From: Candidatus Rhodoblastus alkanivorans
GTDB lineage: Bacteria > Pseudomonadota > Alphaproteobacteria > Rhizobiales > Beijerinckiaceae
Direction of reading: 5' to 3'
DNA: 64,000 nucleotides
NCBI RefSeq assembly: GCF_022760755.1
Contig: NZ_JAIVFP010000001.1
Coordinates: 2,956,001-3,020,000 of the forward strand
Numbering within the stretch: the stretch's first letter is position 1; each line of letters starts with the position of its first letter. Positions 1 to 64,000 of the stretch are shown one piece after another. A program made the translations under genes and the position numbers. A model generated the notes under the pieces. The model had not been told where the DNA came from and did no database searches. It worked only from the letters and a program-made list of their open reading frames with translations.

Positions 1-705
1 CTCGACCGCACCCGCAACACGCCGCTCCTGATCATCGTCGATCTCGAAGACCGTCAACGCATATTGCGCGGCCTCGATCTCGGGGTGAACGATTACATCG
101 TCCGCCCCGTCGATCCCAATGAGATCATCGCGCGCGTGCGCACTCAAATCCGCCGCAAGCGCTATGCCGACGCCTTGCGCTCGAATGTTCGGGAGGCGAT
201 GGAGCTGGCGGTGCTCGATCCGCTCACCGGCCTCAACAACCGGCGCTATCTCGAAACCCATCTCGGCGGGCTCCTGGACCAGGCAGCTGAGCGCGGCCGG
301 CCGGTCGCGATCATGATGCTCGATGTCGATCACTTCAAGCGAGTGAACGACACCTATGGCCACGAAGCCGGCGACGAAGTGCTGAAAACCTTCGCCGACC
401 GGATCAGGCGCAAGGTCCGCAGCGCCGACCTCATGTGCCGTCTGGGCGGCGAGGAATTCGTCGTCGTCATGCCCGACACCAGATTGACCACGGCGCAATG
501 CGTCGGCGAGCGCATCCGCGCGGCGGTAGCCGGAACCCCTTTCCCGGTCAAAAGCGGCGACCGCGCGATCCCGATCACCGTCTCGATCGGCGTCGCCGAT
601 TCGCTTGGCGGCGAACCGATCGACGCCCTGCTGCGGCGCGCGGACCAGGCGCTCTATCTCTCCAAGAACGCCGGCCGCAACCGCGTCACCGCGACGGCGG
701 CGTAA
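1..705 (+). CDS. pleD: PleD-type response regulator / diguanylate cyclase, 3' part
   Basis: The reading frame is open from base 1, so the gene starts to the left of the window. What is visible is the end of a receiver domain (a DLGVNDYIVRPVD stretch, typical of the second REC domain of PleD) followed by a complete GGDEF domain. The active-site motif is RLGGEEF and an inhibitory I-site RSAD (RxxD) stands five residues before it, so the enzyme should make cyclic di-GMP from two GTP and be product-inhibited. The MPDT and SIGV stretches match PleD more closely than generic GGDEF proteins. It is convergent with the next gene, 34 bp away. Family assignment is firm; the number of receiver domains cannot be seen here. 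Confidence 0.9.
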   Translation, partial: LDRTRNTPLLIIVDLEDRQRILRGLDLGVNDYIVRPVDPNEIIARVRTQIRRKRYADALRSNVREAMELAVLDPLTGLNNRRYLETHLGGLLDQAAERGRPVAIMMLDVDHFKRVNDTYGHEAGDEVLKTFADRIRRKVRSADLMCRLGGEEFVVVMPDTRLTTAQCVGERIRAAVAGTPFPVKSGDRAIPITVSIGVADSLGGEPIDALLRRADQALYLSKNAGRNRVTATAA

Positions 706-739
706 GCCCGACGCCGATGCGTCGGACCAGGAATTGGCG

Positions 740-2431
740 TCAGATCATCTCCTGCGCATGTTTTTTCAACCGATATTCGAATTGCCCGCGCCGCATTTTC
801 AGGAGGCGCGCGGCGGCGGAGAGATTGCCGTTCGCCTGTTGCAACGCCGCCCGGAGCAGATCGCGCTCCAGCGCCTCGAAGGAATAAAAATCGGCCAGGA
901 TCGCTTCAACGAGCGGCGCGGGCGCCTCTTCGGCGCCGTCGCGCGGGGCGCCGTCGAGGCCCACCTCGAAACTGGCGGCGCGGAACTCCTCGCCTCCCGT
1001 GAACAAATGGCGGATGTCGATCGCCTCGTGGTCGTCGCACAGGATCACCGCGCGCTCGATGATATTTTCCAGCTCCCGCACATTGCCGGGCCAGTCATAA
1101 TCCCAAAGCGCGCGATGGGCGCGACGGGTGAATCCGGCGATGCGTTTGTCATATTGGCTGGAAATACGCTGGATGAAAAATGAGACGAGCAGCGGAATGT
1201 CGTCGCGCCGATGGCGCAGCGGCGGGATCGAGACCGGATAGACATTGATGCGATAGAACAGATCGGCGCGAAAGCGGCCTTCGGCCACTTCCTTGCGCAG
1301 GTCCTGATTGGCGGCCGCGACGATGCGGACGTCCACCTTGCGGACGCGGGTGTCGCCCACGCGCTCGATCTCCCGCTCCTGGAGCGCGCGCAGCAATTTG
1401 CCCTGGGCCGGCAGCGGCAGGCTGGCGATCTCGTCGAGAAACAGCATGCCGCCGTCGGCGCGCTCGAAACGCCCCGGACGCGCTCTGTCCGCGCCGGTAT
1501 AGGCGCCGCGCTCGACGCCGAACAATTCGGATTCGACCAGCTCCTGCGGAATGGCCGCGCAATTCACCGCGACGAAGGGCTTGTCGGCGCGCCGGCTCAT
1601 CGCATGAAGCGCCCGCGCGAAACGCTCCTTGCCGACGCCGCTCTCGCCCAGGAACAGGACGGTGGCGTCGGCGCGCGCCGCCCGCCGGACCATGTCGGCC
1701 GCCGCCTTGAAGCCGGCCGAGGAGCCGACGAAATTGTCGAAAGCCTCGCCGATCGGCCCCGCCCCGGCGCCGGGCGCGGCCAGCGGCGTCAATTGCAACA
1801 GGCCGGCCTCGTCCTCGTCGAGATTGCGCCAGTCCGCGAGCGCGCGGCCGACGACCCGGCAGCGGCTATGGCCCATGGCGACGCATTCCAGCTCCCGCCA
1901 CAGGATCGGCATGCCGGTCACCGCCGTGCAATAGCCATTGGCGTAGCCCACCATCATCCAGCAGGCGGGCTCGCCGCTCGGGCCGCAATGATCGAGATGC
2001 GCCTGAGCCTCGAAGGAGGCGCTCCAGAAATAATTGCCCCAGAAGGCGCCGCGCTCGCCGTCGCACACCATGGCGTCGATCGGATGGTTGCGGACGAATC
2101 CCTCCATTTCGCGCAGCCGCGGCCCCATGGAGAGCATTTCGTCGACCTTGCGCCGGCAATTGTCCTCGCGAATGCGGACGCCGTCGTCGAAGCCCTGCTG
2201 ATAGCCGAGGCGCATCATGATCTCGCGCGCCTGCCCGAGTCCCAGCCGTTCGATCAATTCCCGCCGCAAATCGGCGAAGGCGGCCGCGTGGAACAGCAGC
2301 ATGCGCTGGCCATAGAGCAGGATATGGCCGGCGTCCGGCGAAAAATGCAGATGCTCGCGAAGCGCGCGATCAAGATCGCCGCCCGTTTCACTCGGCGTCC
2401 GCGAGGCGCCAGGGCCGTTCGTCTTGGACAT
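740..2431 (-). CDS. sigma54-dependent activator, XylR/DmpR type with V4R sensor domain
   Basis: A 563-residue enhancer-binding protein. Residues about 25-130 resemble the XylR N-terminal region, and about 150-198 form a V4R ligand-binding domain (VGYANGY and the cysteine-containing [10 protein letters not shown]). The AAA+ domain has Walker A GESGVGKE at 262-269, the sigma54-contact loop GAYTGA at 309-314 (Tyr where most relatives have Phe), Walker B LFLDEI and an arginine-finger region. A Fis-type helix-turn-helix closes the protein ([18 protein letters not shown]). Relatives bind small aromatics directly through this sensor and then drive sigma54 promoters. It is divergent from a reductase/Rieske oxygenase pair whose upstream region carries a -24/-12 promoter, so that pair is the likely target. 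The effector is unknown; a methoxylated or other aromatic is a reasonable inference. Confidence 0.92.
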
Positions 2432-2450
2432 GCGTCCTCCCGGTTTTCTT

Positions 2451-2510
2451 GGGTCCGCCCGGATTTTTCGGGTCCGCCCGGATTTTCCGCCAGCGTTTCA
2501 TGAAATCCGG
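2451..2510. promoter_or_regulatory. candidate upstream activator sites (three CCGGATTT half-sites)
   Basis: Between the divergent activator and reductase genes, the 17-mer GGGTCCGCCCGGATTTT occurs twice as a direct repeat (2451-2467 and 2470-2486, period 19 bp). Each copy contains CCGGATTT (2459-2466, 2478-2485), and an inverted copy AAATCCGG follows at 2503-2510. A perfect 10-bp palindrome TTTCATGAAA (2496-2505) overlaps the last one. The sites lie roughly 110-170 bp upstream of the sigma54 promoter, where XylR-family enhancer sites usually sit, and 20-80 bp upstream of the activator's own start codon, so they could serve both activation and autoregulation. Binding is inferred from position and symmetry only. 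Confidence 0.55.
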
Positions 2511-2586
2511 AACACGAAAAGACGATATTCTCTGAAATCTCGAAAATTGCTCCGCGCGATAAGGGGCTCGGCGCCACACCTTCGTT

Positions 2587-2599
2587 CAACAAATTGATT
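2587..2599 (-). promoter_or_regulatory. candidate IHF site
   Basis: On the minus strand this reads AATCAATTTGTTG, an exact match to the IHF consensus WATCAANNNNTTR. It lies 19 bp upstream of the -24 element, between the candidate activator sites and the sigma54 promoter, in an AT-rich stretch. This is where IHF bends DNA in sigma54 promoters of the XylR/DmpR/NifA kind. Confidence 0.55.
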
Positions 2600-2618
2600 T
2601 ATCGTTATTTTTAATTCA

Positions 2619-2633
2619 TGGCACGTTTCTCGC
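2619..2633 (+). promoter_or_regulatory. sigma54 (-24/-12) promoter of the reductase/Rieske oxygenase operon
   Basis: The sequence TGGCACGTTTCTCGC matches the sigma54 consensus TGGCACGNNNNTTGC with one mismatch (TCGC for TTGC). Spacing between the GG and GC elements is correct. Transcription would start near 2645, leaving a leader of about 75 nt before the reductase start codon at 2721. A sigma54 activator gene lies divergently beside it, which strongly supports the call. Confidence 0.75.
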
Positions 2634-2720
2634 CGTTAAGGACGGGCAAAGCGGCGGCTTTCACGAATTCAAAAAAACAGCCGCGCCAACACGGCCCGAA
2701 CCGGGTCAGGGAGAACGCCG

Positions 2721-3701
2721 ATGTCACATTCAGGCTTGGCCGTCGCCGACGGCTGGCTTCAGGCGATTGTCGCCCGGAAAACGACCGAGGCCGAGGATAT
2801 CGTCCGTCTGTCGCTGCGCCCGGAGGGCGGCGTCGCCCTGCCCCCATTCGAGGCGGGCGCCCATATCGAAATCGCCCTGCCCAACGGCCTGATCCGCCCT
2901 TATTCCCTGTGTAACGCGGCGCATGAGGCGGGACGATATGAAATCGCCGTCTTGCTGGAGCGCGAGGGGCGCGGCGGATCGCTCGCCGCCCACGGCCTCG
3001 TCGAGGGGCAGGCCCTGCCCGTGCGTCCCCCGCGCAATTTCTTTCCTCTGGCGCCGGACGGCTACAGTCTTTTGATCGCCGGCGGCATTGGAATCACGCC
3101 GCTGCTCGCCATGGCGGAAACGCTGGCCGACGCGGGTCGCGGCGTAGAGCTGCACGCCTGCGCCCGCAGCGAGCGCCGCGCCGCGTTCCGCGCCCGGCTC
3201 GCCGCCGCGCCTTTCGCCGCCAGCGTCCGCTGGCATTTCGACGATGGCGCGCCGGACCAGAAATTCGACATCGGCGCGGTTCTCGCCGGAGCGCCCGAAG
3301 ACGCGCGACTTTATGTCTGCGGCCCCCAGGGCTTCATGGATCATGTGCTGGGCGCCGCCCGCGCCCGCGGCTGGCCGGAAGACAGACTGCATTACGAATA
3401 TTTCGCCGCCGCGCCGTCGCCGGCGGAAGGCGACCGGCCGTTCCGGATCGTGCTCGCGCGCAGCGGCCGAACCATCGACGTGCCGGCCGGCGTCACCGCC
3501 GCCCAGGCCATGGCCGAGGCCGGCGTCGAGCCGCCGCTCTCCTGTGAACAGGGCGTGTGCGGGACCTGCCTGCTGCCGGTGATCGAGGGGCAGCCCGATC
3601 ATCGCGACCATTTCCAGAATCCCGCCGAACGCGCCGCCAACACCCATTTCGCGGCCTGCTGCTCGCGCGCGGTCACGCCGCGCCTGGTGCTCGATTTCTG
3701 A
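2721..3701 (+). CDS. Vanillate-demethylase-type ferredoxin reductase (FMN/NAD + 2Fe-2S)
   Basis: A 326-residue phthalate-dioxygenase-reductase family protein, the electron donor for a Rieske oxygenase. The flavin-binding RPYSL motif is at about 59-63, the nicotinamide site GGIGITPLLAMA at about 121-132, and CGPQGFM at about 200. The C-terminal plant-type ferredoxin domain has ligands C275, C280, C283 and C313. Length and domain order match VanB. The start is supported by a GGGAGAA Shine-Dalgarno sequence. The oxygenase gene follows 100 bp downstream on the same strand. Substrate specificity follows the partner oxygenase and is not proven, so no gene symbol is given. Confidence 0.9.
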   Translation: MSHSGLAVADGWLQAIVARKTTEAEDIVRLSLRPEGGVALPPFEAGAHIEIALPNGLIRPYSLCNAAHEAGRYEIAVLLEREGRGGSLAAHGLVEGQALPVRPPRNFFPLAPDGYSLLIAGGIGITPLLAMAETLADAGRGVELHACARSERRAAFRARLAAAPFAASVRWHFDDGAPDQKFDIGAVLAGAPEDARLYVCGPQGFMDHVLGAARARGWPEDRLHYEYFAAAPSPAEGDRPFRIVLARSGRTIDVPAGVTAAQAMAEAGVEPPLSCEQGVCGTCLLPVIEGQPDHRDHFQNPAERAANTHFAACCSRAVTPRLVLDF

Positions 3702-3801
3702 CCGGTTCGGGCCGCCCGAAGCCCGAAGCGCGGCCGGCGGCCGCACCGCAACTAATCGCCTTGTCGGAGCCAGGGCGAAATCATCAAGGAGAGGAAAGCC
3801 C

Positions 3802-4878
3802 ATGAACAGCCATGTAAGTGTGAAGGACGAAGCCAGGCCGGCGAGCCCCTTCCTCCAGCGCGCCTGGTATGCGGCGGCGCTGTCGAGCGAAGTCGGCCCG
3901 ACCGAATTGTTCCACCGCAAATTGCTGAATGTGAACGTGCTGATCTACCGCAAGCAGGACGGGACGCCGGTCGCGATGCGCGACCGCTGCCCGCACCGTT
4001 TCGCGCCGATGCATCTCGGCAAGCGCCAGGGCGACGAGGTGTCCTGCCTCTATCACGCCCTGCGCTTCAACAGCGAAGGCCAATGCGTGCATAATCCGCA
4101 CGGCTCGGGCGCGATTCCCAAAGCGGCCAAGATCCGCGCTTATCCGCTCATCGAGAAATATGGCTATATCTGGATCTGGATGGCCGACGAGGACCCCGAT
4201 CCTTCGCTTCTGCCTGACTATACTCCGCTGGAGGAGGGCCATCCCAACGGCGTCGCCCATACTTACATGTATATGAACGCCAATTACGAGCTGATCATCG
4301 ACAATGTGATGGACCTCAGCCATATCGACCATGTTCATGGCGAGATCATCACCACGCGGGGCCAACTGTCGCCGGTCGTGCCCAAGGTCATCGAAGGCGA
4401 GCGCTCGATCAATGCCCGGTGGGAATGGAAGCAGACGCCGGCCATGCACATCTTCTCAAAATTCATGCCCGACACCGAGGCCGAGGCGCGGCAGTTCTTC
4501 GACATCACCTGGCGCCAGCCCGCCAATATCCAGCTTTCCGTCGGCGCCATCCAGGGGACGGGAAATCTCGATTTGAAGGATTGCGTCGGCCAGTACGACC
4601 TCCACACCACCACGCCCGAAACCGAGACCACGACCCATTACTGGTTTTCGACCCGGCGGAACCACATCGTGGAAGACGGCGAGTTCAACGCCTTCAAGAT
4701 CAAGGCGATGCACGAGGCCTTCGTCACCGAGGATGGGCCGATCATCGAGGAGACCCAGAAGGAAATGGGCACGTCCGACTTCTTCTCGCTCAATCCCGTT
4801 CTGATGAGCAACGACGTCGCGCCGGTCAAGGTGCGCCGGCTGTTGCACAAGCTGATCGAGGCGGAACGCGGCGCCTGA
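3802..4878 (+). CDS. Rieske non-heme iron oxygenase, VanA-like aromatic O-demethylase
   Basis: 358 residues, the usual length of vanillate O-demethylase and toluenesulfonate methyl-monooxygenase oxygenase subunits. The Rieske cluster ligands are C63, H65, C82 and H85. The catalytic-domain motif NVMDLSHIDHVHG supplies the bridging D171 and iron ligands H174 and H179, with N168 conserved as in dicamba and vanillate demethylases. Such enzymes use O2 and reductase electrons to remove an O-methyl group as formaldehyde, or hydroxylate an aromatic. Together with the upstream reductase it makes a two-component monooxygenase under the adjacent sigma54 activator. Vanillate itself is only one possible substrate. 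A strong terminator follows. Confidence 0.88.
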   Translation: MNSHVSVKDEARPASPFLQRAWYAAALSSEVGPTELFHRKLLNVNVLIYRKQDGTPVAMRDRCPHRFAPMHLGKRQGDEVSCLYHALRFNSEGQCVHNPHGSGAIPKAAKIRAYPLIEKYGYIWIWMADEDPDPSLLPDYTPLEEGHPNGVAHTYMYMNANYELIIDNVMDLSHIDHVHGEIITTRGQLSPVVPKVIEGERSINARWEWKQTPAMHIFSKFMPDTEAEARQFFDITWRQPANIQLSVGAIQGTGNLDLKDCVGQYDLHTTTPETETTTHYWFSTRRNHIVEDGEFNAFKIKAMHEAFVTEDGPIIEETQKEMGTSDFFSLNPVLMSNDVAPVKVRRLLHKLIEAERGA

Positions 4879-4897
4879 ACCGCGTCCCGCCCGGTCG

Positions 4898-4935
4898 GGG
4901 CGCCGCCCTGGCTCCCAGGGGGCGGCGCCCTTTTT
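4898..4935 (+). terminator. rho-independent terminator after the Rieske oxygenase gene
   Basis: An 11-bp perfect stem (GGGCGCCGCCC at 4898-4908 and GGGCGGCGCCC at 4920-4930) with an 11-nt loop is followed directly by five T residues. It begins 20 bp past the stop codon. Confidence 0.85.
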
Positions 4936-5419
4936 CACGAACGGTTTGGATGGAATTGAAATTTCCGCCTCGGCGGCGACGCTGGGAATGCGTCACACAG
5001 GTTTTCGTCATGCCTCCAGATTTGACGCCGCGCGTCAGCTGAGGCCCAAGGGCGCCGCCCCTGCTTTCCCGCGCCTCGACGGAAACGAACAGGCGATGTG
5101 ATAAAAATTTTTACCATTCCAGGTGTATTTCTCACCGACCCCGCCGGAGCCCGGCGCGCAGCCAGCCTGGTCGCTATCTACGTCATGCCTGGCTTTTGAC
5201 GGATCTCCGCCACCAGCCATGAATGCGCCGGCCATTCTCTATGGGTCGCTCGCGCTTCCCTGCACAAGGAACATTGAATGCAACCGGCCATGGAACGAAT
5301 TTCCACGGAGAACGGGTCATCGTTCATCGCAAGGAAAACACTCGCAAAACGGGCGAGACAGGCCTCGCGGCTCATTGTCGTGGAAAACTGAAATCATTCA
5401 TCAATTGGACGAGGCGGCG
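4936..5419. other. intergenic stretch before fumC, no gene recognised
   Basis: About 480 bp between the terminator and fumC. The fumC frame is open through part of it, but there is no family similarity before residue 1 of the fumarase and no Shine-Dalgarno sequence at the earlier starts. A locally AT-rich segment near 5100-5130 could hold the fumC promoter. No clear -35/-10 pair or hairpin was found. Confidence 0.4.
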
Positions 5420-6823
5420 ATGGCGGAGTTCCGAACCGAAAGCGACAGTCTGGGCGAGGTCCGCGTTCCGGCGGACAAGCTCTGGGGCGCGCAAACCCAG
5501 CGTTCTCTTGAACATTTCAGCATCGGCCAGGATCTGATCCCGCGGGAGATGATCGCCTCTTACGCTATCCTGAAAAAAGCCGTCGCGATCGTGAATCACA
5601 ACGAGAAGCGGCTCGGCGACGTCCAGCACAAGCTCATCGTCCAGACCTGCGACGAAATCCTCGCCGGACAGCACCACGATATGTTCCCGCTGCATGTCTG
5701 GATGACGGGCAGCGGCACCCAGTTCAACATGAACGTCAACGAGGTGATCTCCAACCGGTGCTGCCAGCTCGCCGGCTTGCCTCTGGGGGGCAAGACGCCG
5801 GTCCACCCGAACGATCACGTCAATATGGCGCAATCGTCCAACGATTCCTTCCCTTCGGCAATGTATATCGCGGCGGCGATCGGGGTGAAGCAGCGCCTTC
5901 TCCCCGCCGTTCAGACGCTGCACGACGCCATCGCGGCCAAGGCGGAGGCGTGGAAGGATATCGTCAAGATCGGCCGCACCCATATGCAGGACGCGACGCC
6001 CCTCACCCTTGGCCAGGAATGGTCGGGCTATGTGGGCATGCTGGCCGACGACATCGAGCGCATCGACGCGGCTCTTCCCGGCGTCTATCGCCTGGCGCTC
6101 GGCGGCACGGCGGTCGGCACCGGCCTCAATTCGTTCCCCGGCTTCGCCGAAGCGTCCGCGGCCGAAATCGCCGCGCTCACGGGACTGCCTTTCGTCACGG
6201 CGCCGAACAAATTCACCGTGCAGGGCGCGCATGACGCGCTGGTGCAACTCTCCGGCGCAATGCGCACGCTTGCCGTGTCGCTCTACAAGATCGCCAACGA
6301 CATTCGTCTGATGTCCTGCGGGCCGCGCGCCGGTTTCGCCGAACTCGAAATCCCCGCCAACGAACCCGGCTCGTCGATCATGCCGGGCAAGGTCAATCCG
6401 ACGCAATGCGAGGCCTTGGCCATGATCGCCGTCCAGGTGATGGCGAACGACGTCGCGGTCGGCTTCGGCGGCGCCAGCGGCTATCTCGAAATGAATGTGT
6501 ACAAGCCGTTGATGATTTTCAACGTCATGCATTCCATCGCAATCATGACCGACGGCTGCGTCAATTTCGGGAAATATCTGGTCGAAGGCGCCCAGCCCAA
6601 TCTCAAGAAAATCGAGGAATATGTCGAGCGCTCGCTGATGCTGGTCACCGCTTTGTCGCCGGTCGTCGGCTACGACAAGGCCTCCAAAATCGCGCACTTC
6701 GCGCTGGACCATGATCTCACGCTGAAGGCCGCGGCCCTGCAACTCGGCTATGTGAGCGAGGCCGAGTTCGACCGCGTCGTCGATCCCGCGAAAATGATCA
6801 CGCCCTATGTGGCGACCGAATGA
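5420..6823 (+). CDS. fumC: Fumarate hydratase class II
   Basis: Interconverts fumarate and L-malate in the TCA cycle as an oxygen-stable, iron-free cytosolic homotetramer. From the ATG at 5420 the product is 467 residues, the normal class II length. GAGG at 5411-5414 precedes this start, and [14 protein letters not shown] matches the family N-terminus, so the open frame upstream is not coding. The superfamily signature [11 protein letters not shown] is present, as are the [10 protein letters not shown] and [10 protein letters not shown] stretches that build the active site. NAD-malic enzyme follows after 50 bp on the same strand, so the two probably form an operon turning fumarate into malate and then pyruvate. 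Confidence 0.96.
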
Positions 6824-6873
6824 CCAGAAGGGCCTCTTTGTCGAAGCGGTTCCGATAGGGGAAGGATAGCGTC

Positions 6874-8502
6874 ATGAGCATGAACAAACGGGGCGTCGAG
6901 TTGCTCCACGATCCAACGCTCAACAAAACCACGGCCTATACGGAAGCCGAGCGGCAGGCGCTCGGACTCGTCGGACTCGTCCCGGACGTCACGGAATCGG
7001 AAGACCTCCAGCTCCAGCGGGTCATGCAGCACCTCGGGCACAAGACGACCGATCTCGATCGCTATATCTATCTGACCAATCTCCTCGACCACGACGAGAC
7101 CCTTTTCTACCGCACGGTCATGTCCGATCCGGCGCGTTTCCTGCCGATCGTCTATGACCCCACGATCGGCGAAGCCTGCCTCAAGTTCGGCCACATCTTC
7201 CGCGGCCCGCGCGGCATGTATCTGTCGATCACGCGGCGCGGCCATGTCAAAGAGGTGCTGCGCAACTGGCCGGTCAAGGACGTGCGCTTCATCTGCGTCA
7301 CCGATGGCGGGCGCATCCTGGGCCTCGGCGACCTCGGCGCCAACGGCATGGGCATTCCGATCGGCAAGCTCCAGCTCTATACCGCTTGCGCCGGCGTCCC
7401 GCCTCAGGGGCTGCTGCCGATGTATCTCGATGCGGGAACCAATAACGAGCAATATCTGCAAGACCCGCTCTACCTCGGCCTGCGCCGGCCGCGGCCGTCG
7501 ACGGAGGAGCTCTTTTCCTTCGTCGATGAATTCGTCGAGGCGGTTCAAGAAGTCTTTCCCAAATGCTGCATCCATTTCGAGGACTGGACCGGCCGCGACG
7601 CCGTGCATCTGCTCGAACGCTATCGGGACAAATATTGCGTCTATAACGACGACGTGCAGGGCACGGCCGGCATTGTGCTCGCCGGCATGATCAACGCCGC
7701 GCGCCTCAAGGGGACGCAACTCAAGGACGAGACCTACCTTTTCCTCGGCGCGGGATCGGCCGGAATCGGCCTTGCCAATCTCCTCTGTTCGGCGCTCGTC
7801 CAGCAGGGCATGAGCCTCAAGGACGCGCAGGCCCGCGTGCATATGTTCGACGTCAACGGCCTGCTCGAGTCGAGCCGCACGGACCTCTACGATTTCCAGA
7901 AGCCCTATGCGCATCCCCATGCGCCGGACAAGAATTTCGTCTCCTGCATCAAGGACTTGAAGCCGACGACGATCATCGGCGTGAGCACGATCGGCGGCGC
8001 GTTCAATCAGGCTGTCGTCGAGGCGGTCAGTTCGGTCAACGAGCGCCCGGTGATCCTCGCGTTGTCGAACCCGACCGAGCATGCCGAATGCACCGCCGAG
8101 CAGGCCTACACATGGTCCAAGGGCAAGGCAATCTACGCCGCCGGCGTCCAGTTCATGCCGGTCCATTCGAACGGCCAGACGCTCCTGCCCGGCCAGGCGA
8201 ACAATTTCTACATCTTCCCGGCGGTCGGCATGGCGATCTACGCCACAGAGGCCAAACGCGTCACCGACGAAATGTTCATCGAGGCGGCGGCGGCGGTCGC
8301 GGATCAGGTGCCGGGCGATCTGCTGAAACAGGGACTTCTCTACCCGCTGCAGTCGAACATTCTCGAAACCGAGATCAAGACCGCCGCGCGCGTCGCCAAG
8401 CTGGTGTTCGACAGCGGCCTCGCCCGGGTCGACCGCCCCGCCGACATGGAGGCGTTCATCCGCTCCCATGTCTACAAGCCGGAATATAAAAACCTGGCTT
8501 GA
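6874..8502 (+). CDS. maeA: NAD-dependent malic enzyme
   Basis: Oxidatively decarboxylates L-malate to pyruvate with NAD+. The 542-residue product has the full malic enzyme fold. The N-terminal domain carries the signature DGGRILGLGDLGANGMGIPI, the metal-binding EDW stretch is near residue 235, and the dinucleotide-binding LGAGSAGIGLANLL follows. Length and sequence match the large-subunit SfcA/MaeA group, not the shorter form fused to a phosphotransacetylase. It follows fumC by 50 bp, with GGGGAAGG upstream of the start. Assignment is firm; NAD versus NADP preference is taken from the subfamily. Confidence 0.93.
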   Translation: MSMNKRGVELLHDPTLNKTTAYTEAERQALGLVGLVPDVTESEDLQLQRVMQHLGHKTTDLDRYIYLTNLLDHDETLFYRTVMSDPARFLPIVYDPTIGEACLKFGHIFRGPRGMYLSITRRGHVKEVLRNWPVKDVRFICVTDGGRILGLGDLGANGMGIPIGKLQLYTACAGVPPQGLLPMYLDAGTNNEQYLQDPLYLGLRRPRPSTEELFSFVDEFVEAVQEVFPKCCIHFEDWTGRDAVHLLERYRDKYCVYNDDVQGTAGIVLAGMINAARLKGTQLKDETYLFLGAGSAGIGLANLLCSALVQQGMSLKDAQARVHMFDVNGLLESSRTDLYDFQKPYAHPHAPDKNFVSCIKDLKPTTIIGVSTIGGAFNQAVVEAVSSVNERPVILALSNPTEHAECTAEQAYTWSKGKAIYAAGVQFMPVHSNGQTLLPGQANNFYIFPAVGMAIYATEAKRVTDEMFIEAAAAVADQVPGDLLKQGLLYPLQSNILETEIKTAARVAKLVFDSGLARVDRPADMEAFIRSHVYKPEYKNLA

Positions 8503-8570
8503 GGGGGTGCAGAGCCGCCAAGCGCGAAACCTGGTTCTCGCGGGCGTCGAATGCGGCGACCGCGACAGGC

Positions 8571-8909
8571 TCACGGCGGCGGCGGGCGCGTTCCTCGTCC
8601 GTCCGCCTCGCGATCGCTGTCCGCGCCGACGATGGCCAAGAGAGCGTCGAGCGCCGGCGAGGCGGGCGCGCGCCAGACCAGATGCGTTCGGCTGCGCGCC
8701 ACGTCCCGCGGAAGGATGTGGCGCGTGACCTGATCCTTCGCCGCCAGGCTTTCCAGCACCGAAAGCGGCATCATCGCGACGCCGGCGCCGGCGGCGACGC
8801 AAGCCGCGATGGCGTGATAGGAGCCGAATTCGAGAATGCGCTCCGGCGCGATCGCTGCGCCGACGAGCCATTCCTCCAGCCGCCAGCGCCCCTTGCCGAT
8901 CACGTCCAT
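8571..8909 (-). pseudogene. LysR-type regulator remnant (C-terminal substrate-binding part only)
   Basis: About 112 codons matching the last third of a LysR-type regulator: an ILEFGSYHAIAACVAAGAGVA stretch, MMPLSVLESL, and a typical LVWRAPASPALDALL end. The DNA-binding domain and the first half of the effector domain are absent. An in-frame TAG (complement of 8913-8915) lies two codons upstream of the only ATG, and the glycosyltransferase gene ends 19 bp away. The break point therefore looks like the junction of an insertion or deletion. The fragment cannot work as a regulator. Confidence 0.75.
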
Positions 8910-8927
8910 CGGCTACCGCGATTGGGC

Positions 8928-9713
8928 TTATCGGTGTTGATCAATGAGGCCTGGCGTCAAGGCGCTTTCTTCACCAGCGGCGGCGACAGCTTTCTGCCGT
9001 TCGACAAGTATCTTTTTCAGATAGTCGGAGGGCCAAGGAATGCAATTTGCCGCATCCGTTACAAGGTTCAACGATCCGAATTCCTTGAGCCTGATGAAAT
9101 GGCATGCGTCGGGAACGGTCTTGTGAATGGCGCCCATGCCAAGAGCGGCCATGTTCCAGCTCCAGTCTTCATAGCCAATTTGTTGCACATGTTGCGTTTC
9201 GGCGTAAGGACACGCCAAAAGAAATTCCCGCCGCGCAAAACATAACGCCGACCATAAGTTTCTCTCAAGAAGCAACTCTAAGTTAAGATGATCCTTGTCC
9301 ATATCCATGTTTTTTATTAAATGCTCCTCCCGACCGAACAACACGTCATATTCGGGATGCCACGCGATCGACCTTTTATCATTCTCTGCAGCGACGAAAG
9401 CCGCCGCGAGCCAATTGTTTGAAAACAAATCATCCGCGTCGAGAAAAGAGATCCATCGTCCACGGGCGCGACGAACGCCTTCGTTCCTGGAATGGCCGAG
9501 GTCGCCATAACCGACAGGAATCAAAGCCCAATCGCTGGGAACACGATTTTGGAAGAACTCGACCGTCTCCGCATTGGCGCGGTCGAGAACGACCAGGACT
9601 TCGACGGAAATTCCCTCCTTCTCGGCAGCGGCTTTTGCGAGTTCCAAGCTGCCGCAGGAAGGATTGGCCAACAATCCTTCATGGTGAGCGTTCAATATCA
9701 CGGAAATATCCAT
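8928..9713 (-). CDS. Family 2 glycosyltransferase (GT-A fold)
   Basis: 261 residues starting with the GT2 strand MDISVILNAHHEG. The nucleotide-binding region follows, and the acidic FLDADD motif (DxD type) is near residue 95, coordinating the metal-bound nucleotide sugar. The C-terminal half is less typical and no membrane segment is obvious, so it is probably a cytosolic transferase adding one sugar to a glycan or lipid carrier. It begins 9 bp after the stop codon of the large repeat glycosyltransferase on the same strand, so the two are co-transcribed. Base composition is less GC-rich than the neighbouring core genes. Donor and acceptor are unknown. Confidence 0.85.
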   Translation of the reverse strand: MDISVILNAHHEGLLANPSCGSLELAKAAAEKEGISVEVLVVLDRANAETVEFFQNRVPSDWALIPVGYGDLGHSRNEGVRRARGRWISFLDADDLFSNNWLAAAFVAAENDKRSIAWHPEYDVLFGREEHLIKNMDMDKDHLNLELLLERNLWSALCFARREFLLACPYAETQHVQQIGYEDWSWNMAALGMGAIHKTVPDACHFIRLKEFGSLNLVTDAANCIPWPSDYLKKILVERQKAVAAAGEESALTPGLIDQHR

Positions 9714-9722
9714 GGCGCGCCG

Positions 9723-12700
9723 TCAGCTCAAAAATGACGGTTTGACTGAACATTCATTGAGATAGAATGTCCATGTATGGCGCAGGTCGAGGCGCTCGCG
9801 CATTTTCAGCAAACGCTTTCTCACCTTTTCGGGATTGTTTCTGATTTCTCTGAGCGCCTCAAGATAGGCGGCCGGGTTGCGGGCGTCCTCGATGAGCCAG
9901 CCCGTGTCCTCGTCGACGAGTTCTCCGATCCCACCAACATCCGAGGCGATGATGGGAAGCCCCGCCTTCGCCGCGGCGAAGAGCGCATCCGGCGATCCGC
10001 AGCAGGACGCCACATACAGGAATGCCCCGAACTTTCCTGCCGGGAGATCGTTATTGTTTGCGCAACTTCCCTTCACAGCGAAATTTTCGTTCGAGCAAGC
10101 TGCTTCCGTCAGCGTTTTCAGATATGCAGGCTTACCTAAACCATAAAATTCATAATACAAATTTTGATCGAGCTTTGCCAGTTCAACGAGAAATTCGACA
10201 TTGGCCCGCTCACAAAGTCGCCCGACGGTCAGAACCGGAAAGCGCCGCCCTACGGGAGGCTCCTCATAGGCCAATGCTGTTGTTTCAGGACAGGTTGGAT
10301 TTATGACTTTGAAACGATCGAGGAGCGTTGGCGGTATTGCAAATTTTGAACGCAACTCTCCGACAATATGCTCATTGTCTGCATACACTTGTTTTAAGTG
10401 CCTCAACGCATTGCGAAGATAACCGTTTACGAAACCGATTCCTCCATAGCCCTTGTCACAATCACCGAAGGAAACAGCCGCGTAAAGCTCACAAAAAGTC
10501 GAAATCGCTGCCCCCTTATACTTAAACAGCTCCCAACACGCTTCCGAATTGACGTTCAGCACGCTCTTCGGCTTGAGAGCGCGTATAAGCCAGGAAATGA
10601 GTTCGACACGATCACTCAAGCTCAAATTCCGATCGCATTCGGAAAGGTCCCTTATCTGGCTCCCGTCCACAAACCCGTCAGCGGCGCCTGCCCCTGAACC
10701 GTCCGTCACGACGACAAGAAATGAATCCGCTCCGTACAACGCGACCAGCGCGTTGGCGGCATGCGCCGCGGCGCGATCGGCCTCGCCAAGTCGCGGCGAC
10801 GGAACGAAAATGATTCGATCAAAGGGGCGATCGAGCGTCGCAAAGAGGCGTTTCCAGGCTTCCGATACACTGTCATTGCGCGGCAAACGATTGCTGAAGG
10901 GCAATGTCAGAACGGAACGCTCAAGGTTGGCAAGGTCAGGGTCGAGGTGAGCGACGCCCGACAAAAATTTGATCGCAACCGCGTTATTCGGCGATGGCCC
11001 GCCTCTTTCGATGAAATGCAGGAGCGGATTGGCGCGCGCGTACGGGTCGGCGACGTTGCTCGCGGCATATCGCCTTGCGCTGAATCGACGGTTAGGATCA
11101 CGTAATTCCCCTGCGCCAACCCGAATGTAATGCCCAAGCGGATCGAGATCCTCTGAAGCCGCATCCGGATAGTTTTCAAGATACCAGACGGGATCGAAAA
11201 GCTGCGACTGTTCGATCGTGTTTCGAATTTCCCGAAGACGGGCGTCGCGCGATCCACCGTTTTCGATGTAATGCAACAAGGGATTTGCAGCGGCCTCCGG
11301 CTCCCCCGCATGTTTCGCGGCGTAGTCGCGGGCATGGAACCAGAGGGACGGATCGCGCAGTTCCTTCCCGCCATGAAGAACGAAATGTTCCAGCGGATCC
11401 ATATGCCCGCCGGCGACGTCGGGATATCTTTCCAGGTACCAGTTGGGATCGAAAAGCTCCGACTTTTCGATCGTATCCCGAATTTCCCGAAGACGGGCGT
11501 TACGGGATCCGCCGTTTTCGATGTAATGCAACAGGGGATTTGCAACGGCCTCCGGCTCCCCGGCATGTTTCGCGGCATAGTCGCGGGCATGGAACAAGAG
11601 GGATGGATCGCGCAATCCCTTCCCGCCATGAAGAACGAAATGCTCCAGCGGATCCATACGCCCGCCGGCGACGTCGGGATATCTTTCCAGATACCAGATG
11701 GGATCGAAAAGCTCCGACTTTTCGATCGTGGCTCGAATTTCCTGGAGACAGGCGTCACGCGACCCGCCGCCTTCGATGTAATGCAGCAAAGGATTTGCGG
11801 CTGCGTCCGCGTCTCCGGCATGTTTCGCGGCATAGCATCGGGAATGGAACAACGGCGAAGGATCGCGAAAATCCTTCGCGCCATGAAGAACAAAATGCTC
11901 CAGCGGCTCCAGCGGCCCTTCGGCGACATCGGGATATCTTTCAAGATACCAGGCGGGATCGAAAAGCCTCGACTTTTCGATCGTATCTCGAATTTCCCGA
12001 AGGCGGGCGTCGCGCGACCCGCCGTTTTCGATGTAATGCAGCAAAGGATTTGCGGCTGCGTCCGCGTCTCCGGCATGTTTCGCGGCATAGCATCGGGAAT
12101 GGAACAACGGCGAAGGATCGCGAAAATCCTTCGCGCCATGAAGAACGAAATGCTCCAGCGGCTCCAGCGGCCCTTCGGCGACATCGGGATATCTTTCAAG
12201 ATACCAGGCGGGATCGAAAAGCCTCGAATTTTCGATCGTATCTCGGATTTCCCGAAGGCGGGCGTCGCGCGACCCGCCGTTTTCGATGTAATGCAGCAAA
12301 GGACTTGCAGCGGCGCCCGGCTCCCCGGCATGTTTCGCGGCATAGTCCCTGGCATGGAAGAAGGGCGAAGGATCGCGAAAATCCTTCGCGCCATAAAGAA
12401 CGAAATGCTCCAGCGGCTCCAGCGGCCCTTCGGCGACATCGGGATACCTTTCGAGATACCAGACGGGATCGAAAAGCTGCGACTGCGCGATCATGTCTCG
12501 AATTTCCCGGAGGCGAGCGTCGCGCGATCCGCCGTTCTTGATGTAATGAAACAGGGGATTTGCAGCGGCGTCGGAGTCGCCGGCATGTTTTTTGGCGTAG
12601 CAGCCGGCGCAAAAATAAGGGGACGGATCGCGCAACAGCGACGCCCCTTTCCGAAGAAAATGGCTGAGCGGATCGAGCCCGCCCCCGACCGCGTCGGGAT

Positions 12701-12788
12701 ACTTTTGCAAATACCAGTCCCGGTCGAATAGCCCGGATTTGAGAATGAGTCTCCGGGCAGAAAACACGAAACGGAATTTTTTCATCAA
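9723..12788 (-). CDS. Large repeat protein with C-terminal GT-B glycosyltransferase domain
   Basis: 1021 residues. Residues 20 to about 600 are seven tandem repeats of 85 residues built on LFDPxWYLERYPDVA, PLEHFVLHGAKDFRDPS, YAAKHAG and NPLLHYIENGGSRDARLREI. This motif is known ahead of glycosyltransferases in rhizobial and other alphaproteobacterial surface-polysaccharide clusters. The remaining part is a GT-B enzyme: RFPVLTVGRL begins its second Rossmann domain, and SPDALFAAAKAGLPIIASDVGG is the donor-binding loop of GT4-type enzymes. The inner repeats are nearly identical in DNA, so the array expanded recently. No signal peptide or membrane segment is clear. The repeats may bind carbohydrate or partner proteins; that role is inference. 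The gene starts an operon with the GT2 gene. Confidence 0.85.
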   Translation of the reverse strand: MMKKFRFVFSARRLILKSGLFDRDWYLQKYPDAVGGGLDPLSHFLRKGASLLRDPSPYFCAGCYAKKHAGDSDAAANPLFHYIKNGGSRDARLREIRDMIAQSQLFDPVWYLERYPDVAEGPLEPLEHFVLYGAKDFRDPSPFFHARDYAAKHAGEPGAAASPLLHYIENGGSRDARLREIRDTIENSRLFDPAWYLERYPDVAEGPLEPLEHFVLHGAKDFRDPSPLFHSRCYAAKHAGDADAAANPLLHYIENGGSRDARLREIRDTIEKSRLFDPAWYLERYPDVAEGPLEPLEHFVLHGAKDFRDPSPLFHSRCYAAKHAGDADAAANPLLHYIEGGGSRDACLQEIRATIEKSELFDPIWYLERYPDVAGGRMDPLEHFVLHGGKGLRDPSLLFHARDYAAKHAGEPEAVANPLLHYIENGGSRNARLREIRDTIEKSELFDPNWYLERYPDVAGGHMDPLEHFVLHGGKELRDPSLWFHARDYAAKHAGEPEAAANPLLHYIENGGSRDARLREIRNTIEQSQLFDPVWYLENYPDAASEDLDPLGHYIRVGAGELRDPNRRFSARRYAASNVADPYARANPLLHFIERGGPSPNNAVAIKFLSGVAHLDPDLANLERSVLTLPFSNRLPRNDSVSEAWKRLFATLDRPFDRIIFVPSPRLGEADRAAAHAANALVALYGADSFLVVVTDGSGAGAADGFVDGSQIRDLSECDRNLSLSDRVELISWLIRALKPKSVLNVNSEACWELFKYKGAAISTFCELYAAVSFGDCDKGYGGIGFVNGYLRNALRHLKQVYADNEHIVGELRSKFAIPPTLLDRFKVINPTCPETTALAYEEPPVGRRFPVLTVGRLCERANVEFLVELAKLDQNLYYEFYGLGKPAYLKTLTEAACSNENFAVKGSCANNNDLPAGKFGAFLYVASCCGSPDALFAAAKAGLPIIASDVGGIGELVDEDTGWLIEDARNPAAYLEALREIRNNPEKVRKRLLKMRERLDLRHTWTFYLNECSVKPSFLS
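10992..12731 (-). repeat. seven 255-bp tandem coding repeats
   Basis: The repeat region of the large glycosyltransferase is also a DNA repeat with a 255-bp period. For example, GGATCGAAAAGCCTCGA recurs exactly 255 bp apart at 11956 and 12211. Units 3 and 4 differ at very few positions, while the first and last units are the most diverged. This pattern fits expansion by unequal recombination from the centre of the array. Confidence 0.9.
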
Positions 12789-13175
12789 ACGCCTGTCGAT
12801 ATTGAACCTTCCCTCTCGCCACCACGTTCAATATTGCATTCATTATTAAACTGTCCAGTTCCCTTCCAAACCCGGTCCAAAACGAAATTCGCAGCGACGA
12901 GCGTTCCGTACGCCCCGACTCAGGCAACAAATTCCGAATTCAGCCGTGATTGCGAGAACCAACGCGCTGAATCCATGCTTAATCCGCTCGATATGTTTGG
13001 CTCGGTCCAGCGCCAGCGGGACGTTCGCGGGTTATGTTCGTCGCAACCTTATCCCTTGCGGCGCCGCCGGCAGGGCCGGGTCCGACAATTTTTCGCGTCT
13101 CATTCCGGGTTTTCCGGTTCCGCCCTACACATCCGGGCTGGATTGGGCCGCATTTCCGCGTCATGATGCGGCGCA
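12789..13175. other. intergenic region at the edge of the glycosyltransferase patch
   Basis: 387 bp between divergent genes. The left part (12789-12960) is clearly richer in A and T than the surroundings and is the likely promoter region of the glycosyltransferase operon. A 110-codon open frame on the plus strand has no ribosome-binding site or recognisable sequence and is not reported as a gene. Confidence 0.4.
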
Positions 13176-14354
13176 ATGAAATCCATTCCGTATCGCATCC
13201 GGCAGGTCGAGGGCATCGACGCCATTCCGGCCTCGGCCTGGGACGCCTGCGCCAATCCGGCCGAGCCCGGCGAGGGCGCCGGCGAGCGCTTCAATCCCTT
13301 TCTAGCCCACGCCTTTCTCGCCGCGCTGGAAGAGACCGGCTGCGTGGGAAAAGGCACGGGCTGGTATCCCGCCCATATCATGGCCGAAGCGCCGGACGGA
13401 AAAATCGCCGCCTGCGCGCCTGTCTATTTCAAGACCCATTCGCTCGGCGAATATGTCTTCGACCAGGGCCTCGCCGACGCCTACCAGCGCGCCGGCGGGA
13501 GCTATTATCCCAAGGCGCAGGTCGCGACGCCCTTCACGCCGGTGCAGGGGCGTCGGCTGCTGGTCGCCGCCGACGCCCCGCCCGGCGCGCGCGAGGCTTT
13601 GCTCACCGGCCTGCGCGCCCTGCCCGAAGCGGCGGGCGTCTCCTCGCTGCATGTCACTTTCCCCGACGCCGCCGACCAGGCTTTTTTCGCCGAAGCGGGG
13701 ATGATCCAGCGCAAGGGTCAGCAGTTTCATTTCTTCAATCGCGGCTACCAGAATTTCGACGATTTTCTCGCCGCTTTGTCGTCGCGCAAACGCAAGGCGA
13801 TCCGCAAGGAGCGCGCCGAGGCGATCGCTCACGGCGTCGAAATCGAAAAGGTCACGGGAAAAGACCTGACCGAGGCGCATTGGGACGCTTTTTTCGACTT
13901 CTACACCGACACCAGCGCGCGCAAATGGGGCCGCCCCTATCTCACTCGCGCCTTCTTCTCGAAAATCAGCGCGGCGCTCGCCGACCGCATCCTGCTCGTG
14001 ATCGCCCGGCGCGAAGGCCGGCTGATCGCCGGCGCGCTCAATCTCATCGGCGACGACGCGCTTTACGGCCGCAACTGGGGCGCGATCGAGCATCACCCCT
14101 GCCTGCATTTCGAGCTGTGCTATTATCAGGCGATCGAATTCGCCATAGAGCGCGGATTGAAGCGGGTGGAAGCCGGGGCGCAGGGCGAGCATAAATTCGC
14201 GCGCGGCTATGAGGCGATTCCGACTTTTTCCGCCCACGAATTCGCCGATCCCCGCCTCGCCGCCGCGGCGCAAGATTATTTCGCCCGCGAGGCCCGCGCC
14301 GTGGACGCCCTGATCGCCGAATATGGCGAGAACGGGCCATTCAAAAAGGAATGA
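13176..14354 (+). CDS. FemAB-like N-acyltransferase (DUF482/COG3146)
   Basis: 392 residues of the DUF482 family, predicted GNAT-fold acyltransferases related to FemAB peptidyltransferases. Family hallmarks are present: YFKTHSLGEYVFD early on, SYYPKAQVATPFTPVQG, and the late block NWGAIEHHPCLHFELCYYQ followed by VEAGAQGEHKFARGY. The substrate is not established for the family. The protein appears cytosolic. The HIT-family gene follows 68 bp past the stop on the same strand. No strong Shine-Dalgarno sequence precedes the start; it was chosen because family similarity begins within the first ten residues. Confidence 0.85.
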   Translation: MKSIPYRIRQVEGIDAIPASAWDACANPAEPGEGAGERFNPFLAHAFLAALEETGCVGKGTGWYPAHIMAEAPDGKIAACAPVYFKTHSLGEYVFDQGLADAYQRAGGSYYPKAQVATPFTPVQGRRLLVAADAPPGAREALLTGLRALPEAAGVSSLHVTFPDAADQAFFAEAGMIQRKGQQFHFFNRGYQNFDDFLAALSSRKRKAIRKERAEAIAHGVEIEKVTGKDLTEAHWDAFFDFYTDTSARKWGRPYLTRAFFSKISAALADRILLVIARREGRLIAGALNLIGDDALYGRNWGAIEHHPCLHFELCYYQAIEFAIERGLKRVEAGAQGEHKFARGYEAIPTFSAHEFADPRLAAAAQDYFAREARAVDALIAEYGENGPFKKE

Positions 14355-14422
14355 CGCGGCGCTTGACCCCAAGCCCGCGCTTGGGCAGTTTCCGGCGGGA
14401 ACAACTCCCGCAGGAGCCGCTC

Positions 14423-14857
14423 ATGACCGCCTATGACCCCAACAATATTTTCGCGAAAATCCTGCGCGGCGAAATTCCCTGCGAAAATGTCTATGAGGAC
14501 GAGGACACTCTCGCCTTCATGGATGTCATGCCGCAATCCGCCGGCCATGTCCTGGTGATCCCCAAGCTCGGCGCCCGCAATATTCTCGACGTTCCGCCCG
14601 AGGTTCTCTCCACCCTCATTCTCCGGGTCCAGAAACTCGCCCGCGCCGCCAAGGACGGCATGGGCGCCGACGGAGTCACCGTGACGCAGTTCAACGAGTC
14701 GGCCAGCGGTCAAAGCGTCTTTCACATCCATTTCCATGTGATTCCGCGCTGGGAAGGCATCGGCCTGCGCCCGCACGCCGGCGGCGGAATGGCCGATCCC
14801 GCTCTTCTCAAGGCCCATGCCGACAAGATCCGCGCCGCGCTTGCCGCCGATTCCTGA
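14423..14857 (+). CDS. hinT: HIT family protein (HinT-like purine nucleoside phosphoramidase)
   Basis: 144 residues with the histidine triad HIHFHVIP near the C-terminus. The first histidine of HxHxH is the nucleophile region that hydrolyses AMP-linked phosphoramidates or acyl-adenylates. The N-terminal block NIFAKILRGEIPCENVYEDED is typical of HinT. The start at 14423 has AGGAG at 14412-14416 with good spacing; an earlier in-frame ATG at 14351 overlaps the previous gene and lacks homology. It is convergent with azlD, only 3 bp apart. Confidence 0.93.
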   Translation: MTAYDPNNIFAKILRGEIPCENVYEDEDTLAFMDVMPQSAGHVLVIPKLGARNILDVPPEVLSTLILRVQKLARAAKDGMGADGVTVTQFNESASGQSVFHIHFHVIPRWEGIGLRPHAGGGMADPALLKAHADKIRAALAADS

Positions 14858-14860
14858 TTT

Positions 14861-15214
14861 TCACTTTCCCAACAGCCACACGGCGAGGATGAGCGTCGCC
14901 TCGCCGGCGACGATCATTGCGAAGACCGAGCGGCGCGCGGCGAAAAAGGCGGCCGCCCCGGCCCCGATGGCGCCGAGGCGGACCCAAGCGGGCGCGACCG
15001 ACAGCTCCGGATTCGGCGCAAAGACGATCTTGGCCACCACGCCGACCAGCAGCGCCGTCGCCACGCTGCGCACGAACAGAAAGACTTCGGATTCCTCGTC
15101 GATCCGCCGCGCGATCAAGACCGCCAGCGCCCGCCAGATTTCGCTCGGCAGGAATCCGATCACCACCAGCGCCAGATAAGGCGCCGAAGCGGGCTCGCCG
15201 GAAAATAGGGTCAT
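14861..15214 (-). CDS. azlD: AzlD family branched-chain amino acid exporter subunit
   Basis: 117 residues, small and very hydrophobic, with about four membrane segments. It contains the AzlD-typical FLPSEIWRALAVLIARRIDEESEVF stretch near the N-terminus (positions 20-44). AzlD pairs with AzlC to export branched-chain amino acids or analogues. The ATG at 15214 overlaps the azlC stop codon, so the two are translationally coupled. It is the last gene of the fnr-azlC-azlD operon. Confidence 0.88.
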   Translation of the reverse strand: MTLFSGEPASAPYLALVVIGFLPSEIWRALAVLIARRIDEESEVFLFVRSVATALLVGVVAKIVFAPNPELSVAPAWVRLGAIGAGAAAFFAARRSVFAMIVAGEATLILAVWLLGK

Positions 15215-15936
15215 GCCGCCCGCCGCGCCTTGAAGCCCGCGAACCAGGCCGCGCCTCCGCCGACCAGCGCCAGAACCAGAAGGTCGAAGCCGCCGCCGAC
15301 ATAGGCCATGGTGAGGGGCGCGAGAAGCGCGCCGAACAGAATGGCGAGCCAGTCGGCGCCGGAACGCGCCGCGCGCGCCGTGGTCGCCAGAAAATAGATC
15401 GGCGACAGCATCATCAGCCCTGCCCCCAGGGGCTTCGGCAGCGAGCCCATCAGCCAGAAGCCCAGCGCCGTCGAAAACGCCGTCAGCCCCATGCAGGTCA
15501 GCGCCAGTCCGAAGAAAAACGGCTTGCGCGCCGGGCGCTCCATATCGGGCAGCCGGCGCAAGGACTCCGCCCAGACCGTGACCGCAACGAAATGGGCGGC
15601 GGCGAACATGGTCGGCAGCCGCGTCTTCTTTTCCCGCAGCATCGGCAGGACGGAAAGGCACATCGGCAGCAGGCGCACGGAAGAAAGGCTCACGGCGAGA
15701 GCGATCGCCGGCGGCGCGGTCTTGGCGGCGGCCGCGCCGAAAAAGAGCAGTTGCGCCGGCCCAGCCCAGAGCAGAATTGTGGAGAGCGCCGCCGCGCCGA
15801 CGGGAAAGCCCGCCGCCCGCGCCAGCGAGCCGACGCCCATCAGCGAGAGCGCGACATAAAAGGCGGGACCGCTCAGCGCCAGACGTACGCCCGCGAAAAA
15901 GGCGCCGCGCGCGGCGGGCATTCCGGACAAGCTCAC
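15211..15936 (-). CDS. azlC: AzlC family branched-chain amino acid exporter subunit
   Basis: 241 residues, an integral membrane protein of the AzlC/YgaZ family. The early block GPAFYVALSLMGVGSLARAAGF and the LLWAGPAQLLFFG segment are characteristic. It starts with GTG at 15936, overlapping the stop codon of the upstream FNR-type regulator by four bases (GTGA), which implies co-transcription. With AzlD it should form an export complex in the inner membrane; the transported compound has not been shown here. Confidence 0.88.
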   Translation of the reverse strand: MSLSGMPAARGAFFAGVRLALSGPAFYVALSLMGVGSLARAAGFPVGAAALSTILLWAGPAQLLFFGAAAAKTAPPAIALAVSLSSVRLLPMCLSVLPMLREKKTRLPTMFAAAHFVAVTVWAESLRRLPDMERPARKPFFFGLALTCMGLTAFSTALGFWLMGSLPKPLGAGLMMLSPIYFLATTARAARSGADWLAILFGALLAPLTMAYVGGGFDLLVLALVGGGAAWFAGFKARRAA

Positions 15937-16721
15937 ATTTCCGCCATTTGCTCCAGACGCGGCACGTCGAGCAGACGGACGCCGTCGGGCACGATAACGA
16001 TCAACTTCTCCCGCGCCATGCGGGTGATCATGCGGCTGACCGTCTCGACCGTCAGGCCGAGATAATCGCCGATGTCGAGACGGGTCATCGGCAGCGGCAC
16101 ATGGACCGAGGCGCCATGGATGCGCGCATAGCGATTGCGCATCCCGATCAGGAAGGAGGCGATCTTCTCTTCGGCCGTGCGGCGTCCGAGCACGACCATC
16201 TGGTCCTGCGCCAAAGTCAGCTCATGCGCCGCCATGTTCATCATGGCGCGCGTCAGACGCGGCTTCTCGTCGAGCAGGTCGGAAAAACCCACCCGTGAAA
16301 ACTGGCAGATCTTGACCGGCGTCAGCGCGTCGGCGGTGAATAATTGGGTCGGCTGCATGGCCAGGCCGAGAAAATCGCCGGGCAGAGCGAATCCGACGAC
16401 TTGCCGGCGGCCGTCGGGCAAAAGTTTCGACAGGCGCAGCGCGCCCGAGGTGATGTTGGAGACGAAGGGCGCCTCGCGGCCCTGTTCGAACAAGGTCGCC
16501 TTCGCCGGAAAGGACAGTGTGCGGCCGATGCGCTCCAGCAGCTCGAATTCGTCCGGCTCAAGCGACTCGCAGACGCTCAGGCCCTTGATCTCACAATCGG
16601 AACATTCGAGGCCAAAACCCGGCGCCGCCTTCGGCGCACATGCGAAATTTCTGGGACTGGTTTCCGCGCGCCCGAAGACCGTATCGAAAAGAACCTTTTC
16701 GGCCAAGGTTTCCAAAATCAA
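15933..16721 (-). CDS. FNR-type oxygen-responsive transcriptional regulator
   Basis: 262-residue Crp/Fnr family protein. N-terminal cysteines C40, C43 and C51 plus C139 in a VKICQF context reproduce the four ligands of the oxygen-labile 4Fe-4S cluster of FNR/FnrN/FnrL. A cyclic-nucleotide-type beta-barrel is followed by a winged helix with recognition helix ETVSR (E226, S229, R230), the residues that read TTGAT half-sites. A perfect TTGAT-N4-ATCAA box lies 82 bp upstream of its start codon, suggesting autoregulation. It heads an operon with azlC and azlD, an unusual partnership. The exact orthologue name (fnrN, fnrL or a FixK variant with a cluster) cannot be settled from sequence alone. Confidence 0.9.
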
Positions 16722-16802
16722 CTCCCTTTCGGCCCGGACTGACGCAATTCACCCCGCACTCCGGCGCAAAACATAGCACGCCCGCCGGGCAGGACAAAGG
16801 CT

Positions 16803-16816
16803 TTGATCTTCATCAA
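16803..16816. promoter_or_regulatory. perfect FNR/FixK box
   Basis: TTGATCTTCATCAA matches the TTGAT-N4-ATCAA consensus exactly. It lies 82 bp upstream of the FNR-type regulator (minus strand) and about 155 bp upstream of NAD kinase (plus strand), within their shared intergenic region. Autoregulation of the regulator is the most likely use; control of NAD kinase is possible. Confidence 0.8.
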
Positions 16817-16972
16817 GGACAAGCGAAAATGCGTTGCTTCGCAGAGGTTTCACGCCAAAGTCCGGGCGCCGCCGGCGCGCCTTGCCCTCGCCCGCCGCAT
16901 CGCCTATTGCTTGGCTTGCCGCCACCCCGCCCGCGAATCCCGGTCTCAGATAGCCGAATGTTAGAACGGAAG

Positions 16973-17764
16973 ATGAGCGAATCCTCAATGCACGGGCGCC
17001 GTTTCGAGCGGATCAATTTCCTCGCGGCGGACACGCCGGAGGCCGCGCACGCACGCGCGAGGCTCGTGGGACGCTACGGCGACGTCCATTCCGACGAGGC
17101 CGACGTGGTCGTGGCGCTCGGCGGCGACGGCCTGATGCTTCAGACGCTGCACCGCTTCATGGGCCGCAACGTTCCGATCTACGGCATGAATCGCGGCTCG
17201 GTCGGCTTTTTGATGAACGAATATCGTGAGACCGGCCTGCGCAAGAGGCTCGCCGCGGCGCAAAGCTCGATCATCCATCCCCTCATCATGGTCGCGGAAA
17301 GCCAGGCCGGCAAAAAGGCGACCGCCCACGCCATCAATGAGGTTTCTTTGCTGCGCCAGAGCGCCCAGGCGGCCAAGCTGCGGGTTTTCGTCGATGGCCA
17401 TGTGCGGCTGGAGGAGCTGGTGGCGGACGGCGTGCTGGTTTCGACGCCCGCCGGCTCGACCGCTTACAACCTTTCGGCCAACGGCCCGATCCTGCCGCTC
17501 GGCGCGCCGCTGATGGCGCTGACGCCGATTTCCGCTTTCCGGCCCAGGCGCTGGCGCGGCGCCCTGCTTTCCGACAAGGTGGAAGTGCTGATCGAGGTTC
17601 TGGAAGCCGCGAAACGCCCGGTCGCGGCGGTGGCGGATCATTACGAATTCCGCGACGTGGTGTGGGTGCGGGTCACCACTGATCATTCGGTGGGGCTGGA
17701 GCTGCTGCACGATCCCGGTCATTCGATGGAAGAGCGCATCCTTCGCGAACAGTTCCGGCCCTGA
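16973..17764 (+). CDS. nadK: NAD kinase
   Basis: Phosphorylates NAD+ to NADP+ using ATP or polyphosphate. The product is about 263 residues. Family motifs are present: the GGDG of [15 protein letters not shown], the NE of [11 protein letters not shown], and [15 protein letters not shown] for substrate binding. Length suits the short alphaproteobacterial form. Family similarity starts at FERINFLA, so either the ATG at 16973 or that at 16988 is the true start. Neither has a well-spaced Shine-Dalgarno sequence, and the frame stays open further upstream without homology. A NUDIX gene follows within 20 bp and is likely co-transcribed. Confidence 0.93.
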
Positions 17765-17782
17765 AGTGGTGAGGAAATGTCC

Positions 17783-18376
17783 ATGTCGCACGACAAGATC
17801 CCCGCCCCGCGCGGGCTCGACGAAAAAATCCTCGCGGACGAAAAATATTCCTTCTCCCGGCTGACCTACGAGATTCGCCGCGCCGACGGGCGCTGGGAGA
17901 AGCATGAGCGCAATCTGTTCCGTCGCCCCGACGCCTGCGTCCTCCTGCCCTATGATTGCGCGCGGGGAAAAGTGCTGTTGACGCGGCAGTTCCGCCTCGG
18001 CGCTTTCATGAACGACGAGACGCCCGGACTGCTCGAAGCCTGCGCCGGCACGCTCGATCCCGGCGAATCGCCCGACGCCTGCATGAGGCGTGAGGCGATG
18101 GAGGAAATGGGCCTGAAAGTCGGCGAATTGCGCTTCCTGTTCGAGGCTTTCGTCAGCCCTGCCGCCTCCACCGAAAAGCTTTATTTCTTCGCCGCCCCCT
18201 ATGGCCCCGAGGCGCGCGTCGGCGACGGCGGCGGCATGGAGGAGGAAGGCGAGGAGATCGAAGTGGTCGAAGCCGCCTTCGTCGAAGTTTTGCGCGAGGC
18301 GGAAGCCGGCGCGATCCGCGACGGCAAGACGCTGACCTTGCTCTATTGGCTCAAAGGCGCCGGCTTGATGGCTTAA
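17783..18376 (+). CDS. NUDIX hydrolase (ADP-ribose / nucleoside-diphosphate-sugar pyrophosphatase type)
   Basis: 197 residues with a canonical Nudix box, G-TLDPG-E-SPDACMR-RE-AM-EE-MG-L, binding the divalent metals for pyrophosphate cleavage. The surrounding sequence (an LLTRQFRLGAF strand before the box, and a SPAASTEKLYFF stretch after) resembles GDP-mannose or ADP-ribose pyrophosphatases. The start at 17783 has GAGG 8 bp upstream; the ATG at 17777 is too close to it. It follows NAD kinase by 18 bp, fitting a role in nucleotide turnover. The stop overlaps the convergent DUF2336 gene by 4 bp. Confidence 0.9.
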   Translation: MSHDKIPAPRGLDEKILADEKYSFSRLTYEIRRADGRWEKHERNLFRRPDACVLLPYDCARGKVLLTRQFRLGAFMNDETPGLLEACAGTLDPGESPDACMRREAMEEMGLKVGELRFLFEAFVSPAASTEKLYFFAAPYGPEARVGDGGGMEEEGEEIEVVEAAFVEVLREAEAGAIRDGKTLTLLYWLKGAGLMA

Positions 18377-19680
18377 GCCGCCATCAATTCCTTTTCCAGC
18401 GCGACGAGATCGACGACGATATCGGTGTCTGCGAGCGGCTCGGTCATCGGCTCGACCTTGCCCTGCGGCTGAAGAGCCGGCGCCGCGTCCGGTCCGGCGA
18501 TGCTGACCGGCGGCGCGGCCCATTCGGCCGGCTCCGCGCGCAGGCGGGCGAGAGTCCTACGGCTGGCCTCGCGTGCGGCGTCAGCCTCGAAACGGCGCAG
18601 CAGCGCGATCAGCCGGGCGAGCCCGTCGTCATGCGCCGCCTCGCATTCGGCCAGCACCTTTTCGATCACCGGCAGGCGCAGGCCGCCGTCTTCCAGGATT
18701 TCACCCGGCGCGCCACGCGAATATCCGGTCAGCGCGGCGAGAGCGGCGCGGAAGGCGAGCAGCAGGGGTTGAGGCAGGCCCGCCCTGGCGTAAAGCGCGT
18801 CGAAGGCGGTCGAGGCCGGCTCGCGGATGATTCCTTCGACCCGGCGCGGGATCAGCCCGGTCAGCTCGACGAGTGTGGCGACGAACAGGCCGGTCTGGCC
18901 GCACAGCAGGGCGCGCAGGGCGAGCCCGGCGGTGAGCTGGCCGGAGACGCGAAGATAAGCCGCGAGCGCCGCCGTTTCCTCCGAAAAGGCGGCGCATCCC
19001 GCGGCGATGATCATGGCGGCGCGTTCGCGCGAATCCTTGGCCACCCGCTCGGAGCGCGCCGGCGAGAGCCAGTTCCGCGCGACGGCGTGCCGGGCGAGCT
19101 GTCGCGCGGCGGCGTCGGCGATGGCCGCGCGCACGGCGCCGGGAATCCAGGGCCGACCGAGCAAAGCCTCGCGCAATTCGGCGTCGTCGCCGAAACGCTC
19201 GATCATCCGGCGCATCGCGAATTCCGGCAGATTGGCGCCCTCGTTCACGGCAAGGGCGATCAGGGCCTCGCGCGTGGCGATCTCGGCCAGAGCCGCGCCG
19301 ACGGCGGGAGAAAGTTCGTGACGCAGGGCGATAGCCGCCTGCGCGACCGAATCGCCGACCGCGGCACAGTCGATGAGCTGGGCGTCGTTCAGCAGCGGCG
19401 AGCGCGCGAGCACGAGCGAGGCAATGTCGGATTGGTCGAGCGCAAGGCCGAGAACCACGGCCGGCGGCGCGTCCAGCGCGCCGGCGAAGCTCTCGGCGAG
19501 CGCGCGGCGCACCAGCGGCGAGGGATCGTCGAGCACGCCATAAAGCATCTGCTCGGCCTCGGCGCGCTCATTCGCCTTTATCTCGCCGTAAAGATACGCC
19601 CGCGCCAGGGTCCCGACCCCCTCGGCGCGGGCGCTGGCCGGCGCATTTTCAGACCATTGGATGAATTTGCGAACGATCAT
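18373..19680 (-). CDS. DUF2336 domain-containing protein
   Basis: From the ATG at 19680 the product is 435 residues, almost entirely alpha-helical and alanine/leucine-rich. It matches the alphaproteobacterial DUF2336 family, with HEAT-like helical pairs (LDDPSPLVRRALAESFA early; repeated LARSPLLND-type segments). Similarity starts with MIVRKFIQWSENAPAS, so the 26 further codons open upstream to 19758 are probably not translated. The C-terminal 60 residues are low-complexity and end in VDLVALEKELMA. Function is unknown; some family members act near stress or light signalling, but nothing here fixes that. Confidence 0.82.
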   Translation of the reverse strand: MIVRKFIQWSENAPASARAEGVGTLARAYLYGEIKANERAEAEQMLYGVLDDPSPLVRRALAESFAGALDAPPAVVLGLALDQSDIASLVLARSPLLNDAQLIDCAAVGDSVAQAAIALRHELSPAVGAALAEIATREALIALAVNEGANLPEFAMRRMIERFGDDAELREALLGRPWIPGAVRAAIADAAARQLARHAVARNWLSPARSERVAKDSRERAAMIIAAGCAAFSEETAALAAYLRVSGQLTAGLALRALLCGQTGLFVATLVELTGLIPRRVEGIIREPASTAFDALYARAGLPQPLLLAFRAALAALTGYSRGAPGEILEDGGLRLPVIEKVLAECEAAHDDGLARLIALLRRFEADAAREASRRTLARLRAEPAEWAAPPVSIAGPDAAPALQPQGKVEPMTEPLADTDIVVDLVALEKELMAA

Positions 19681-19804
19681 GCGCGTCTCGCGGAGCTTAA
19701 GCGCAGCCGCCCTCGCGGCCTGGTTAACGCAGGATCGCCAAACAAGGTAAACTTTCACTTAATCGTCATCTTGATTCGCGACGTCCCGCCCGGGAAACCT
19801 GGAC

Positions 19805-20512
19805 ATGCGCTCCATTCTCGTCGTTCCCGCCGCAAGTCCGTCCTTCGCGGCGGCGTTGGCCAGCGAGGCCGACGCGTTCGCAATCGATCTCGCCGTCCCC
19901 GGCGACGCGCAGGCGGCGCGCCGGGCCGCGACGGAAATGCTGGCTGCCGCCAAGGCGGCCGGGAAGATTCGGCTTGCCATGATCCACCCGCTCGCGACCG
20001 GCCTCGCGGACGCCGATCTCGACGCCGTCATGACGGCGGCGCCGGACGGAATCGTCCTGCCCGACGCGACAGGAGGGCGAGACGTCCAGCATCTCGGCGC
20101 CAAGCTCGCGGTGCGCGAGGCCGAGAACGACCTCGCCGACGGCTCGACCAGGATTTTGGCGCTCGCCGCCGATTCCCCCGCCGCGATTTTCGAACTTGGC
20201 TCGCTCGCCCGCGCCGCCCGCCGGCTCATCGGGATCGGCCGCGACGAGCGCCGGCTCTGCGAGCGACTCGGCCTCGCATGGCCGCTGGTCGGAGACGAGC
20301 CCGAGCCCCTGCGCGTCGCCCGCGGGCTCGTCGTGCTGGCGGCGGCGGCGGCGGGCGCGCCCGCCTTCGACAGCGCCGAGCCGGGCGAAGGCGAGGCCTA
20401 CGCGCGCGCCTGCGCCCGCGCCGCGCGCGACGGTTTTTCGGGCAAATTCGCTTTGACGCCCGATCAGGCGCTGCGGATCAACGCTGCCTTCGCGGGCGTC
20501 AGAAGGTCGTGA
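19805..20512 (+). CDS. Degenerate HpcH/HpaI (CitE-like) aldolase family protein
   Basis: 235 residues with a CitE-like TIM-barrel outline: MRSILVVPA start, DAFAIDLAVPGD where the family has DLED, and GIVLPDATGGRDV where it has GIVLPKVES. Several normally conserved positions differ. The substrate-binding Arg of the RxN motif is absent (AMIHPL), and the metal-ligand Glu region reads ALAADSPAA. It is shorter than typical CitE (about 290). It may be a non-catalytic or altered-specificity member. It stands alone, convergent with and overlapping the nitroreductase gene by 14 bp. Confidence 0.7.
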   Translation: MRSILVVPAASPSFAAALASEADAFAIDLAVPGDAQAARRAATEMLAAAKAAGKIRLAMIHPLATGLADADLDAVMTAAPDGIVLPDATGGRDVQHLGAKLAVREAENDLADGSTRILALAADSPAAIFELGSLARAARRLIGIGRDERRLCERLGLAWPLVGDEPEPLRVARGLVVLAAAAAGAPAFDSAEPGEGEAYARACARAARDGFSGKFALTPDQALRINAAFAGVRRS

Positions 20513-21065
20513 TCAGCCTGTCGAGGTCGGGCCGGGTCCGGTCCTCGGGGGCATTATCGACCCGCCCGATATAGATGAAGCCGGCGATCCGCTCCTGGTC
20601 GGCAAGGCCGAAGCGCGCCAGAACATTGCGGTCATAGGCATACCATTCTGTGAGCCAGGCGGTGCGAAAACCCATGGCGCTGGCGGCGACGGTCAGAGCC
20701 ATGCAGACCGCGCCCGCCGACAATTCCTGCTCCCATTCCGGGACTTTGACATGGGGCGCGGCGCGCGACACAACGGCTATGACGAGCGGCGCGCGGGCGA
20801 ATCGGCCGCGCTCCTGTTCGAGGCGCTGGGATTCGGCGGAAGGCTCGCGGCCGGCGAAGACCTCGGCGAGGATTTCGCCGGCGCGGGCGCGGCCCTCGCC
20901 TTCGAAAACGATGAAGCGCCAGGGGGCGAGCTTGCCGTGATCCGGCACCCGCGCGGCGAGGGTGAGCAGCGTGCGCAGTTCTTCGGCGCTGGGGCCGGGG
21001 CCGCGCATCTGGATCGGCGGAGCGGAGCGGCGTGCGGCGAGGAGCTTTATGGCGGCGTCATTCAT
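20499..21065 (-). CDS. Nitroreductase family protein (YdjA-like)
   Basis: 188-residue FMN-dependent nitroreductase. The N-terminal RRSAPPIQMRGPGPS and PDHGKLAPWRFIVFEGEG blocks identify the small YdjA/RutE-like subgroup. The C-terminal half has AVCMALTVAASAMGFRTAWLT and GFIYIGR. These are cytosolic homodimers reducing nitro or quinone compounds with NAD(P)H; the natural substrate is seldom known. The start at 21065 (MNDAA) has GGGATG upstream and fits family length; the frame is open further up without homology. Confidence 0.88.
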   Translation of the reverse strand: MNDAAIKLLAARRSAPPIQMRGPGPSAEELRTLLTLAARVPDHGKLAPWRFIVFEGEGRARAGEILAEVFAGREPSAESQRLEQERGRFARAPLVIAVVSRAAPHVKVPEWEQELSAGAVCMALTVAASAMGFRTAWLTEWYAYDRNVLARFGLADQERIAGFIYIGRVDNAPEDRTRPDLDRLITTF

Positions 21066-21121
21066 GGAAACATCCCGGGATTTTGCCGCACAAAGCCCTA
21101 AAAGCGCCGCTTTGTAAACCG

Positions 21122-22144
21122 ATGGCGAGGAACGTAAACGGGAGAAGATTGTTGCCGCGCGCTTCAGGGAAAAGTGCAAAAGGTCGGATACATGCGCTTC
21201 GCGTGCTGTTTTTCCTGGCCTTTCCGACCGTCGCCTTCCCGGCCGTGTCTTGGGCGCGGGCGCCGGCCCTTTCCCCGATCCAGACGCCGCCGCGGATCGT
21301 CGCGGCGATCGCGGGCGGATCAGGGACGCCAGCGCAGGACAGCCAGCAGCCCCGCGTCGCGGTCACGTTCAACGCGGTTTTCGCCCCCGGCGACATCCAG
21401 GCGATCGGCTCGGGTCTGAAATGGCGGGTGTTCGACGCCCGCCCCGATGCCGATGGCGGGCATGCGCTGATCGCGGAATCGAGCGACGCGGCGCCGAACT
21501 TTCAGCTGCCCGACGGCGATTACATCGTCCACGCCGCCTGCGGCCTCGCCGGCGCCGACAAGCGGTTCGCGGTCAATGGAGCGCCGGTGGATGAGAGGCT
21601 GGTCATGCACGCCGGCGCCCTGAAGATCGAGGGCCAGCTCGGCGATACGACGATTCCGGCGTCGCACCTCAACATCATGGTCTATCTGCCAGACCGCGAC
21701 GATCCCGAAGCCAAGCTGATCATTCCCAATCTCAAGGCCGGCGAGCCGGAATGCCTGCCCGAAGGCGCCTATCACATCGTCTCGCGCCTGATGGACGTCG
21801 CGCCGGGCTCGACCGTCCCGACCAATTCGACCGTCAACGCCGATCTGCGCGTGCAGGCCGGCAAGCTGACCGACGGCGTCCTGCGCCATCGCGCCGCCAC
21901 CATGACGCTGAAACTGGTCAATGCGCACGGCGGCGAGGCGCTCGCCAACACCAGCTTTTCGGTGCTGACGCCGGGCGGCGACGTGATCCGCGAAATGATC
22001 GGCGCCTTCCCCTCGCTCGTCCTCGCCGAGGGCGAATATGTCGCGATCGCCCGCCACGAAAACAAGACCTATCAGGCGAGTTTCAGGGTCGTCGCCAATC
22101 AGGACCGCGACGTGGACGTGCTGACCAGCCAGCCCGCGCAGTAA
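21122..22144 (+). CDS. Hypothetical secreted protein
   Basis: About 340 residues. Not recognised as a named family. A hydrophobic segment ALRVLFFLAFPTVAFPAVSWARA near residues 25-47 looks like a signal peptide with a long N-region, so export to the periplasm or outer surface is likely. The mature part has repeated beta-rich units of the form DGDYIVHAACGLAG, EGAYHIVSRLMDV and EGEYVAIARHENKTY, each ending in a Tyr-containing strand. It therefore looks like three or more beta-sandwich modules. The start is uncertain: ATG at 21122 is the first methionine near the signal peptide, and a TTG after GGGAG near 21150 is an alternative. The 45-bp repeat cluster begins 6 bp after the stop. Confidence 0.6.
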   Translation: MARNVNGRRLLPRASGKSAKGRIHALRVLFFLAFPTVAFPAVSWARAPALSPIQTPPRIVAAIAGGSGTPAQDSQQPRVAVTFNAVFAPGDIQAIGSGLKWRVFDARPDADGGHALIAESSDAAPNFQLPDGDYIVHAACGLAGADKRFAVNGAPVDERLVMHAGALKIEGQLGDTTIPASHLNIMVYLPDRDDPEAKLIIPNLKAGEPECLPEGAYHIVSRLMDVAPGSTVPTNSTVNADLRVQAGKLTDGVLRHRAATMTLKLVNAHGGEALANTSFSVLTPGGDVIREMIGAFPSLVLAEGEYVAIARHENKTYQASFRVVANQDRDVDVLTSQPAQ

Positions 22145-22150
22145 ACTCGC

Positions 22151-22331
22151 GCGAGCGGTCGGCGCATGCCGGAGCGAGCGCCAAAAGAAACTTGAGCGAG
22201 CGGTCGGCGCATGCCGGAGCAAACGCCAAAAGAAACTTGAGTGAGCGGTCGGCGCATGCCGGAGCAAACGCCAAAGGAAACCTGCGTGAGCGGGTCGGCG
22301 TATGCCGGAGCAAAGGCCAAAGGAAACCTGC
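22151..22331. repeat. four tandem copies of a 45-bp intergenic repeat (family A)
   Basis: Units start at 22151, 22196, 22241 and 22286 (the last is 46 bp). Each opens with GYGAGCGGTCGGCGYATGCC, continues with GGAGCRARCGCCAAARGAAA and ends CTTGA or CCTGC. The core GGCGCATGCC can fold into a short hairpin. The array fills most of the gap between the secreted-protein gene and the cytochrome c gene. The unit start and core match the 44-bp repeats at 28195-28365. Confidence 0.9.
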
Positions 22332-22417
22332 GCGAGGGCCGGCGGCTTTCGACATGGAATTTGGCGCTTGCCTCCACCTTGGCCGATGCTTCACATTGGC
22401 CTCCGGGAGTGGAATCC

Positions 22418-22741
22418 ATGCGCCTTCATCAATATGCCGCCATCGCCCTTGTCGCGACCCTGGTTCCTTCGGCGGCCATTGCGGCCGGCGACGCGGAACA
22501 TGGCAAGATCATCGCCAAGCGCTGGTGCGCCGCCTGCCACGTCGTCTCGGCCGGCCAGAAGCGGGCCAGCGCCGACGTGCCGAGCTTTTTCTATGTCGCC
22601 CGGCACAAGAGCAACCTCGATGTCAGCTCCTTCCTCACCGACCCGCATCCGAAAATGCCGGACATGAGCCTCACCCGCCAGGAAATCGCCGACCTGACCG
22701 CCTATATCCGCTCGCTGGCGCCGCGGGACGGCGACAAATAA
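22418..22741 (+). CDS. Small periplasmic cytochrome c
   Basis: 107 residues with a signal peptide (MRLHQYAAIALVATL, cleavage near AIAAG) and one heme-binding motif CAACH. The distal ligand is probably the Met in KMPDMSLT. The final helix IADLTAYIRSL is typical of class I c-type cytochromes. It should carry electrons in the periplasm; the partner is not encoded nearby. The start has GGAGT at 22406-22410 with 7-bp spacing. The open frame upstream runs through the 45-bp repeats and is not coding. Confidence 0.9.
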   Translation: MRLHQYAAIALVATLVPSAAIAAGDAEHGKIIAKRWCAACHVVSAGQKRASADVPSFFYVARHKSNLDVSSFLTDPHPKMPDMSLTRQEIADLTAYIRSLAPRDGDK

Positions 22742-22766
22742 AGGCGGCGGTCCGGGAAATCGCAGC

Positions 22767-23594
22767 TCAAGGCGACGGCGGCAGCTTTCCGAGCCATGGG
22801 ATCGCGACTTTCGCGAAATCGGCGAAAGCGTTCAGATGCCCGTCCCCGCCGAGAAGCTTGAGCGCCTTCGGCTGGTTGGCCAGATCGAACAAAGCCGTGC
22901 CCTGTCTCACCGGCACGACCTTATCGGCGGTTCCGTGCCCGATCAGCAGGGGGCAATGGACGTTCGGCATTCTTGACGCATTATCGTAGCTGTCCTTGAC
23001 GAGCAGTTCGACCGGCAGCCAAGGATGTTCGTGCTGGGTGATCTTGTTGATGGACAGAAAGGGCGCAAGGAGCATGAGCCCGGCCACGGGATATTCGGTC
23101 GCGAGCTTCACGGCGACGCCAGTGCCAAGGGAATAGCCGAACAGCACCATCTGCTTCGGCTCGACACCCTGGGATTGCAGCGCCCGAACAAAAGCCCGCC
23201 CGTCCTGGTAAAGCCCCTGTTCGGACGGGGTTCCGGGTTCGCCGCTATAGCCTCGAAACTCAACCAGCAGGACGCCATAGCCGGATCGGACGAAAGGCGT
23301 CGTCATCCGCGCCGCTTTCACCAGGCCATCGCCGCTGCCGTGAAAAAACAGAAGCGTGTAAGGCTTTGCAGTCGCCGGAGCATACCAGCCGCGAAGGGCA
23401 AGCCCGCCCCGCGTGACGGCGCGGACCTCGCGCATGCCACGCGCCGCCTCGACATCGCCGGGCGGAACATATTGGGCCGGCGGGTCATAGAGCGAAGGCG
23501 TCACGCGGGCGTGTATCTCGAACGCCCCCGCGCCGAGCGCCAACAGGCCGAAACCCGCTGCAATCAGAAGGCCGAGTCGGGGGGCGGCGCGCAT
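22767..23594 (-). CDS. Membrane-anchored alpha/beta hydrolase (BEM46/ABHD-like)
   Basis: 275 residues. An N-terminal hydrophobic segment LGLLIAAGFGLLALGAGAF anchors or exports it. The hydrolase core shows the oxyanion loop FFHGSGDG, nucleophile elbow GYSLG (Ser), acid region GTADKVVP (Asp) and catalytic histidine in GDGHLN. This matches the serine peptidase-like/ABHD13 (BEM46) group, whose substrates are largely unknown. The start at 23594 has AGGAG with 5-bp spacing, better than the upstream methionine. It follows the aldo/keto reductase by 50 bp on the same strand. Confidence 0.87.
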   Translation of the reverse strand: MRAAPRLGLLIAAGFGLLALGAGAFEIHARVTPSLYDPPAQYVPPGDVEAARGMREVRAVTRGGLALRGWYAPATAKPYTLLFFHGSGDGLVKAARMTTPFVRSGYGVLLVEFRGYSGEPGTPSEQGLYQDGRAFVRALQSQGVEPKQMVLFGYSLGTGVAVKLATEYPVAGLMLLAPFLSINKITQHEHPWLPVELLVKDSYDNASRMPNVHCPLLIGHGTADKVVPVRQGTALFDLANQPKALKLLGGDGHLNAFADFAKVAIPWLGKLPPSP

Positions 23595-23644
23595 TTTTTC
23601 TCCTGACCAAATGCCCTTCAGAGGCGGGAAAGGCGACCGCCCGG

Positions 23645-24688
23645 TCAAGGCGACGGATTGCCGCGAATCTGATGGATGGCGTCGATGCGGCGCGCGATTT
23701 CGCGATCGAGTTTGTGCGGGGCGTCGAGGATGAGCTTGAGCTGGTCGAGCGTCGTCGCGCCGATAATATTGGCGGTGACAAAGGGCCGCGAGGTGACAAA
23801 AGCCAGAGCGAGATGAACCGGGTGCAGGCCGAACTCCCGCGCCAGCCCCATGTAATCCTCGATCGCCTCATCCACGCCCGGCTTCTGATAGCGTTGGGCG
23901 CGAGCGAACAAAGTGAAGCGCGCGCCCTCGGGCCGCGCGCCATGCAGATATTTGCCGGTGAGAACCCCCTGGCCGAGCGGCGAATAAGCCAGCAGCCCGA
24001 CCTGTTCGCGGAAGGCGAATTCCGCGAGGCCGATCTCGAACTGGCGGTTGAGCAGGTTATAGGCGTTCTGGATGGAGACGAGACGTGGGCCCGCGCCGGC
24101 CTCGGCGCCGCGCAGAAACTGGCCGACGCCCCAGGGCGTCTCGTTCGACACGCCGAAATGACGGATTTTGCCCTGTTTCACCAATTCGCCGAGAGCGGAA
24201 AGCGTCTCCTCGAAACTGACGCCGTCCGGGCCGCCATGATCGCGATAGCTGTTGGAGAGGTCCTGGAACAGGTCCATCGGCCGGTCGGGCCAGTGAAGCT
24301 GGTAGAGGTCGATATAGTCGGTTTGCAGCCGCTTCAGCGAGTTCTCGACAGCGTAAAAGATGTTCTTGCGGTCGAGCCGCGCCGTTTCGCCATTGCGATA
24401 CCAATGCGCCGTGCTGCGCCCGACAATCTTGGTGGCGAGCACGATTTTTTCGCGATTTCCTCTGGCGCGAAGCCATTTGCCAATGATGGTCTCGGTCGCG
24501 CCATAGGTTTCCGCGCGCGGCGGGATGGCGTAAAGCTCAGCGGTGTCTAAGAAATTCACGCCCTTCGCCACCGCGTAATCCATTTGCGCGAAAGCGTCGG
24601 CCTCGCCGGTCTGCTCGCCATAGGTCATGGTGCCGAGGCATATTTCAGAGACGCGCAGATCGGTGCGGCCAAGCGGACGTTGTTGCAT
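23645..24688 (-). CDS. tas: Aldo/keto reductase, Tas-like
   Basis: 347 residues. Sequence agrees closely with the E. coli Tas subgroup: CLGTMTYGEQ, the catalytic Asp/Tyr region FLDTAELYAIPPRAETYG, the Lys of VLATKI, DLYQLHWPDRP, and the NADPH-binding GATTLDQLKLILDA near the C-terminus. It reduces aldehydes or ketones with NADPH in the cytosol; physiological substrate unknown. The start at 24688 has GGAG 7 bp upstream. It is probably co-transcribed with the downstream hydrolase. Confidence 0.9.
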   Translation of the reverse strand: MQQRPLGRTDLRVSEICLGTMTYGEQTGEADAFAQMDYAVAKGVNFLDTAELYAIPPRAETYGATETIIGKWLRARGNREKIVLATKIVGRSTAHWYRNGETARLDRKNIFYAVENSLKRLQTDYIDLYQLHWPDRPMDLFQDLSNSYRDHGGPDGVSFEETLSALGELVKQGKIRHFGVSNETPWGVGQFLRGAEAGAGPRLVSIQNAYNLLNRQFEIGLAEFAFREQVGLLAYSPLGQGVLTGKYLHGARPEGARFTLFARAQRYQKPGVDEAIEDYMGLAREFGLHPVHLALAFVTSRPFVTANIIGATTLDQLKLILDAPHKLDREIARRIDAIHQIRGNPSP

Positions 24689-24785
24689 TCTCAAACTCCT
24701 TTGGGGCGGCCAAGCATAAGCTTTTTGCGGCGCGAAAAAAGATTTGCCGCGCAAGCCGCGGTTTGCGCTCATGCTCGCGTGCGCC

Positions 24786-25346
24786 TTAAAACCCGAAATG
24801 CAGCCGCGCCTGGCGCAGGCAGGCGGTGAAGCCGGTCAAATCGCCGCAGCCCGGCAGCGAGACGTCGGGGCGCACGACGCGGCGGCCTTGCGCCTTCAAG
24901 GCGCCGTCGAGCATGAGATTGTCGGCATTGCCGAAATTCTCGATCAGCAGCCCCCTTGCATCGCAATAGTCGCCGTCTGGCGCGCCGTGGACGCCATGGG
25001 CCGCCGCAACGCGGTCGAACAGGGGCGCCGCATGATTGCTGTAGGCGAAGACGGGCTTGCCGAGCGCGGCGAAAAAGCCAAGCTCGAAAGCCGTTCCCGG
25101 ATCGGCGTTGACCCCGCGAAAGGGCGAAAGGTTGAAAATCCCGGCGTCGGCATCGCGCATCAGCGCGACATTGCCGGCAAAGATTTTCGCATCCGCCGTC
25201 TCGCCCGGCGCGGCGTGATCCTGGTCGAGCGGATAGAGCCCGACGAAGCCGAATTCCTCGCACAGGATTTTCTTGCGCAGGCCGATCTCGCGGGCGTTGG
25301 GCAGGAAGACTTCAGGACCGGCGAGGTAGATTTTGGGGATGGGCAT
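24786..25346 (-). CDS. Nucleoside 2-deoxyribosyltransferase
   Basis: 186 residues beginning MPIPKIYLAGPEVF, the usual start of the family. The catalytic glutamate lies in NADPGTAFELGFFAALGKPV near residue 90, with preceding DADAGIFNLSPFRG binding the deoxyribose. The enzyme swaps bases on 2-deoxyribonucleosides for purine/pyrimidine salvage. Length and motif order are normal. No good Shine-Dalgarno sequence precedes 25346, but similarity begins at residue 1 and the open frame further upstream has no family match. Confidence 0.9.
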   Translation of the reverse strand: MPIPKIYLAGPEVFLPNAREIGLRKKILCEEFGFVGLYPLDQDHAAPGETADAKIFAGNVALMRDADAGIFNLSPFRGVNADPGTAFELGFFAALGKPVFAYSNHAAPLFDRVAAAHGVHGAPDGDYCDARGLLIENFGNADNLMLDGALKAQGRRVVRPDVSLPGCGDLTGFTACLRQARLHFGF

Positions 25347-25711
25347 CAAACGCGCGTACGCTCCCGATCGACGAGACGGGGAATCACGCGCGAGTCTACT
25401 TGGCCAGCCGCCGCAAAGCCAAACCTCACGCGTTGTTTTCCGCCGTGAAGCTCGGGATGACGCTGCATCAGTTGGAAGGCGGCATTGACGTTGGCGTCCA
25501 TGAAGCGGCGATCCGAAGCGCCAGCGGGCGCCCGCTCCGGTCACGATGAGTTGATCGTCCCCGGGGTGAAAAACGACGTCAGAATAGACAGTTAAGAATC
25601 GGCCTGTCCGTTCGTCCCAATGACGCGGGGAACTTTCCCCACGGCGGGAGGCGTCTGTCCGACGGAGCTTGGGACCGCAGGTTCGATGATTCCGATGCGA
25701 AGGAGGATGCA
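25347..25711. other. intergenic stretch, no gene recognised
   Basis: 365 bp between the divergent deoxyribosyltransferase and small secreted protein genes. Open frames here lack ribosome-binding sites and similarity. The last 20 bases contain the strong AAGGAGGATG ribosome-binding site of the following gene. No clear hairpin or repeat was found. Confidence 0.35.
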
Positions 25712-25990
25712 ATGTCCCGCAAACCAAGTTCCATACTGGCCCTTGCCGCAGGTTTGACTTTCGCCGCGGCGGCCGCCGCGATACCGCTGATGCCGAGCCA
25801 GATCAGCGGATTTGGCCCCGGCGCGCACAGCGACGCCAGCTTGAACGCCAATCTCGGCGTGCTGCATCAGGTCATCGCGTGGGACAATTCGGCCGACGCC
25901 CATACCTACCGACTGGCGCAGAGCCTGCCGGATCGGGGAACGACTTTCACCCGCGTCGCGCTGGCGACCATCCCGACAGGCGCCAACTGA
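25712..25990 (+). CDS. Small secreted protein of unknown function
   Basis: 92 residues. An almost ideal Shine-Dalgarno sequence (AAGGAGG) precedes the ATG. The first 23 residues, with LALAAGLTFAAAAAA, form a clear signal peptide. The mature part of about 70 residues is polar, has no cysteine and contains a PSQISGFGPGAHSDASLN segment. It matches no family I recognise. No operon partner is evident, as thrS lies on the opposite strand downstream. The signal peptide and ribosome-binding site argue that it is real. Confidence 0.65.
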   Translation: MSRKPSSILALAAGLTFAAAAAAIPLMPSQISGFGPGAHSDASLNANLGVLHQVIAWDNSADAHTYRLAQSLPDRGTTFTRVALATIPTGAN

Positions 25991-26105
25991 CAGGCTCATA
26001 GGGTAAATCCAGCGCCGTAAGGCGGGGGAGTCGCCTCAACGCGGATCGCTTCGGAAATGCGCGGCTTTACTGACGGCGTTGAAGCCGATGCCCTGGCCCT
26101 TCACC

Positions 26106-26136
26106 CTACCCTCTCCCCGATGCGGGGAGAGGGTAG
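26106..26136. repeat. REP-like 14-bp hairpin downstream of thrS
   Basis: CTACCCTCTCCCCG (26106-26119) and CGGGGAGAGGGTAG (26123-26136) form a perfect 14-bp stem with a 3-nt loop, 7 bp past the thrS stop codon. It resembles the dispersed CCCTCTCCCC/GGGGAGAGGG palindromes common between genes in Hyphomicrobiales. It may end the thrS transcript, but no T-run follows. Confidence 0.6.
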
Positions 26137-26142
26137 CGCCCT

Positions 26143-28077
26143 TCACGCCCCGCGCATATCCGGCGGCGTCCCTTCCAGCGTCAGCGAAGCCAGAGCCTCG
26201 TCGAGTGTCGCAAAGGTCTGCGCCTGCGAGCCGAGGCGGCGGATGGAGACGGTGCGGTCCGCCGCCTCCTTGCGGCCGACCACCAGCAGCACCGGGATCT
26301 TGGCGAGCGACAATTCGCGCACCTTGTAATTGATCTTCTCGTTGCGCAGGTCGGTCTCGACGCGCAGGCCCTTCTTGCGGGCGAGCGCGGCGATTTCGAG
26401 CGCGAAATCGTCGGCGTCGGAGGTGATGGTGCAGATCGTCGCCTGGACCGGCGACAGCCACAACGGCAGGTGGCCGGCGAAATGCTCGATCAATATGCCG
26501 GTAAAACGCTCCAGCGAGCCGAAAATGGCGCGATGGATCATGACCGGGGTCTGCTTTTCGGAATCCTGACCGATATAGAAGGCGCCGAAGCGGCCCGGCA
26601 GGTTGAAATCGACCTGGGTCGTGCCGCATTGCCATTCGCGGCCGATGGCGTCGCGCAAGGTATATTCGAGTTTTGGGCCGTAAAAGGCGCCCTCGCCCGG
26701 ATTGATCCCGGTTTTCACGCCCTGCGCGGCCAGCAGGTCGAGCACCTTATGCAAGGCCGCTTCCGCCTTGTCCCAGCCTTCGTCCCCGCCGACGCGCTTT
26801 TCCGGCCGGGTCGAGAGTTTCACGACAATATCGTCAAAACCGAAATCCTTGTAGATGGTCATGACCATGTCGTTGATCTTCATGGCTTCCGCCATGATCT
26901 GATCTTCGGTGCAGAAGATATGGGCGTCGTCCTGGGTGAAGGCGCGCACCCGCATCATGCCGTGGATCGCGCCCGAGGGTTCGTAGCGATGCACGATGCC
27001 GAATTCCGCAATCTTCATAGGGAGATCGCGGTAGGACTTCAGACCGTTCTTAAAGATCTGCACATGGCCGGGGCAGTTCATCGGCTTCAGTGCGAAAACC
27101 CGTTCATCTTCCGTCTTGGTGATGAACATATTCTCGCGATAGGTCTGCCAATGGCCTGAAGTCTCCCACAAAGCGCGGTCGAGCACCTGGGGCGTATTGA
27201 CCTCGATATAGCCCGCTTCCTGCTGGCGGCGGCGCATGAAGGAAATCAGGGTCTGGAACAGGGTCCAGCCCTTGGGGTGCCAGAAGATCGTGCCCGGCCC
27301 CTCCTCCTGGAAATGGAACAGGTCCATCTCGCGGCCCAGGCGGCGATGATCGCGGCGCTCGGCCTCCTCGATCTGCTTCAGGTAAGCGTCGAGGTCTTCC
27401 TGTCTGGCGAAGGCGGTGGCGTAGATGCGCTGGAGCATCGGTTTTGTGGAATCGCCGCGCCAATAGGCGCCCGCCACCTTCATCAGCTTGAAGGCGTTGC
27501 CGATCTTGCCGGTCGAGGGCATGTGCGGGCCGCGGCACAGGTCGAGCCATTCGCCCTGGCGATAGACCGAAATCTTCTGGTCGGCCGGGATCGTCTCGAC
27601 CAGTTCGACCTTGAAGGCCTCGCCCTGTTTTTCGAAATAATTCACGGCCTCGTCGCGGGTCCATTCCTCGCGCACGATCGGCTTGTCGGCGGCGACGATC
27701 TCCCGCATCTTCCTTTCGATCGCCGCGAAATCCTCGGGGGTGAAGGGCTCGGCGCGGTAGAAATCGTAATAAAAGCCGTTCTCGATCACCGGGCCGATGG
27801 TGACCTGCGTGCCGGGATAAATCGCCTGGACGGCGTCGGCCAGCACATGGGCGGCGTCGTGGCGGATCAGTTCGAGCGCGCGGGGATCGTCCCGGTTCAG
27901 GAATTCGACCTGGGCGTCGGCGTGAATGGGGGTCGCGACGTCCACCATATTGCCGTCGAGCATCATGGCGACGGTCTTCCTCGCCAGCGAGGGGGAAATG
28001 GCCTTCGCGATATCGAGGCCGGAAACGCCTGCGTCATAGGCGCGCGAGGCGCCGTCGGGGAAAGTCACATTGATCAT
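26143..28077 (-). CDS. thrS: Threonyl-tRNA synthetase
   Basis: 644 residues from the ATG at 28077, which has GGAG with 6-bp spacing and begins [11 protein letters not shown] as usual. An N-terminal TGS domain is followed by the editing domain with [10 protein letters not shown] and CRGPH, which clears mischarged Ser-tRNA(Thr). The class II catalytic core has motif 2 in [23 protein letters not shown], motif 3 near the end and the catalytic zinc residues. The anticodon-binding domain ends the protein. All expected residues appear present. The 44-bp repeat cluster lies 118 bp upstream, in the divergent promoter region. Confidence 0.97.
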
Positions 28078-28194
28078 GTCATTCTCCATGCTCACTCGCC
28101 GTGACGAGCCGGCGTAAGCTGTTTGCGGAACCGCTTTCCTATCGCGATTTGGCGGAAGAGCGCAATGCGGCGTAACGCTTGAAAAAATTACCAA

Positions 28195-28365
28195 GCGAGC
28201 GGTTGGCGTACGCCAGAGCTAGCGCTCGACTCAGCTCAGCGAGCGGTTGGCGTACGCCAGAGCTAGCGCTCGACTCAGCTCAGCGAGCGGTTGGCGTACG
28301 CCAGAGCTAGCGCTCGACTCTGCCCAGCGAGCGGTTGGCGCATGCCGGCGCCAGCCCTCAAAAGT
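28195..28365. repeat. tandem 44-bp intergenic repeats (family B) with a hybrid last unit
   Basis: Three near-identical 44-bp units start at 28195, 28239 and 28283, each GCGAGCGGTTGGCGTACGCC followed by AGAGCTAGCGCTCGACTC. TGGCGTACGCCA is a perfect 12-bp palindrome and the flanking CGAGCG/CGCTCG also pair, so each unit can fold. The fourth unit from 28327 switches to GGCGCATGCCGG and ends CTCAAAAGTTGA, which is the form of family A at 22151. It sits between thrS and the divergent membrane-protein gene. Confidence 0.88.
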
Positions 28366-28403
28366 TGACGCGCGCGCGCCGCCTGCGGCAAAGTGCGCCC
28401 CCT

Positions 28404-29294
28404 GTGAACGGGATTTTGGCGCAAGTGGGTAGCTGGAAATATCACATCAAGATCGCTCTGCTGGCCGCGATGGCGACTTTGGCGGCGGCCTTCGGCAGTT
28501 GGTTTCTCGCCACCGGAGGGCAAACGCCGGCCCCGGCCGAGCCGCCGCTCGCCGCCAAGCCGGTGCTGACGACGCCGGTCGTGGTCGACGCGAAATCCGT
28601 GCCCAGCCCTCCGGCCGAGGCGCCGGTAGATTTCCAGAAACGCGCGGCGCTGGAATACAAGCTGAAAAAAGCTCCGGAATTTGCGCCTTTTCTGACCAAG
28701 CTTCGCGTGCTTTACCCGTCCGACTACGACAGTGCGGTGAAGCTCGCCCTGGCGCAGGGCGTCGAGACGCGTGACGACGCCCCCGACATGTTCGTGGGCC
28801 TCGCCGTCCAGACGTTGCGACGCAATCGCGGCCTCATGGGCGCCAAGGCCGGCGCCGCCGCGCTCGACAAGCTGTTCGACGTCCACGAGAAAGTGCTGAA
28901 ACAACTGGCCGCTACCGATCCCGCGCTCTGCGTCGATTTCCTCAACGGCGCTCCGGCCGACCGTTTCGCCGCCTTCTCCGGCGCCCACCGCGCGCTGATG
29001 GCGGAGGAGGCGCTCGCCGGCCTCCAAGCGATCGATGACGGCGCGCACAAGAGGATAGACCGCGAGGCGCCCACCTCCGCGGATTTCGACGAACTCGAAA
29101 AGCTGATGGTGTCCAAGGGCGTCGACAAGGCCGGCGTGACCCTTCTGCTCGACGGCAAGACGCCCAACCATCCGATGACGGACGCCCTGCAATGCCAGAA
29201 CGGCCTCATCTATCTCGACGCGATGAAAGCCCTGCCCGACCAGGAGCGCCTGCGCCTCTACGCCCTGGCGCTGGAAGTCATGGCGCATGAGTGA
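28404..29294 (+). CDS. Hypothetical membrane-anchored protein
   Basis: About 296 residues if started at the GTG at 28404. One N-terminal hydrophobic segment, HIKIALLAAMATLAAAFGSWFLA, probably anchors it in the inner membrane with the rest in the periplasm. A proline/alanine-rich linker follows, then a mostly helical domain of about 230 residues. The domain contains an ALCVDFLNG segment and a cysteine in ALQCQNGLIYLDAM. No named family is recognised. The start is uncertain: the frame is open back into the 44-bp repeats, but that part is unlikely to be translated, and a GTG at 28428 is an alternative. Confidence 0.6.
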   Translation: MNGILAQVGSWKYHIKIALLAAMATLAAAFGSWFLATGGQTPAPAEPPLAAKPVLTTPVVVDAKSVPSPPAEAPVDFQKRAALEYKLKKAPEFAPFLTKLRVLYPSDYDSAVKLALAQGVETRDDAPDMFVGLAVQTLRRNRGLMGAKAGAAALDKLFDVHEKVLKQLAATDPALCVDFLNGAPADRFAAFSGAHRALMAEEALAGLQAIDDGAHKRIDREAPTSADFDELEKLMVSKGVDKAGVTLLLDGKTPNHPMTDALQCQNGLIYLDAMKALPDQERLRLYALALEVMAHE

Positions 29295-29386
29295 GCTTGG
29301 GCCGCTCGTCGCCGCGATCTGCGATCCGATAGCCCTGAAACAACCGATAGAGGGCGGCCTCCAGGGCTCCTGCGGTTAACCGAACA

Positions 29387-29415
29387 TTGACTTTTGAACG
29401 GTTCAAACCGAAGAT
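29387..29415 (+). promoter_or_regulatory. candidate promoter of the first PAS kinase, with overlapping palindrome
   Basis: TTGACT (29387-29392), 17 bp, then GAAGAT (29410-29415). The same arrangement, TTGACT-N17-GAAAAT, lies upstream of the paralogous kinase, and both are preceded by ACA. Within the spacer here is a 15-bp perfect palindrome TTTGAAC-G-GTTCAAA (29393-29407), a likely operator that the second promoter lacks. Confidence 0.5.
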
Positions 29416-29486
29416 TCCGGCTCGTCGCCTGAAGTCGCAGGCGCTCGTCGGCGCCGAAGAATAGTTTGTTCGATGAGGCGTTGGCT

Positions 29487-31022
29487 ATGTCGGCTCTCGA
29501 TTCGGAGGATTACCACGCCGATGGGTCGTGGCTGAAGAAGCGATTGTGGGCGCTCACGAGCAGACCCGAAGCCTGGCCTCTGAGTTCGCGTCTCGGCGCC
29601 GCCGCCCTCGTCGTTCTCATCGCGCTGCTGTTGCGCTTCGGCTTGTTCAAAGACCATAGCGGCGACGTTTACCTGACCTTTTTCCCGGCGGTCGCGATCG
29701 CAATCATTGTCGGCGGATCGGCCGGCGGGGTGCTGGCCGTCGCGCTTTCTGTCCTGGCGATCGAGCTGTGGGTCAATCCTTACGACCAACTCGGAGAATG
29801 GGTGGCTCTCGCCGTCTTCATGATTGGCGCCGCCATCATCGCCCTTGCCCTCCGGCTTGTGCATTACGCGCTCACCATCAACCTGAGCCGCGAATTTCAG
29901 CGGCGACGGAATGCGCAATTGAAGGCGATCGTCGACACGGCGCTGGAAGGAATGATCACCTACGACAAGCAGGGCGTCCTCCAATACGCCAATCCCGCGG
30001 CGTGCGAGATTTATGGCTACGAGGCTTCCGAATTGGTCGGCCTCAACGTCAAATCATTGATGCCGGACTCCGAAAGCGCCCGGCAGGAGGGCATTATCGT
30101 CACCGATCTGGACGCCGACGAGAAAAAAATCATCGGGCGCCGCCGCAGGGTTTTGGGACGGCGCAAGCAAGGCGAAATCGTCCCGACCGAACTGACGGTC
30201 AACGAGGCGTCGTTCGGCGACGGGGAAATCCTGTTCGTCGGCATGATGCGCGACCTGAGCGCGCTGGAGCGCGAGAAGGCCCGGGCCGACGCATTGCGCG
30301 ACAAATTGTTTCACGCCAGCCGGCTCAACGACATGAGCGAGGTGGTGGAGTCGCTGGCGCATGACGTCGCCCAGCCGCTCACGGCAATTGCGAATTTTCT
30401 CGCGGCCGCCAGACGCATGCCCGGGGCCGCGGATCTCCGCGGCGCCGACGGCGTGCTCGTCAAGGCCGAAAATCAGGCCAAACGCGCGTCGGACATTCTT
30501 GGGCGATTACGCGGCTTTATCGAGAAGCGCTCGCCGGAACGAGCGCCCGAAGATCTGCACCGTCTGATCGAGGCGGCGCTTGGTCTGGCCTATCTTGGCG
30601 ACGCGGAAAAAGCGCCGCAAATCGAATTGCGCGAGATCGGCGCGGCCATCGATGTCAATGTCGACCGCATTCAAATTCAACAGGTGATCATCAATTTCCT
30701 GCGCAACGCGGCGGAGGCGGCCATGGACGCGCTTATACCCAAAATCGTCGTGGAGACTTCGATCGACAATCACGGCCGAATATGCGTGAGCGTGGAGGAC
30801 AATGGGTCCGGGGTCGATCCGGAGGTCGCCGGAAAACTGTTCGAACCCTTTGTGTCCACAAAAACGTCGGGCATGGGCATTGGCCTGTCCTTGTGCAAAT
30901 CGATTATCGAAAGCCATGGCGGCGAGATCGGCTACCGCCCGGCCAATCCCCGCGGCTCCGTCTTCTTTTTTGCTTTGCCGATCCTCGCCCAGGAAGGACA
31001 GCCACGGTTAAAGGGCGCGTGA
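29487..31022 (+). CDS. FixL-like PAS histidine kinase lacking the heme-ligand histidine
   Basis: 511 residues from the ATG at 29487 (GAGG 8 bp upstream). Residues 38-135 form a DUF4118-type membrane domain of about four helices. A PAS domain (about 148-265) closely resembles the FixL heme-PAS, keeping MPDSES, the IIGRRR arginine (R220) and FVGMMRDLS. However, the proximal heme ligand position is glutamine (ARQEG, Q200), not histidine. The kinase has phosphoacceptor H292 in AHDVAQPLTAIANF, then N (NFLRNAAEA), G1 (DNGSGV) and G2 (GMGIGLSL) boxes. No response regulator is adjacent. Its tandem paralogue retains the histidine, so this copy probably senses something else or works without heme. Confidence 0.88.
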   Translation: MSALDSEDYHADGSWLKKRLWALTSRPEAWPLSSRLGAAALVVLIALLLRFGLFKDHSGDVYLTFFPAVAIAIIVGGSAGGVLAVALSVLAIELWVNPYDQLGEWVALAVFMIGAAIIALALRLVHYALTINLSREFQRRRNAQLKAIVDTALEGMITYDKQGVLQYANPAACEIYGYEASELVGLNVKSLMPDSESARQEGIIVTDLDADEKKIIGRRRRVLGRRKQGEIVPTELTVNEASFGDGEILFVGMMRDLSALEREKARADALRDKLFHASRLNDMSEVVESLAHDVAQPLTAIANFLAAARRMPGAADLRGADGVLVKAENQAKRASDILGRLRGFIEKRSPERAPEDLHRLIEAALGLAYLGDAEKAPQIELREIGAAIDVNVDRIQIQQVIINFLRNAAEAAMDALIPKIVVETSIDNHGRICVSVEDNGSGVDPEVAGKLFEPFVSTKTSGMGIGLSLCKSIIESHGGEIGYRPANPRGSVFFFALPILAQEGQPRLKGA

Positions 31023-31077
31023 GAAGCCGCCTCGCCGCCCGACCGGGCCCTCACGGAATTGCGGTCGTGTTTAAACA

Positions 31078-31106
31078 TTGACTTATAAGTCCCTGAGGTT
31101 GAAAAT
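31078..31106 (+). promoter_or_regulatory. candidate promoter of the second PAS kinase
   Basis: TTGACT (31078-31083), 17 bp, then GAAAAT (31101-31106). It shares the ACATTGACTT core with the promoter of the upstream paralogue, which supports both. The region around it is markedly AT-rich. Confidence 0.45.
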
Positions 31107-31176
31107 TTATTTTGTTAATTTTCGACGCGGCCTCGTCAGCGTTGCCGTACGATTTTAATTTTCGTGAGCCTTTGCC

Positions 31177-32724
31177 ATGCTGTCGACAGATCCGCAGGGG
31201 CGCGGCGCGAATTTGCCCTGGTTGCTCAGGCTCTCGCGGGCGTTCGCCGGCGCTGCTGAGGTCTGGCCTTTGCCCTGGCGCCTTGGCCTTGCCGCGTTCA
31301 TCGTTCTCGCTGCATTTTTATTGCGGGTCGCCTTTTTCGGAAGCCAACGCGAAGACGCCTTCATAACTTTTTTTCCGGCCGTCGCGCTCGCGTTCGGCGA
31401 GGGCGGACTGTTTGGGGGCGCGTTGGCCGCGCTGCTCTCGGTCTTTATCGTCGAACTGTGGATCAATCCTTTCAACGAACCTGTATCGGCTCCAATCCTC
31501 TTCCTGATCGGAAGCGCCCTCGTCGCCTATATGATCTGGCTTCTGCGCGATTCGCTCGCCGATCGAATGAGCCGCGACTTTGAACGGAAAGGGAATGCGC
31601 GGTTGATGGCGATCGTCGACGCCGCCCTGGAAGGGGTCATCGCCATCGACAAGCAAGGGTTCATCCAACACGTCAATGCCGCGGCGTGCGAAATGTTTGG
31701 TTACGAGGCCAGCGAATTGATCGGCCGCAACCTCGCGATGTTGATGCCGGAACCCGACAGCGCCCAACACGACGGTTATATCGCCAATTATTTGCGCACC
31801 GGCGAAAAAAAGATCATTGGGCGCCGCCGCACAGTCAATGGGCGGCGCAAGAATGGCGAAATCTTCGCCAAGGAGTTGACGGTCACCGAGACGTCCCTTG
31901 GCGACGAAGGTCAACTTTTCGTCGGCATGATGCGCGATCTCAGCGCATTCCAACGCGAGAAGGCCCAGGCGGACGAATTGCGCAACGAGTTGTCTCACGC
32001 CAATCGGCTCAATGAGATGGGCGAGGTGGTCGAGACTCTGGCCCATGACTTCGCTCAGCCGCTCACGGCGATCGCCAATTTCCTCGCCGCCGCCAGACGG
32101 CTTCCCGGCGCCGCGGAGTTCCATGCGATCGATGACCTGATCGCCAAAGCCGAACAGCATACCCAACGGGCTTCGGACATTCTCGTCCGGTTGCGCGGCT
32201 TCATCGAAAAGCATTCGCCCGAGCGCGCCCCCGAAAATTTGCATTGCGTGATCGAGTGCGCGTTGGATTTGGCCTGCCTGGGCGACGGCCACCGGGACGA
32301 ACGGATCGAATTGCGCGAAATCGACGACAAAATCGTCGTCGATATAGACCTCGTGCTTATCGAACAGGTTCTCGTCAATTTGCTGCGTAATGCGGCCGAG
32401 GCGACCAAAGATGCGTCGACGCCAAAAATCGTCATCGAGACGTCGCTGGAAAAGCCGCGCTATGTGCGTGTGAGCGTCTCCGACAATGGATCGGGCGTCG
32501 ATCCGGAGGCCGCTCCGAAGCTGTTCAAACCTTTCGCGTCGACAAAAAAAAGGGGGATGGGGCTCGGGCTGTCCCTGGCCAAGTCGATCGTCGAACGCCA
32601 CGGCGGCGAGATCGGCTACCATCCCGCCGATCCGCACGGCGCCGTCTTCTTTTTCACCTTGCCGATCTTCGCGCGGGAGGACGATGACGATCGAAGGACG
32701 GGCGAGACGTCCCGCGTCGATTGA
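31177..32724 (+). CDS. FixL-like PAS histidine kinase with heme-ligand histidine
   Basis: 515 residues, same architecture as the preceding kinase: four-helix DUF4118-type membrane domain (about 35-125), PAS (about 142-260), then kinase core with H290 in LAHDFAQPLTAIANF, N box NLLRNAAEA and G boxes DNGSGV and GMGLGLSL. The PAS domain reads MPEPDSAQHDGYIANY, placing H198 at the position of the FixL proximal heme ligand, and KIIGRRR places R218 at the FixL oxygen-switch arginine. Oxygen or another gas is thus a plausible signal. It lacks an adjacent FixJ. It arose with the upstream gene by tandem duplication. Binding of heme is inferred, not shown. Confidence 0.88.
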   Translation: MLSTDPQGRGANLPWLLRLSRAFAGAAEVWPLPWRLGLAAFIVLAAFLLRVAFFGSQREDAFITFFPAVALAFGEGGLFGGALAALLSVFIVELWINPFNEPVSAPILFLIGSALVAYMIWLLRDSLADRMSRDFERKGNARLMAIVDAALEGVIAIDKQGFIQHVNAAACEMFGYEASELIGRNLAMLMPEPDSAQHDGYIANYLRTGEKKIIGRRRTVNGRRKNGEIFAKELTVTETSLGDEGQLFVGMMRDLSAFQREKAQADELRNELSHANRLNEMGEVVETLAHDFAQPLTAIANFLAAARRLPGAAEFHAIDDLIAKAEQHTQRASDILVRLRGFIEKHSPERAPENLHCVIECALDLACLGDGHRDERIELREIDDKIVVDIDLVLIEQVLVNLLRNAAEATKDASTPKIVIETSLEKPRYVRVSVSDNGSGVDPEAAPKLFKPFASTKKRGMGLGLSLAKSIVERHGGEIGYHPADPHGAVFFFTLPIFAREDDDDRRTGETSRVD

Positions 32725-32733
32725 CCTCGCGGG

Positions 32734-33087
32734 CTAGGCGCCGCCTTCCTTTCCATCTTCCTGCTCGACCGCCTCGCAGACCGGCCGCTTGCGCCACGAA
32801 CCGTAACGCCATGGATGCAGGGCGTCGGCGCCCCGCGGCAGGCTCGGCGGAACCGGGTCGAAACCGGAATCGCCTAAAGGATGGCAGCGGCAGATGCGCG
32901 CGAACCCCATCCAGCCGCCGCCCCACAGGCCGTGGCGCGCGATCGCATCGTCCATATAGGCCGAGCAGGTCGGCAGATAGCGGCAATTGCGCCCCGCGAC
33001 GCTCGACAGGGTGACGCGATAGAGCTGAATCAAGCCCCGCGCCAGCAAAGCCGGCGTTTTCGTCAGGACGGAGGCGTTTTTGGGCAA
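32734..33087 (-). CDS. yidD: Membrane protein insertion efficiency factor YidD
   Basis: About 117 residues from a TTG at 33087 with GAGG 7 bp upstream. Family motifs are all present: LIQLYRVTLS, CRYLPTCSAYMDDAIARHG and RCHPLGDSGFDPVP. The small amphipathic protein sits at the inner membrane near YidC and aids insertion. An ATG at 33207 in the same frame would add 40 unrelated residues. It is not beside rnpA-rpmH here. It is convergent with the second PAS kinase, 9 bp apart. Confidence 0.92.
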   Translation of the reverse strand: MPKNASVLTKTPALLARGLIQLYRVTLSSVAGRNCRYLPTCSAYMDDAIARHGLWGGGWMGFARICRCHPLGDSGFDPVPPSLPRGADALHPWRYGSWRKRPVCEAVEQEDGKEGGA

Positions 33088-33225
33088 GTCCTGTTCCTCA
33101 GCATGAGCCGCCGCACTGTTGCAAGAAAACGACGCCGACCACAACTTTGTTCGGGCAGGCCGAAACGCCTGTTCCCGAGTCTTCGCCGCTGTTACAAATA
33201 ATGGCAAGATTAGGGGGACATTGTT

Positions 33226-34107
33226 TTGAAAATCTCATCGCGCGGCCTGTCCATCGCGGCCGCATTCCTCTCCGGCGCCGCCGGTCTCTGCCTGGGCGCG
33301 GCCGCTCGCGCGGACGAGTACAATCTGCCGTCCCTGATCACGCCGCCGCCGGGAACGACCGCGGACTGGATCGTCTCGGTTTCGGCCATGGGCGGCGTCG
33401 CGCCGAGCTTTCCCGGCGCCAAGACCTATTCCTTCTTCGGCCTCCCCGGCATATCGATCCGCCGCGCCGACCAACCCGAGCGTTTCAGCGCGCCCGACGA
33501 CAGCCTGAGCCTGACCGTCCTGCATAACGACTGGATCGCCGTCGGCCCGGCCGGGCGTTGGGTCAGCGACCGCAGTATCAAGAACTATCCCGAACTCTTC
33601 GGCCTCAATGACGTGAGCGCGTCGATCGAAGTCGGCGGTTTCGTGGAATTGACGCCGGTGTCCTGGGGCCGCATCCGCGCCGAAGTGCGCAAGGCGGTGT
33701 CGGGCTACGACGGCTGGGTCGCCATGCTCGGCGGCGACGTCTGGCAGAAATGGGGTCCGCTGACCCTGTCGATCGGCCCGCGCCTCGATTTCGGCAATGA
33801 CCAATATGCCTCCGCCTTCTTTTCGGTGGACCCCTGGCAGGCGGCGCTCAACCAATGGGCTGGTGGCCGGCTGACGGCCTATAACGCGACCGCCGGGCTG
33901 GTGGACGCCGGCTTCACGGTGGCCGCGCGCTACGACCTGTCGCCGGCTTGGCGCATCAGCGCCTATGGCACCTATCAGGCGCTGACCGGCAGCGTCGCCA
34001 ACAGCCCGGTCACCACCCAGGCCGGCTCGTCCAACCAGTTCGCCGCCGGCGTCGAGATCCGCTATAGCTTCCTGACCAAGGATCTCTACTGGATCCCGAA
34101 ATTCTAA
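33226..34107 (+). CDS. MipA/OmpV family outer-membrane protein
   Basis: 293 residues starting with TTG at 33226, which has AGGGGG 8 bp upstream. A signal peptide (SIAAAFLSGAAGLCLGAAARA) is followed by a beta-barrel of the MipA family: MGGVAPSFPGAKTY early, GPAGRW in the middle and the ending LYWIPKF with terminal Phe, as needed for outer-membrane assembly. MipA proteins scaffold murein enzymes in E. coli; many homologues are simply uncharacterised porin-like proteins. It is monocistronic and ends in a strong terminator. Confidence 0.88.
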   Translation: MKISSRGLSIAAAFLSGAAGLCLGAAARADEYNLPSLITPPPGTTADWIVSVSAMGGVAPSFPGAKTYSFFGLPGISIRRADQPERFSAPDDSLSLTVLHNDWIAVGPAGRWVSDRSIKNYPELFGLNDVSASIEVGGFVELTPVSWGRIRAEVRKAVSGYDGWVAMLGGDVWQKWGPLTLSIGPRLDFGNDQYASAFFSVDPWQAALNQWAGGRLTAYNATAGLVDAGFTVAARYDLSPAWRISAYGTYQALTGSVANSPVTTQAGSSNQFAAGVEIRYSFLTKDLYWIPKF

Positions 34108-34129
34108 AATTTCGGCGTCAGCTTTCCGC

Positions 34130-34169
34130 AAAAAACACGGCCCGGATTTGTCCGGGCCGTGTTTTTTTT
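34130..34169. terminator. bidirectional terminator between mipA-like and exoR-like genes
   Basis: AAAAAACACGGCCCGGA, loop TTTG, then TCCGGGCCGTGTTTTTTTT. The stem of 17 bp is flanked by A- and T-runs, so it can stop transcripts from both sides. It lies between two convergent genes. Confidence 0.93.
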
Positions 34170-34188
34170 GCGCGTTCAGAGGCTGAAA

Positions 34189-35010
34189 TCAGTCGCGCCG
34201 CTTCAGATGTTCTTCGAGATAGACCAGCGCGACCTGGCGGTCGTTGTCGTTGGCGACTTTCATGTCCTCGTCGTAAAGGGTCTTGACCCACCCCTGCCCC
34301 TTGCCGTTCGCCCCCTCGCGCGCTAGGGTCAGCCACATCAGGCCGCGCGCGCGCTGCACCGGGAGCCCATCGCCCGAGAAAAGCAGATGGCCGAGCAAGG
34401 CCTGGGATTCGACATGGCCCTTTTCGGCGGCGAGATAGAGCCAGCGCGCCGCCTGACGATTGTCCTTAATGAGGCCGGCGGCGCCATCCATGTAAAGCCG
34501 CGCGAGATTATATTGCGCGTTGGGATCGCCGAACATGGTCGCGGCATAGCGGAACATGCGCATGGCCCGATCGGGGTCCGGCTTGAGATGCGATCCGGGA
34601 ATGCCCTTGAGCTCGAACGCGCCGACGGCGACGAAGGCGCTGGCGACGACTGATTTTTCGCGCCAGTTCGTGTCATCGTCGGCATATTTGTCGACAATCT
34701 GCAGGAAATATTGATAGGCTTTGAAATCGTCGTGCGGCACGCCGTCGCCCGCCGCGTACATCTTGCCGAGTTTCCATTGCGCCAGCGGCTCGCCGCCGGC
34801 GGCCGCATATTTGAGCGCCTCGACCGACGAGGCAGCATTGCCGGCGCGGAAGCTCTCAAGCGCCGCTTCCAGCGCCTGGTGGGGATTCTTGAATATGTCG
34901 AGGGTCTTGCGCGAGGACGAAGAAGACGCGGCGCCGTCGAAGGCGAAAGCGGCCGCGCCGTTGCACATGGCAAACATGCACGCCAGAAAGATCCGCCCGA
35001 ACGCCACCAT
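34189..35010 (-). CDS. exoR: ExoR-like periplasmic Sel1-repeat protein
   Basis: 273 residues from the ATG at 35010, with signal peptide (FGRIFLACMFAMCNGAAAFA). Several Sel1/TPR-like repeats follow: AQWKLGKMYAAGDGVPHDDFKAYQYF, AQYNLARLYMDGAAG, SQALLGHLLFSGDG. Order and sequence match ExoR of rhizobia, which binds the sensor ExoS in the periplasm and holds back the ExoS/ChvI system controlling exopolysaccharide and motility. ExoS/ChvI are not in this window. The assignment rests on the FRAGN..AVEALKYAAAGG and MYAAGDGV blocks; another Sel1 protein is possible. Confidence 0.78.
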   Translation of the reverse strand: MVAFGRIFLACMFAMCNGAAAFAFDGAASSSSSRKTLDIFKNPHQALEAALESFRAGNAASSVEALKYAAAGGEPLAQWKLGKMYAAGDGVPHDDFKAYQYFLQIVDKYADDDTNWREKSVVASAFVAVGAFELKGIPGSHLKPDPDRAMRMFRYAATMFGDPNAQYNLARLYMDGAAGLIKDNRQAARWLYLAAEKGHVESQALLGHLLFSGDGLPVQRARGLMWLTLAREGANGKGQGWVKTLYDEDMKVANDNDRQVALVYLEEHLKRRD

Positions 35011-35346
35011 CACTCGCAGTCTCCCGACGCCCGCCCCAAGCGCCTTCGTCCCAAGCGCCAACGTCCTAAGTACTAGCTTCTCCTTTATGGCTGAATCGCG
35101 GCGGCGTGTTTTCAAACTTTGGGCTTTCTGAAGTTGAATTCCGGCTGTGGCGCCCAAGCCACAAAATGCGCCAAGGACACAGTTGCGACATCGCCGCCAA
35201 AATCTTGATTCGACGAAGTAAAATGAGGATCGCCGAAAAATGGCGCCAAAAAGCCAAGCGTGGGAGTCGCGAAGAATTGAATGCGAAAACCGGCGCGCGA
35301 TCCGGTCGCGGATCGCGCTGAACCATTCTCCGCCAGGAAAGGAAAA
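35011..35346. other. intergenic stretch between exoR-like and valS, no gene recognised
   Basis: 336 bp. The left part holds short direct repeats (CCCAAGCGCC twice near 35035-35060) upstream of the exoR-like gene. The right part contains a poorly GC-biased stretch near 35200-35240. Open frames here have no ribosome-binding site or similarity. Confidence 0.35.
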
Positions 35347-38121
<2,775 letters not shown>

Positions 38122-38262
38122 GTGCTGAAAACCGGATTCGTGCGGGAATTTGGCGCAACAAATCCGAGCGCGGCCCGCGAGTCAATGAAGTTGGCGATCC
38201 GGGAGGAAAATCCAATACGCCGTTTTGACGACGGCCCGTCTCGACGCCCGCGGACGCCATCC

Positions 38263-38303
38263 CTCCCCATGTGGGGAGAGCGCCCCGCCGAATGGCGGAC
38301 GGG
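38263..38303. repeat. REP-like palindromes between popZ and valS
   Basis: CTCCCCA-TG-TGGGGAG (38263-38278) and CCGCC-GAAT-GGCGG just after it form two adjacent hairpins, ending 7 bp from the popZ stop codon. Such CTCCCC/GGGGAG elements are widespread in intergenic regions of Hyphomicrobiales. No T-run follows. Confidence 0.5.
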
Positions 38304-38309
38304 TGAGGG

Positions 38310-39413
38310 TCAGCCCCGCCCGCGCGCGATGCGCTCGATTTCCGCCCGCACCAGACGTTCGACCACGATAGGGAGATTGTCGTCGAGCCAGGACTTGAGC
38401 ATGGGCCGCAGCATTTCGCGCGCAACCCGCTCGATCATTTCAGGATCGCGCAACATAATGCTTTCCGCCAGCGCCTCGAACGAAGCGCCGATCCGCGCTC
38501 CGCTCGCCGGAGACAGCAAAGCGGGCTCTTCCGCCGGAAGCTGCGGCTGGACCGGCGGCGGCGCGGGAATGCGCCGGGCCGCCGGGCGGGAAGGCTCCGA
38601 CGGCTTTTCCGCGACGGGCGGCGGCGTTGGCTCGGCCGGCGGCGCCGGGGCGGCGGTGCGCGGCGGTGTCGAAGCCGCCTTGAGGCGCGCCTCGGCAAGG
38701 TGAGAGACCGGCCCGGCCGGGGCCGGGTCCGGCGTCTCGGTGGCAGGCGCCGGCGCTTTCTCCGGTTCGGCGGCTTCAGCCGGCTTGGGATTTGCCACCG
38801 GCTCCGCGGGCTTTGTCGCGGTCGGCTCGGCTTTCGCCGGCTCCTCGGCCCGGGGAGGTTTCTCAGCCGAAGGACGCTCCGGGGACGGCGAAGGCTCCGG
38901 GGACGGCGGAGGCTCCGGGGACGGCGGAGGCTCCGGGGACGGCGGAGGCTCGACGACCCGGGGCGGCTCCGCGGCGCGCGGGGGCTCCGGATTTTGGGCC
39001 GGCTGGTCGAGCGACGGCCGCAAACCAGGCTCCACCGGCGCGAAATCGCGCAATTTCAGCGACGGCGCCTTGGGCGATTCGAGCGCCGGGCGCGGCGCGG
39101 GAGGTCGAAAAGCGGAAACCGGCCCAGGCGGCGGCGCCGGCTCCCCGCCGCGAAACAGCCTCTGGCCAAGGCCCAGGAGCGCGTCGGCCGCCGTCGCCAC
39201 CGGCGAAGGCGGCGCGGGAGGCGCAACAGGCGGAGGCGGCGCGGGAGGCGCCGGCTCGGCGGCCGCGGCGCGGGCCGGACGGCTCAAGGGCAAGGCGTCG
39301 TCGTCGGCGATGATGCGGCGAATCGAGGCCAGAATGTCGTCCATCGACGATTCGCGCGCGGCTGGCTCCGCATTTGAAGGGCTGGATTGGGACGGGCCGT
39401 TCTGTACGGTCAT
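38310..39413 (-). CDS. popZ: Polar organizing protein PopZ (DUF2497)
   Basis: 367 residues with the bipartite PopZ layout. A short N-terminal helix carries SMDDILASIRRIIADDD. A long proline/glutamate/alanine-rich disordered middle of about 260 residues follows, and then conserved C-terminal helices (MLRPMLKSWLDDNLPIVVERLVRAEIERIA). PopZ forms a polar condensate that anchors the chromosome origin via ParB and recruits cell-cycle proteins. The middle is much longer than in Caulobacter (total 177 residues) and contains a SPEPPP minisatellite. The valS gene follows, as in related genomes. Confidence 0.9.
   Translation of the reverse strand: MTVQNGPSQSSPSNAEPAARESSMDDILASIRRIIADDDALPLSRPARAAAAEPAPPAPPPPVAPPAPPSPVATAADALLGLGQRLFRGGEPAPPPGPVSAFRPPAPRPALESPKAPSLKLRDFAPVEPGLRPSLDQPAQNPEPPRAAEPPRVVEPPPSPEPPPSPEPPPSPEPSPSPERPSAEKPPRAEEPAKAEPTATKPAEPVANPKPAEAAEPEKAPAPATETPDPAPAGPVSHLAEARLKAASTPPRTAAPAPPAEPTPPPVAEKPSEPSRPAARRIPAPPPVQPQLPAEEPALLSPASGARIGASFEALAESIMLRDPEMIERVAREMLRPMLKSWLDDNLPIVVERLVRAEIERIARGRG
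38876..38947. repeat. four 18-bp minisatellite units inside popZ
   Basis: The unit GCTCCGGGGACGGCGGAG occurs four times head to tail (38876, 38894, 38912, 38930; the first with one change). It encodes SPEPPP repeats in the disordered linker. In-frame units allow the linker length to vary without breaking the gene. Confidence 0.85.
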
Positions 39414-39626
39414 GAGTCTGGATGCTCGGAGGCGGACAGCGTTTGGGACGCTCGAATTCGGGGCGAGGGAGCGAGAGTCGCGATCTGTTTAAATTGCTCC
39501 GGCGCGCCGGAGCGCGCAAGGCTGGACCGCGCCATCAGCTTCGCCACGCACTGTTTTTTTTTGAGGCGCGGGCAAGAACGGGTTTCCTGCCGAGCTTTCG
39601 CCCGCGCAAAAGTTTGCCGGCGCCTG

Positions 39627-41024
39627 TCAGCGGCCGTCCGGCGTGTTGATGCCGAAGAACCGGTTCTTCGTCGCCTGATAATGCTGCCGAGGGCTGTACT
39701 CGATGACACCCAGGCCGAGATTTCGGGCCGAAAGCTCGCCGATGGCGGCCATGACCGCATAGGAGCCGACCACCCGGTCATGCTGGGCCTGCACCAGCTG
39801 GACACGCTGCTGGAGCAAAGTCTGCTCGGCGTTGAGCACGTCGAGCGTGGTGCGCTGGCCGACCTTGGCTTCCTCGCGCACGCCGGTCAGCGCGATTTCC
39901 GCCGCCTTGACCGCCGCCTCGAAGGACACGATCTGGGCGCGGGCCGCCTCCAGCTCGCCCCAAGCGGCCACCACGCCGGCGCGAATTTGGTTACGCGCGC
40001 TTTCGACCACCATCCGCGCCTGGCTCAACTTTTCTTTGGCCTCGCGTATGCCGGCATATTCCGCGCCACCCTGATAGATCGGTACGGTGAGCTGGCCGCC
40101 GACCGTGGCGGAAAAGACGTTATACCCCGGGTAACCACTGGAGTCCGTCGAATTCTGCACCATGCCGACCACGCTGAGTTGCGGCGACAGCGCGCCTTCG
40201 GCGACCTTGACCGCGTCCTCGGCGACGTCGACCTGATGGAGCGCGCCAATAATTGACGGATGCTGCGAAAGGCCGGTCGCGATCGCGAGATCGAGCGTCC
40301 TGGGAAGCAATTTCTCGACCGGTCGGGCCGGCTGCAGACGTTTCGGCTGGACCCCGATCACCTGTCGATAGGCCGCGATGCTCGCCTGGAGCCTGGCTTC
40401 GGCGGCTGAGACGTCCGCGGTGCCCGTGGCCAGCGAAGATTCCGCCTGGGCGACGTCGGTGCGGGTCACTTCGCCGACCTGGAAGCGGTCGCGCGTCTGC
40501 TGCAGCTGAACCTTGAGCACCTTGACGTTATTGCGGCGCAGGCCAAGCACCGCCGTGTCGCGCAACACGTCCATATAGGCGGTTGCCCCGTTCTGGAGCG
40601 TTGTCAATTCGGTCAGGCGCAACTGCTCGCGCGCCGCCAGGACCGAGGATTCCGCGCCGTTGACCCTGTTCGCGGTCTGCATGCCGTCGAACACATTCTC
40701 GGTCACCTGCGCCTGGCCGGTAATCGGCAAGGCGGCAAGCTTCTGATTGCTGCCCGTCTGGCCGAACACGTTTTGAACATTCGAGACTTGATAGTTCAGC
40801 GTGCCCTGCGCCTGCACCTTGGGCAGCCAGCCGGCCTTGGCCTGGGGGACGGTTTCGTCGGTCGCGCGGACCGAAGCGCGCTGCTGGTTGATGTCCGGGT
40901 TGTTCGAATAGGCGCGCGCCAAAGCGTCGGACATGGTCTCGGCGGAAGCCGGACCGGATCCACAGGCAAAGGCCGCCAGCGTCAGGCCGATAAGATATGA
41001 ACGCCGCAAATTTACAGTCCTCAC
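39627..41024 (-). CDS. tolC: TolC family outer-membrane channel
   Basis: 465 residues. A signal peptide (YLIGLTLAAFACGSGPASA) is followed by the two outer-membrane efflux repeats: ETMSDALARAYSNNPDI starts the first and TLDLAIATGLSQHPSI the second, with the long coiled-coil helices (LTGVREEAKVGQRTTLDVLNAEQ) of the periplasmic tunnel. It should serve type I secretion and drug efflux pumps. The frame can begin at GTG 41024, but a TTG at 41009 has GAGG at better spacing. The pcm-tolC order is conserved in Hyphomicrobiales. Confidence 0.93.
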   Translation of the reverse strand: MRTVNLRRSYLIGLTLAAFACGSGPASAETMSDALARAYSNNPDINQQRASVRATDETVPQAKAGWLPKVQAQGTLNYQVSNVQNVFGQTGSNQKLAALPITGQAQVTENVFDGMQTANRVNGAESSVLAAREQLRLTELTTLQNGATAYMDVLRDTAVLGLRRNNVKVLKVQLQQTRDRFQVGEVTRTDVAQAESSLATGTADVSAAEARLQASIAAYRQVIGVQPKRLQPARPVEKLLPRTLDLAIATGLSQHPSIIGALHQVDVAEDAVKVAEGALSPQLSVVGMVQNSTDSSGYPGYNVFSATVGGQLTVPIYQGGAEYAGIREAKEKLSQARMVVESARNQIRAGVVAAWGELEAARAQIVSFEAAVKAAEIALTGVREEAKVGQRTTLDVLNAEQTLLQQRVQLVQAQHDRVVGSYAVMAAIGELSARNLGLGVIEYSPRQHYQATKNRFFGINTPDGR

Positions 41025-41244
41025 CAGGCGCCCGGCCGCGCGACAAGAATATCGGCGGCCGGCCTCGCCGCGCGTCTAGGCGGACGGGCGGCAGAATTGA
41101 ACGAAAACTTAAAGCCGTCAGCTAGAACGTCAACCTAAAGTCTTGGGGCCGATCCCTGGATTCAGGCGATTCGCGCCGGCCACCTATACGATTATTCGGA
41201 TAGTGAGCCCAAAAAGCCACAGGTCGTCAGCCGCAGCGAGGCGG

Positions 41245-41928
41245 TCAGAAGACGAATTCCACCGGCTTCGCGAACGCCGCCAGCGCCCCCGCCGATGCGT
41301 CGAAGAGCGGGCGCGGAGACGCCTGCCCGGCCACGCGCAGATACAATATGGCCTTGCCGAACTGGGCGCCCGCCTGAGCGGACACGATGCCGATCAGGCG
41401 GCCTCCCTCCGCGAGCTGGCCAAACAGGCCGCCGAAGGCGCCCTGGCTCACGCCATCGACGATGATCGCGTCGAAGGGCGCGTCCGCCGACGCCCCGGCG
41501 TCCAGAGGTCCCGCGAGCGATTTGGCGTTGGTCAGTCCCAGCGCGGCGAAATTGGCCTGTGCGCGGGCGGCGAAGGTCTCGTCGTCGTCGAGGCTGACGA
41601 CCGAACCCGCCAGGCCGGCGACCAGAGCAGCCGCATAGCCGGTGGCGCCGGCCACAACCAGGACGCGGTCGTTTTCGCGCAGCCGCGCCTCCTTTAGCAG
41701 GCGGGCGAGAACCAGGGGCGCGGTCATTTCGCGCCGGCTCTTGCCGGAGAGGGTGAGGCGCGCGTCGGAATAGGCGAGGCCGGCGAAGGCGGGATCGACG
41801 AAGATCTCGCGCGGAACGTCCTTCATCTGGGCTTGAACGCCAAGGTCGGTGACGTCGAAGGTCCGAATCTGGCGTTCGACCATGGTTTCCCGCAGCGCGG
41901 CGGAAGAGGCGAATTGCTCGTTCTGCAT
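41245..41928 (-). CDS. pcm: Protein-L-isoaspartate O-methyltransferase family protein
   Basis: 227 residues. The N-terminal MVERQIRTFDVTD and VPREIFVDPAFAGLAYSD blocks are diagnostic. The SAM-binding motif is VLVVAGATGYAAALVA, where canonical Pcm has VLEIGTGSGYQ, so this belongs to the divergent alphaproteobacterial branch usually found beside tolC. Canonical Pcm repairs isoaspartyl residues with SAM. The changed motif makes full activity less certain. Confidence 0.85.
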   Translation of the reverse strand: MQNEQFASSAALRETMVERQIRTFDVTDLGVQAQMKDVPREIFVDPAFAGLAYSDARLTLSGKSRREMTAPLVLARLLKEARLRENDRVLVVAGATGYAAALVAGLAGSVVSLDDDETFAARAQANFAALGLTNAKSLAGPLDAGASADAPFDAIIVDGVSQGAFGGLFGQLAEGGRLIGIVSAQAGAQFGKAILYLRVAGQASPRPLFDASAGALAAFAKPVEFVF

Positions 41929-42126
41929 TTTTCGTCCGTCGAATGTCCGGCGGCCCGTGAAGGCGCCTGCCCTGATCGGCTTTCCGGTTTATAAGCAGAG
42001 GCCCCCTTTCTGTCCACATGACGCTGCGCCATAGAAAGTCGGATCGCGCGCGCCGCCGAAATATGGGCGCTGGTAAGAACCGCAAGGTCCCATTAAGATC
42101 AAGGATCGCCCACACGCCGAGGTTTC

Positions 42127-43881
42127 ATGGCAGAGAAGATTTTCGAGCTACACCTGATCAAGCCCTCGCATTACGACGACGATGGTTACGTCATTCAGTG
42201 GCTGCGCTCCGCGATTCCCTCCAACAGCCTCGCCGCGCTCAATGGAATCGCCGCCGATTGCGCGCGCCGGCAGGCTCTGGGCCCCGACGTCCAGATCAAA
42301 ATCTTCGCCTATGACGAGACCAATGTCCGCATCAGGCCGGAAAAGATCGCCCAATCCATCGCCCGCGCCGGACAAGGCCTCGCCTGCCTCGTCGGCGTGC
42401 AGTCGAATCAGTTTCCCCGGGCGCTGGACATCGCCCGCCGCCTGCGGCAGGGCGGCGCGCCGACTGCGGTCGGCGGCTTCCATGTCTCCGGCTGCCTCGC
42501 CATGCTGCCCGACATGCCGGCCGACCTGCGCGAGGCTCAGGCGCTCGGGATCAGCCTGTTCGCCGGCGAGGCGGAAGGCCGGCTCGACGACGTGCTGCGC
42601 GACGCTTTCGAGGGCGCGCTGAAGCCGCTTTACAATTTCATGGACGACCTGCCGGGGATCGAGGACGCGCCGACGCCGTTCCTTCCGACCGAGGTCGTCA
42701 GCCGCACCACCGGCGCCGTGACAAGCTTCGACGCTGGGCGCGGCTGCCCCTTCCAATGCTCGTTCTGCACCATCATCAATGTGCAGGGCCGCAAGTCGCG
42801 CCACCGCTCGGCCGACGACGTCGAGCGGATCATCCGCGACAATCTGGCCCAGGGCGTGCATTCCTTCTTCATCACCGACGACAATTTCGCCCGCAACAAG
42901 AATTGGGAGCCGATCTTCGACCGGCTGATCGAATTGCGCGATTCGGGCCTGAATTTCAGCTTCATCATCCAGGTGGACACGCTTTGCCACCGCATCCCCA
43001 ATTTCATCGCCAAGGCGGCGCGCGCCGGGGTGAAAAGGGTGTTCATCGGGCTGGAGAACATCAATCCCGCCAATCTCGTCGCGGCGAAGAAGAAGCAGAA
43101 CCGCATCGCCGAATATCGCGTCATGCTGCTCGCCTGGAAGCGCGCGGGCTGCTTCACTTATGCCGGCTATATCCTCGGCTTTCCCGAAGACACGCCGGAA
43201 TCGATTCGCCGCGACATTGCGATCATCCAGCGCGAACTGCCGCTCGATATGCTGGAATTCTTCTTCCTGACGCCCCTGCCGGGCTCAGAGGATCACCAGC
43301 GCCTCCACAAGGCCGGCGTCCCGATGGACCCGGACATGAACAAATACGACCTCGAACATATGGTCACCGCCCATCCGAAAATGAGCCGGGCGGAATGGGA
43401 GGCGATCTATCACGAGGCCTGGGCGCTTTATTATTCGCCGCGGCACATGGAGACGATCATGCGTCGGGCGGCGGCGGTCGGGACATCGCCCGGCAAGGCT
43501 TTGTTCCTGCTGCTGTGGTTCTGGGCCGCGGTGAATCTCGAAAAAGTCCATCCGCTTCAGGGCGGCTATCTGCGCCTCAAGGTGCGCCGCGACCGCCGCC
43601 CCGGGATGAAGCTGGAAAATCCCCTGATCTTCTATCCACGCCTGGTCGCGACCCATATCGGCAACCATGTCCGCATCGGCGCATTGGCGCTGAAATTATG
43701 GAAGCTGCGGCGCGAACTGCGCCACGACCCAAAGGCCCGCGACTATATGGATCTGGCGCTGACGACACCGACCGAGGCCGACCTCGACGATCTCGAAATG
43801 TTCAACAACAGCGACTCCTCGCGCGCAGCCGGCGACAAAGCCAAGGCCCAGAACGCCAAGGCGCATATCGCCGCCGAATGA
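42127..43881 (+). CDS. B12-binding-type radical SAM protein
   Basis: 584 residues. The first 170 residues form a Rossmann-like cobalamin-binding-type domain (VGVQSNQFPRALDIARRLRQGG, then VGGFHVSG), though the DxHxxG cobalamin motif is not evident. The radical SAM core has ligands C207, C211 and C214 in GCPFQCSFC, followed by FFITDDNF and FIGLENI strands. The C-terminal 150 residues are helical and basic. Relatives include hopanoid and bacteriochlorophyll enzymes and many unknowns; this one is not assigned. GAGG lies 4 bp before the ATG. It is monocistronic, divergent from pcm. Confidence 0.85.
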   Translation: MAEKIFELHLIKPSHYDDDGYVIQWLRSAIPSNSLAALNGIAADCARRQALGPDVQIKIFAYDETNVRIRPEKIAQSIARAGQGLACLVGVQSNQFPRALDIARRLRQGGAPTAVGGFHVSGCLAMLPDMPADLREAQALGISLFAGEAEGRLDDVLRDAFEGALKPLYNFMDDLPGIEDAPTPFLPTEVVSRTTGAVTSFDAGRGCPFQCSFCTIINVQGRKSRHRSADDVERIIRDNLAQGVHSFFITDDNFARNKNWEPIFDRLIELRDSGLNFSFIIQVDTLCHRIPNFIAKAARAGVKRVFIGLENINPANLVAAKKKQNRIAEYRVMLLAWKRAGCFTYAGYILGFPEDTPESIRRDIAIIQRELPLDMLEFFFLTPLPGSEDHQRLHKAGVPMDPDMNKYDLEHMVTAHPKMSRAEWEAIYHEAWALYYSPRHMETIMRRAAAVGTSPGKALFLLLWFWAAVNLEKVHPLQGGYLRLKVRRDRRPGMKLENPLIFYPRLVATHIGNHVRIGALALKLWKLRRELRHDPKARDYMDLALTTPTEADLDDLEMFNNSDSSRAAGDKAKAQNAKAHIAAE

Positions 43882-43921
43882 GCGGGCCCCGGCGCAGGGC
43901 CAGGGCCAGACCGTCAAATAT

Positions 43922-44404
43922 TTACTGTTTCAGCTTCTTGTTGCACTCGCTGTAATAGCCGCCGCCCTTCTGAATCCATTTCAGGCCGGCGTTGCCGCCC
44001 GTCGCCTTGTTGGCCTTATACTGGTCGAGGCAGGTGTGCATGATCGCCTTGCCGGCCGTCTGGTTCTTGTAGGCGGGGCTGACGGCGGTCGGGAAGACGG
44101 CCGCGCCGGCGGGGGCGGGCATCGCGGCAGGCTTGGCCGGCGCGGCAGGCTTGGCCGGCGCGGCGGTCGTGGCCGGGGCCGCGGGCGCGGCGGCGGGAGC
44201 GGCCGCCGGCGTGGCGCCGCCCGCCTTCAGTTCGGCCCGGCATTTCGAGGAAAATTGCAGATAGGTCAGGCCGCCGGTTTGGCCCGCGGCCTTGGCCGAC
44301 TGCCATTTTGCGGCGCATTCTTTCATCGCCGATTCGGCGTGAGCCGACCCGGCGCCGATCAGGGCGACGGCGCCGGCAAGCATAAGGGCGGAACGGATGG
44401 ACAT
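43922..44404 (-). CDS. Secreted cysteine-containing protein of unknown function
   Basis: 160 residues. A signal peptide (MSIRSALMLAGAVALIGAG, cleaved after SAHA) is followed by two similar segments, MKECAAKWQSAKAAGQTGGLTYLQFSSKCRAEL and MHTCLDQYKANKATGGNAGLKWIQKGGGYYSECNKKL. Each has two cysteines that could form a disulfide. They are separated by an alanine/proline-rich linker of about 50 residues. Duplicated C-x(n)-C modules of this type are common in Hyphomicrobiales without known function. The start has GGGAG 6 bp upstream. Confidence 0.75.
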   Translation of the reverse strand: MSIRSALMLAGAVALIGAGSAHAESAMKECAAKWQSAKAAGQTGGLTYLQFSSKCRAELKAGGATPAAAPAAAPAAPATTAAPAKPAAPAKPAAMPAPAGAAVFPTAVSPAYKNQTAGKAIMHTCLDQYKANKATGGNAGLKWIQKGGGYYSECNKKLKQ

Positions 44405-44568
44405 GGACGGCTCCCAGAATGCCGGCGGCCAGGTCGCGCGCCGGAGCAAGGCCAAACTCCCGGATTTTCCAGTTTCCGTCAATCGGCGAAAGCGGAAACA
44501 GGCTCCGAAAGCCTTGGCTTTCTGGGCCAGAGCGGCTGAACGGGGGCTGAACGGCGCCGCAAGCGAAA

Positions 44569-44589
44569 CCGGGGCCCTCAAGGCCCCGG
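44569..44589 (-). terminator. hairpin after cytosolic cyclophilin gene
   Basis: On the minus strand, CCGGGGCC-TTGAG-GGCCCCGG followed by TTTCGCTT, starting 11 bp after the stop codon. The 8-bp GC-only stem suggests a terminator, though the T-run is short. Confidence 0.55.
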
Positions 44590-44599
44590 CGGTTCAGGC

Positions 44600-45055
44600 T
44601 CAGCTGATCTTGGCGGAGATGATCTTGTCCGGGTCCTTGACCGGCTCGCCGCGCTTGATCTTGTCCACATTCTCCATGCCGGAGATGACCTCGCCCCAGA
44701 CCGTATATTGGCGATCGAGGAAGCGGGCGTCGTTGAAGCAGATGAAGAACTGCGAATTGGCCGAATTAGGATTGGAGGCGCGGGCCATCGAGGCCGTGCC
44801 GCGCACATGGGGGGCGGTGTTGAACTCCGCCTTGAGGTCGGGATATTTCGACCCGCCTGTGCCGGTGCCGTGGGGACAGCCGGTCTGGGCCATGAAGCCT
44901 TCGATCACGCGATGGAACACGATGCCGTCGTAAAAGCCTTCGTTGACCAGCTTCTTGATGTGGTCGACGTGGTTCGGCGCGAGATCGGGCCGCATGCGGA
45001 TCACCACCGTTCCCTTGGTGGTTTCCAGCGTCATAAGATTGCCTTCGTCGGACAT
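44600..45055 (-). CDS. ppiB: Cytosolic cyclophilin-type peptidyl-prolyl isomerase
   Basis: 151 residues with no signal peptide. Catalytic residues lie in YDGIVFHRVIEGFMAQTG (the FHRVI arginine) and MARASNPNSANSQFFI. Speeds cis-trans isomerisation of Xaa-Pro bonds. A paralogue with an export signal lies 142 bp upstream on the same strand, the two separated by a palindromic element. GAGG precedes the start at good spacing. Confidence 0.95.
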   Translation of the reverse strand: MSDEGNLMTLETTKGTVVIRMRPDLAPNHVDHIKKLVNEGFYDGIVFHRVIEGFMAQTGCPHGTGTGGSKYPDLKAEFNTAPHVRGTASMARASNPNSANSQFFICFNDARFLDRQYTVWGEVISGMENVDKIKRGEPVKDPDKIISAKIS

Positions 45056-45080
45056 GGGCTTTCCTCAAAGTTTGCGTGTT

Positions 45081-45184
45081 AGAGCAGCGTGCGAAAAAGT
45101 GGATGCCGGCTTTTCGCAAAAACGCTGCGAAAACAAAGGAATCTAGAGCCAATTGCGATTCGACTGAATCGCAATTGGCTCTAG
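45081..45184. repeat. RIME-like composite palindromic element
   Basis: Two hairpins side by side in the gap between the cyclophilin genes. The first is GCAGCGT-GCGAAAA (45084-45097) pairing with TTTTCGC and ACGCTGC (45111-45128). The second is a perfect 19-bp stem CTAGAGCCAATTGCGATTC (45143-45161), loop GACT, GAATCGCAATTGGCTCTAG (45166-45184). The first resembles the dispersed intergenic mosaic elements of rhizobia (RIME type). Confidence 0.8.
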
Positions 45185-45197
45185 GGCTTGGACGCGG

Positions 45198-45797
45198 TTA
45201 TTTCACGTCCGTTCCGAGTTTCATGCTGATGATCTTGTCGGGGCTTTCGACCTTGCCGTTCTCGGCGGGATCTCCCTTCTTGATCTTGTCGACATTTTGC
45301 ATGCCGGAGATCACCTCGCCCCAGGCGGTATATTTGCCGTCGAGGAAGGGCGCCGGGCCAAGGCAGATAAAGAATTGCGAATTGGCGGAATCGGGGTCGG
45401 AGGCGCGCGCCATGCCGACCGTGCCGCGTACGAACGGCGTCTTGTTGAATTCGGCCGGAATATTCGGCAAATCCGAGCCGCCCATGCCGGTGCCCGTCGG
45501 GTCGCCGGTCTGGGCCATGAAGCCCTCGATCACGCGATGGAAGACGATCCCGTCGTAGAAGCCGCGCTTCACCAGGGTCTTGATCTGCGCCACGGTTTTC
45601 GGCGCGAGATCGGGCCGCATGCGGATCACCACCATGCCGTCCTTGAGTTGCATGTAAAGCAGGTTGGACTTGTCCTCCTCGGCGCGCGCCGCGCCGGGCG
45701 ACAGCAGGCCCGGGCCGAGCGACAGGAAGCCCGCGCCGAACGACACGAGGGCGGCGAACTGGCGGCGGCTGAGCGGCCGCGCGGAAATATCGGTCAT
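45198..45797 (-). CDS. Exported cyclophilin with twin-arginine signal
   Basis: 199 residues from the ATG at 45797, which has AAGGAG 5 bp upstream; a GTG six bases earlier overlaps that site. The N-terminus has a Tat motif, LSRRQFAALV, with hydrophobic core and ARA cleavage. The cyclophilin domain follows, with YDGIVFHRVIEGFMAQTGDP and ARASDPDSANSQFFI intact. It should therefore fold before export and act in the periplasm. It begins 9 bp after the coaD stop, so both are co-transcribed. Confidence 0.92.
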   Translation of the reverse strand: MTDISARPLSRRQFAALVSFGAGFLSLGPGLLSPGAARAEEDKSNLLYMQLKDGMVVIRMRPDLAPKTVAQIKTLVKRGFYDGIVFHRVIEGFMAQTGDPTGTGMGGSDLPNIPAEFNKTPFVRGTVGMARASDPDSANSQFFICLGPAPFLDGKYTAWGEVISGMQNVDKIKKGDPAENGKVESPDKIISMKLGTDVK

Positions 45798-45806
45798 GAA
45801 CACTCC

Positions 45807-46304
45807 TTAGCTTGCGGCCTTGCGGCGAAGGGCTTCGACGACGAGCGGCGGCGCGAAGGCCGAGACATCGCCGCCCATCAGGGCGACCTGGCGGACCAGG
45901 GTCGCGGTGATATGGCGCACATTGAGGCCGGCGGGAACGAAAACCGTCTGAACGTCCGGCGCCATCACCCCGTTCATCCCGGCCATCGACATTTCATAGT
46001 CGAGATCGGTCCCGTCGCGCAGCCCGCGAATGATGACGCCCGCGCCGACCTCGCGCGCCGCCTCCACCGCGAGGCCGGAAAAGGTGACGACCGACAAGTC
46101 GCAATTCCGCGCCGCGGCTTCCGCCGCGCAGACCTGATGGATCATCGAGGCGCGCTCCTGCGCCGTGAACAAAGGCGTCTTGCCGGGATGCAGGCCGATG
46201 GCGACGACCAGCCGGTCGCACAGCCCGGAGGCCGCGCGGATCACATCGACATGGCCGTTGGTGACGGGATCGAACGATCCCATGTAGAGCGCGACGCGTT
46301 GCAT
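45807..46304 (-). CDS. coaD: Phosphopantetheine adenylyltransferase
   Basis: 165 residues. Transfers AMP to 4'-phosphopantetheine, the penultimate step of coenzyme A synthesis. The nucleotidyltransferase motif [10 protein letters not shown] is at the N-terminus, and [16 protein letters not shown] and the late HITATLVR block match the family. The start at 46304 ([13 protein letters not shown]) fits family length; earlier in-frame codons do not. It heads an operon with two cyclophilins, as in many Hyphomicrobiales. Confidence 0.95.
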
Positions 46305-46541
46305 GGCGGAATTGCTACAGAAAGCGACGCCACAGCGCAAGCGCGGCGACCTCGTCCATCGGCGCAGCCCGACCGGACCAGTCGAGGAATTTCTGTTCTA
46401 AAGCCGTGATTTCGCCCCCGGCTGTCTTCTCATTTTCAAACGGCCGTGCGAGATTTCCTCAAGAAGGACCCATTGTCGCCCCGGCGCGCGTCGCCGCCGC
46501 CGCCGGGCGGAGAAGAGGCTGCGCGAGGAGAGGGAACGTCG

Positions 46542-47987
46542 ATGACCAACGCCGCGAGCGCCCCTGGTCCTGCCGTGCAGGAAGGGGCTTTGGTCAGAAC
46601 GGCGATCGGCTTCACGGCATGGGCCGAGCGCTGGTTTCCCGACGCCTTCATCTTCGTCGCCATCGCCGTCGTCATCGGCGCCTTGGGCGCGATGGTCAAT
46701 GGCGCGTCGCCGGAAGCCGTCAGCATCGCCTTCGGCGCCGGATTCTGGAGCCTGATCACCTTCACCATGCAGATGGCCTTCGTCGCGATCGGCGGTTATG
46801 TCGTCGCCGCCTCGGCGCCGGCGGCGCGTCTGATCCGCGGCCTCGCGGCATGGCCGAAAACCGGCGTGCAGGCGGTCGGCATGGTGGCCGCGGTCAGCAC
46901 CACGGCGTCGCTGCTCAACTGGGGCTTGAGCCTGATTTTCAGCGGGCTTCTGGTGCTCGCCCTCGCGCGGCGCCGCGAGCTGCGCATGGATTATCGCGCC
47001 GCCGGCGCGGCCGCCTATCTCGGCCTCGGCTCCGTCTGGGCGCTCGGCCTCTCCTCTTCGGCGGCCCAGTTGCAGGCCAATGCGGCAAGCCTGCCCAAGA
47101 GCCTGCTGCCGATCACCGGCGTCATCCCCTTCAGCGAAACGATCTTCCTGTGGCAATCGATGACGATCGCGGCGATCGTCATCGTGGTTTCGATCCTGCT
47201 CGCGACCTGGTCCGCCCCGGGGCCGGACACCGCCCTGACGGCGGAAGCGATGGGAATCGATGTCGCCAGCGGCGACAAAATCGAAGAACAGCGCCCGACC
47301 CAGCCGGGCGAATGGCTCGAATATTCCCCGGTTCTCACGATCCTGCTCGTCCTGCTCGCGGCGGGGTGGATCATTCACGAATTTTCGCGCCAAAGCCCGA
47401 TGATCGCGATTTCAAACCTGAATACCTATAATTTCCTGTTCATCATGGCCGGCCTGCTGCTGCACTGGCGGCCGAAGCGCTTTCTCAACGCCGTCGTCAA
47501 GGCGGTCCCGGCCACCTCCGGCGTGCTGATTCAGTTCCCCTTCTACGGCGCCATCGCGGCCATCCTGACCCAGCCCAAGAACGCCGCCGGCCATTCGGTG
47601 GCGGATCAGATCGCCCACGCCTTCGTGAGCCTGACCACCCAGCACGTCTATCCGCTCGCGATCGGAATCTATTCGGCGATCCTGGGCTTCTTCGTTCCCT
47701 CGGGCGGCGGCAAATGGCTGCTGGAAGCGCCCTATCTGATGAAGGCCGCAAACGATCTGCATGTGCATCTTGGCTGGGCGGTGCAGGTCTATAATGCGTC
47801 GGAGGCGCTGCCCAATCTCATCAATCCGTTCTGGATGCTGCCGCTGCTCGGCGTTCTCGGACTTAGGGCGCGCAATATCGTCGGCTTCACCTTCCTGCAG
47901 CTGCTGGTCACGCTGCCGCTGGTGCTGTTCCTGTTGTGGGCCCTCGCCTATACGCTCCCCTACCATCCGCCCGTCGTGCCGAAATAG
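46542..47987 (+). CDS. atoE: Short-chain fatty acid transporter (AtoE family)
   Basis: 481 residues with about 12 membrane helices. Family blocks include FTAWAERWFPDAFIF at the start, LNWGLSLIFSG, LGLGSVWALGLSSSAAQLQA and the FVPSGGGKWLLEAPY signature. AtoE proteins import acetoacetate, butyrate and similar acids. The ATG at 46542 is preceded by GAGGAGAGGGAA; the upstream in-frame extension is proline-rich with no family match. No ato enzymes lie nearby. It is convergent with znuB, 4 bp apart. Confidence 0.9.
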   Translation: MTNAASAPGPAVQEGALVRTAIGFTAWAERWFPDAFIFVAIAVVIGALGAMVNGASPEAVSIAFGAGFWSLITFTMQMAFVAIGGYVVAASAPAARLIRGLAAWPKTGVQAVGMVAAVSTTASLLNWGLSLIFSGLLVLALARRRELRMDYRAAGAAAYLGLGSVWALGLSSSAAQLQANAASLPKSLLPITGVIPFSETIFLWQSMTIAAIVIVVSILLATWSAPGPDTALTAEAMGIDVASGDKIEEQRPTQPGEWLEYSPVLTILLVLLAAGWIIHEFSRQSPMIAISNLNTYNFLFIMAGLLLHWRPKRFLNAVVKAVPATSGVLIQFPFYGAIAAILTQPKNAAGHSVADQIAHAFVSLTTQHVYPLAIGIYSAILGFFVPSGGGKWLLEAPYLMKAANDLHVHLGWAVQVYNASEALPNLINPFWMLPLLGVLGLRARNIVGFTFLQLLVTLPLVLFLLWALAYTLPYHPPVVPK

Positions 47988-47991
47988 GGAT

Positions 47992-48813
47992 TCACGTCGC
48001 GGCCTGCGCCAACACGGCCCGCCGCCGCGACAGGGAGTCCGCCGCAAGGCTTGCGAAATAGACCAGGGCGGACAATGCGGTGATCCAGAAGCTCGTCGGC
48101 CAATCCGTGTAATAGGCCATGGCCAGCCCGCCCCAGGCCTCGGCCAGCGCGAAGATCACCGACAAAGCCACGCCTCGTCCCAATTTGGCGGAAAACCTTT
48201 GCGCGGCGGCGGCCGGACCGACCATCAAAGTGAAGACCAGAAGCACGCCAACGATCTGCGCGCATTCGGCCACCGCGATCGCCACGATCATGAGAAAGGC
48301 CGTCGCAATGAGGCGCGCCGGCACGCCTTTCGCCTCCGCGAGTTCGGGCTGCAGCGACAGGAACAGGAGGGGCCGGGAAACAAAGGCCAGCGCCCCCAGG
48401 CTGACCAGGGCGAGGCCCGCGAGCGTCGTCAAGGCCGAGGGGCTCACGCCGAGCACATTGCCGAACAGCAGCGCCGTCGCCTGGCTGGCGTAAGCGGTAT
48501 AGAAGTGCAGGAACAGCAGGCCGAAACCGAGTGCGAGCGACAGCATCATGCCGATGGCGACATCGCGTCCGCTGAGCTTTTCGCCGAGCATGCCCATGCC
48601 GAAGCCGCCGAGAAGGGTGACGCCCACAAGTCCCCAAAGCGGCGGAACGCCAATAAGAACGGCGCCGGTCGCGCCGGTAAAGCCGACATGGGCCAAAGCG
48701 TGACCGGCGAAGGTCTGCCCGCGCAAAACCAGAAAATAGCCGACGATTCCCGACAGCACCGCGACGATGGCGGCGGCGGCGAAGGCCGTCCGCATGAAAT
48801 CATAAGCGAACAT
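47992..48813 (-). CDS. znuB: Zinc/manganese ABC transporter permease
   Basis: 273 residues, ABC-3 family permease with about eight helices. It opens with MFAYDFMRTAFAAA, and GQTFAGHALAHVGFTGATGA carries the family His residues. LLVFTLMVGPAAAAQ follows later. It starts inside the 3' end of znuC (14-bp overlap) and has GAGAGAGG upstream. With the ATPase and binding protein it forms a complete high-affinity metal importer, most likely for zinc given the Zur-like operator. Confidence 0.92.
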   Translation of the reverse strand: MFAYDFMRTAFAAAAIVAVLSGIVGYFLVLRGQTFAGHALAHVGFTGATGAVLIGVPPLWGLVGVTLLGGFGMGMLGEKLSGRDVAIGMMLSLALGFGLLFLHFYTAYASQATALLFGNVLGVSPSALTTLAGLALVSLGALAFVSRPLLFLSLQPELAEAKGVPARLIATAFLMIVAIAVAECAQIVGVLLVFTLMVGPAAAAQRFSAKLGRGVALSVIFALAEAWGGLAMAYYTDWPTSFWITALSALVYFASLAADSLSRRRAVLAQAAT

Positions 48814-49639
48814 GGAGCCTCTCTCCGCCGGCATGGCCGTGGTCATGGTCGTCGTGACGATGGGCGTCATGCTCCATTTCGATATCGCTGGCCATGACGA
48901 AGATGCGCCCGTTGAACCGGGCCACCGTGATTTCCGATCCATAGAGGCGCGAGAGCACCGGGCCGGTGACGACTTCGTCAACCGTGCCGAGCACCGCCTT
49001 GCCACGGCCCAGATAGAGCACGCGGTCGATGGCGTTGAGCAAAGCATTGAGCTCGTGCGCGCTGAAAAGCACGGTGAGGCCAAGCTCCTTTTGCAGCTTG
49101 CGCACGATTTCGACGACGCTTTTCTGATGCGCGGGGTCGAGGCTGATCAGTGGCTCGTCGAGCAGAAGCAGGCGCGGGTGGCCGAGCAGCGCCTGCGACA
49201 GCAGCAGGCGCTGGCGCTCGCCGCCTGACATTTCGGACAGGGGGCGGCGCGCGAGTTCGCTCGCGCCCACCATGTCCAGCGCCCAGTCCACGTCGCGCAT
49301 TTCCTGCGCGTTGAGCCCCGGCAGGCCCCAACGGCTCCCGCCGGCCGCAAGCGCCACGCAATCGCGGCCGGTGAAACGGAAATTGGCGAGTTCGCCGCGC
49401 AATTGCGGCATGTAGCCGACATTCGGGTTGCCCCGCGTCGCCGGCTCCCCCAGCACCTCGATGGCGCCGGACTGAATTGGGATCAATCCCAGGATCGCCC
49501 GCATCAAGGTCGTTTTCCCGGAGCCATTGGCGCCAAGGACGCCGATGAACTCGCCCTGCTCGATGGCGAGATCGACGTCGGAAAGAACGACGCGCTCGCC
49601 CAGAGCGAGCGTGACCCGATGACAGGAAAGGGCGATCAC
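48800..49639 (-). CDS. znuC: Zinc ABC transporter ATP-binding protein
   Basis: 279 residues. Walker A is GANGSGKTT, the signature MSGGERQR, Walker B LLLLDEP and the switch histidine in FSAHELN. The last 25 residues form a histidine/aspartate-rich tail (HDAHRHDDHDHGHAGG) that could bind zinc and tune activity. It overlaps the stop of the binding-protein gene by four bases and the permease start by 14. Together these genes make a tight znuA-znuC-znuB operon. Confidence 0.93.
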   Translation of the reverse strand: MIALSCHRVTLALGERVVLSDVDLAIEQGEFIGVLGANGSGKTTLMRAILGLIPIQSGAIEVLGEPATRGNPNVGYMPQLRGELANFRFTGRDCVALAAGGSRWGLPGLNAQEMRDVDWALDMVGASELARRPLSEMSGGERQRLLLSQALLGHPRLLLLDEPLISLDPAHQKSVVEIVRKLQKELGLTVLFSAHELNALLNAIDRVLYLGRGKAVLGTVDEVVTGPVLSRLYGSEITVARFNGRIFVMASDIEMEHDAHRHDDHDHGHAGGERLHVRL

Positions 49640-50511
49640 TGGACAGGCCCCGCCAAAGCCTTGTCGAGGGCGCCGAGTTGCGAAAGCATCCAGGACTGAT
49701 AGGTCATGCTGGACGGCTCGGTTTCGGTAATGCCGACGACCGGGATCTTTTCATCCTTCGCCAGTTTCACCAGCCGCTGGACCGCCGGCGCGTTCGCCTG
49801 AGCGTTGTATAGCATAACCCGCACCTTATGCGTTTTCAGGTCGTTCTCGAAGGCGGCGACGTCGGATACGCTCGGCTCGGTACTGTTCATGACCGCGATC
49901 TGGAATTTCTCATTGCGCATCTTCAAGCCCAAGGCCTGCGCCATATAGCCGAAAACCGGCTCGGAGGCCGTCACCGCAGCGCCCTTATATTTCTCTTTCA
50001 TTTCGGCGATCTTCTTTTCGAGCGGGGCGAGCGAGGCGATGAAGGCGCCCTCCCGCTTCTGGTAGTCGGCTTTATGCGCCGGATCGACCGCCGACAAATC
50101 GGCGGTCAGGCGCTGCGCCAGCGCTTTCATCGTCGCGGGCGCATACCAGATATGCGGATTGTCGCCGGCTTTTTTATGGACCAGTTCGGCCACGACGATC
50201 ACTTTCCGGCCCGGGTGCTTCGCTGCGGACAGGAGCTTTTCCATCCACGGGTCGTAATCGGCGCCGCTGCTGATCGCGATCTTCGCGGCGCTCAGTTCGC
50301 GGGCGGTCGAGGGGCTCGCCTCGAAGAGATGGGGGTCCTGATCGGGGTTGGACATGATGCTCGTGACCGTGGCGTCGGGACCGCCGATCTGCCGGGCGAC
50401 ATCGCCATAGAAATTTTCCGCGGCGACGACGGAAACAGGCGCAGCCAACGCCGGCGAGACCGCCAGGCAGACAAAAATCCACGCCGCAGGCAAAAGAGAC
50501 AAAGATTTCAT
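49636..50511 (-). CDS. znuA: Periplasmic zinc-binding protein
   Basis: 291 residues, cluster A-I (ZnuA/TroA) binding protein. Signal peptide LPAAWIFVCLAVSPALA. Metal ligands are expected at the histidines of NPDQDPHLFE and DNPHIWY, with a later acidic ligand. The flexible His-rich loop of typical ZnuA is missing, so metal specificity (Zn versus Mn) is not certain from this protein alone. First gene of the operon; GAGGAG lies upstream of the start. Confidence 0.88.
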   Translation of the reverse strand: MKSLSLLPAAWIFVCLAVSPALAAPVSVVAAENFYGDVARQIGGPDATVTSIMSNPDQDPHLFEASPSTARELSAAKIAISSGADYDPWMEKLLSAAKHPGRKVIVVAELVHKKAGDNPHIWYAPATMKALAQRLTADLSAVDPAHKADYQKREGAFIASLAPLEKKIAEMKEKYKGAAVTASEPVFGYMAQALGLKMRNEKFQIAVMNSTEPSVSDVAAFENDLKTHKVRVMLYNAQANAPAVQRLVKLAKDEKIPVVGITETEPSSMTYQSWMLSQLGALDKALAGPVQ

Positions 50512-50568
50512 GGTCGCGGGGCTCCTCGCAACGCGCCGACCGGGAGCATCCAGCCGATTCGCCCGCTT

Positions 50569-50587
50569 GGTATATTATAACATATTC
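50569..50587 (-). promoter_or_regulatory. Zur-like operator / promoter of znuACB
   Basis: On the minus strand the site reads GAATATGTTATAATATACC, 57 bp upstream of the znuA start. The GTTATAATAT core and the GAA-N2-TGTTATAA left half match the alphaproteobacterial Zur operator (palindromic TGTTATA-TATAACA form); the right half is weaker. TATAAT inside it may also serve as the -10 element, which would let the repressor block RNA polymerase. Confidence 0.6.
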
Positions 50588-50628
50588 ACACTTGTCGATC
50601 ATGACGACGGAAGCGAAAACGCGGCGCC

Positions 50629-51006
50629 TTGGCGCCTCGCCGGCGGCCCAACACTCCTGAAAAGGGGGAGCGCGCCAACCGCCTTGTTCAATCGGACAAG
50701 CCCTACGCCGACCCCACCGTGGTGCGGACCGTCAATCGCCGCATCGCGCCGGACTTGGAGCGGCTGGCGGCATTGCCAGAAATTCTCTCCAACGCCTTGT
50801 CGCCCACGCTGATCTTCGGCGCGGCGATCGTTCGCGGCCAGGGGCTGGCCGGCCGCGGTTCCGGTGGCGGAGAAGCTCGGCGCCGTCGTCTAGGCCGCGC
50901 CAGCGAGCGAGCGGCGCTGAAGGCCGAGGTCGCGGCATCTTTCAAGGGGTCGCGCCCGCATGTGTTCGAGGTTCCGATAGCGCCTGACATTCCGCCGCTC
51001 ATCTGA
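50629..51006 (+). CDS. Doubtful small gene, possibly a remnant
   Basis: A 125-codon frame in the 540-bp gap between znuA and ntrC. No family is recognised. It is basic at both ends, has an ordinary-looking middle (DPTVVRTVNRRIAPDLERLAALPEILSNALSPTL) and an arginine-rich stretch that looks like frameshifted or non-coding high-GC sequence. There is no good ribosome-binding site. It may be the decayed end of a once longer gene; otherwise the gap holds nothing recognisable apart from the znuA control region. Confidence 0.25.
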   Translation: MAPRRRPNTPEKGERANRLVQSDKPYADPTVVRTVNRRIAPDLERLAALPEILSNALSPTLIFGAAIVRGQGLAGRGSGGGEARRRRLGRASERAALKAEVAASFKGSRPHVFEVPIAPDIPPLI

Positions 51007-51053
51007 GAGGCGCTGTCGCAGTGCAAGCGCGACGAGACGCGGCGCGACGTCCC

Positions 51054-52547
51054 TCACCGCGAGGAGCGCATCAGCCGCACGTCGAGGTCTCGCACTTTTT
51101 TACGCAGGGTGTTGCGGTTGAGGCCGAGCAGTTCGGCGGCCTTGATCTGGTTGCCGCGGGTGGCCGCGAGCGCGATCGAAATCAGGGGATATTCGATTTC
51201 GCGCAGGATGCGGTGGTAGAGGCCCGGCGGCGGCAGCTTGTCGCCATGGACCTTGAACAATTCGGTGAGATGACGCTCGACCGCCATGGAAAGCGATTCG
51301 TCCGGGTCGCGCGCGAGCGCGGAGGCCGGCGTCGCGGCGCCGGCCTGGCCCGCGGGCGGCGCAAGGAAGGAGCCGGACTCGCGGGAGACGTCGAGGCCCA
51401 GTTCGCTGACGATGATCTGTTCGGAAATCAGCTCCTGCGGATAGAGCGCCGCGAGACGGCGGACCAGATTTTCCAGCTCGCGGATATTGCCGGGCCAGCG
51501 ATAACGCTTCATCCGCTCCAGCGCCGCCGGCTCCAGCGATTTCAGCGGCAGCCCCTCGTTGACCGCCTGGGCGAAGAAATGGCGGGCGAGGTCGCCGATG
51601 TCCTCGGCGCGCTCACGCAGGGGCGGCAGACGCAAGGGCACGACATTGAGGCGGAAGAACAGGTCCTCGCGGAACAGGCCCTGCTGGATGAGGACGCGCA
51701 AATCCTTGTTTGTCGCGGCGACGATGCGGACATTGGCCTTGATCGGGGTGCGGCCGCCGACCGTGGTGTATTCGCCCTGCTGGAGCACGCGCAACAGCCG
51801 GGTCTGCGCGTCCATCGGCATGTCGCCGATCTCGTCGAGGAAAAGCGTGCCGCCCTCGGCCTGTTCGAACCGGCCGACGGACCTTTGGTTCGCGCCGGTG
51901 AAGGCGCCCTTCTCGTGACCAAACAATTCGGATTCGATCAGGTCGCGCGGGATGGCGGCGACATTGATCGCGACGAAGGGACCTTTCTTGCGTTTGCCGT
52001 AATCGTGCAGGGCGCGGGCGACCAGCTCCTTGCCGGTGCCGGATTCGCCGGTGATCATCACCGTGAGGTCGGACTGCATCAGCCGCGCCAAAGCGCGATA
52101 GATGTCCTGCATGGCCGGCGAGCGGCCGACCAGCGGCATGCCCTCCATGTCGTCCGGCTCGGGCGTGCGCAGCCGGTTCTTCGGCTCGCTCATCGCCCGC
52201 CCTACGATGGCCAGAAGCTCCTTCAGGTCGAAGGGTTTGGGAAGATATTCATAGGCGCCGCGCTCGGAGGCCTTGATCGCGGTCATGAAGGTGTTCTGCG
52301 CGCTCATCACGATGACCGGCAGATCCGGCCGCGCCTTTTTCACCCGGGGCAGCAGTTCGAAGGCGTTCTCGTCCGGCATTACGACATCGGTAATGACCAG
52401 ATCGCCCTCGCCCGCCTGAATCCAGCGCCAGAGCGTGGATGCCGCGCCGGTGGTGCGCACTTCATATCCCGCGCGCGTCAGGGCCTGGCCCACGACGGTG
52501 CGGATGGCCGCGTCGTCGTCCGCGACGAGAATATTGCCGCTCGGCAT
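51054..52547 (-). CDS. ntrC: Nitrogen regulation response regulator NtrC
   Basis: 497 residues. Receiver domain with phosphoacceptor D54 ([10 protein letters not shown]), AAA+ domain with Walker A GESGTGKE, the sigma54 loop GAFTGA, Walker [10 protein letters not shown], and a Fis-type helix-turn-helix ([17 protein letters not shown]). Activates sigma54 promoters for nitrogen assimilation when phosphorylated by NtrB. GGAGG lies 8 bp upstream of the start. It follows ntrB by 74 bp. The ntrYX pair usually next in related genomes is not here. Confidence 0.96.
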
Positions 52548-52621
52548 TCAATGACCTCCAAAGCCTTCCAAGATCCCGCGAGATGTAATGGGCGCCAGGG
52601 TGATGGCGAGAGCGCCCGGGA

Positions 52622-53779
52622 TCAGACGTCGCGGGGCGAATAGACGGGCATGAGAACCCGGAAGAGCGTTTTCCGCGGAAGGGATTCGCATTCGATGACG
52701 CCGCCGTGATCGCCTATGATCTTGGCGACCAATGCAAGTCCGAGGCCAGAGCCTGAAGCCTTGGTGGTGACGAAGGGATCGAACAGATGCGGCATCAAAT
52801 CCTCCGGGACGCCCGGTCCGTTGTCGCGCACGCAGAATTCGAGCGGCAGGCTGACCGGCGTCGCCCGGCCGGGCGCGCGGATGCGGACGCCGGGCCGATA
52901 GGCCGTGGTCAGCTCGATTTCACCGTCCATGGAATCGTCGCCGAGCGCTTCCACTGCGTTTTTCACAAGATTCAGAAAGACCTGGACGAGTTGGTCGCGA
53001 TTGGCGAGCACCGGCGGCAGCGACGGATCGTAGGTCTCGACGAAGCGGACGCGCCGGGCGAAGCCCGCCTGGGCGATGCGCCGGACATGCTCCAGCACCT
53101 CGTGAATATTGACCGCGCCGCGCTCGACCGGACGGCCGTCGGAAAAGGCCTCCATCCGCTCGACCAGCGCCACGATGCGGTCGGTCTCGTCGCAGATCAG
53201 GCGGCACAGGCCGCGATCCTCGTCGCCCACGGCGGAGTCGAGCAATTGCGCCGCGCCGCGAATGCCGGACAGCGGATTCTTGATCTCATGCGCCAGCATG
53301 GCGCCCATGGCCGAAAGCGAGCGCGCCGCGCCGCGATGGGTGAGCTGGCGGTCCATCTTGTCGGCGATCGTGCGCTCCTGCAGCATGATCACCACGCCGT
53401 CCGCTATATTCGGCAAGGGCGCGATGTGTATGTCCACATAGCGTTCGACGCCGATCTTGGGCGTGCCGAGATCGACCCGGTATTCATTGATCGGCGCGCG
53501 GCGCTGGCGGACCATGTCGATCGCCGAGATCAGCGGCGAGCCGAACGGCAGCAGGTCCGGGAATTTGATCTTGCGCAAGTTGTTGCGCGATATGTCGAAA
53601 AACAGCTCCGCCGCGGGATTGGCGTCGCGGATCGAGCCGTCGCCGGCCACCGAGAGCAGCGGGTGCGGCAAGGCGTTGAGCAATTGCGCCGACGGGCAAT
53701 CGGCCATGCCCACGCCTGCCAAATCTTCAGGCGCCTCGTTGCGATCATCGCTTGTTTTCTGGGCAAGTCTACTTGTCAT
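52622..53779 (-). CDS. ntrB: Nitrogen regulation sensor kinase NtrB
   Basis: 385 residues, soluble. An N-terminal PAS domain ([22 protein letters not shown]) is followed by the dimerisation domain with phosphoacceptor H164 in [12 protein letters not shown], then N ([11 protein letters not shown]), G1 (DNGPGV) and G2 (GSGLGLAL) boxes. Its activity toward NtrC is set by PII proteins according to nitrogen supply. The start codon overlaps the dusB stop by four bases, giving a dusB-ntrB-ntrC operon. Confidence 0.95.
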
Positions 53780-54870
53780 GCCGCCTCCAGATCGGGCGCT
53801 CGTTCATAAAGACGACAGAGCAGATCAAAGACCTCCCGCGCGTCCTCGGTTTCGACCAGACGCCGGCGCGCCGCCGCATCCAGCCCGCCGCCCTCTTCCG
53901 CCGCCACATCCGCATAAGCCGCAAGATGTTTGCGGGCGTGGCGCAAGCCCTGGCGCGATCCGAGCAAGTCCATCAAAGTCGCGACATGCTCGCGCGCCGC
54001 GTCACGCCGCGCCTGTGGCGACAGCGCCGGCCTCGCTCGGCCATTGCGTAGTAAATAGGCAATATCGCCGACAATCCAAGGGCGCCCCAGCGCGGCGCGG
54101 CCGATCATCACGGCTTTTGCGCCCGATTGCGCCAGCATTTCCCACGCGTCCCGCGGCGAACGGCAATCGCCATTGGCGACGACCGGTATCTCGACCGCTT
54201 CGCAGACGGGGCCGATCGCCGCCCAATCCGCCGCGCCGCGATAGAACTGGTTCCGGGTGCGGCCGTGGACGATCACCATGGCGGCGCCCTCGGCCTCGGC
54301 GCGGCGGGCGAGTTCCGGCGCGTTGAGCGAGGCCTCATCCCAGCCCAAACGCATCTTGACGCTCACCGGAACCTTCACCGCGCCGGTCACGGCCGCGATC
54401 AGCCGCGCCGCGAGGTCGAGGTCGCGCATCAAGGCCGAGCCGGCCGCGCCGCCGACCACCCGCTTGGCCGGACAGCCCATATTGATGTCGATGAGATCGG
54501 CCCCGGCGTCCGCAACCAGCCGGGCTGCTTCCGCGAGGCTCTCAGGCTCGCGGCCGGCGATCTGCACGGCATGGGGCGACACGCCCTCCCCCATTGCGCG
54601 GACCACGCTCTCGCGTCCAAACTTTCCCGCCTTGCCGCCGGCGGCCTGGGCGAAATCATCGCTCGCGACCATTTCGGAAAAGGCGAGGCCCGCGCCGAAA
54701 CGCCGGGCGAGACGGCGCATGGCGAGGTCGGTCACGCCCGCCATGGGCGCGAGAAAAGCCGGCGCGTCGATCGTCAGACCGCCGACGCGCAAAGGGGCGA
54801 CCGAAGCAGGCGCGTGAAACAAGGAGGCGGCGCCCGCGCCATCGCCCACTTGTTGAGCAAAATCGTTCAT
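53776..54870 (-). CDS. dusB: tRNA-dihydrouridine synthase (NifR3/DusB)
   Basis: 364 residues, FMN-dependent reduction of uridines in the tRNA D-loop. The barrel opens with [20 protein letters not shown]. The active-site cysteine lies in [14 protein letters not shown], and [16 protein letters not shown] and [17 protein letters not shown] follow. It is the classical nifR3 gene ahead of ntrBC. Divergent from ispDF, with only 104 bp between the start codons. Confidence 0.94.
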
Positions 54871-54974
54871 GCCTTGATTTTAGACAAAATTTTTCCCTCC
54901 GCAATCTGAAAGCGCGGATCGTTCGCGCGGAAGGTTTGAACGGAAAGTTTGACCCGGACAAAGATTCGGGCGAC

Positions 54975-56219
54975 ATGTCCCGAAGAAGAGCGAGCGGGGA
55001 AATGGCCGAGGATCACGGAGCAAAAAAGGCGGGCGGGGCTTTTTTCCTGGTGGTCGCGGCGGGGCGCGGCGCGCGCGCCGGCGCCGGCGGCCCGAAGCAA
55101 TATCGCGAGCTCGCCGGTCGCCAGGTTCTGACCCGCACCCTGCGAGCCCTGCTCGACGGCGCGGCGGGCGCGAAGGCGCTGGTTGTCATCCATGCCGACG
55201 ATCGGGACCTCTATGAAGCCGCGATCGCGCCGCTGCCGGACGATGTGCGCGCACGGCTTTTTCCCCCGGCTTTCGGCGGCGCGACGCGGCAGGACAGCGT
55301 ATGCAACGGGCTGGAGGCGCTGGCGGCGTTCGGCGTCGGCGACGACGCCGCCGTGCTGATCCACGACGCCGCGCGGCCTTTCGTCAGCCCCGGGCTGATC
55401 GCGCGCGCGCTCGAGGCGGCCCGTGACAAGGGCGCCGGCGTTCCGGGCGTCGCCGTGGTCGATACGATCAAGCAGGTCGCGGAGGATTTGCGCATCGTCG
55501 CTACGCCCGCGCGCGCGACCTTGCGCGGGGTGCAGACGCCGCAGGCCTTTCGTTTCGTTCTCATTCTCGCCGCCCATCGTGCGGTTCGCGCCGACGGCTG
55601 CCGCGAAATGACCGACGACGCCGCGGTGGCCGAATGGGCCGGCCATTGCGTCTTCGTCTTTCCCGGCGAGGCGGAAAACGTCAAGCTCACCACCCCGGAG
55701 GATTTTTTGCGCGCGGAGGCCAAATTGTTCAACGAGCTCGCCGATATTCGCACCGGCCAGGGTTTTGACGTCCATGCCTTCGGCAACGGCGATCATGTCT
55801 GGCTCGGCGGCGTGAAAGTGCCGCACGATCGCGGGCTCGTCGGCCATTCCGACGCCGATGTGCTGCTCCACGCCATCACCGACGCCGTCCTCGGCGCCAT
55901 AGCGGACGGCGACATCGGCGCCCATTTCCCGCCGAGCGATCCGCAATGGCGCGGCGCCTCGTCCGACCAGTTCCTCCGCCACGCCGTCGAGCGCGTCGCC
56001 GCCCGGGGCGGCCGCATCGCCCATATCGACGCCACCTTGATCTGCGAACGTCCCAAGGTCGGCCCCCACCGCGACGCCATCCGCGCCCGGATCGGCGAAA
56101 TCATGGATCTGCCGCTCGACCGGGTGGCGGTGAAGGCGACGACTTCGGAACGGCTCGGCTTTACCGGACGGCAGGAAGGCATTGCGGCGATGGCCATGGC
56201 GACGGTGAGGCTGCCGTAA
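54975..56219 (+). CDS. ispDF: Bifunctional IspD/IspF isoprenoid enzyme
   Basis: 414 residues carrying two MEP-pathway steps. The N-terminal IspD part ([18 protein letters not shown], then [17 protein letters not shown]) makes CDP-methylerythritol. The C-terminal IspF part ([19 protein letters not shown] and [19 protein letters not shown] with metal ligands) makes the cyclodiphosphate. The fusion is typical of alphaproteobacteria, although the intervening IspE step is separate. ATG 54975 or 55002 could be used; the earlier one is reported. It overlaps no neighbour and precedes cinA by 16 bp. Confidence 0.95.
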
Positions 56220-56235
56220 AACTCGGAGAGGCGAC

Positions 56236-56754
56236 ATGCGCGACGAAATCCTGGTCACGGCGCGGCGGGTGCTTGACGCCTGTTTCACGCGCAAGCTCAA
56301 AATCGCAACCGCGGAATCCTGCACCGGCGGGCTGATCGCCGCCGCGCTGACGGAAATTCCCGGCGCTTCGGACGTATTCGAGCGCGGCTTCGTCACCTAT
56401 AGCAACGAGGCCAAGCAGGATATACTCGGCGTTCCGGCCGACCTCATCGCCGCACATGGCGCGGTGTCGCCGCAGGTCGCCGAAGCCATGGCGCTCGGCG
56501 CGCTGGAACATTCGCGCGCCCAAATGGCGCTGTCGGTGACCGGAATCGCCGGCCCGGACGGCGGCTCGGCGCAAAAGCCGGTCGGCCTCGTCCATTTCGG
56601 CCTCGCCCGCGTCGATCGCCCGACCCTGCTGGCGGAAAAGCATTTTGTCGGGCCGCATGGAAAAGCTCTCGCGCGGGAAGAAATCCGCCGCCAGGCGGCG
56701 CTGACTGGTCTGCGGATGCTGCTCGAAGCCGCCGCGCCGCAACTCTACGCCTGA
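56236..56754 (+). CDS. pncC: CinA C-terminal-type nicotinamide-nucleotide amidohydrolase
   Basis: 172 residues, the stand-alone CinA C-terminal domain. TAESCTGGLIAAALTEIPGASDVFERGFVTYSNEAK and SVTGIAGPDGGSAQKPVGLV are the family blocks (Ser and Lys/Tyr active-site region). It hydrolyses NMN to nicotinate mononucleotide in pyridine nucleotide recycling. GGAGAGG precedes the ATG. Likely co-transcribed with ispDF upstream and the acyl-CoA synthetase downstream, 14 bp away. Confidence 0.92.
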   Translation: MRDEILVTARRVLDACFTRKLKIATAESCTGGLIAAALTEIPGASDVFERGFVTYSNEAKQDILGVPADLIAAHGAVSPQVAEAMALGALEHSRAQMALSVTGIAGPDGGSAQKPVGLVHFGLARVDRPTLLAEKHFVGPHGKALAREEIRRQAALTGLRMLLEAAAPQLYA

Positions 56755-56768
56755 GTCCGGAGGCGATT

Positions 56769-58289
56769 TTGTCCAACCATCTGCTCGATCTGATCGCCTC
56801 GCGCGTTCCCGACCCGGAAAAAATCTTCATCCAGTCGCTGGACGGCGAATCGATTACCTATCGCCAGATGCTCTCGGCGAGCGCGCGCTACGCCAACGCC
56901 CTGGTTTCGCTCGGCGTCGAACCCGGCGACCGGGTGGCGATGCAGATGGAGAAATCGCCCGCCTTCCTCTTCATCTATCTCGCCTGTTTGCGCGCCGGCG
57001 CGGTTTTTCTGCCGCTCAACACCGCCTATACGCCGCATGAGGTCGGCTATTTCCTCTCGGACGCCAAACCCAAACTGATCGTCTGCGACATCGAACGCGC
57101 GGATTCGCTGCGCGACGCCGCGGGCGAAGCGGAAGTCCGTATCGTGACGCACGGCCAGGGACAGGCGGGCGAGCTTTACGATCTCGCCGCCATCAGCCCG
57201 CCCGACTTCGCCAATGCCGCGCGCGGCGACGACGACCTCGCCGCGATCCTCTACACCTCGGGCACCACTGGCCGCTCGAAGGGCGCGATGCTGTCCCATG
57301 ACAATCTCGCCTCCAACGCTTTGACCCTGGTGGATTATTGGCGTTTCACGCCCGACGACGTGCTCATCCATGCCCTGCCTGTCTACCACACCCACGGCCT
57401 GTTCGTGGCGACCAACAATATTCTGTTGTGCGGCGGCTCGATGATTTTCCTGCCCAAATTCTCCGCGCCGCAGATTCTCGAAGCCATGAGCGAAAGACCC
57501 GACCGTCTGCGCGGGACGGTGCTGATGGGCGTGCCGACCTTTTATACCCGCCTGCTCGACGAGCCGGGCCTGACTCGCGAAGCCTGCTCCCATATGCGGC
57601 TGTTCATTTCCGGCTCGGCGCCCTTGCTCGCTGAAACCCACCGCGCCTTCTCGAACCGCGCCGGCCACGCCATTCTCGAACGCTATGGCATGACCGAAAC
57701 CAATATGAACACCTCCAATCCCTATGACGGCGAACGCATCGCCGGCACGGTCGGCTTCCCCCTGCCCGGCGTGTCGTTGCGCGTGGCCGATCCCCAAACC
57801 GGCGCGGCCTTGCCCTCCGGCGAAATCGGCGTGATCGAGGTGAAGGGGCCCAATGTCTTCAAGGGCTATTGGCTGATGCCTGAAAAGACCGCGAGCGAAT
57901 TCCGGCCCGACGGCTTTTTCATCACCGGCGACCTGGGGACGATCGACGACAGGGGCTATGTGCGGATCGTCGGCCGCGGCAAGGATCTGATCATCACCGG
58001 CGGTCTGAACGTCTATCCGAAGGAGATCGAGACCGAGATCGACTCCCTGCCCGGCGTCGTCGAGAGCGCTGTCATAGGCCTGCCAGACCACGATTTCGGC
58101 GAGGCGGTCGCGGCCGTGGTGGTGCGCGCCAAAGCCGCCCCCATCGACGAAGCCGCCATTCACGACGCGCTGCAAAGCCGGCTCGCCAAATTCAAATGGC
58201 CGAAGAAGATCTTCTTCGTCGACGACCTTCCGCGCAACACGATGGGCAAGGTGCAGAAGAACGTTTTGCGCACGACCTACGGCGGGTGA
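56769..58289 (+). CDS. Malonyl-CoA synthase-like AMP-dependent synthetase
   Basis: 506 residues, ANL superfamily. The start is TTG, with GGAGG at 56759-56763. The phosphate loop is ILYTSGTTGRSKGA, the A5 motif ERYGMTETNM, the A7/A8 hinge TGDLGTIDDRGYVRIVGRGKD, and the A10 lysine region NTMGKVQKNVLR. Overall length and the CLRAGAVFLPLNTAYTPHEV and LMGVPTFYTRLLD stretches agree with malonyl-CoA synthetase MatB, which activates malonate with ATP and CoA. matA/matC are not adjacent, so another short acid is possible. Confidence 0.82.
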   Translation: MSNHLLDLIASRVPDPEKIFIQSLDGESITYRQMLSASARYANALVSLGVEPGDRVAMQMEKSPAFLFIYLACLRAGAVFLPLNTAYTPHEVGYFLSDAKPKLIVCDIERADSLRDAAGEAEVRIVTHGQGQAGELYDLAAISPPDFANAARGDDDLAAILYTSGTTGRSKGAMLSHDNLASNALTLVDYWRFTPDDVLIHALPVYHTHGLFVATNNILLCGGSMIFLPKFSAPQILEAMSERPDRLRGTVLMGVPTFYTRLLDEPGLTREACSHMRLFISGSAPLLAETHRAFSNRAGHAILERYGMTETNMNTSNPYDGERIAGTVGFPLPGVSLRVADPQTGAALPSGEIGVIEVKGPNVFKGYWLMPEKTASEFRPDGFFITGDLGTIDDRGYVRIVGRGKDLIITGGLNVYPKEIETEIDSLPGVVESAVIGLPDHDFGEAVAAVVVRAKAAPIDEAAIHDALQSRLAKFKWPKKIFFVDDLPRNTMGKVQKNVLRTTYGG

Positions 58290-58308
58290 CGGCGGCGCCG
58301 CGCCGCGT

Positions 58309-58878
58309 TCAAAACTGCGGCTGGCGGTAATGGGCGAGATCGGCGGTCGGCGTCACCAAATCCGGGTCGTAATCGTGCTGCGCCAATTCGCGCGCGGTGG
58401 TGTCGCCGCCCTCCGCCGCCTTGTCGATCAAGGCCTTGCCAGCGGCGCGGTCCCGCATCACGCCATGGCCGCGCAAAAGGTCGAGGCCATAATTGAACTG
58501 GCCGAGCGAGGAGCCGGCGTCCGCGAGTTTTTTATCCCACTCCGCCGCCTTGACCGGGTCTGACGGCCGGTCGAAGCCGTTTTCCTCCATGTAGGACATC
58601 CAGGGCATGGCGTTGAGATTGCCATGTTCGGCGCAATGCTTGAAAATGCGGCGCGCTTCCTCATGCTGCCCGGTCTTGTCGAGGAAGACGCCATACATGC
58701 ACATATGCGGGTCGTAATCGTCGTCCGTCGCCTTCGCGGCCCAATATTGCACCGACATGTTTTGCGGATTCAGTTCGCCCGTCTGCTCGTCCGGCGCGGG
58801 GGACTTCGCCGCCGCTTCAGCCGCAACCGCCGGCGCGCCGGCAAGACACAGGGCGAGAAAAGTGAAAGCGAATTTCAT
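58309..58878 (-). CDS. Secreted Sel1-like repeat protein next to pqqA
   Basis: 189 residues. Signal peptide MKFAFTFLALCLAGAPAVA, then a short acidic linker and at least three helix-turn-helix repeats of Sel1/TPR type, such as CMYGVFLDKTGQHEEARRIFKHCAEHG and GQFNYGLDLLRGHGVMRDRAAGKALIDKAAEGG. Two cysteines (CMYG, KHCAEH) may pair. GGAGG lies 5 bp before the ATG. It is downstream of and collinear with pqqA, the response regulator, kinase and MxaD-like genes, so a periplasmic accessory role in PQQ-dependent oxidation is a reasonable guess but unproven. Confidence 0.75.
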   Translation of the reverse strand: MKFAFTFLALCLAGAPAVAAEAAAKSPAPDEQTGELNPQNMSVQYWAAKATDDDYDPHMCMYGVFLDKTGQHEEARRIFKHCAEHGNLNAMPWMSYMEENGFDRPSDPVKAAEWDKKLADAGSSLGQFNYGLDLLRGHGVMRDRAAGKALIDKAAEGGDTTARELAQHDYDPDLVTPTADLAHYRQPQF

Positions 58879-59004
58879 CAGCGCCTCCAGAATGCAAACA
58901 TGCAACTAAACGCAAAGAGGCCGCGCCCGCGAAAACGGATGCGACCAGATCGGAGGAGCCGGAGGTACGGCGCGGCGGAGAGGATGCGCCGCGCCGGGAA
59001 ATTG

Positions 59005-59082
59005 TCAGATTTCGGCGGACATATAGGAAGTGACTTCCATGCCGCAGCAGACTTCGCAAACTTCCGGAGCAGTCCAGGTCAT
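59005..59082 (-). CDS. pqqA: PqqA-like peptide, precursor of pyrroloquinoline quinone, with three cysteines
   Basis: A 25-codon gene. Residues 14-20 are GMEVTSY, giving the conserved E16 and Y20 (E-x3-Y) that PqqE, PqqF/G, PqqB and PqqC turn into PQQ. The N-terminal MTW and C-terminal SAEI also match PqqA of methylotrophs. Residues 9-13 are CEVCC, an unusual three-cysteine cluster. GGGAGA precedes the ATG at good spacing. No pqqB-E follows, so this is an orphan or extra copy. It lies 119 bp downstream of the response regulator, and the 15-mer TGTAAGAATTTTGTC is centred about 113 bp upstream of the start. Too short for usual gene callers. Confidence 0.85.
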   Translation of the reverse strand: MTWTAPEVCEVCCGMEVTSYMSAEI

Positions 59083-59188
59083 AGCTTTCTCCCTTGAACG
59101 ATCTTGCTTGTGAACTCAAAGCGTCCACGACGCATGATTTCTTATAGCCGCGCCTCCGGCAAGATGCGTCAGAACCCGGCGAGAAATT

Positions 59189-59203
59189 TGTAAGAATTTT
59201 GTC
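59189..59203 (-). promoter_or_regulatory. candidate response-regulator box upstream of pqqA
   Basis: Reads GACAAAATTCTTACA on the minus strand and lies 106 bp upstream of the pqqA start codon. An identical 15-mer occurs at 62028-62042, 116 bp upstream of the MxaD-like gene. It overlaps the last two bases of the response-regulator gene. The AT-rich form with two half-sites (ACAAAAT and TCTTACA) fits an OmpR-family operator. Confidence 0.55.
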
Positions 59204-59906
59204 AGGCGTCCTCGTCATAGCGATAGCCCACGCCATGAACCGTCTTGATGATCTGCGGATGGGCCGGATCGCGCTCGATTTTGCGGCGCAGGCTGGAGAC
59301 ATATTGGTCGAGGGCGCGGCTGTTGGGCATATAGTCGCGACCCCAGGCGAGGTCGAACAATTCGTCGCGCGAAACCGCCTTGCCCGCGCGCGCCAGCAGG
59401 GCCCGCAGGATTGCGAGTTCGCGCGGCGCGAGGTCGATGCTCTGCCCGTCGCGCCAGGCGCGCAAGGCTTCCGGGTCGATTTCGATGTCGCCCATGCGCA
59501 GGCGCGGCGGCTCTTTTTCGGGCGCGACCTCTGCGGCCGGGGCGGCTTTGGTCCGGCGCAGCCCGGCCTTGATCCGCGCCACCAGCTCGCGGGCCGAAAA
59601 AGGCTTGGCGATATAATCATCGGCGCCGATCTCCAGCCCGATCACCCGGTCGATCTCGGCGCCGCGCGCCGACAGCAGCAAGATCGGCGTGCGGGAATCG
59701 CGCGCGCGGATGCGCCGGCAAAGGTCGAGGCCGTCGAGGCGCGGCATCATCACGTCGAACAGGCAAAGCGCCGGAGCTTCCTCGACGAAGGCGCGCCAGG
59801 CGGCCTCGCCGTCCTCGGCCACGATGCAGTCGATTCCTTCGAGAGCGAGCAGATCGACCAGCCCGGCGCGCAGATTTGCATCGTCCTCGGCGATGAGAAT
59901 CTTCAT
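59202..59906 (-). CDS. OmpR-family response regulator (MxbM-like by context)
   Basis: 234 residues. Receiver domain with acidic pocket EDD (7-9) and phosphoacceptor D51 (LFDVMMPRLDG), conserved K in GADDYIAKPFS. A variable linker is followed by a winged helix of OmpR/PhoB type (LAPRELAILRALLARAGKAVSRDELFDLAWG, then VSSLRRKIE and VHGVGYRYD). The start codon overlaps the kinase stop (ATGA), so the pair is coupled. Context with pqqA and an MxaD-like gene recalls MxbM of Methylobacterium, which controls methanol oxidation genes. The name is not certain. Confidence 0.92.
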   Translation of the reverse strand: MKILIAEDDANLRAGLVDLLALEGIDCIVAEDGEAAWRAFVEEAPALCLFDVMMPRLDGLDLCRRIRARDSRTPILLLSARGAEIDRVIGLEIGADDYIAKPFSARELVARIKAGLRRTKAAPAAEVAPEKEPPRLRMGDIEIDPEALRAWRDGQSIDLAPRELAILRALLARAGKAVSRDELFDLAWGRDYMPNSRALDQYVSSLRRKIERDPAHPQIIKTVHGVGYRYDEDA

Positions 59907-61387
59907 GCCGCCTCTCCCTCGGGAAGGGCCCTGATCGTAGCGCACGCCCGCAAGCCCGGATTGGCGCCGCTCAGCGAGAAGCTTCCGCCATTGACGCGGG
60001 CCAGATCCTGGACGATCGACAGGCCCAGGCCGTGCGAGGGCTTGACTTCGGCGCCCGGCGGCGGGGCGGCGCCAAAATCGCGCACTTCGAGCGCGAGCAG
60101 ACCGTCGCGCCAGGAGATCGAGACGTCGATCTTCCCCGGCGCATATTTGCGGGCGTTGTCGAGCAGATTGATGAGGATGCGCTCGAAGGCGCTGGCGTCG
60201 AAGCGCAGCCGCCCGGCCGCCTCGCAATGGGCCTCGCAGGCGCAGTTCGAGGCCGCGAGCAGCTTCTCGTAACGGGCGACGACGCGACGCGCCAGGGCGC
60301 AGGGGTCGGCGGCGGCGAGGCGCGGCGCCGGCGCCGCGCCTTGATCGCCGAAAATGGTTTCCCCGGCGAGCGCGTCGAGCCGGTCGATCTCCTCGGTCAG
60401 CACGGCGCAATAGCGGTCGAGCCCGGCGGCGCCCCCTGCCCTGCGGGCGATGAGTTCGGCGTAGAGCTTGAGATTGGCGAGCGGCGTGCGCAGGTCGTGC
60501 GACAGCCGCGTGGCGAGTTCGGCGCGGGCCGCGCTTTCCGCGAGCCGTTCCCGTTCCGCCTTGCGCGCCTGATAGACCAGCAGCAGCCACACCAGCGCCA
60601 GCGGCAAGGCGAGCGCAAGCCGCCCGAGCGCGCTGTGGCGCGGCGCGGGCGTCCCCGCGACGTCCACCGCCCAGCCGTGCAGCGCCCCGCTCTGCAGGAA
60701 GCTCTCATAGCCTTCCGGCGCGCCGCCCTTTTGCCAGATCACCCGGCCGAACGGGTCGCGCAGGCGGAAGGCCCAGCCGGGAAAAGCCTTTGCGCGCGTT
60801 TCGAGCACAGCGGTCAGATCGGCAAAGATGAAACGGCCATTGAGCGCGAGACAGGTTTCCTTGCGCGCGTCGTTCTGGCCGGCGCGCAGGCATTCAAAAT
60901 AATATTCGCCGGAGGCGTCGGGGAACCAGCCGTTGACGAAATCACCTTCGCGCAACAGGCTCGCGACCCCGGTCAGGGCGCGCACTTTTTCCCCCCACAT
61001 CTTGGGTGTGGCGAGCGGGTCGTCGGGCGGAAAAACGGTTTGGTCGCCCTCGCGGATCAGCACCAGCAATTGCTGATCATAGCCGGAAATCACCCGCCAG
61101 AGCGCATTGGGCGGGTCAAGTCCCTCCGCCGCCGCGCGGCCGATATTGACCCGGGCAAAAGCGGCCAGTTCGCCGACCTCCGCGGCCGCCGCCGCCCCCA
61201 TGGTCCCGGCGACCCCCTGCGCCCGGCGACGCGCGTTCTCGCGCAAGGCGCGATAATCCGCGTCGAGCCATTGCGCGGCGATGAGGGCGACGAAAACGAG
61301 CGGCAGGGCATAAAGCAAGGCCTGCCGCGCGGTCGCCGCCCAAGAGCCTGGCGAACGCGTGAGAAATGGCGCGCTGCGTGACTTCAA
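59903..61387 (-). CDS. Membrane sensor histidine kinase (partner of the pqqA-linked regulator)
   Basis: 494 residues from a TTG. One membrane helix near 22-40 and another near 255-272 bracket a periplasmic sensor domain of about 215 residues. This domain contains two cysteines (FECLRAG, KETCLAL) that may form a disulfide. The cytoplasmic part has phosphoacceptor H297 in LSHDLRTPLANLKLYAELI, N box LLDNARKYAPG and a late GLGLSIV. The G1 region reads DFGAAPPPG, a relaxed form. It is the gene between the MxaD-like protein and the response regulator. The signal sensed is unknown. Confidence 0.9.
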   Translation of the reverse strand: MKSRSAPFLTRSPGSWAATARQALLYALPLVFVALIAAQWLDADYRALRENARRRAQGVAGTMGAAAAAEVGELAAFARVNIGRAAAEGLDPPNALWRVISGYDQQLLVLIREGDQTVFPPDDPLATPKMWGEKVRALTGVASLLREGDFVNGWFPDASGEYYFECLRAGQNDARKETCLALNGRFIFADLTAVLETRAKAFPGWAFRLRDPFGRVIWQKGGAPEGYESFLQSGALHGWAVDVAGTPAPRHSALGRLALALPLALVWLLLVYQARKAERERLAESAARAELATRLSHDLRTPLANLKLYAELIARRAGGAAGLDRYCAVLTEEIDRLDALAGETIFGDQGAAPAPRLAAADPCALARRVVARYEKLLAASNCACEAHCEAAGRLRFDASAFERILINLLDNARKYAPGKIDVSISWRDGLLALEVRDFGAAPPPGAEVKPSHGLGLSIVQDLARVNGGSFSLSGANPGLRACATIRALPEGEAA

Positions 61388-61388
61388 T

Positions 61389-61420
61389 TTCCGCTCAGTT
61401 CTTGTTCCGCTCAGTTCTTG
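61389..61420. repeat. 16-bp exact tandem duplication at the mxaD-like/kinase junction
   Basis: TTCCGCTCAGTTCTTG occurs twice head to tail (61389-61404 and 61405-61420). One copy spans the stop codon of the MxaD-like gene; the other lies just before the kinase start and supplies its GCGGAA ribosome-binding stretch. Confidence 0.85.
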
Positions 61421-61911
61421 GCGAAATCCTTGGCGAGGGCGTCGAGGCCGGCCCGATAGACGCCGGCGATCGCCTTATGCGCCGCGTCCGCCGTGGTTCC
61501 GGGCGCGGGCGTGAAGGTCGAAGACCAGACGACCTCGCTGCCCTTGCCATCCGGCTTGACCACAATGCTCGAAATATAATGCATGACCGGAAGAACCTTC
61601 TGGTTGGTTCCATTGTCGAGGATCTTGTAGGTATAGCTGTGCGCGGCGGGCCGGTAGACGACGAGTTGCTCCCACAGGATCGGGCCGCCGAGATCGAGCC
61701 GGCGCTGCGAACCCGGCTTGTCGGCTTCCGACGCCTCGCTGCTCTTGATCGCCGGGTGCCAGGTCAGGTTGCTGAAATGGCCAATCTTTTCCCAGACCTG
61801 GGCCGGCGCGGCCGCGACCTTCACCGATTCGGACACTTTCACTATTGGCGCCGCCTGCGCGGCAAGCCCGCCCAGCGCCAGAACAGCCGCGGCGATCGTA
61901 AGACGTATCAT
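61411..61911 (-). CDS. Secreted SRPBCC-fold protein, MxaD-like
   Basis: 166 residues with signal peptide (MIRLTIAAAVLALGGLAAQA) and a START/SRPBCC domain: VKVAAAPAQVWEKIGHFSNLTWHPAIKSSE at the front and YTYKILD, VLPVMHYISSIVV and SEVVWSSTF strands later. This arrangement and periplasmic location match MxaD, which helps methanol dehydrogenase interact with cytochrome cL. GGAGG lies 6 bp before the ATG. It starts a minus-strand gene run (sensor kinase, response regulator, pqqA, Sel1 protein). The mxaFI genes themselves are not in the window, so the assignment is by fold and context. Confidence 0.75.
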   Translation of the reverse strand: MIRLTIAAAVLALGGLAAQAAPIVKVSESVKVAAAPAQVWEKIGHFSNLTWHPAIKSSEASEADKPGSQRRLDLGGPILWEQLVVYRPAAHSYTYKILDNGTNQKVLPVMHYISSIVVKPDGKGSEVVWSSTFTPAPGTTADAAHKAIAGVYRAGLDALAKDFAKN

Positions 61912-62027
61912 TTGTTTCCTCCCTTGGGGATTGGCGCGCTTTTCGCGAAGGCGAGCCTTCGACGCCATTGGTCTGCGCGTCCATTTGCCAATGGGCCACA
62001 AATTACGGCAAAAAAGAACGGGGAGGA

Positions 62028-62042
62028 TGTAAGAATTTTGTC
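62028..62042 (-). promoter_or_regulatory. candidate response-regulator box upstream of the MxaD-like gene
   Basis: GACAAAATTCTTACA on the minus strand, identical to the box upstream of pqqA, 116 bp before the MxaD-like start codon. It also overlaps the beginning of pxpB on the plus strand, so it could affect both genes. Confidence 0.5.
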
Positions 62043-62787
62043 TAACAACCCCGTCGCCCTGCCCGCGCCCCGCATCCGCGCGCTCGGCGACGCCGCCGCG
62101 AGCGTGGTTTTTGGCGCGACCATTGCGCCGGACGTCCATGCAAGGGCGCGCGCGTTCTGCGCCGCGCTCGCCGCCGCGCGCATTGAGGGCGTCGAGGAAT
62201 GGGCGCCCGCCTTTGCTTCCGCGACCGTGTGGTACGATCCGGACACGATCCTTTTCGCGGAGCTGGCGGAGCGGCTCGCCGCGCTGGCGCGGGCGCCCGC
62301 CTCTGCCGCGCCGGCCGGCGCCTTGTTCGAGATTCCATTTTGCGCGGAAGGCGATTTCGCGCCCGATCTCGAAGAAATCGCGCGGCTCAAGGGGTTGACG
62401 GCGCAGGGCTGGCTCGACGCCTTTGGCGGGCTCGCATTGGAAGTCTATATGCTCGGCTTCCAGCCCGGCTTCGCCTATCTCGGCGTGCTGCCGGAGCAGC
62501 TTTCCGCCCCACGCCTCCAAACGCCGCGCCCAAAAGTTCCCGCCGGCGCGCTCGCCATCGCCGATTCCATGTGCGCCGCTTATCCTTTCGCCAGTCCCGG
62601 CGGCTGGCGCCTGATCGGGCGCACGCCCGCGCTCCTGTTCGACGTGAGCAACGCGGCGCGTCCCGCCTTGCTGGCGCCGGGCGACCGCGTGCGCTGGCGC
62701 GCCGTTTCCCGCGCCGAATTTGATGCATTGGACAGCCGCTGGCGTGCGGAAAATTTGCGCGCCGACGAATTGCGCGCCGCGCCATGA
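62038..62787 (+). CDS. pxpB: 5-oxoprolinase subunit PxpB (KipI family)
   Basis: 249 residues from a TTG at 62038 with GGAGG 11 bp upstream; no better start is seen before the family similarity begins at RIRALGDAAASVVFG. The signature LEVYMLGFQPGFAYLGVLPEQL is intact, as are PRPKVPAGALAIAD and the CAAYPFASPGGWRLIGRTP block. With PxpC and PxpA it hydrolyses 5-oxoproline to glutamate using ATP, removing a toxic by-product. The stop overlaps the pxpC start (ATGA). Confidence 0.9.
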   Translation: MSNNPVALPAPRIRALGDAAASVVFGATIAPDVHARARAFCAALAAARIEGVEEWAPAFASATVWYDPDTILFAELAERLAALARAPASAAPAGALFEIPFCAEGDFAPDLEEIARLKGLTAQGWLDAFGGLALEVYMLGFQPGFAYLGVLPEQLSAPRLQTPRPKVPAGALAIADSMCAAYPFASPGGWRLIGRTPALLFDVSNAARPALLAPGDRVRWRAVSRAEFDALDSRWRAENLRADELRAAP

Positions 62788-63791
62788 AGGCCCGAGTCGT
62801 CGTTGAACGCCCCGGCGCCGGCGTCACGGTTCAGGACTTTGGCCGCAAAGGTTATCGCGCGCTCGGCGTGGCGGTTTCCGGCGCGCTCGACGCCAGATTT
62901 CTTGCCGCCGCCAATGCGCTGGCCGGCGCGCCGGATGACGCCGCGGGACTCGAAATCCTGCTCGCCGCGCCCGAGCTTCGCGTGGTTGAGGGCGCGGCGC
63001 GGATCGGCCTTGCCGGCGATTTTGCGGGCGCGATCCTGCGCGCCGACGGCAGGCGCGAAAATGTTGCCTCATGGCGCGGCCTGGTGTTGCGCGAGGGCGA
63101 CGCGCTGACGCTGAAACTCGGGCGCGGCCCGGCCTATCTCGGCTTTTCCGGCGGTCTCGACCTGCCCGAAATTCTGGGCGCCCGTTCGACTTTTTCCCGC
63201 GCGGGTTTCGGCGGGATCGACGGCCGCGCGCTCGCGGCCGGGGACGTTCTTCCCTGCGGCGCGGCGGAGGGCGGCGATGTTTCCGCCCCGCCGCTCGTTC
63301 ACGAAACCGGCCCGATCCGCTTCATTCCCGGCCCTCAGGCCGACCATTTCCCACCCGAAACGCTGGCGCTGTTTTCGGCGGCGCCATGGCGCGTCGGCGC
63401 CGACAGCGACCGCATGGGCCTGCGCCTTTCCGGCCCGCGCCTCGCCCACAGCCGGCTCGGCGCCAATATCGTCTCGGACGGCGCCACGCCCGGCGCGATC
63501 CAGGTCCCCGGCGACGGCCAGCCGATCGTGCTGCGCGCCGATTGCCAGACCTCCGGCGGCTACGCCAAGATCGGCTGCGCGATCACCGCCGACCTGCCCC
63601 GCCTCGCCCATCTCGCGCCCGGCGATGTCATGCGCTTCGCGCCCGTCGATCACGCCGAAGCCGCCGCCGCGCGCCGGGAAGGGCGCGAGCGGTTCGCGCA
63701 ATGGCGCGTCGGGATGGCGCCGGCGGGCGAATGCGACGACCGAAAATTATGGACCGAAAACCTCATCAGCGGCGCGACGTCCGGAGATTGA
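62784..63791 (+). CDS. pxpC: 5-oxoprolinase subunit PxpC (KipA family)
   Basis: 335 residues, biotin-dependent carboxyltransferase-like fold. VVERPGAGVTVQDFGRKGYRALGVAVSGALD is the family start. GFSGGLDLPEILGARSTF and the late DGATPGAIQVPGDGQPIVLRADCQTSGGYAKIG block are typical. Forms the ATP-dependent 5-oxoprolinase with PxpB and PxpA. PxpA is not visible in the window. Translationally coupled to pxpB. Confidence 0.92.
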   Translation: MKARVVVERPGAGVTVQDFGRKGYRALGVAVSGALDARFLAAANALAGAPDDAAGLEILLAAPELRVVEGAARIGLAGDFAGAILRADGRRENVASWRGLVLREGDALTLKLGRGPAYLGFSGGLDLPEILGARSTFSRAGFGGIDGRALAAGDVLPCGAAEGGDVSAPPLVHETGPIRFIPGPQADHFPPETLALFSAAPWRVGADSDRMGLRLSGPRLAHSRLGANIVSDGATPGAIQVPGDGQPIVLRADCQTSGGYAKIGCAITADLPRLAHLAPGDVMRFAPVDHAEAAAARREGRERFAQWRVGMAPAGECDDRKLWTENLISGATSGD

Positions 63792-63982
63792 CGGGCCTCT
63801 CAGTCGCCGGTCCCAACAGCCGGGGTTTTGGTCGCCATGCGCCGCGCATCGTGCGACCTGTTTGGCTCCGAGCGCGGGATCGTGAATCGTCCTATAATCC
63901 GTCCGTCACAGAGAGCCCGCCTTCAAGCGCGAAGCAAGGAGCGACCTTCCCCCGGCCGGCAAACTTTCGTAAGGAGGATCAA

Positions 63983-64000
63983 ATGCAGCAGCCTCTTTTC
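63983..64000 (+). CDS. start of a gene cut by the window edge
   Basis: ATG at 63983 preceded by an ideal AAGGAGG (63971-63977). Six codons, MQQPLF, are visible before the end of the window. Too little to identify. It follows pxpC by 191 bp, so it has its own leader; no promoter was recognised in that leader. Confidence 0.6.

Follow-up and report, generated by a model that had tools for sequence, protein, structure and literature searches.

A putative two-component switch and a four-half-site operator at an orphan pqqA gene of Candidatus Rhodoblastus alkanivorans

Regulators of the PhoB/OmpR type bind direct repeats in 11-bp phase, and activators of the PhoB type usually sit as dimers immediately ahead of the −10 region. 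Two-component systems have also been linked to PQQ genes. The mxbDM genes of Methylobacterium are reported 344 bp upstream of pqqBC/DE (PMC3707593), and a HAMP domain has been reported for MxbD (PMC7356819); for AmsSR of Acinetobacter baumannii, pqqA expression is described as 31.8-fold lower in the amsR mutant (PMC10112286). Orphan pqqA copies, said to have been left out of earlier pqqA studies, respond to the neodymium source in Methylorubrum extorquens (PMC11317620), and three pqqA copies of the Beijerinckiaceae strain RH AL1 are reported to fall with neodymium (PMC10848612). Our literature search, with most subscription papers outside its scope, returned no title or abstract opening on an operator such as the one described here.

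We analyzed a stretch of 64,000 nucleotides from Candidatus Rhodoblastus alkanivorans (hereafter, the window). The five-gene collinear block claimed in the original prediction was recovered from the positions of the open reading frames and from profile matches, with all genes on the minus strand. An SRPBCC gene (Pfam Polyketide_cyc2; 61411–61911) heads the operon, followed by genes for a membrane sensor histidine kinase (59903–61387; membrane helices recognized by eye) and an OmpR-type response regulator with Response_reg and Trans_reg_C domains (59202–59906), the latter two overlapping by 4 bp. According to the domain search, the pair consists of a regulator with a receiver and a winged-helix C-terminal domain and a HisKA/HATPase kinase. 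Next comes an orphan pqqA (59005–59082) for a PQQ precursor peptide of 25 aa (...GMEVTSYMSAEI), which scored 38.5 bits with TIGR02107 against a cut-off of 20 and contains E-x3-Y, a motif described for PqqA (PMC12423496). The block ends with a gene for a weak-Sel1-repeat protein (58309–58878; Pfam Sel1, E = 3.4e-6, 27.8 bits against a cut-off of 30.7), for which the start codon was chosen by eye and the list of reading frames has a TTG at 58905. By eye, the N-termini of both the SRPBCC and the Sel1 proteins resemble signal peptides. Across the genus (g1), 10 of 11 genomes have the Sel1 gene behind the orphan pqqA (the exception is G009), and in six it is duplicated. The divergent neighbor of the block is pxpB, a 5-oxoprolinase subunit gene on the plus strand (62038–62787). 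Another pqqA lies at C1:1710405 of the genome; behind it come pqqB, pqqE, a solute-binding-like gene and a gene for a PQQ alcohol dehydrogenase. No Rfam match was obtained within positions 50000–64000 of the window, and a plasmid search with the kinase gave 19 records, none of which spanned 80% of the query.

The SRPBCC gene had been taken for an MxaD-like dehydrogenase helper, a designation that lacks support: it matched just the broad SRPBCC family, and the best of its eight solved-structure matches was 3cnw, named XoxI. All five PQQ alcohol dehydrogenases over the cut-off carry the WD(Y/F)D aspartate, which we take to be the lanthanide (XoxF/ExaF) mark. No dehydrogenase of the MxaF (calcium) type was found among these five in the assembly, which is 98.3% complete; the typing covered matches over the cut-off, with two weaker ones below it.

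It had further been claimed that an identical 15-mer occurs twice in the same orientation in front of these genes. Both exact copies are present on the plus strand, one at 59189–59203 before pqqA and one at 62028–62042 before the SRPBCC gene, where a possible TTG start of pxpB lies inside it. The predicted distances of 106 and 116 bp were also correct, with the ATG of pqqA starting at 59082 and that of the SRPBCC gene at 61911. The box is rare: just two copies exist in the 4.35-Mb genome at up to one mismatch (reversed control, none), and base composition predicts 0.0005 copies for the whole genome. At up to three mismatches, the window contains three matches against a shuffle mean of 0.38 (100 shuffles, maximum 2), and among 19 same-strand repeated 15-mers with at least 10 A/T in the window, 18 lie in tandem arrays and the box is the remaining one. 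Read in the gene direction, the 15-mer is a direct repeat in 11-bp phase, CTGACA-N5-CTTACA. A short form, GACA-N5-CTTACAA, occurs exactly once in 10 of the 11 genus genomes, each time upstream of pqqA (10 matches against 6 in the reversed control of the same 11 genomes). The looser pair CTKACA-N5-CTKACA, at up to one mismatch, gave 15 matches in this genome against 23 in the reversed control, and thus the half operator alone is not specific. Of 29 pqqA loci scanned outside the genus, only the one in G031 had the exact pair.

At pqqA, the 15-mer proved to cover two of four half-sites, the upstream ones, of an operator that the original prediction did not contain. The downstream half-sites, CTYGCC and CTGACS, were found by aligning the promoters of two genera, and the complete element at 59167–59205 on the minus strand reads CTGACA AAATT CTTACA AATTT CTCGCC GGGTT CTGACG, with four half-sites in 11-bp phase; it overlaps the stop codon of the regulator gene. 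We formulated it as a 39-bp pattern, CTKACR-N5-CTTACR-N5-CTYGC-N6-CTGACS, with half-sites in 11-bp steps. A −10-like hexamer, TATAAG (59141–59146, minus strand), lies 20 bases past the operator, and an offset of 20 was the best of 50 offsets across the 11 pqqA promoters of the genus, while 19 was the best across nine promoters of a second genus (g22). A consensus scan revealed no ordinary −35/−10 pair at pqqA. Between the hexamer and pqqA lies a 5-bp hairpin, GCGTC-GTG-GACGC (59121–59133, minus strand); its two strands were the two sites returned by a scan for terminator-like structures, with 3.7 expected by chance.

The 39-bp pattern at up to three mismatches gave 19 matches in the 11 genus genomes and none in the reversed control. 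Eleven of these stand before the orphan pqqA, one in each genome, six stand between the main pqqA and pqqB (6 of 11 genomes), and the two single ones (L244, L251; three mismatches each) were taken as chance, since none of the query genes lies within 1.5 kb. PqqB was confirmed behind all six sites in the right frame, with 84–100% identity. In the genome under study, the full operator upstream of pqqB, at C1:1710593-1710631, is 1.3 Mb away, lacks the exact 15-mer and is separated from pqqB by an 880-bp minisatellite. Enrichment before other pqq genes, proposed as a check, was therefore seen for the operator at pqqB but not for the exact 15-mer. The main pqq operons of G006 and G008 had no operator at up to four mismatches (the inspection of main operons left out G001, G005 and G009), so that control of pqqB is not universal. 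The half-site columns of the pqqB operators are 67% identical to those of the pqqA operators within the genus and 52% identical to those of g22, and the −10-like signal behind them is weak (best offset 18, mean of 2.67 of 6 matches). The pqqA–Sel1 unit is on a different contig from the kinase–regulator pair in G005 and G008 and has retained the operator, which indicates that the site follows its target gene. The genus genomes are closely related, and these counts are therefore less independent than they look.

A gapped pattern run on 298 genomes of the family was positive in 22: 10 of this genus, seven of g22 and five others (G019, G083, G107, G129 and G292), with two positives in the reversed control. 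The sample contained 11 g22 genomes. Inspection added two of them, G124 and G147, whose operator has one mismatch, and G181 and G217 had no gapped-pattern match; nine g22 genomes have the operator before an orphan pqqA. The arrangement there is divergent, with the operator between the orphan pqqA on one side and the kinase and regulator genes on the other; the kinase was found at eight of the nine loci and the regulator at seven, the missing ones falling at contig ends. In comparison with the window, the kinases are 32–36% and the regulators 63–69% identical. Between the two genera, the pqqA operators are 85% identical in the half-site columns, 57% in the spacers and 28–30% in the flanks. A matrix trained on the nine g22 sites alone was used to score 265,554 positions of our genome (the window and five other stretches). 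The site at 59167 came out on top (29.9), the pqqB site (L062:7594) was second (17.4), and the next score was −5.5; the SRPBCC site came fifth, at −7.5, within the background.

The SRPBCC–kinase–regulator operon is preceded by the upstream half of the operator alone, a downstream pair of half-sites not being recognizable in 62006–62027. The SRPBCC gene is present at the locus in five of the 11 genus genomes, and the upstream pair stands before all five (with one mismatch in G009). In the six genomes without this gene, no pair was found between pxpB and the kinase at up to one mismatch; one of them, G001, has two pairs with two mismatches upstream of the kinase. Ten loci of SRPBCC paralogues elsewhere had no box. 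At E ≤ 1e-50, the kinase profile matched 12 of the 297 genomes of the order, this genome included. Two of the relatives belong to the family f2: in G445 the kinase and regulator genes are followed by an operator with one mismatch and then an SRPBCC gene, and in G491 by the exact upstream pair and then a Sel1 gene, the full operator being matched only with six mismatches. No pqqA was found within the 15.0 kb (G445) and 9.9 kb (G491) of sequence inspected. As far as gene neighborhoods tell, the pairing of Sel1 and SRPBCC genes with this regulator is not accidental, as in the f2 relatives genes of these kinds come after the operator or its upstream pair. In G004, a second pair is accompanied by a degenerate site (four mismatches) before a DUF3047 gene. 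In the family f34, CTGACA-N5-TTTACA stands near the kinase gene, reading away from it, and seven of eight deviate from the pair pattern by no more than one mismatch; no such pair was found near the kinase of G059. Based on the five upstream pairs before SRPBCC genes and the arrangements in G445 and G491, the five-gene block looks like a real regulon, in which SRPBCC and Sel1 genes are recurrent neighbors of the site and pqqA is a target in two genera.

A kinase–regulator pair beside a pqq gene recalls the position of mxbDM in Methylobacterium (PMC3707593), and the parallel with MxbDM drawn in the original prediction would make the pair a local form of this methanol dehydrogenase lanthanide switch. 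We compared it with genus g9, in which the regulator gene is immediately upstream of pqqA and pqqE at three loci, PqqB lies between the two at both loci tested, and the kinase was read at one; the mxbDM locus is described with the same gene order (PMC3707593). The MxbM-like regulator of g9 is 35% identical to the window regulator, whereas its best match in our genome, at 56%, is the product of C1:1275643-1276311, located 3 kb from an XoxF-type gene with genes for a c-type cytochrome, a MoxJ-like protein and glutathione-linked formaldehyde metabolism. In a tree of 23 regulators (including four from the 11 genomes of the genus, three from g22 and seven from a contig profile scan), the window regulator groups with those of g22, f2, f34 and f25 (96/100), and the MxbM-like regulators form a separate clade (100/100). 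That scan, made with the regulator alignment, relied on generic patterns and yielded at least 80 loci, of unrelated OmpR regulators. In the C-terminal domain, all 10 kin regulators compared, with or without the box, have the stretch (N/D)SRALDQ(Y/F)(V/I)S, which is lacking in the two MxbM-like ones; we presume that it holds the recognition helix. The regulators of G059 and f34 have the window-type stretch, and the full operator was not seen beside them. The MxbD-like kinase of G018 has a HAMP domain, whereas the domain search at E ≤ 0.001 found none in that of the window, and the three MxbM-linked pqq loci showed no operator at up to five mismatches. Judged by sequence, the window regulator is not MxbM (with g9 as a reference recognized by gene order only), and a local form of MxbDM is very improbable. 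Two cysteines of the kinase's N-terminal half, C166 and C179, are conserved without exception in the 15 kinases aligned and might make up a disulfide or a ligand site; an AlphaFold model of the sensor part alone had a pLDDT of 40.6.

Most likely, the shared operator belongs to the adjacent OmpR-type regulator. Response regulators are numerous in this genome (G000 gave 36 matches to an MxbM-like query), and another one of the OmpR type might own the site and leave the neighboring pair a bystander. This appears quite unlikely: in two genera of the family f1, the site immediately follows members of this regulator family or lies next to them, the site or its upstream pair recurs with different target genes in two genera of f2, and the kin regulators have in common the stretch of the DNA-binding domain mentioned above. 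It is even harder to regard the sites as ancestral relics or chance. The close relationship of the 11 genomes would allow it, but the half-sites are conserved between genera with the flanks near the chance level, the control gave no matches, and the operator recurs at a second promoter, that of pqqB, in the same genome; we consider this reading scarcely credible. The direction of control is a different matter, as the last half-site occupies the place expected of a −35 box, so a bound regulator might keep both pqqA and pqqB off as long as no signal is present. Repression seems unlikely, given that the absence of an ordinary −35/−10 pair from the scan suits an activator-dependent promoter and that the placement matches the usual PhoB-type activator layout; with the operator at the −35 position and no ordinary promoter found at pqqA, activation fits.

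The explanation that we favor, and consider probable as a whole, treats the pair as a two-component switch with a family of its own that acts through the operator on pqqA–Sel1, pqqB and the SRPBCC operon. It builds on the sites, their conservation, position and co-occurrence with the regulator family, from which we infer binding, activation and export. The kinase would respond to a periplasmic signal, and dimers of the phosphorylated regulator would bind the tandem operator, two dimers side by side on one helix face. With its end roughly 20 bp upstream of the −10 element, the operator occupies the position of a −35 box, and the bound regulator is predicted, from this spacing, to activate the orphan pqqA and its Sel1 partner. 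The operator at pqqB would let the switch raise the PQQ maturation genes along with the extra precursor peptide, and the weaker half-operator before the SRPBCC–kinase–regulator genes would provide self-regulation and add the probably exported SRPBCC protein. Because the same operator precedes pqqA and, in several genomes, pqqB, one switch probably sets PQQ precursor supply and processing together. The proposed joint control of precursor and dehydrogenase helper retains its first part, with the shared operator before the PQQ precursor gene, and loses the helper. We also put forward, more tentatively and as a possibility that is open to doubt, that an old envelope switch with probably exported SRPBCC/Sel1 targets, as in f2, was rewired to PQQ in two related genera. 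The switch would have acquired an orphan gene for the precursor; part of one genus would also have received a second operator, located in the main operon between pqqA and pqqB, with the result that the precursor and the processing enzymes would rise together on a periplasmic signal, unlike the MxbDM lanthanide switch.

Many methylotrophs keep pqqA copies off the pqq operon, and the locus supplies a candidate regulator, an operator and target promoters for such copies. The pqqA2 and pqqA3 of M. extorquens are likewise pqqA copies off the pqq operon and are differently expressed, but, unlike at the window locus, the accessible text of that report names no regulator or operator for them (PMC11317620). 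AmsSR resembles the window pair as a two-component system tied to pqqA, the link being made by sequence in our case, and is set apart by its description rather than by sequence comparison, with a hybrid kinase and 14 predicted membrane helices (PMC10112286). With the PhoB/OmpR type, the window system has in common a winged-helix regulator and 11-bp-phased tandem repeats that adjoin the −35 region, and it differs in its half-sites (CTKACA/CTYGCC) and targets; among the 25 NCBIfam matches listed (of 97) in this comparison, none reached the cut-off. MxbDM and the window pair are both OmpR-type pairs encoded beside pqq genes, but the window pair belongs to another clade, has a different sensor part in which HAMP was not found, and is associated with a four-half-site operator of its own. 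This genome holds a separate relative of MxbM besides the window regulator, and the locus would separate PQQ supply from the MxbDM switch.

The gap between the predicted operator and pqqB in the main pqq operon of the source genome holds a perfect minisatellite (L062:7678-8557; contig C1, about 1,710,677-1,711,556), in which the 13-bp unit GTCGGACGGGTTG is repeated in 67.7 copies with 100% matches; in the five other genomes that have the operator before pqqB, PqqB is encoded close behind it. This minisatellite could reflect a problem of the assembly, or it could act as a length switch. Within the window, a duplicated 16-bp unit, TTCCGCTCAGTTCTTG, spans the end of the SRPBCC gene (61389-61420), and tandem arrays were found at 11162-12590 (255-bp unit), 22143-22344 (45-bp unit) and 28194-28340 (44-bp unit).

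Half-site pairs were also seen near other pqqA copies in g22, the second genus with the operator. At L167 (G124) and L169 (G147), a pair with one mismatch is adjoined by a second with one or two mismatches, apparently in reverse orientation relative to pqqA.

Kin of the window's histidine kinase and OmpR-type regulator occur at further loci. Genome G004 has two kinase-regulator pairs from the family; at the second (L061:2439-4504), a degenerate operator site precedes a DUF3047 gene. Among the kin in genus g76 of family f34 (loci L296-L301, L303 and L304 compared), seven of eight genomes show a CTGACA-N5-TTTACA-like pair near the kinase, with at most one mismatch to the pair pattern. At L307, the opposite gene encodes an EAL domain.

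In the source genome, locus L275 (C1:1264000-1283500) encodes a XoxF-type dehydrogenase, along with a c-type cytochrome of the methanol-related kind, a MoxJ-like protein and an MxbM-like regulator; the same locus includes glutathione-linked genes, namely those for S-(hydroxymethyl)glutathione synthase and S-formylglutathione hydrolase.
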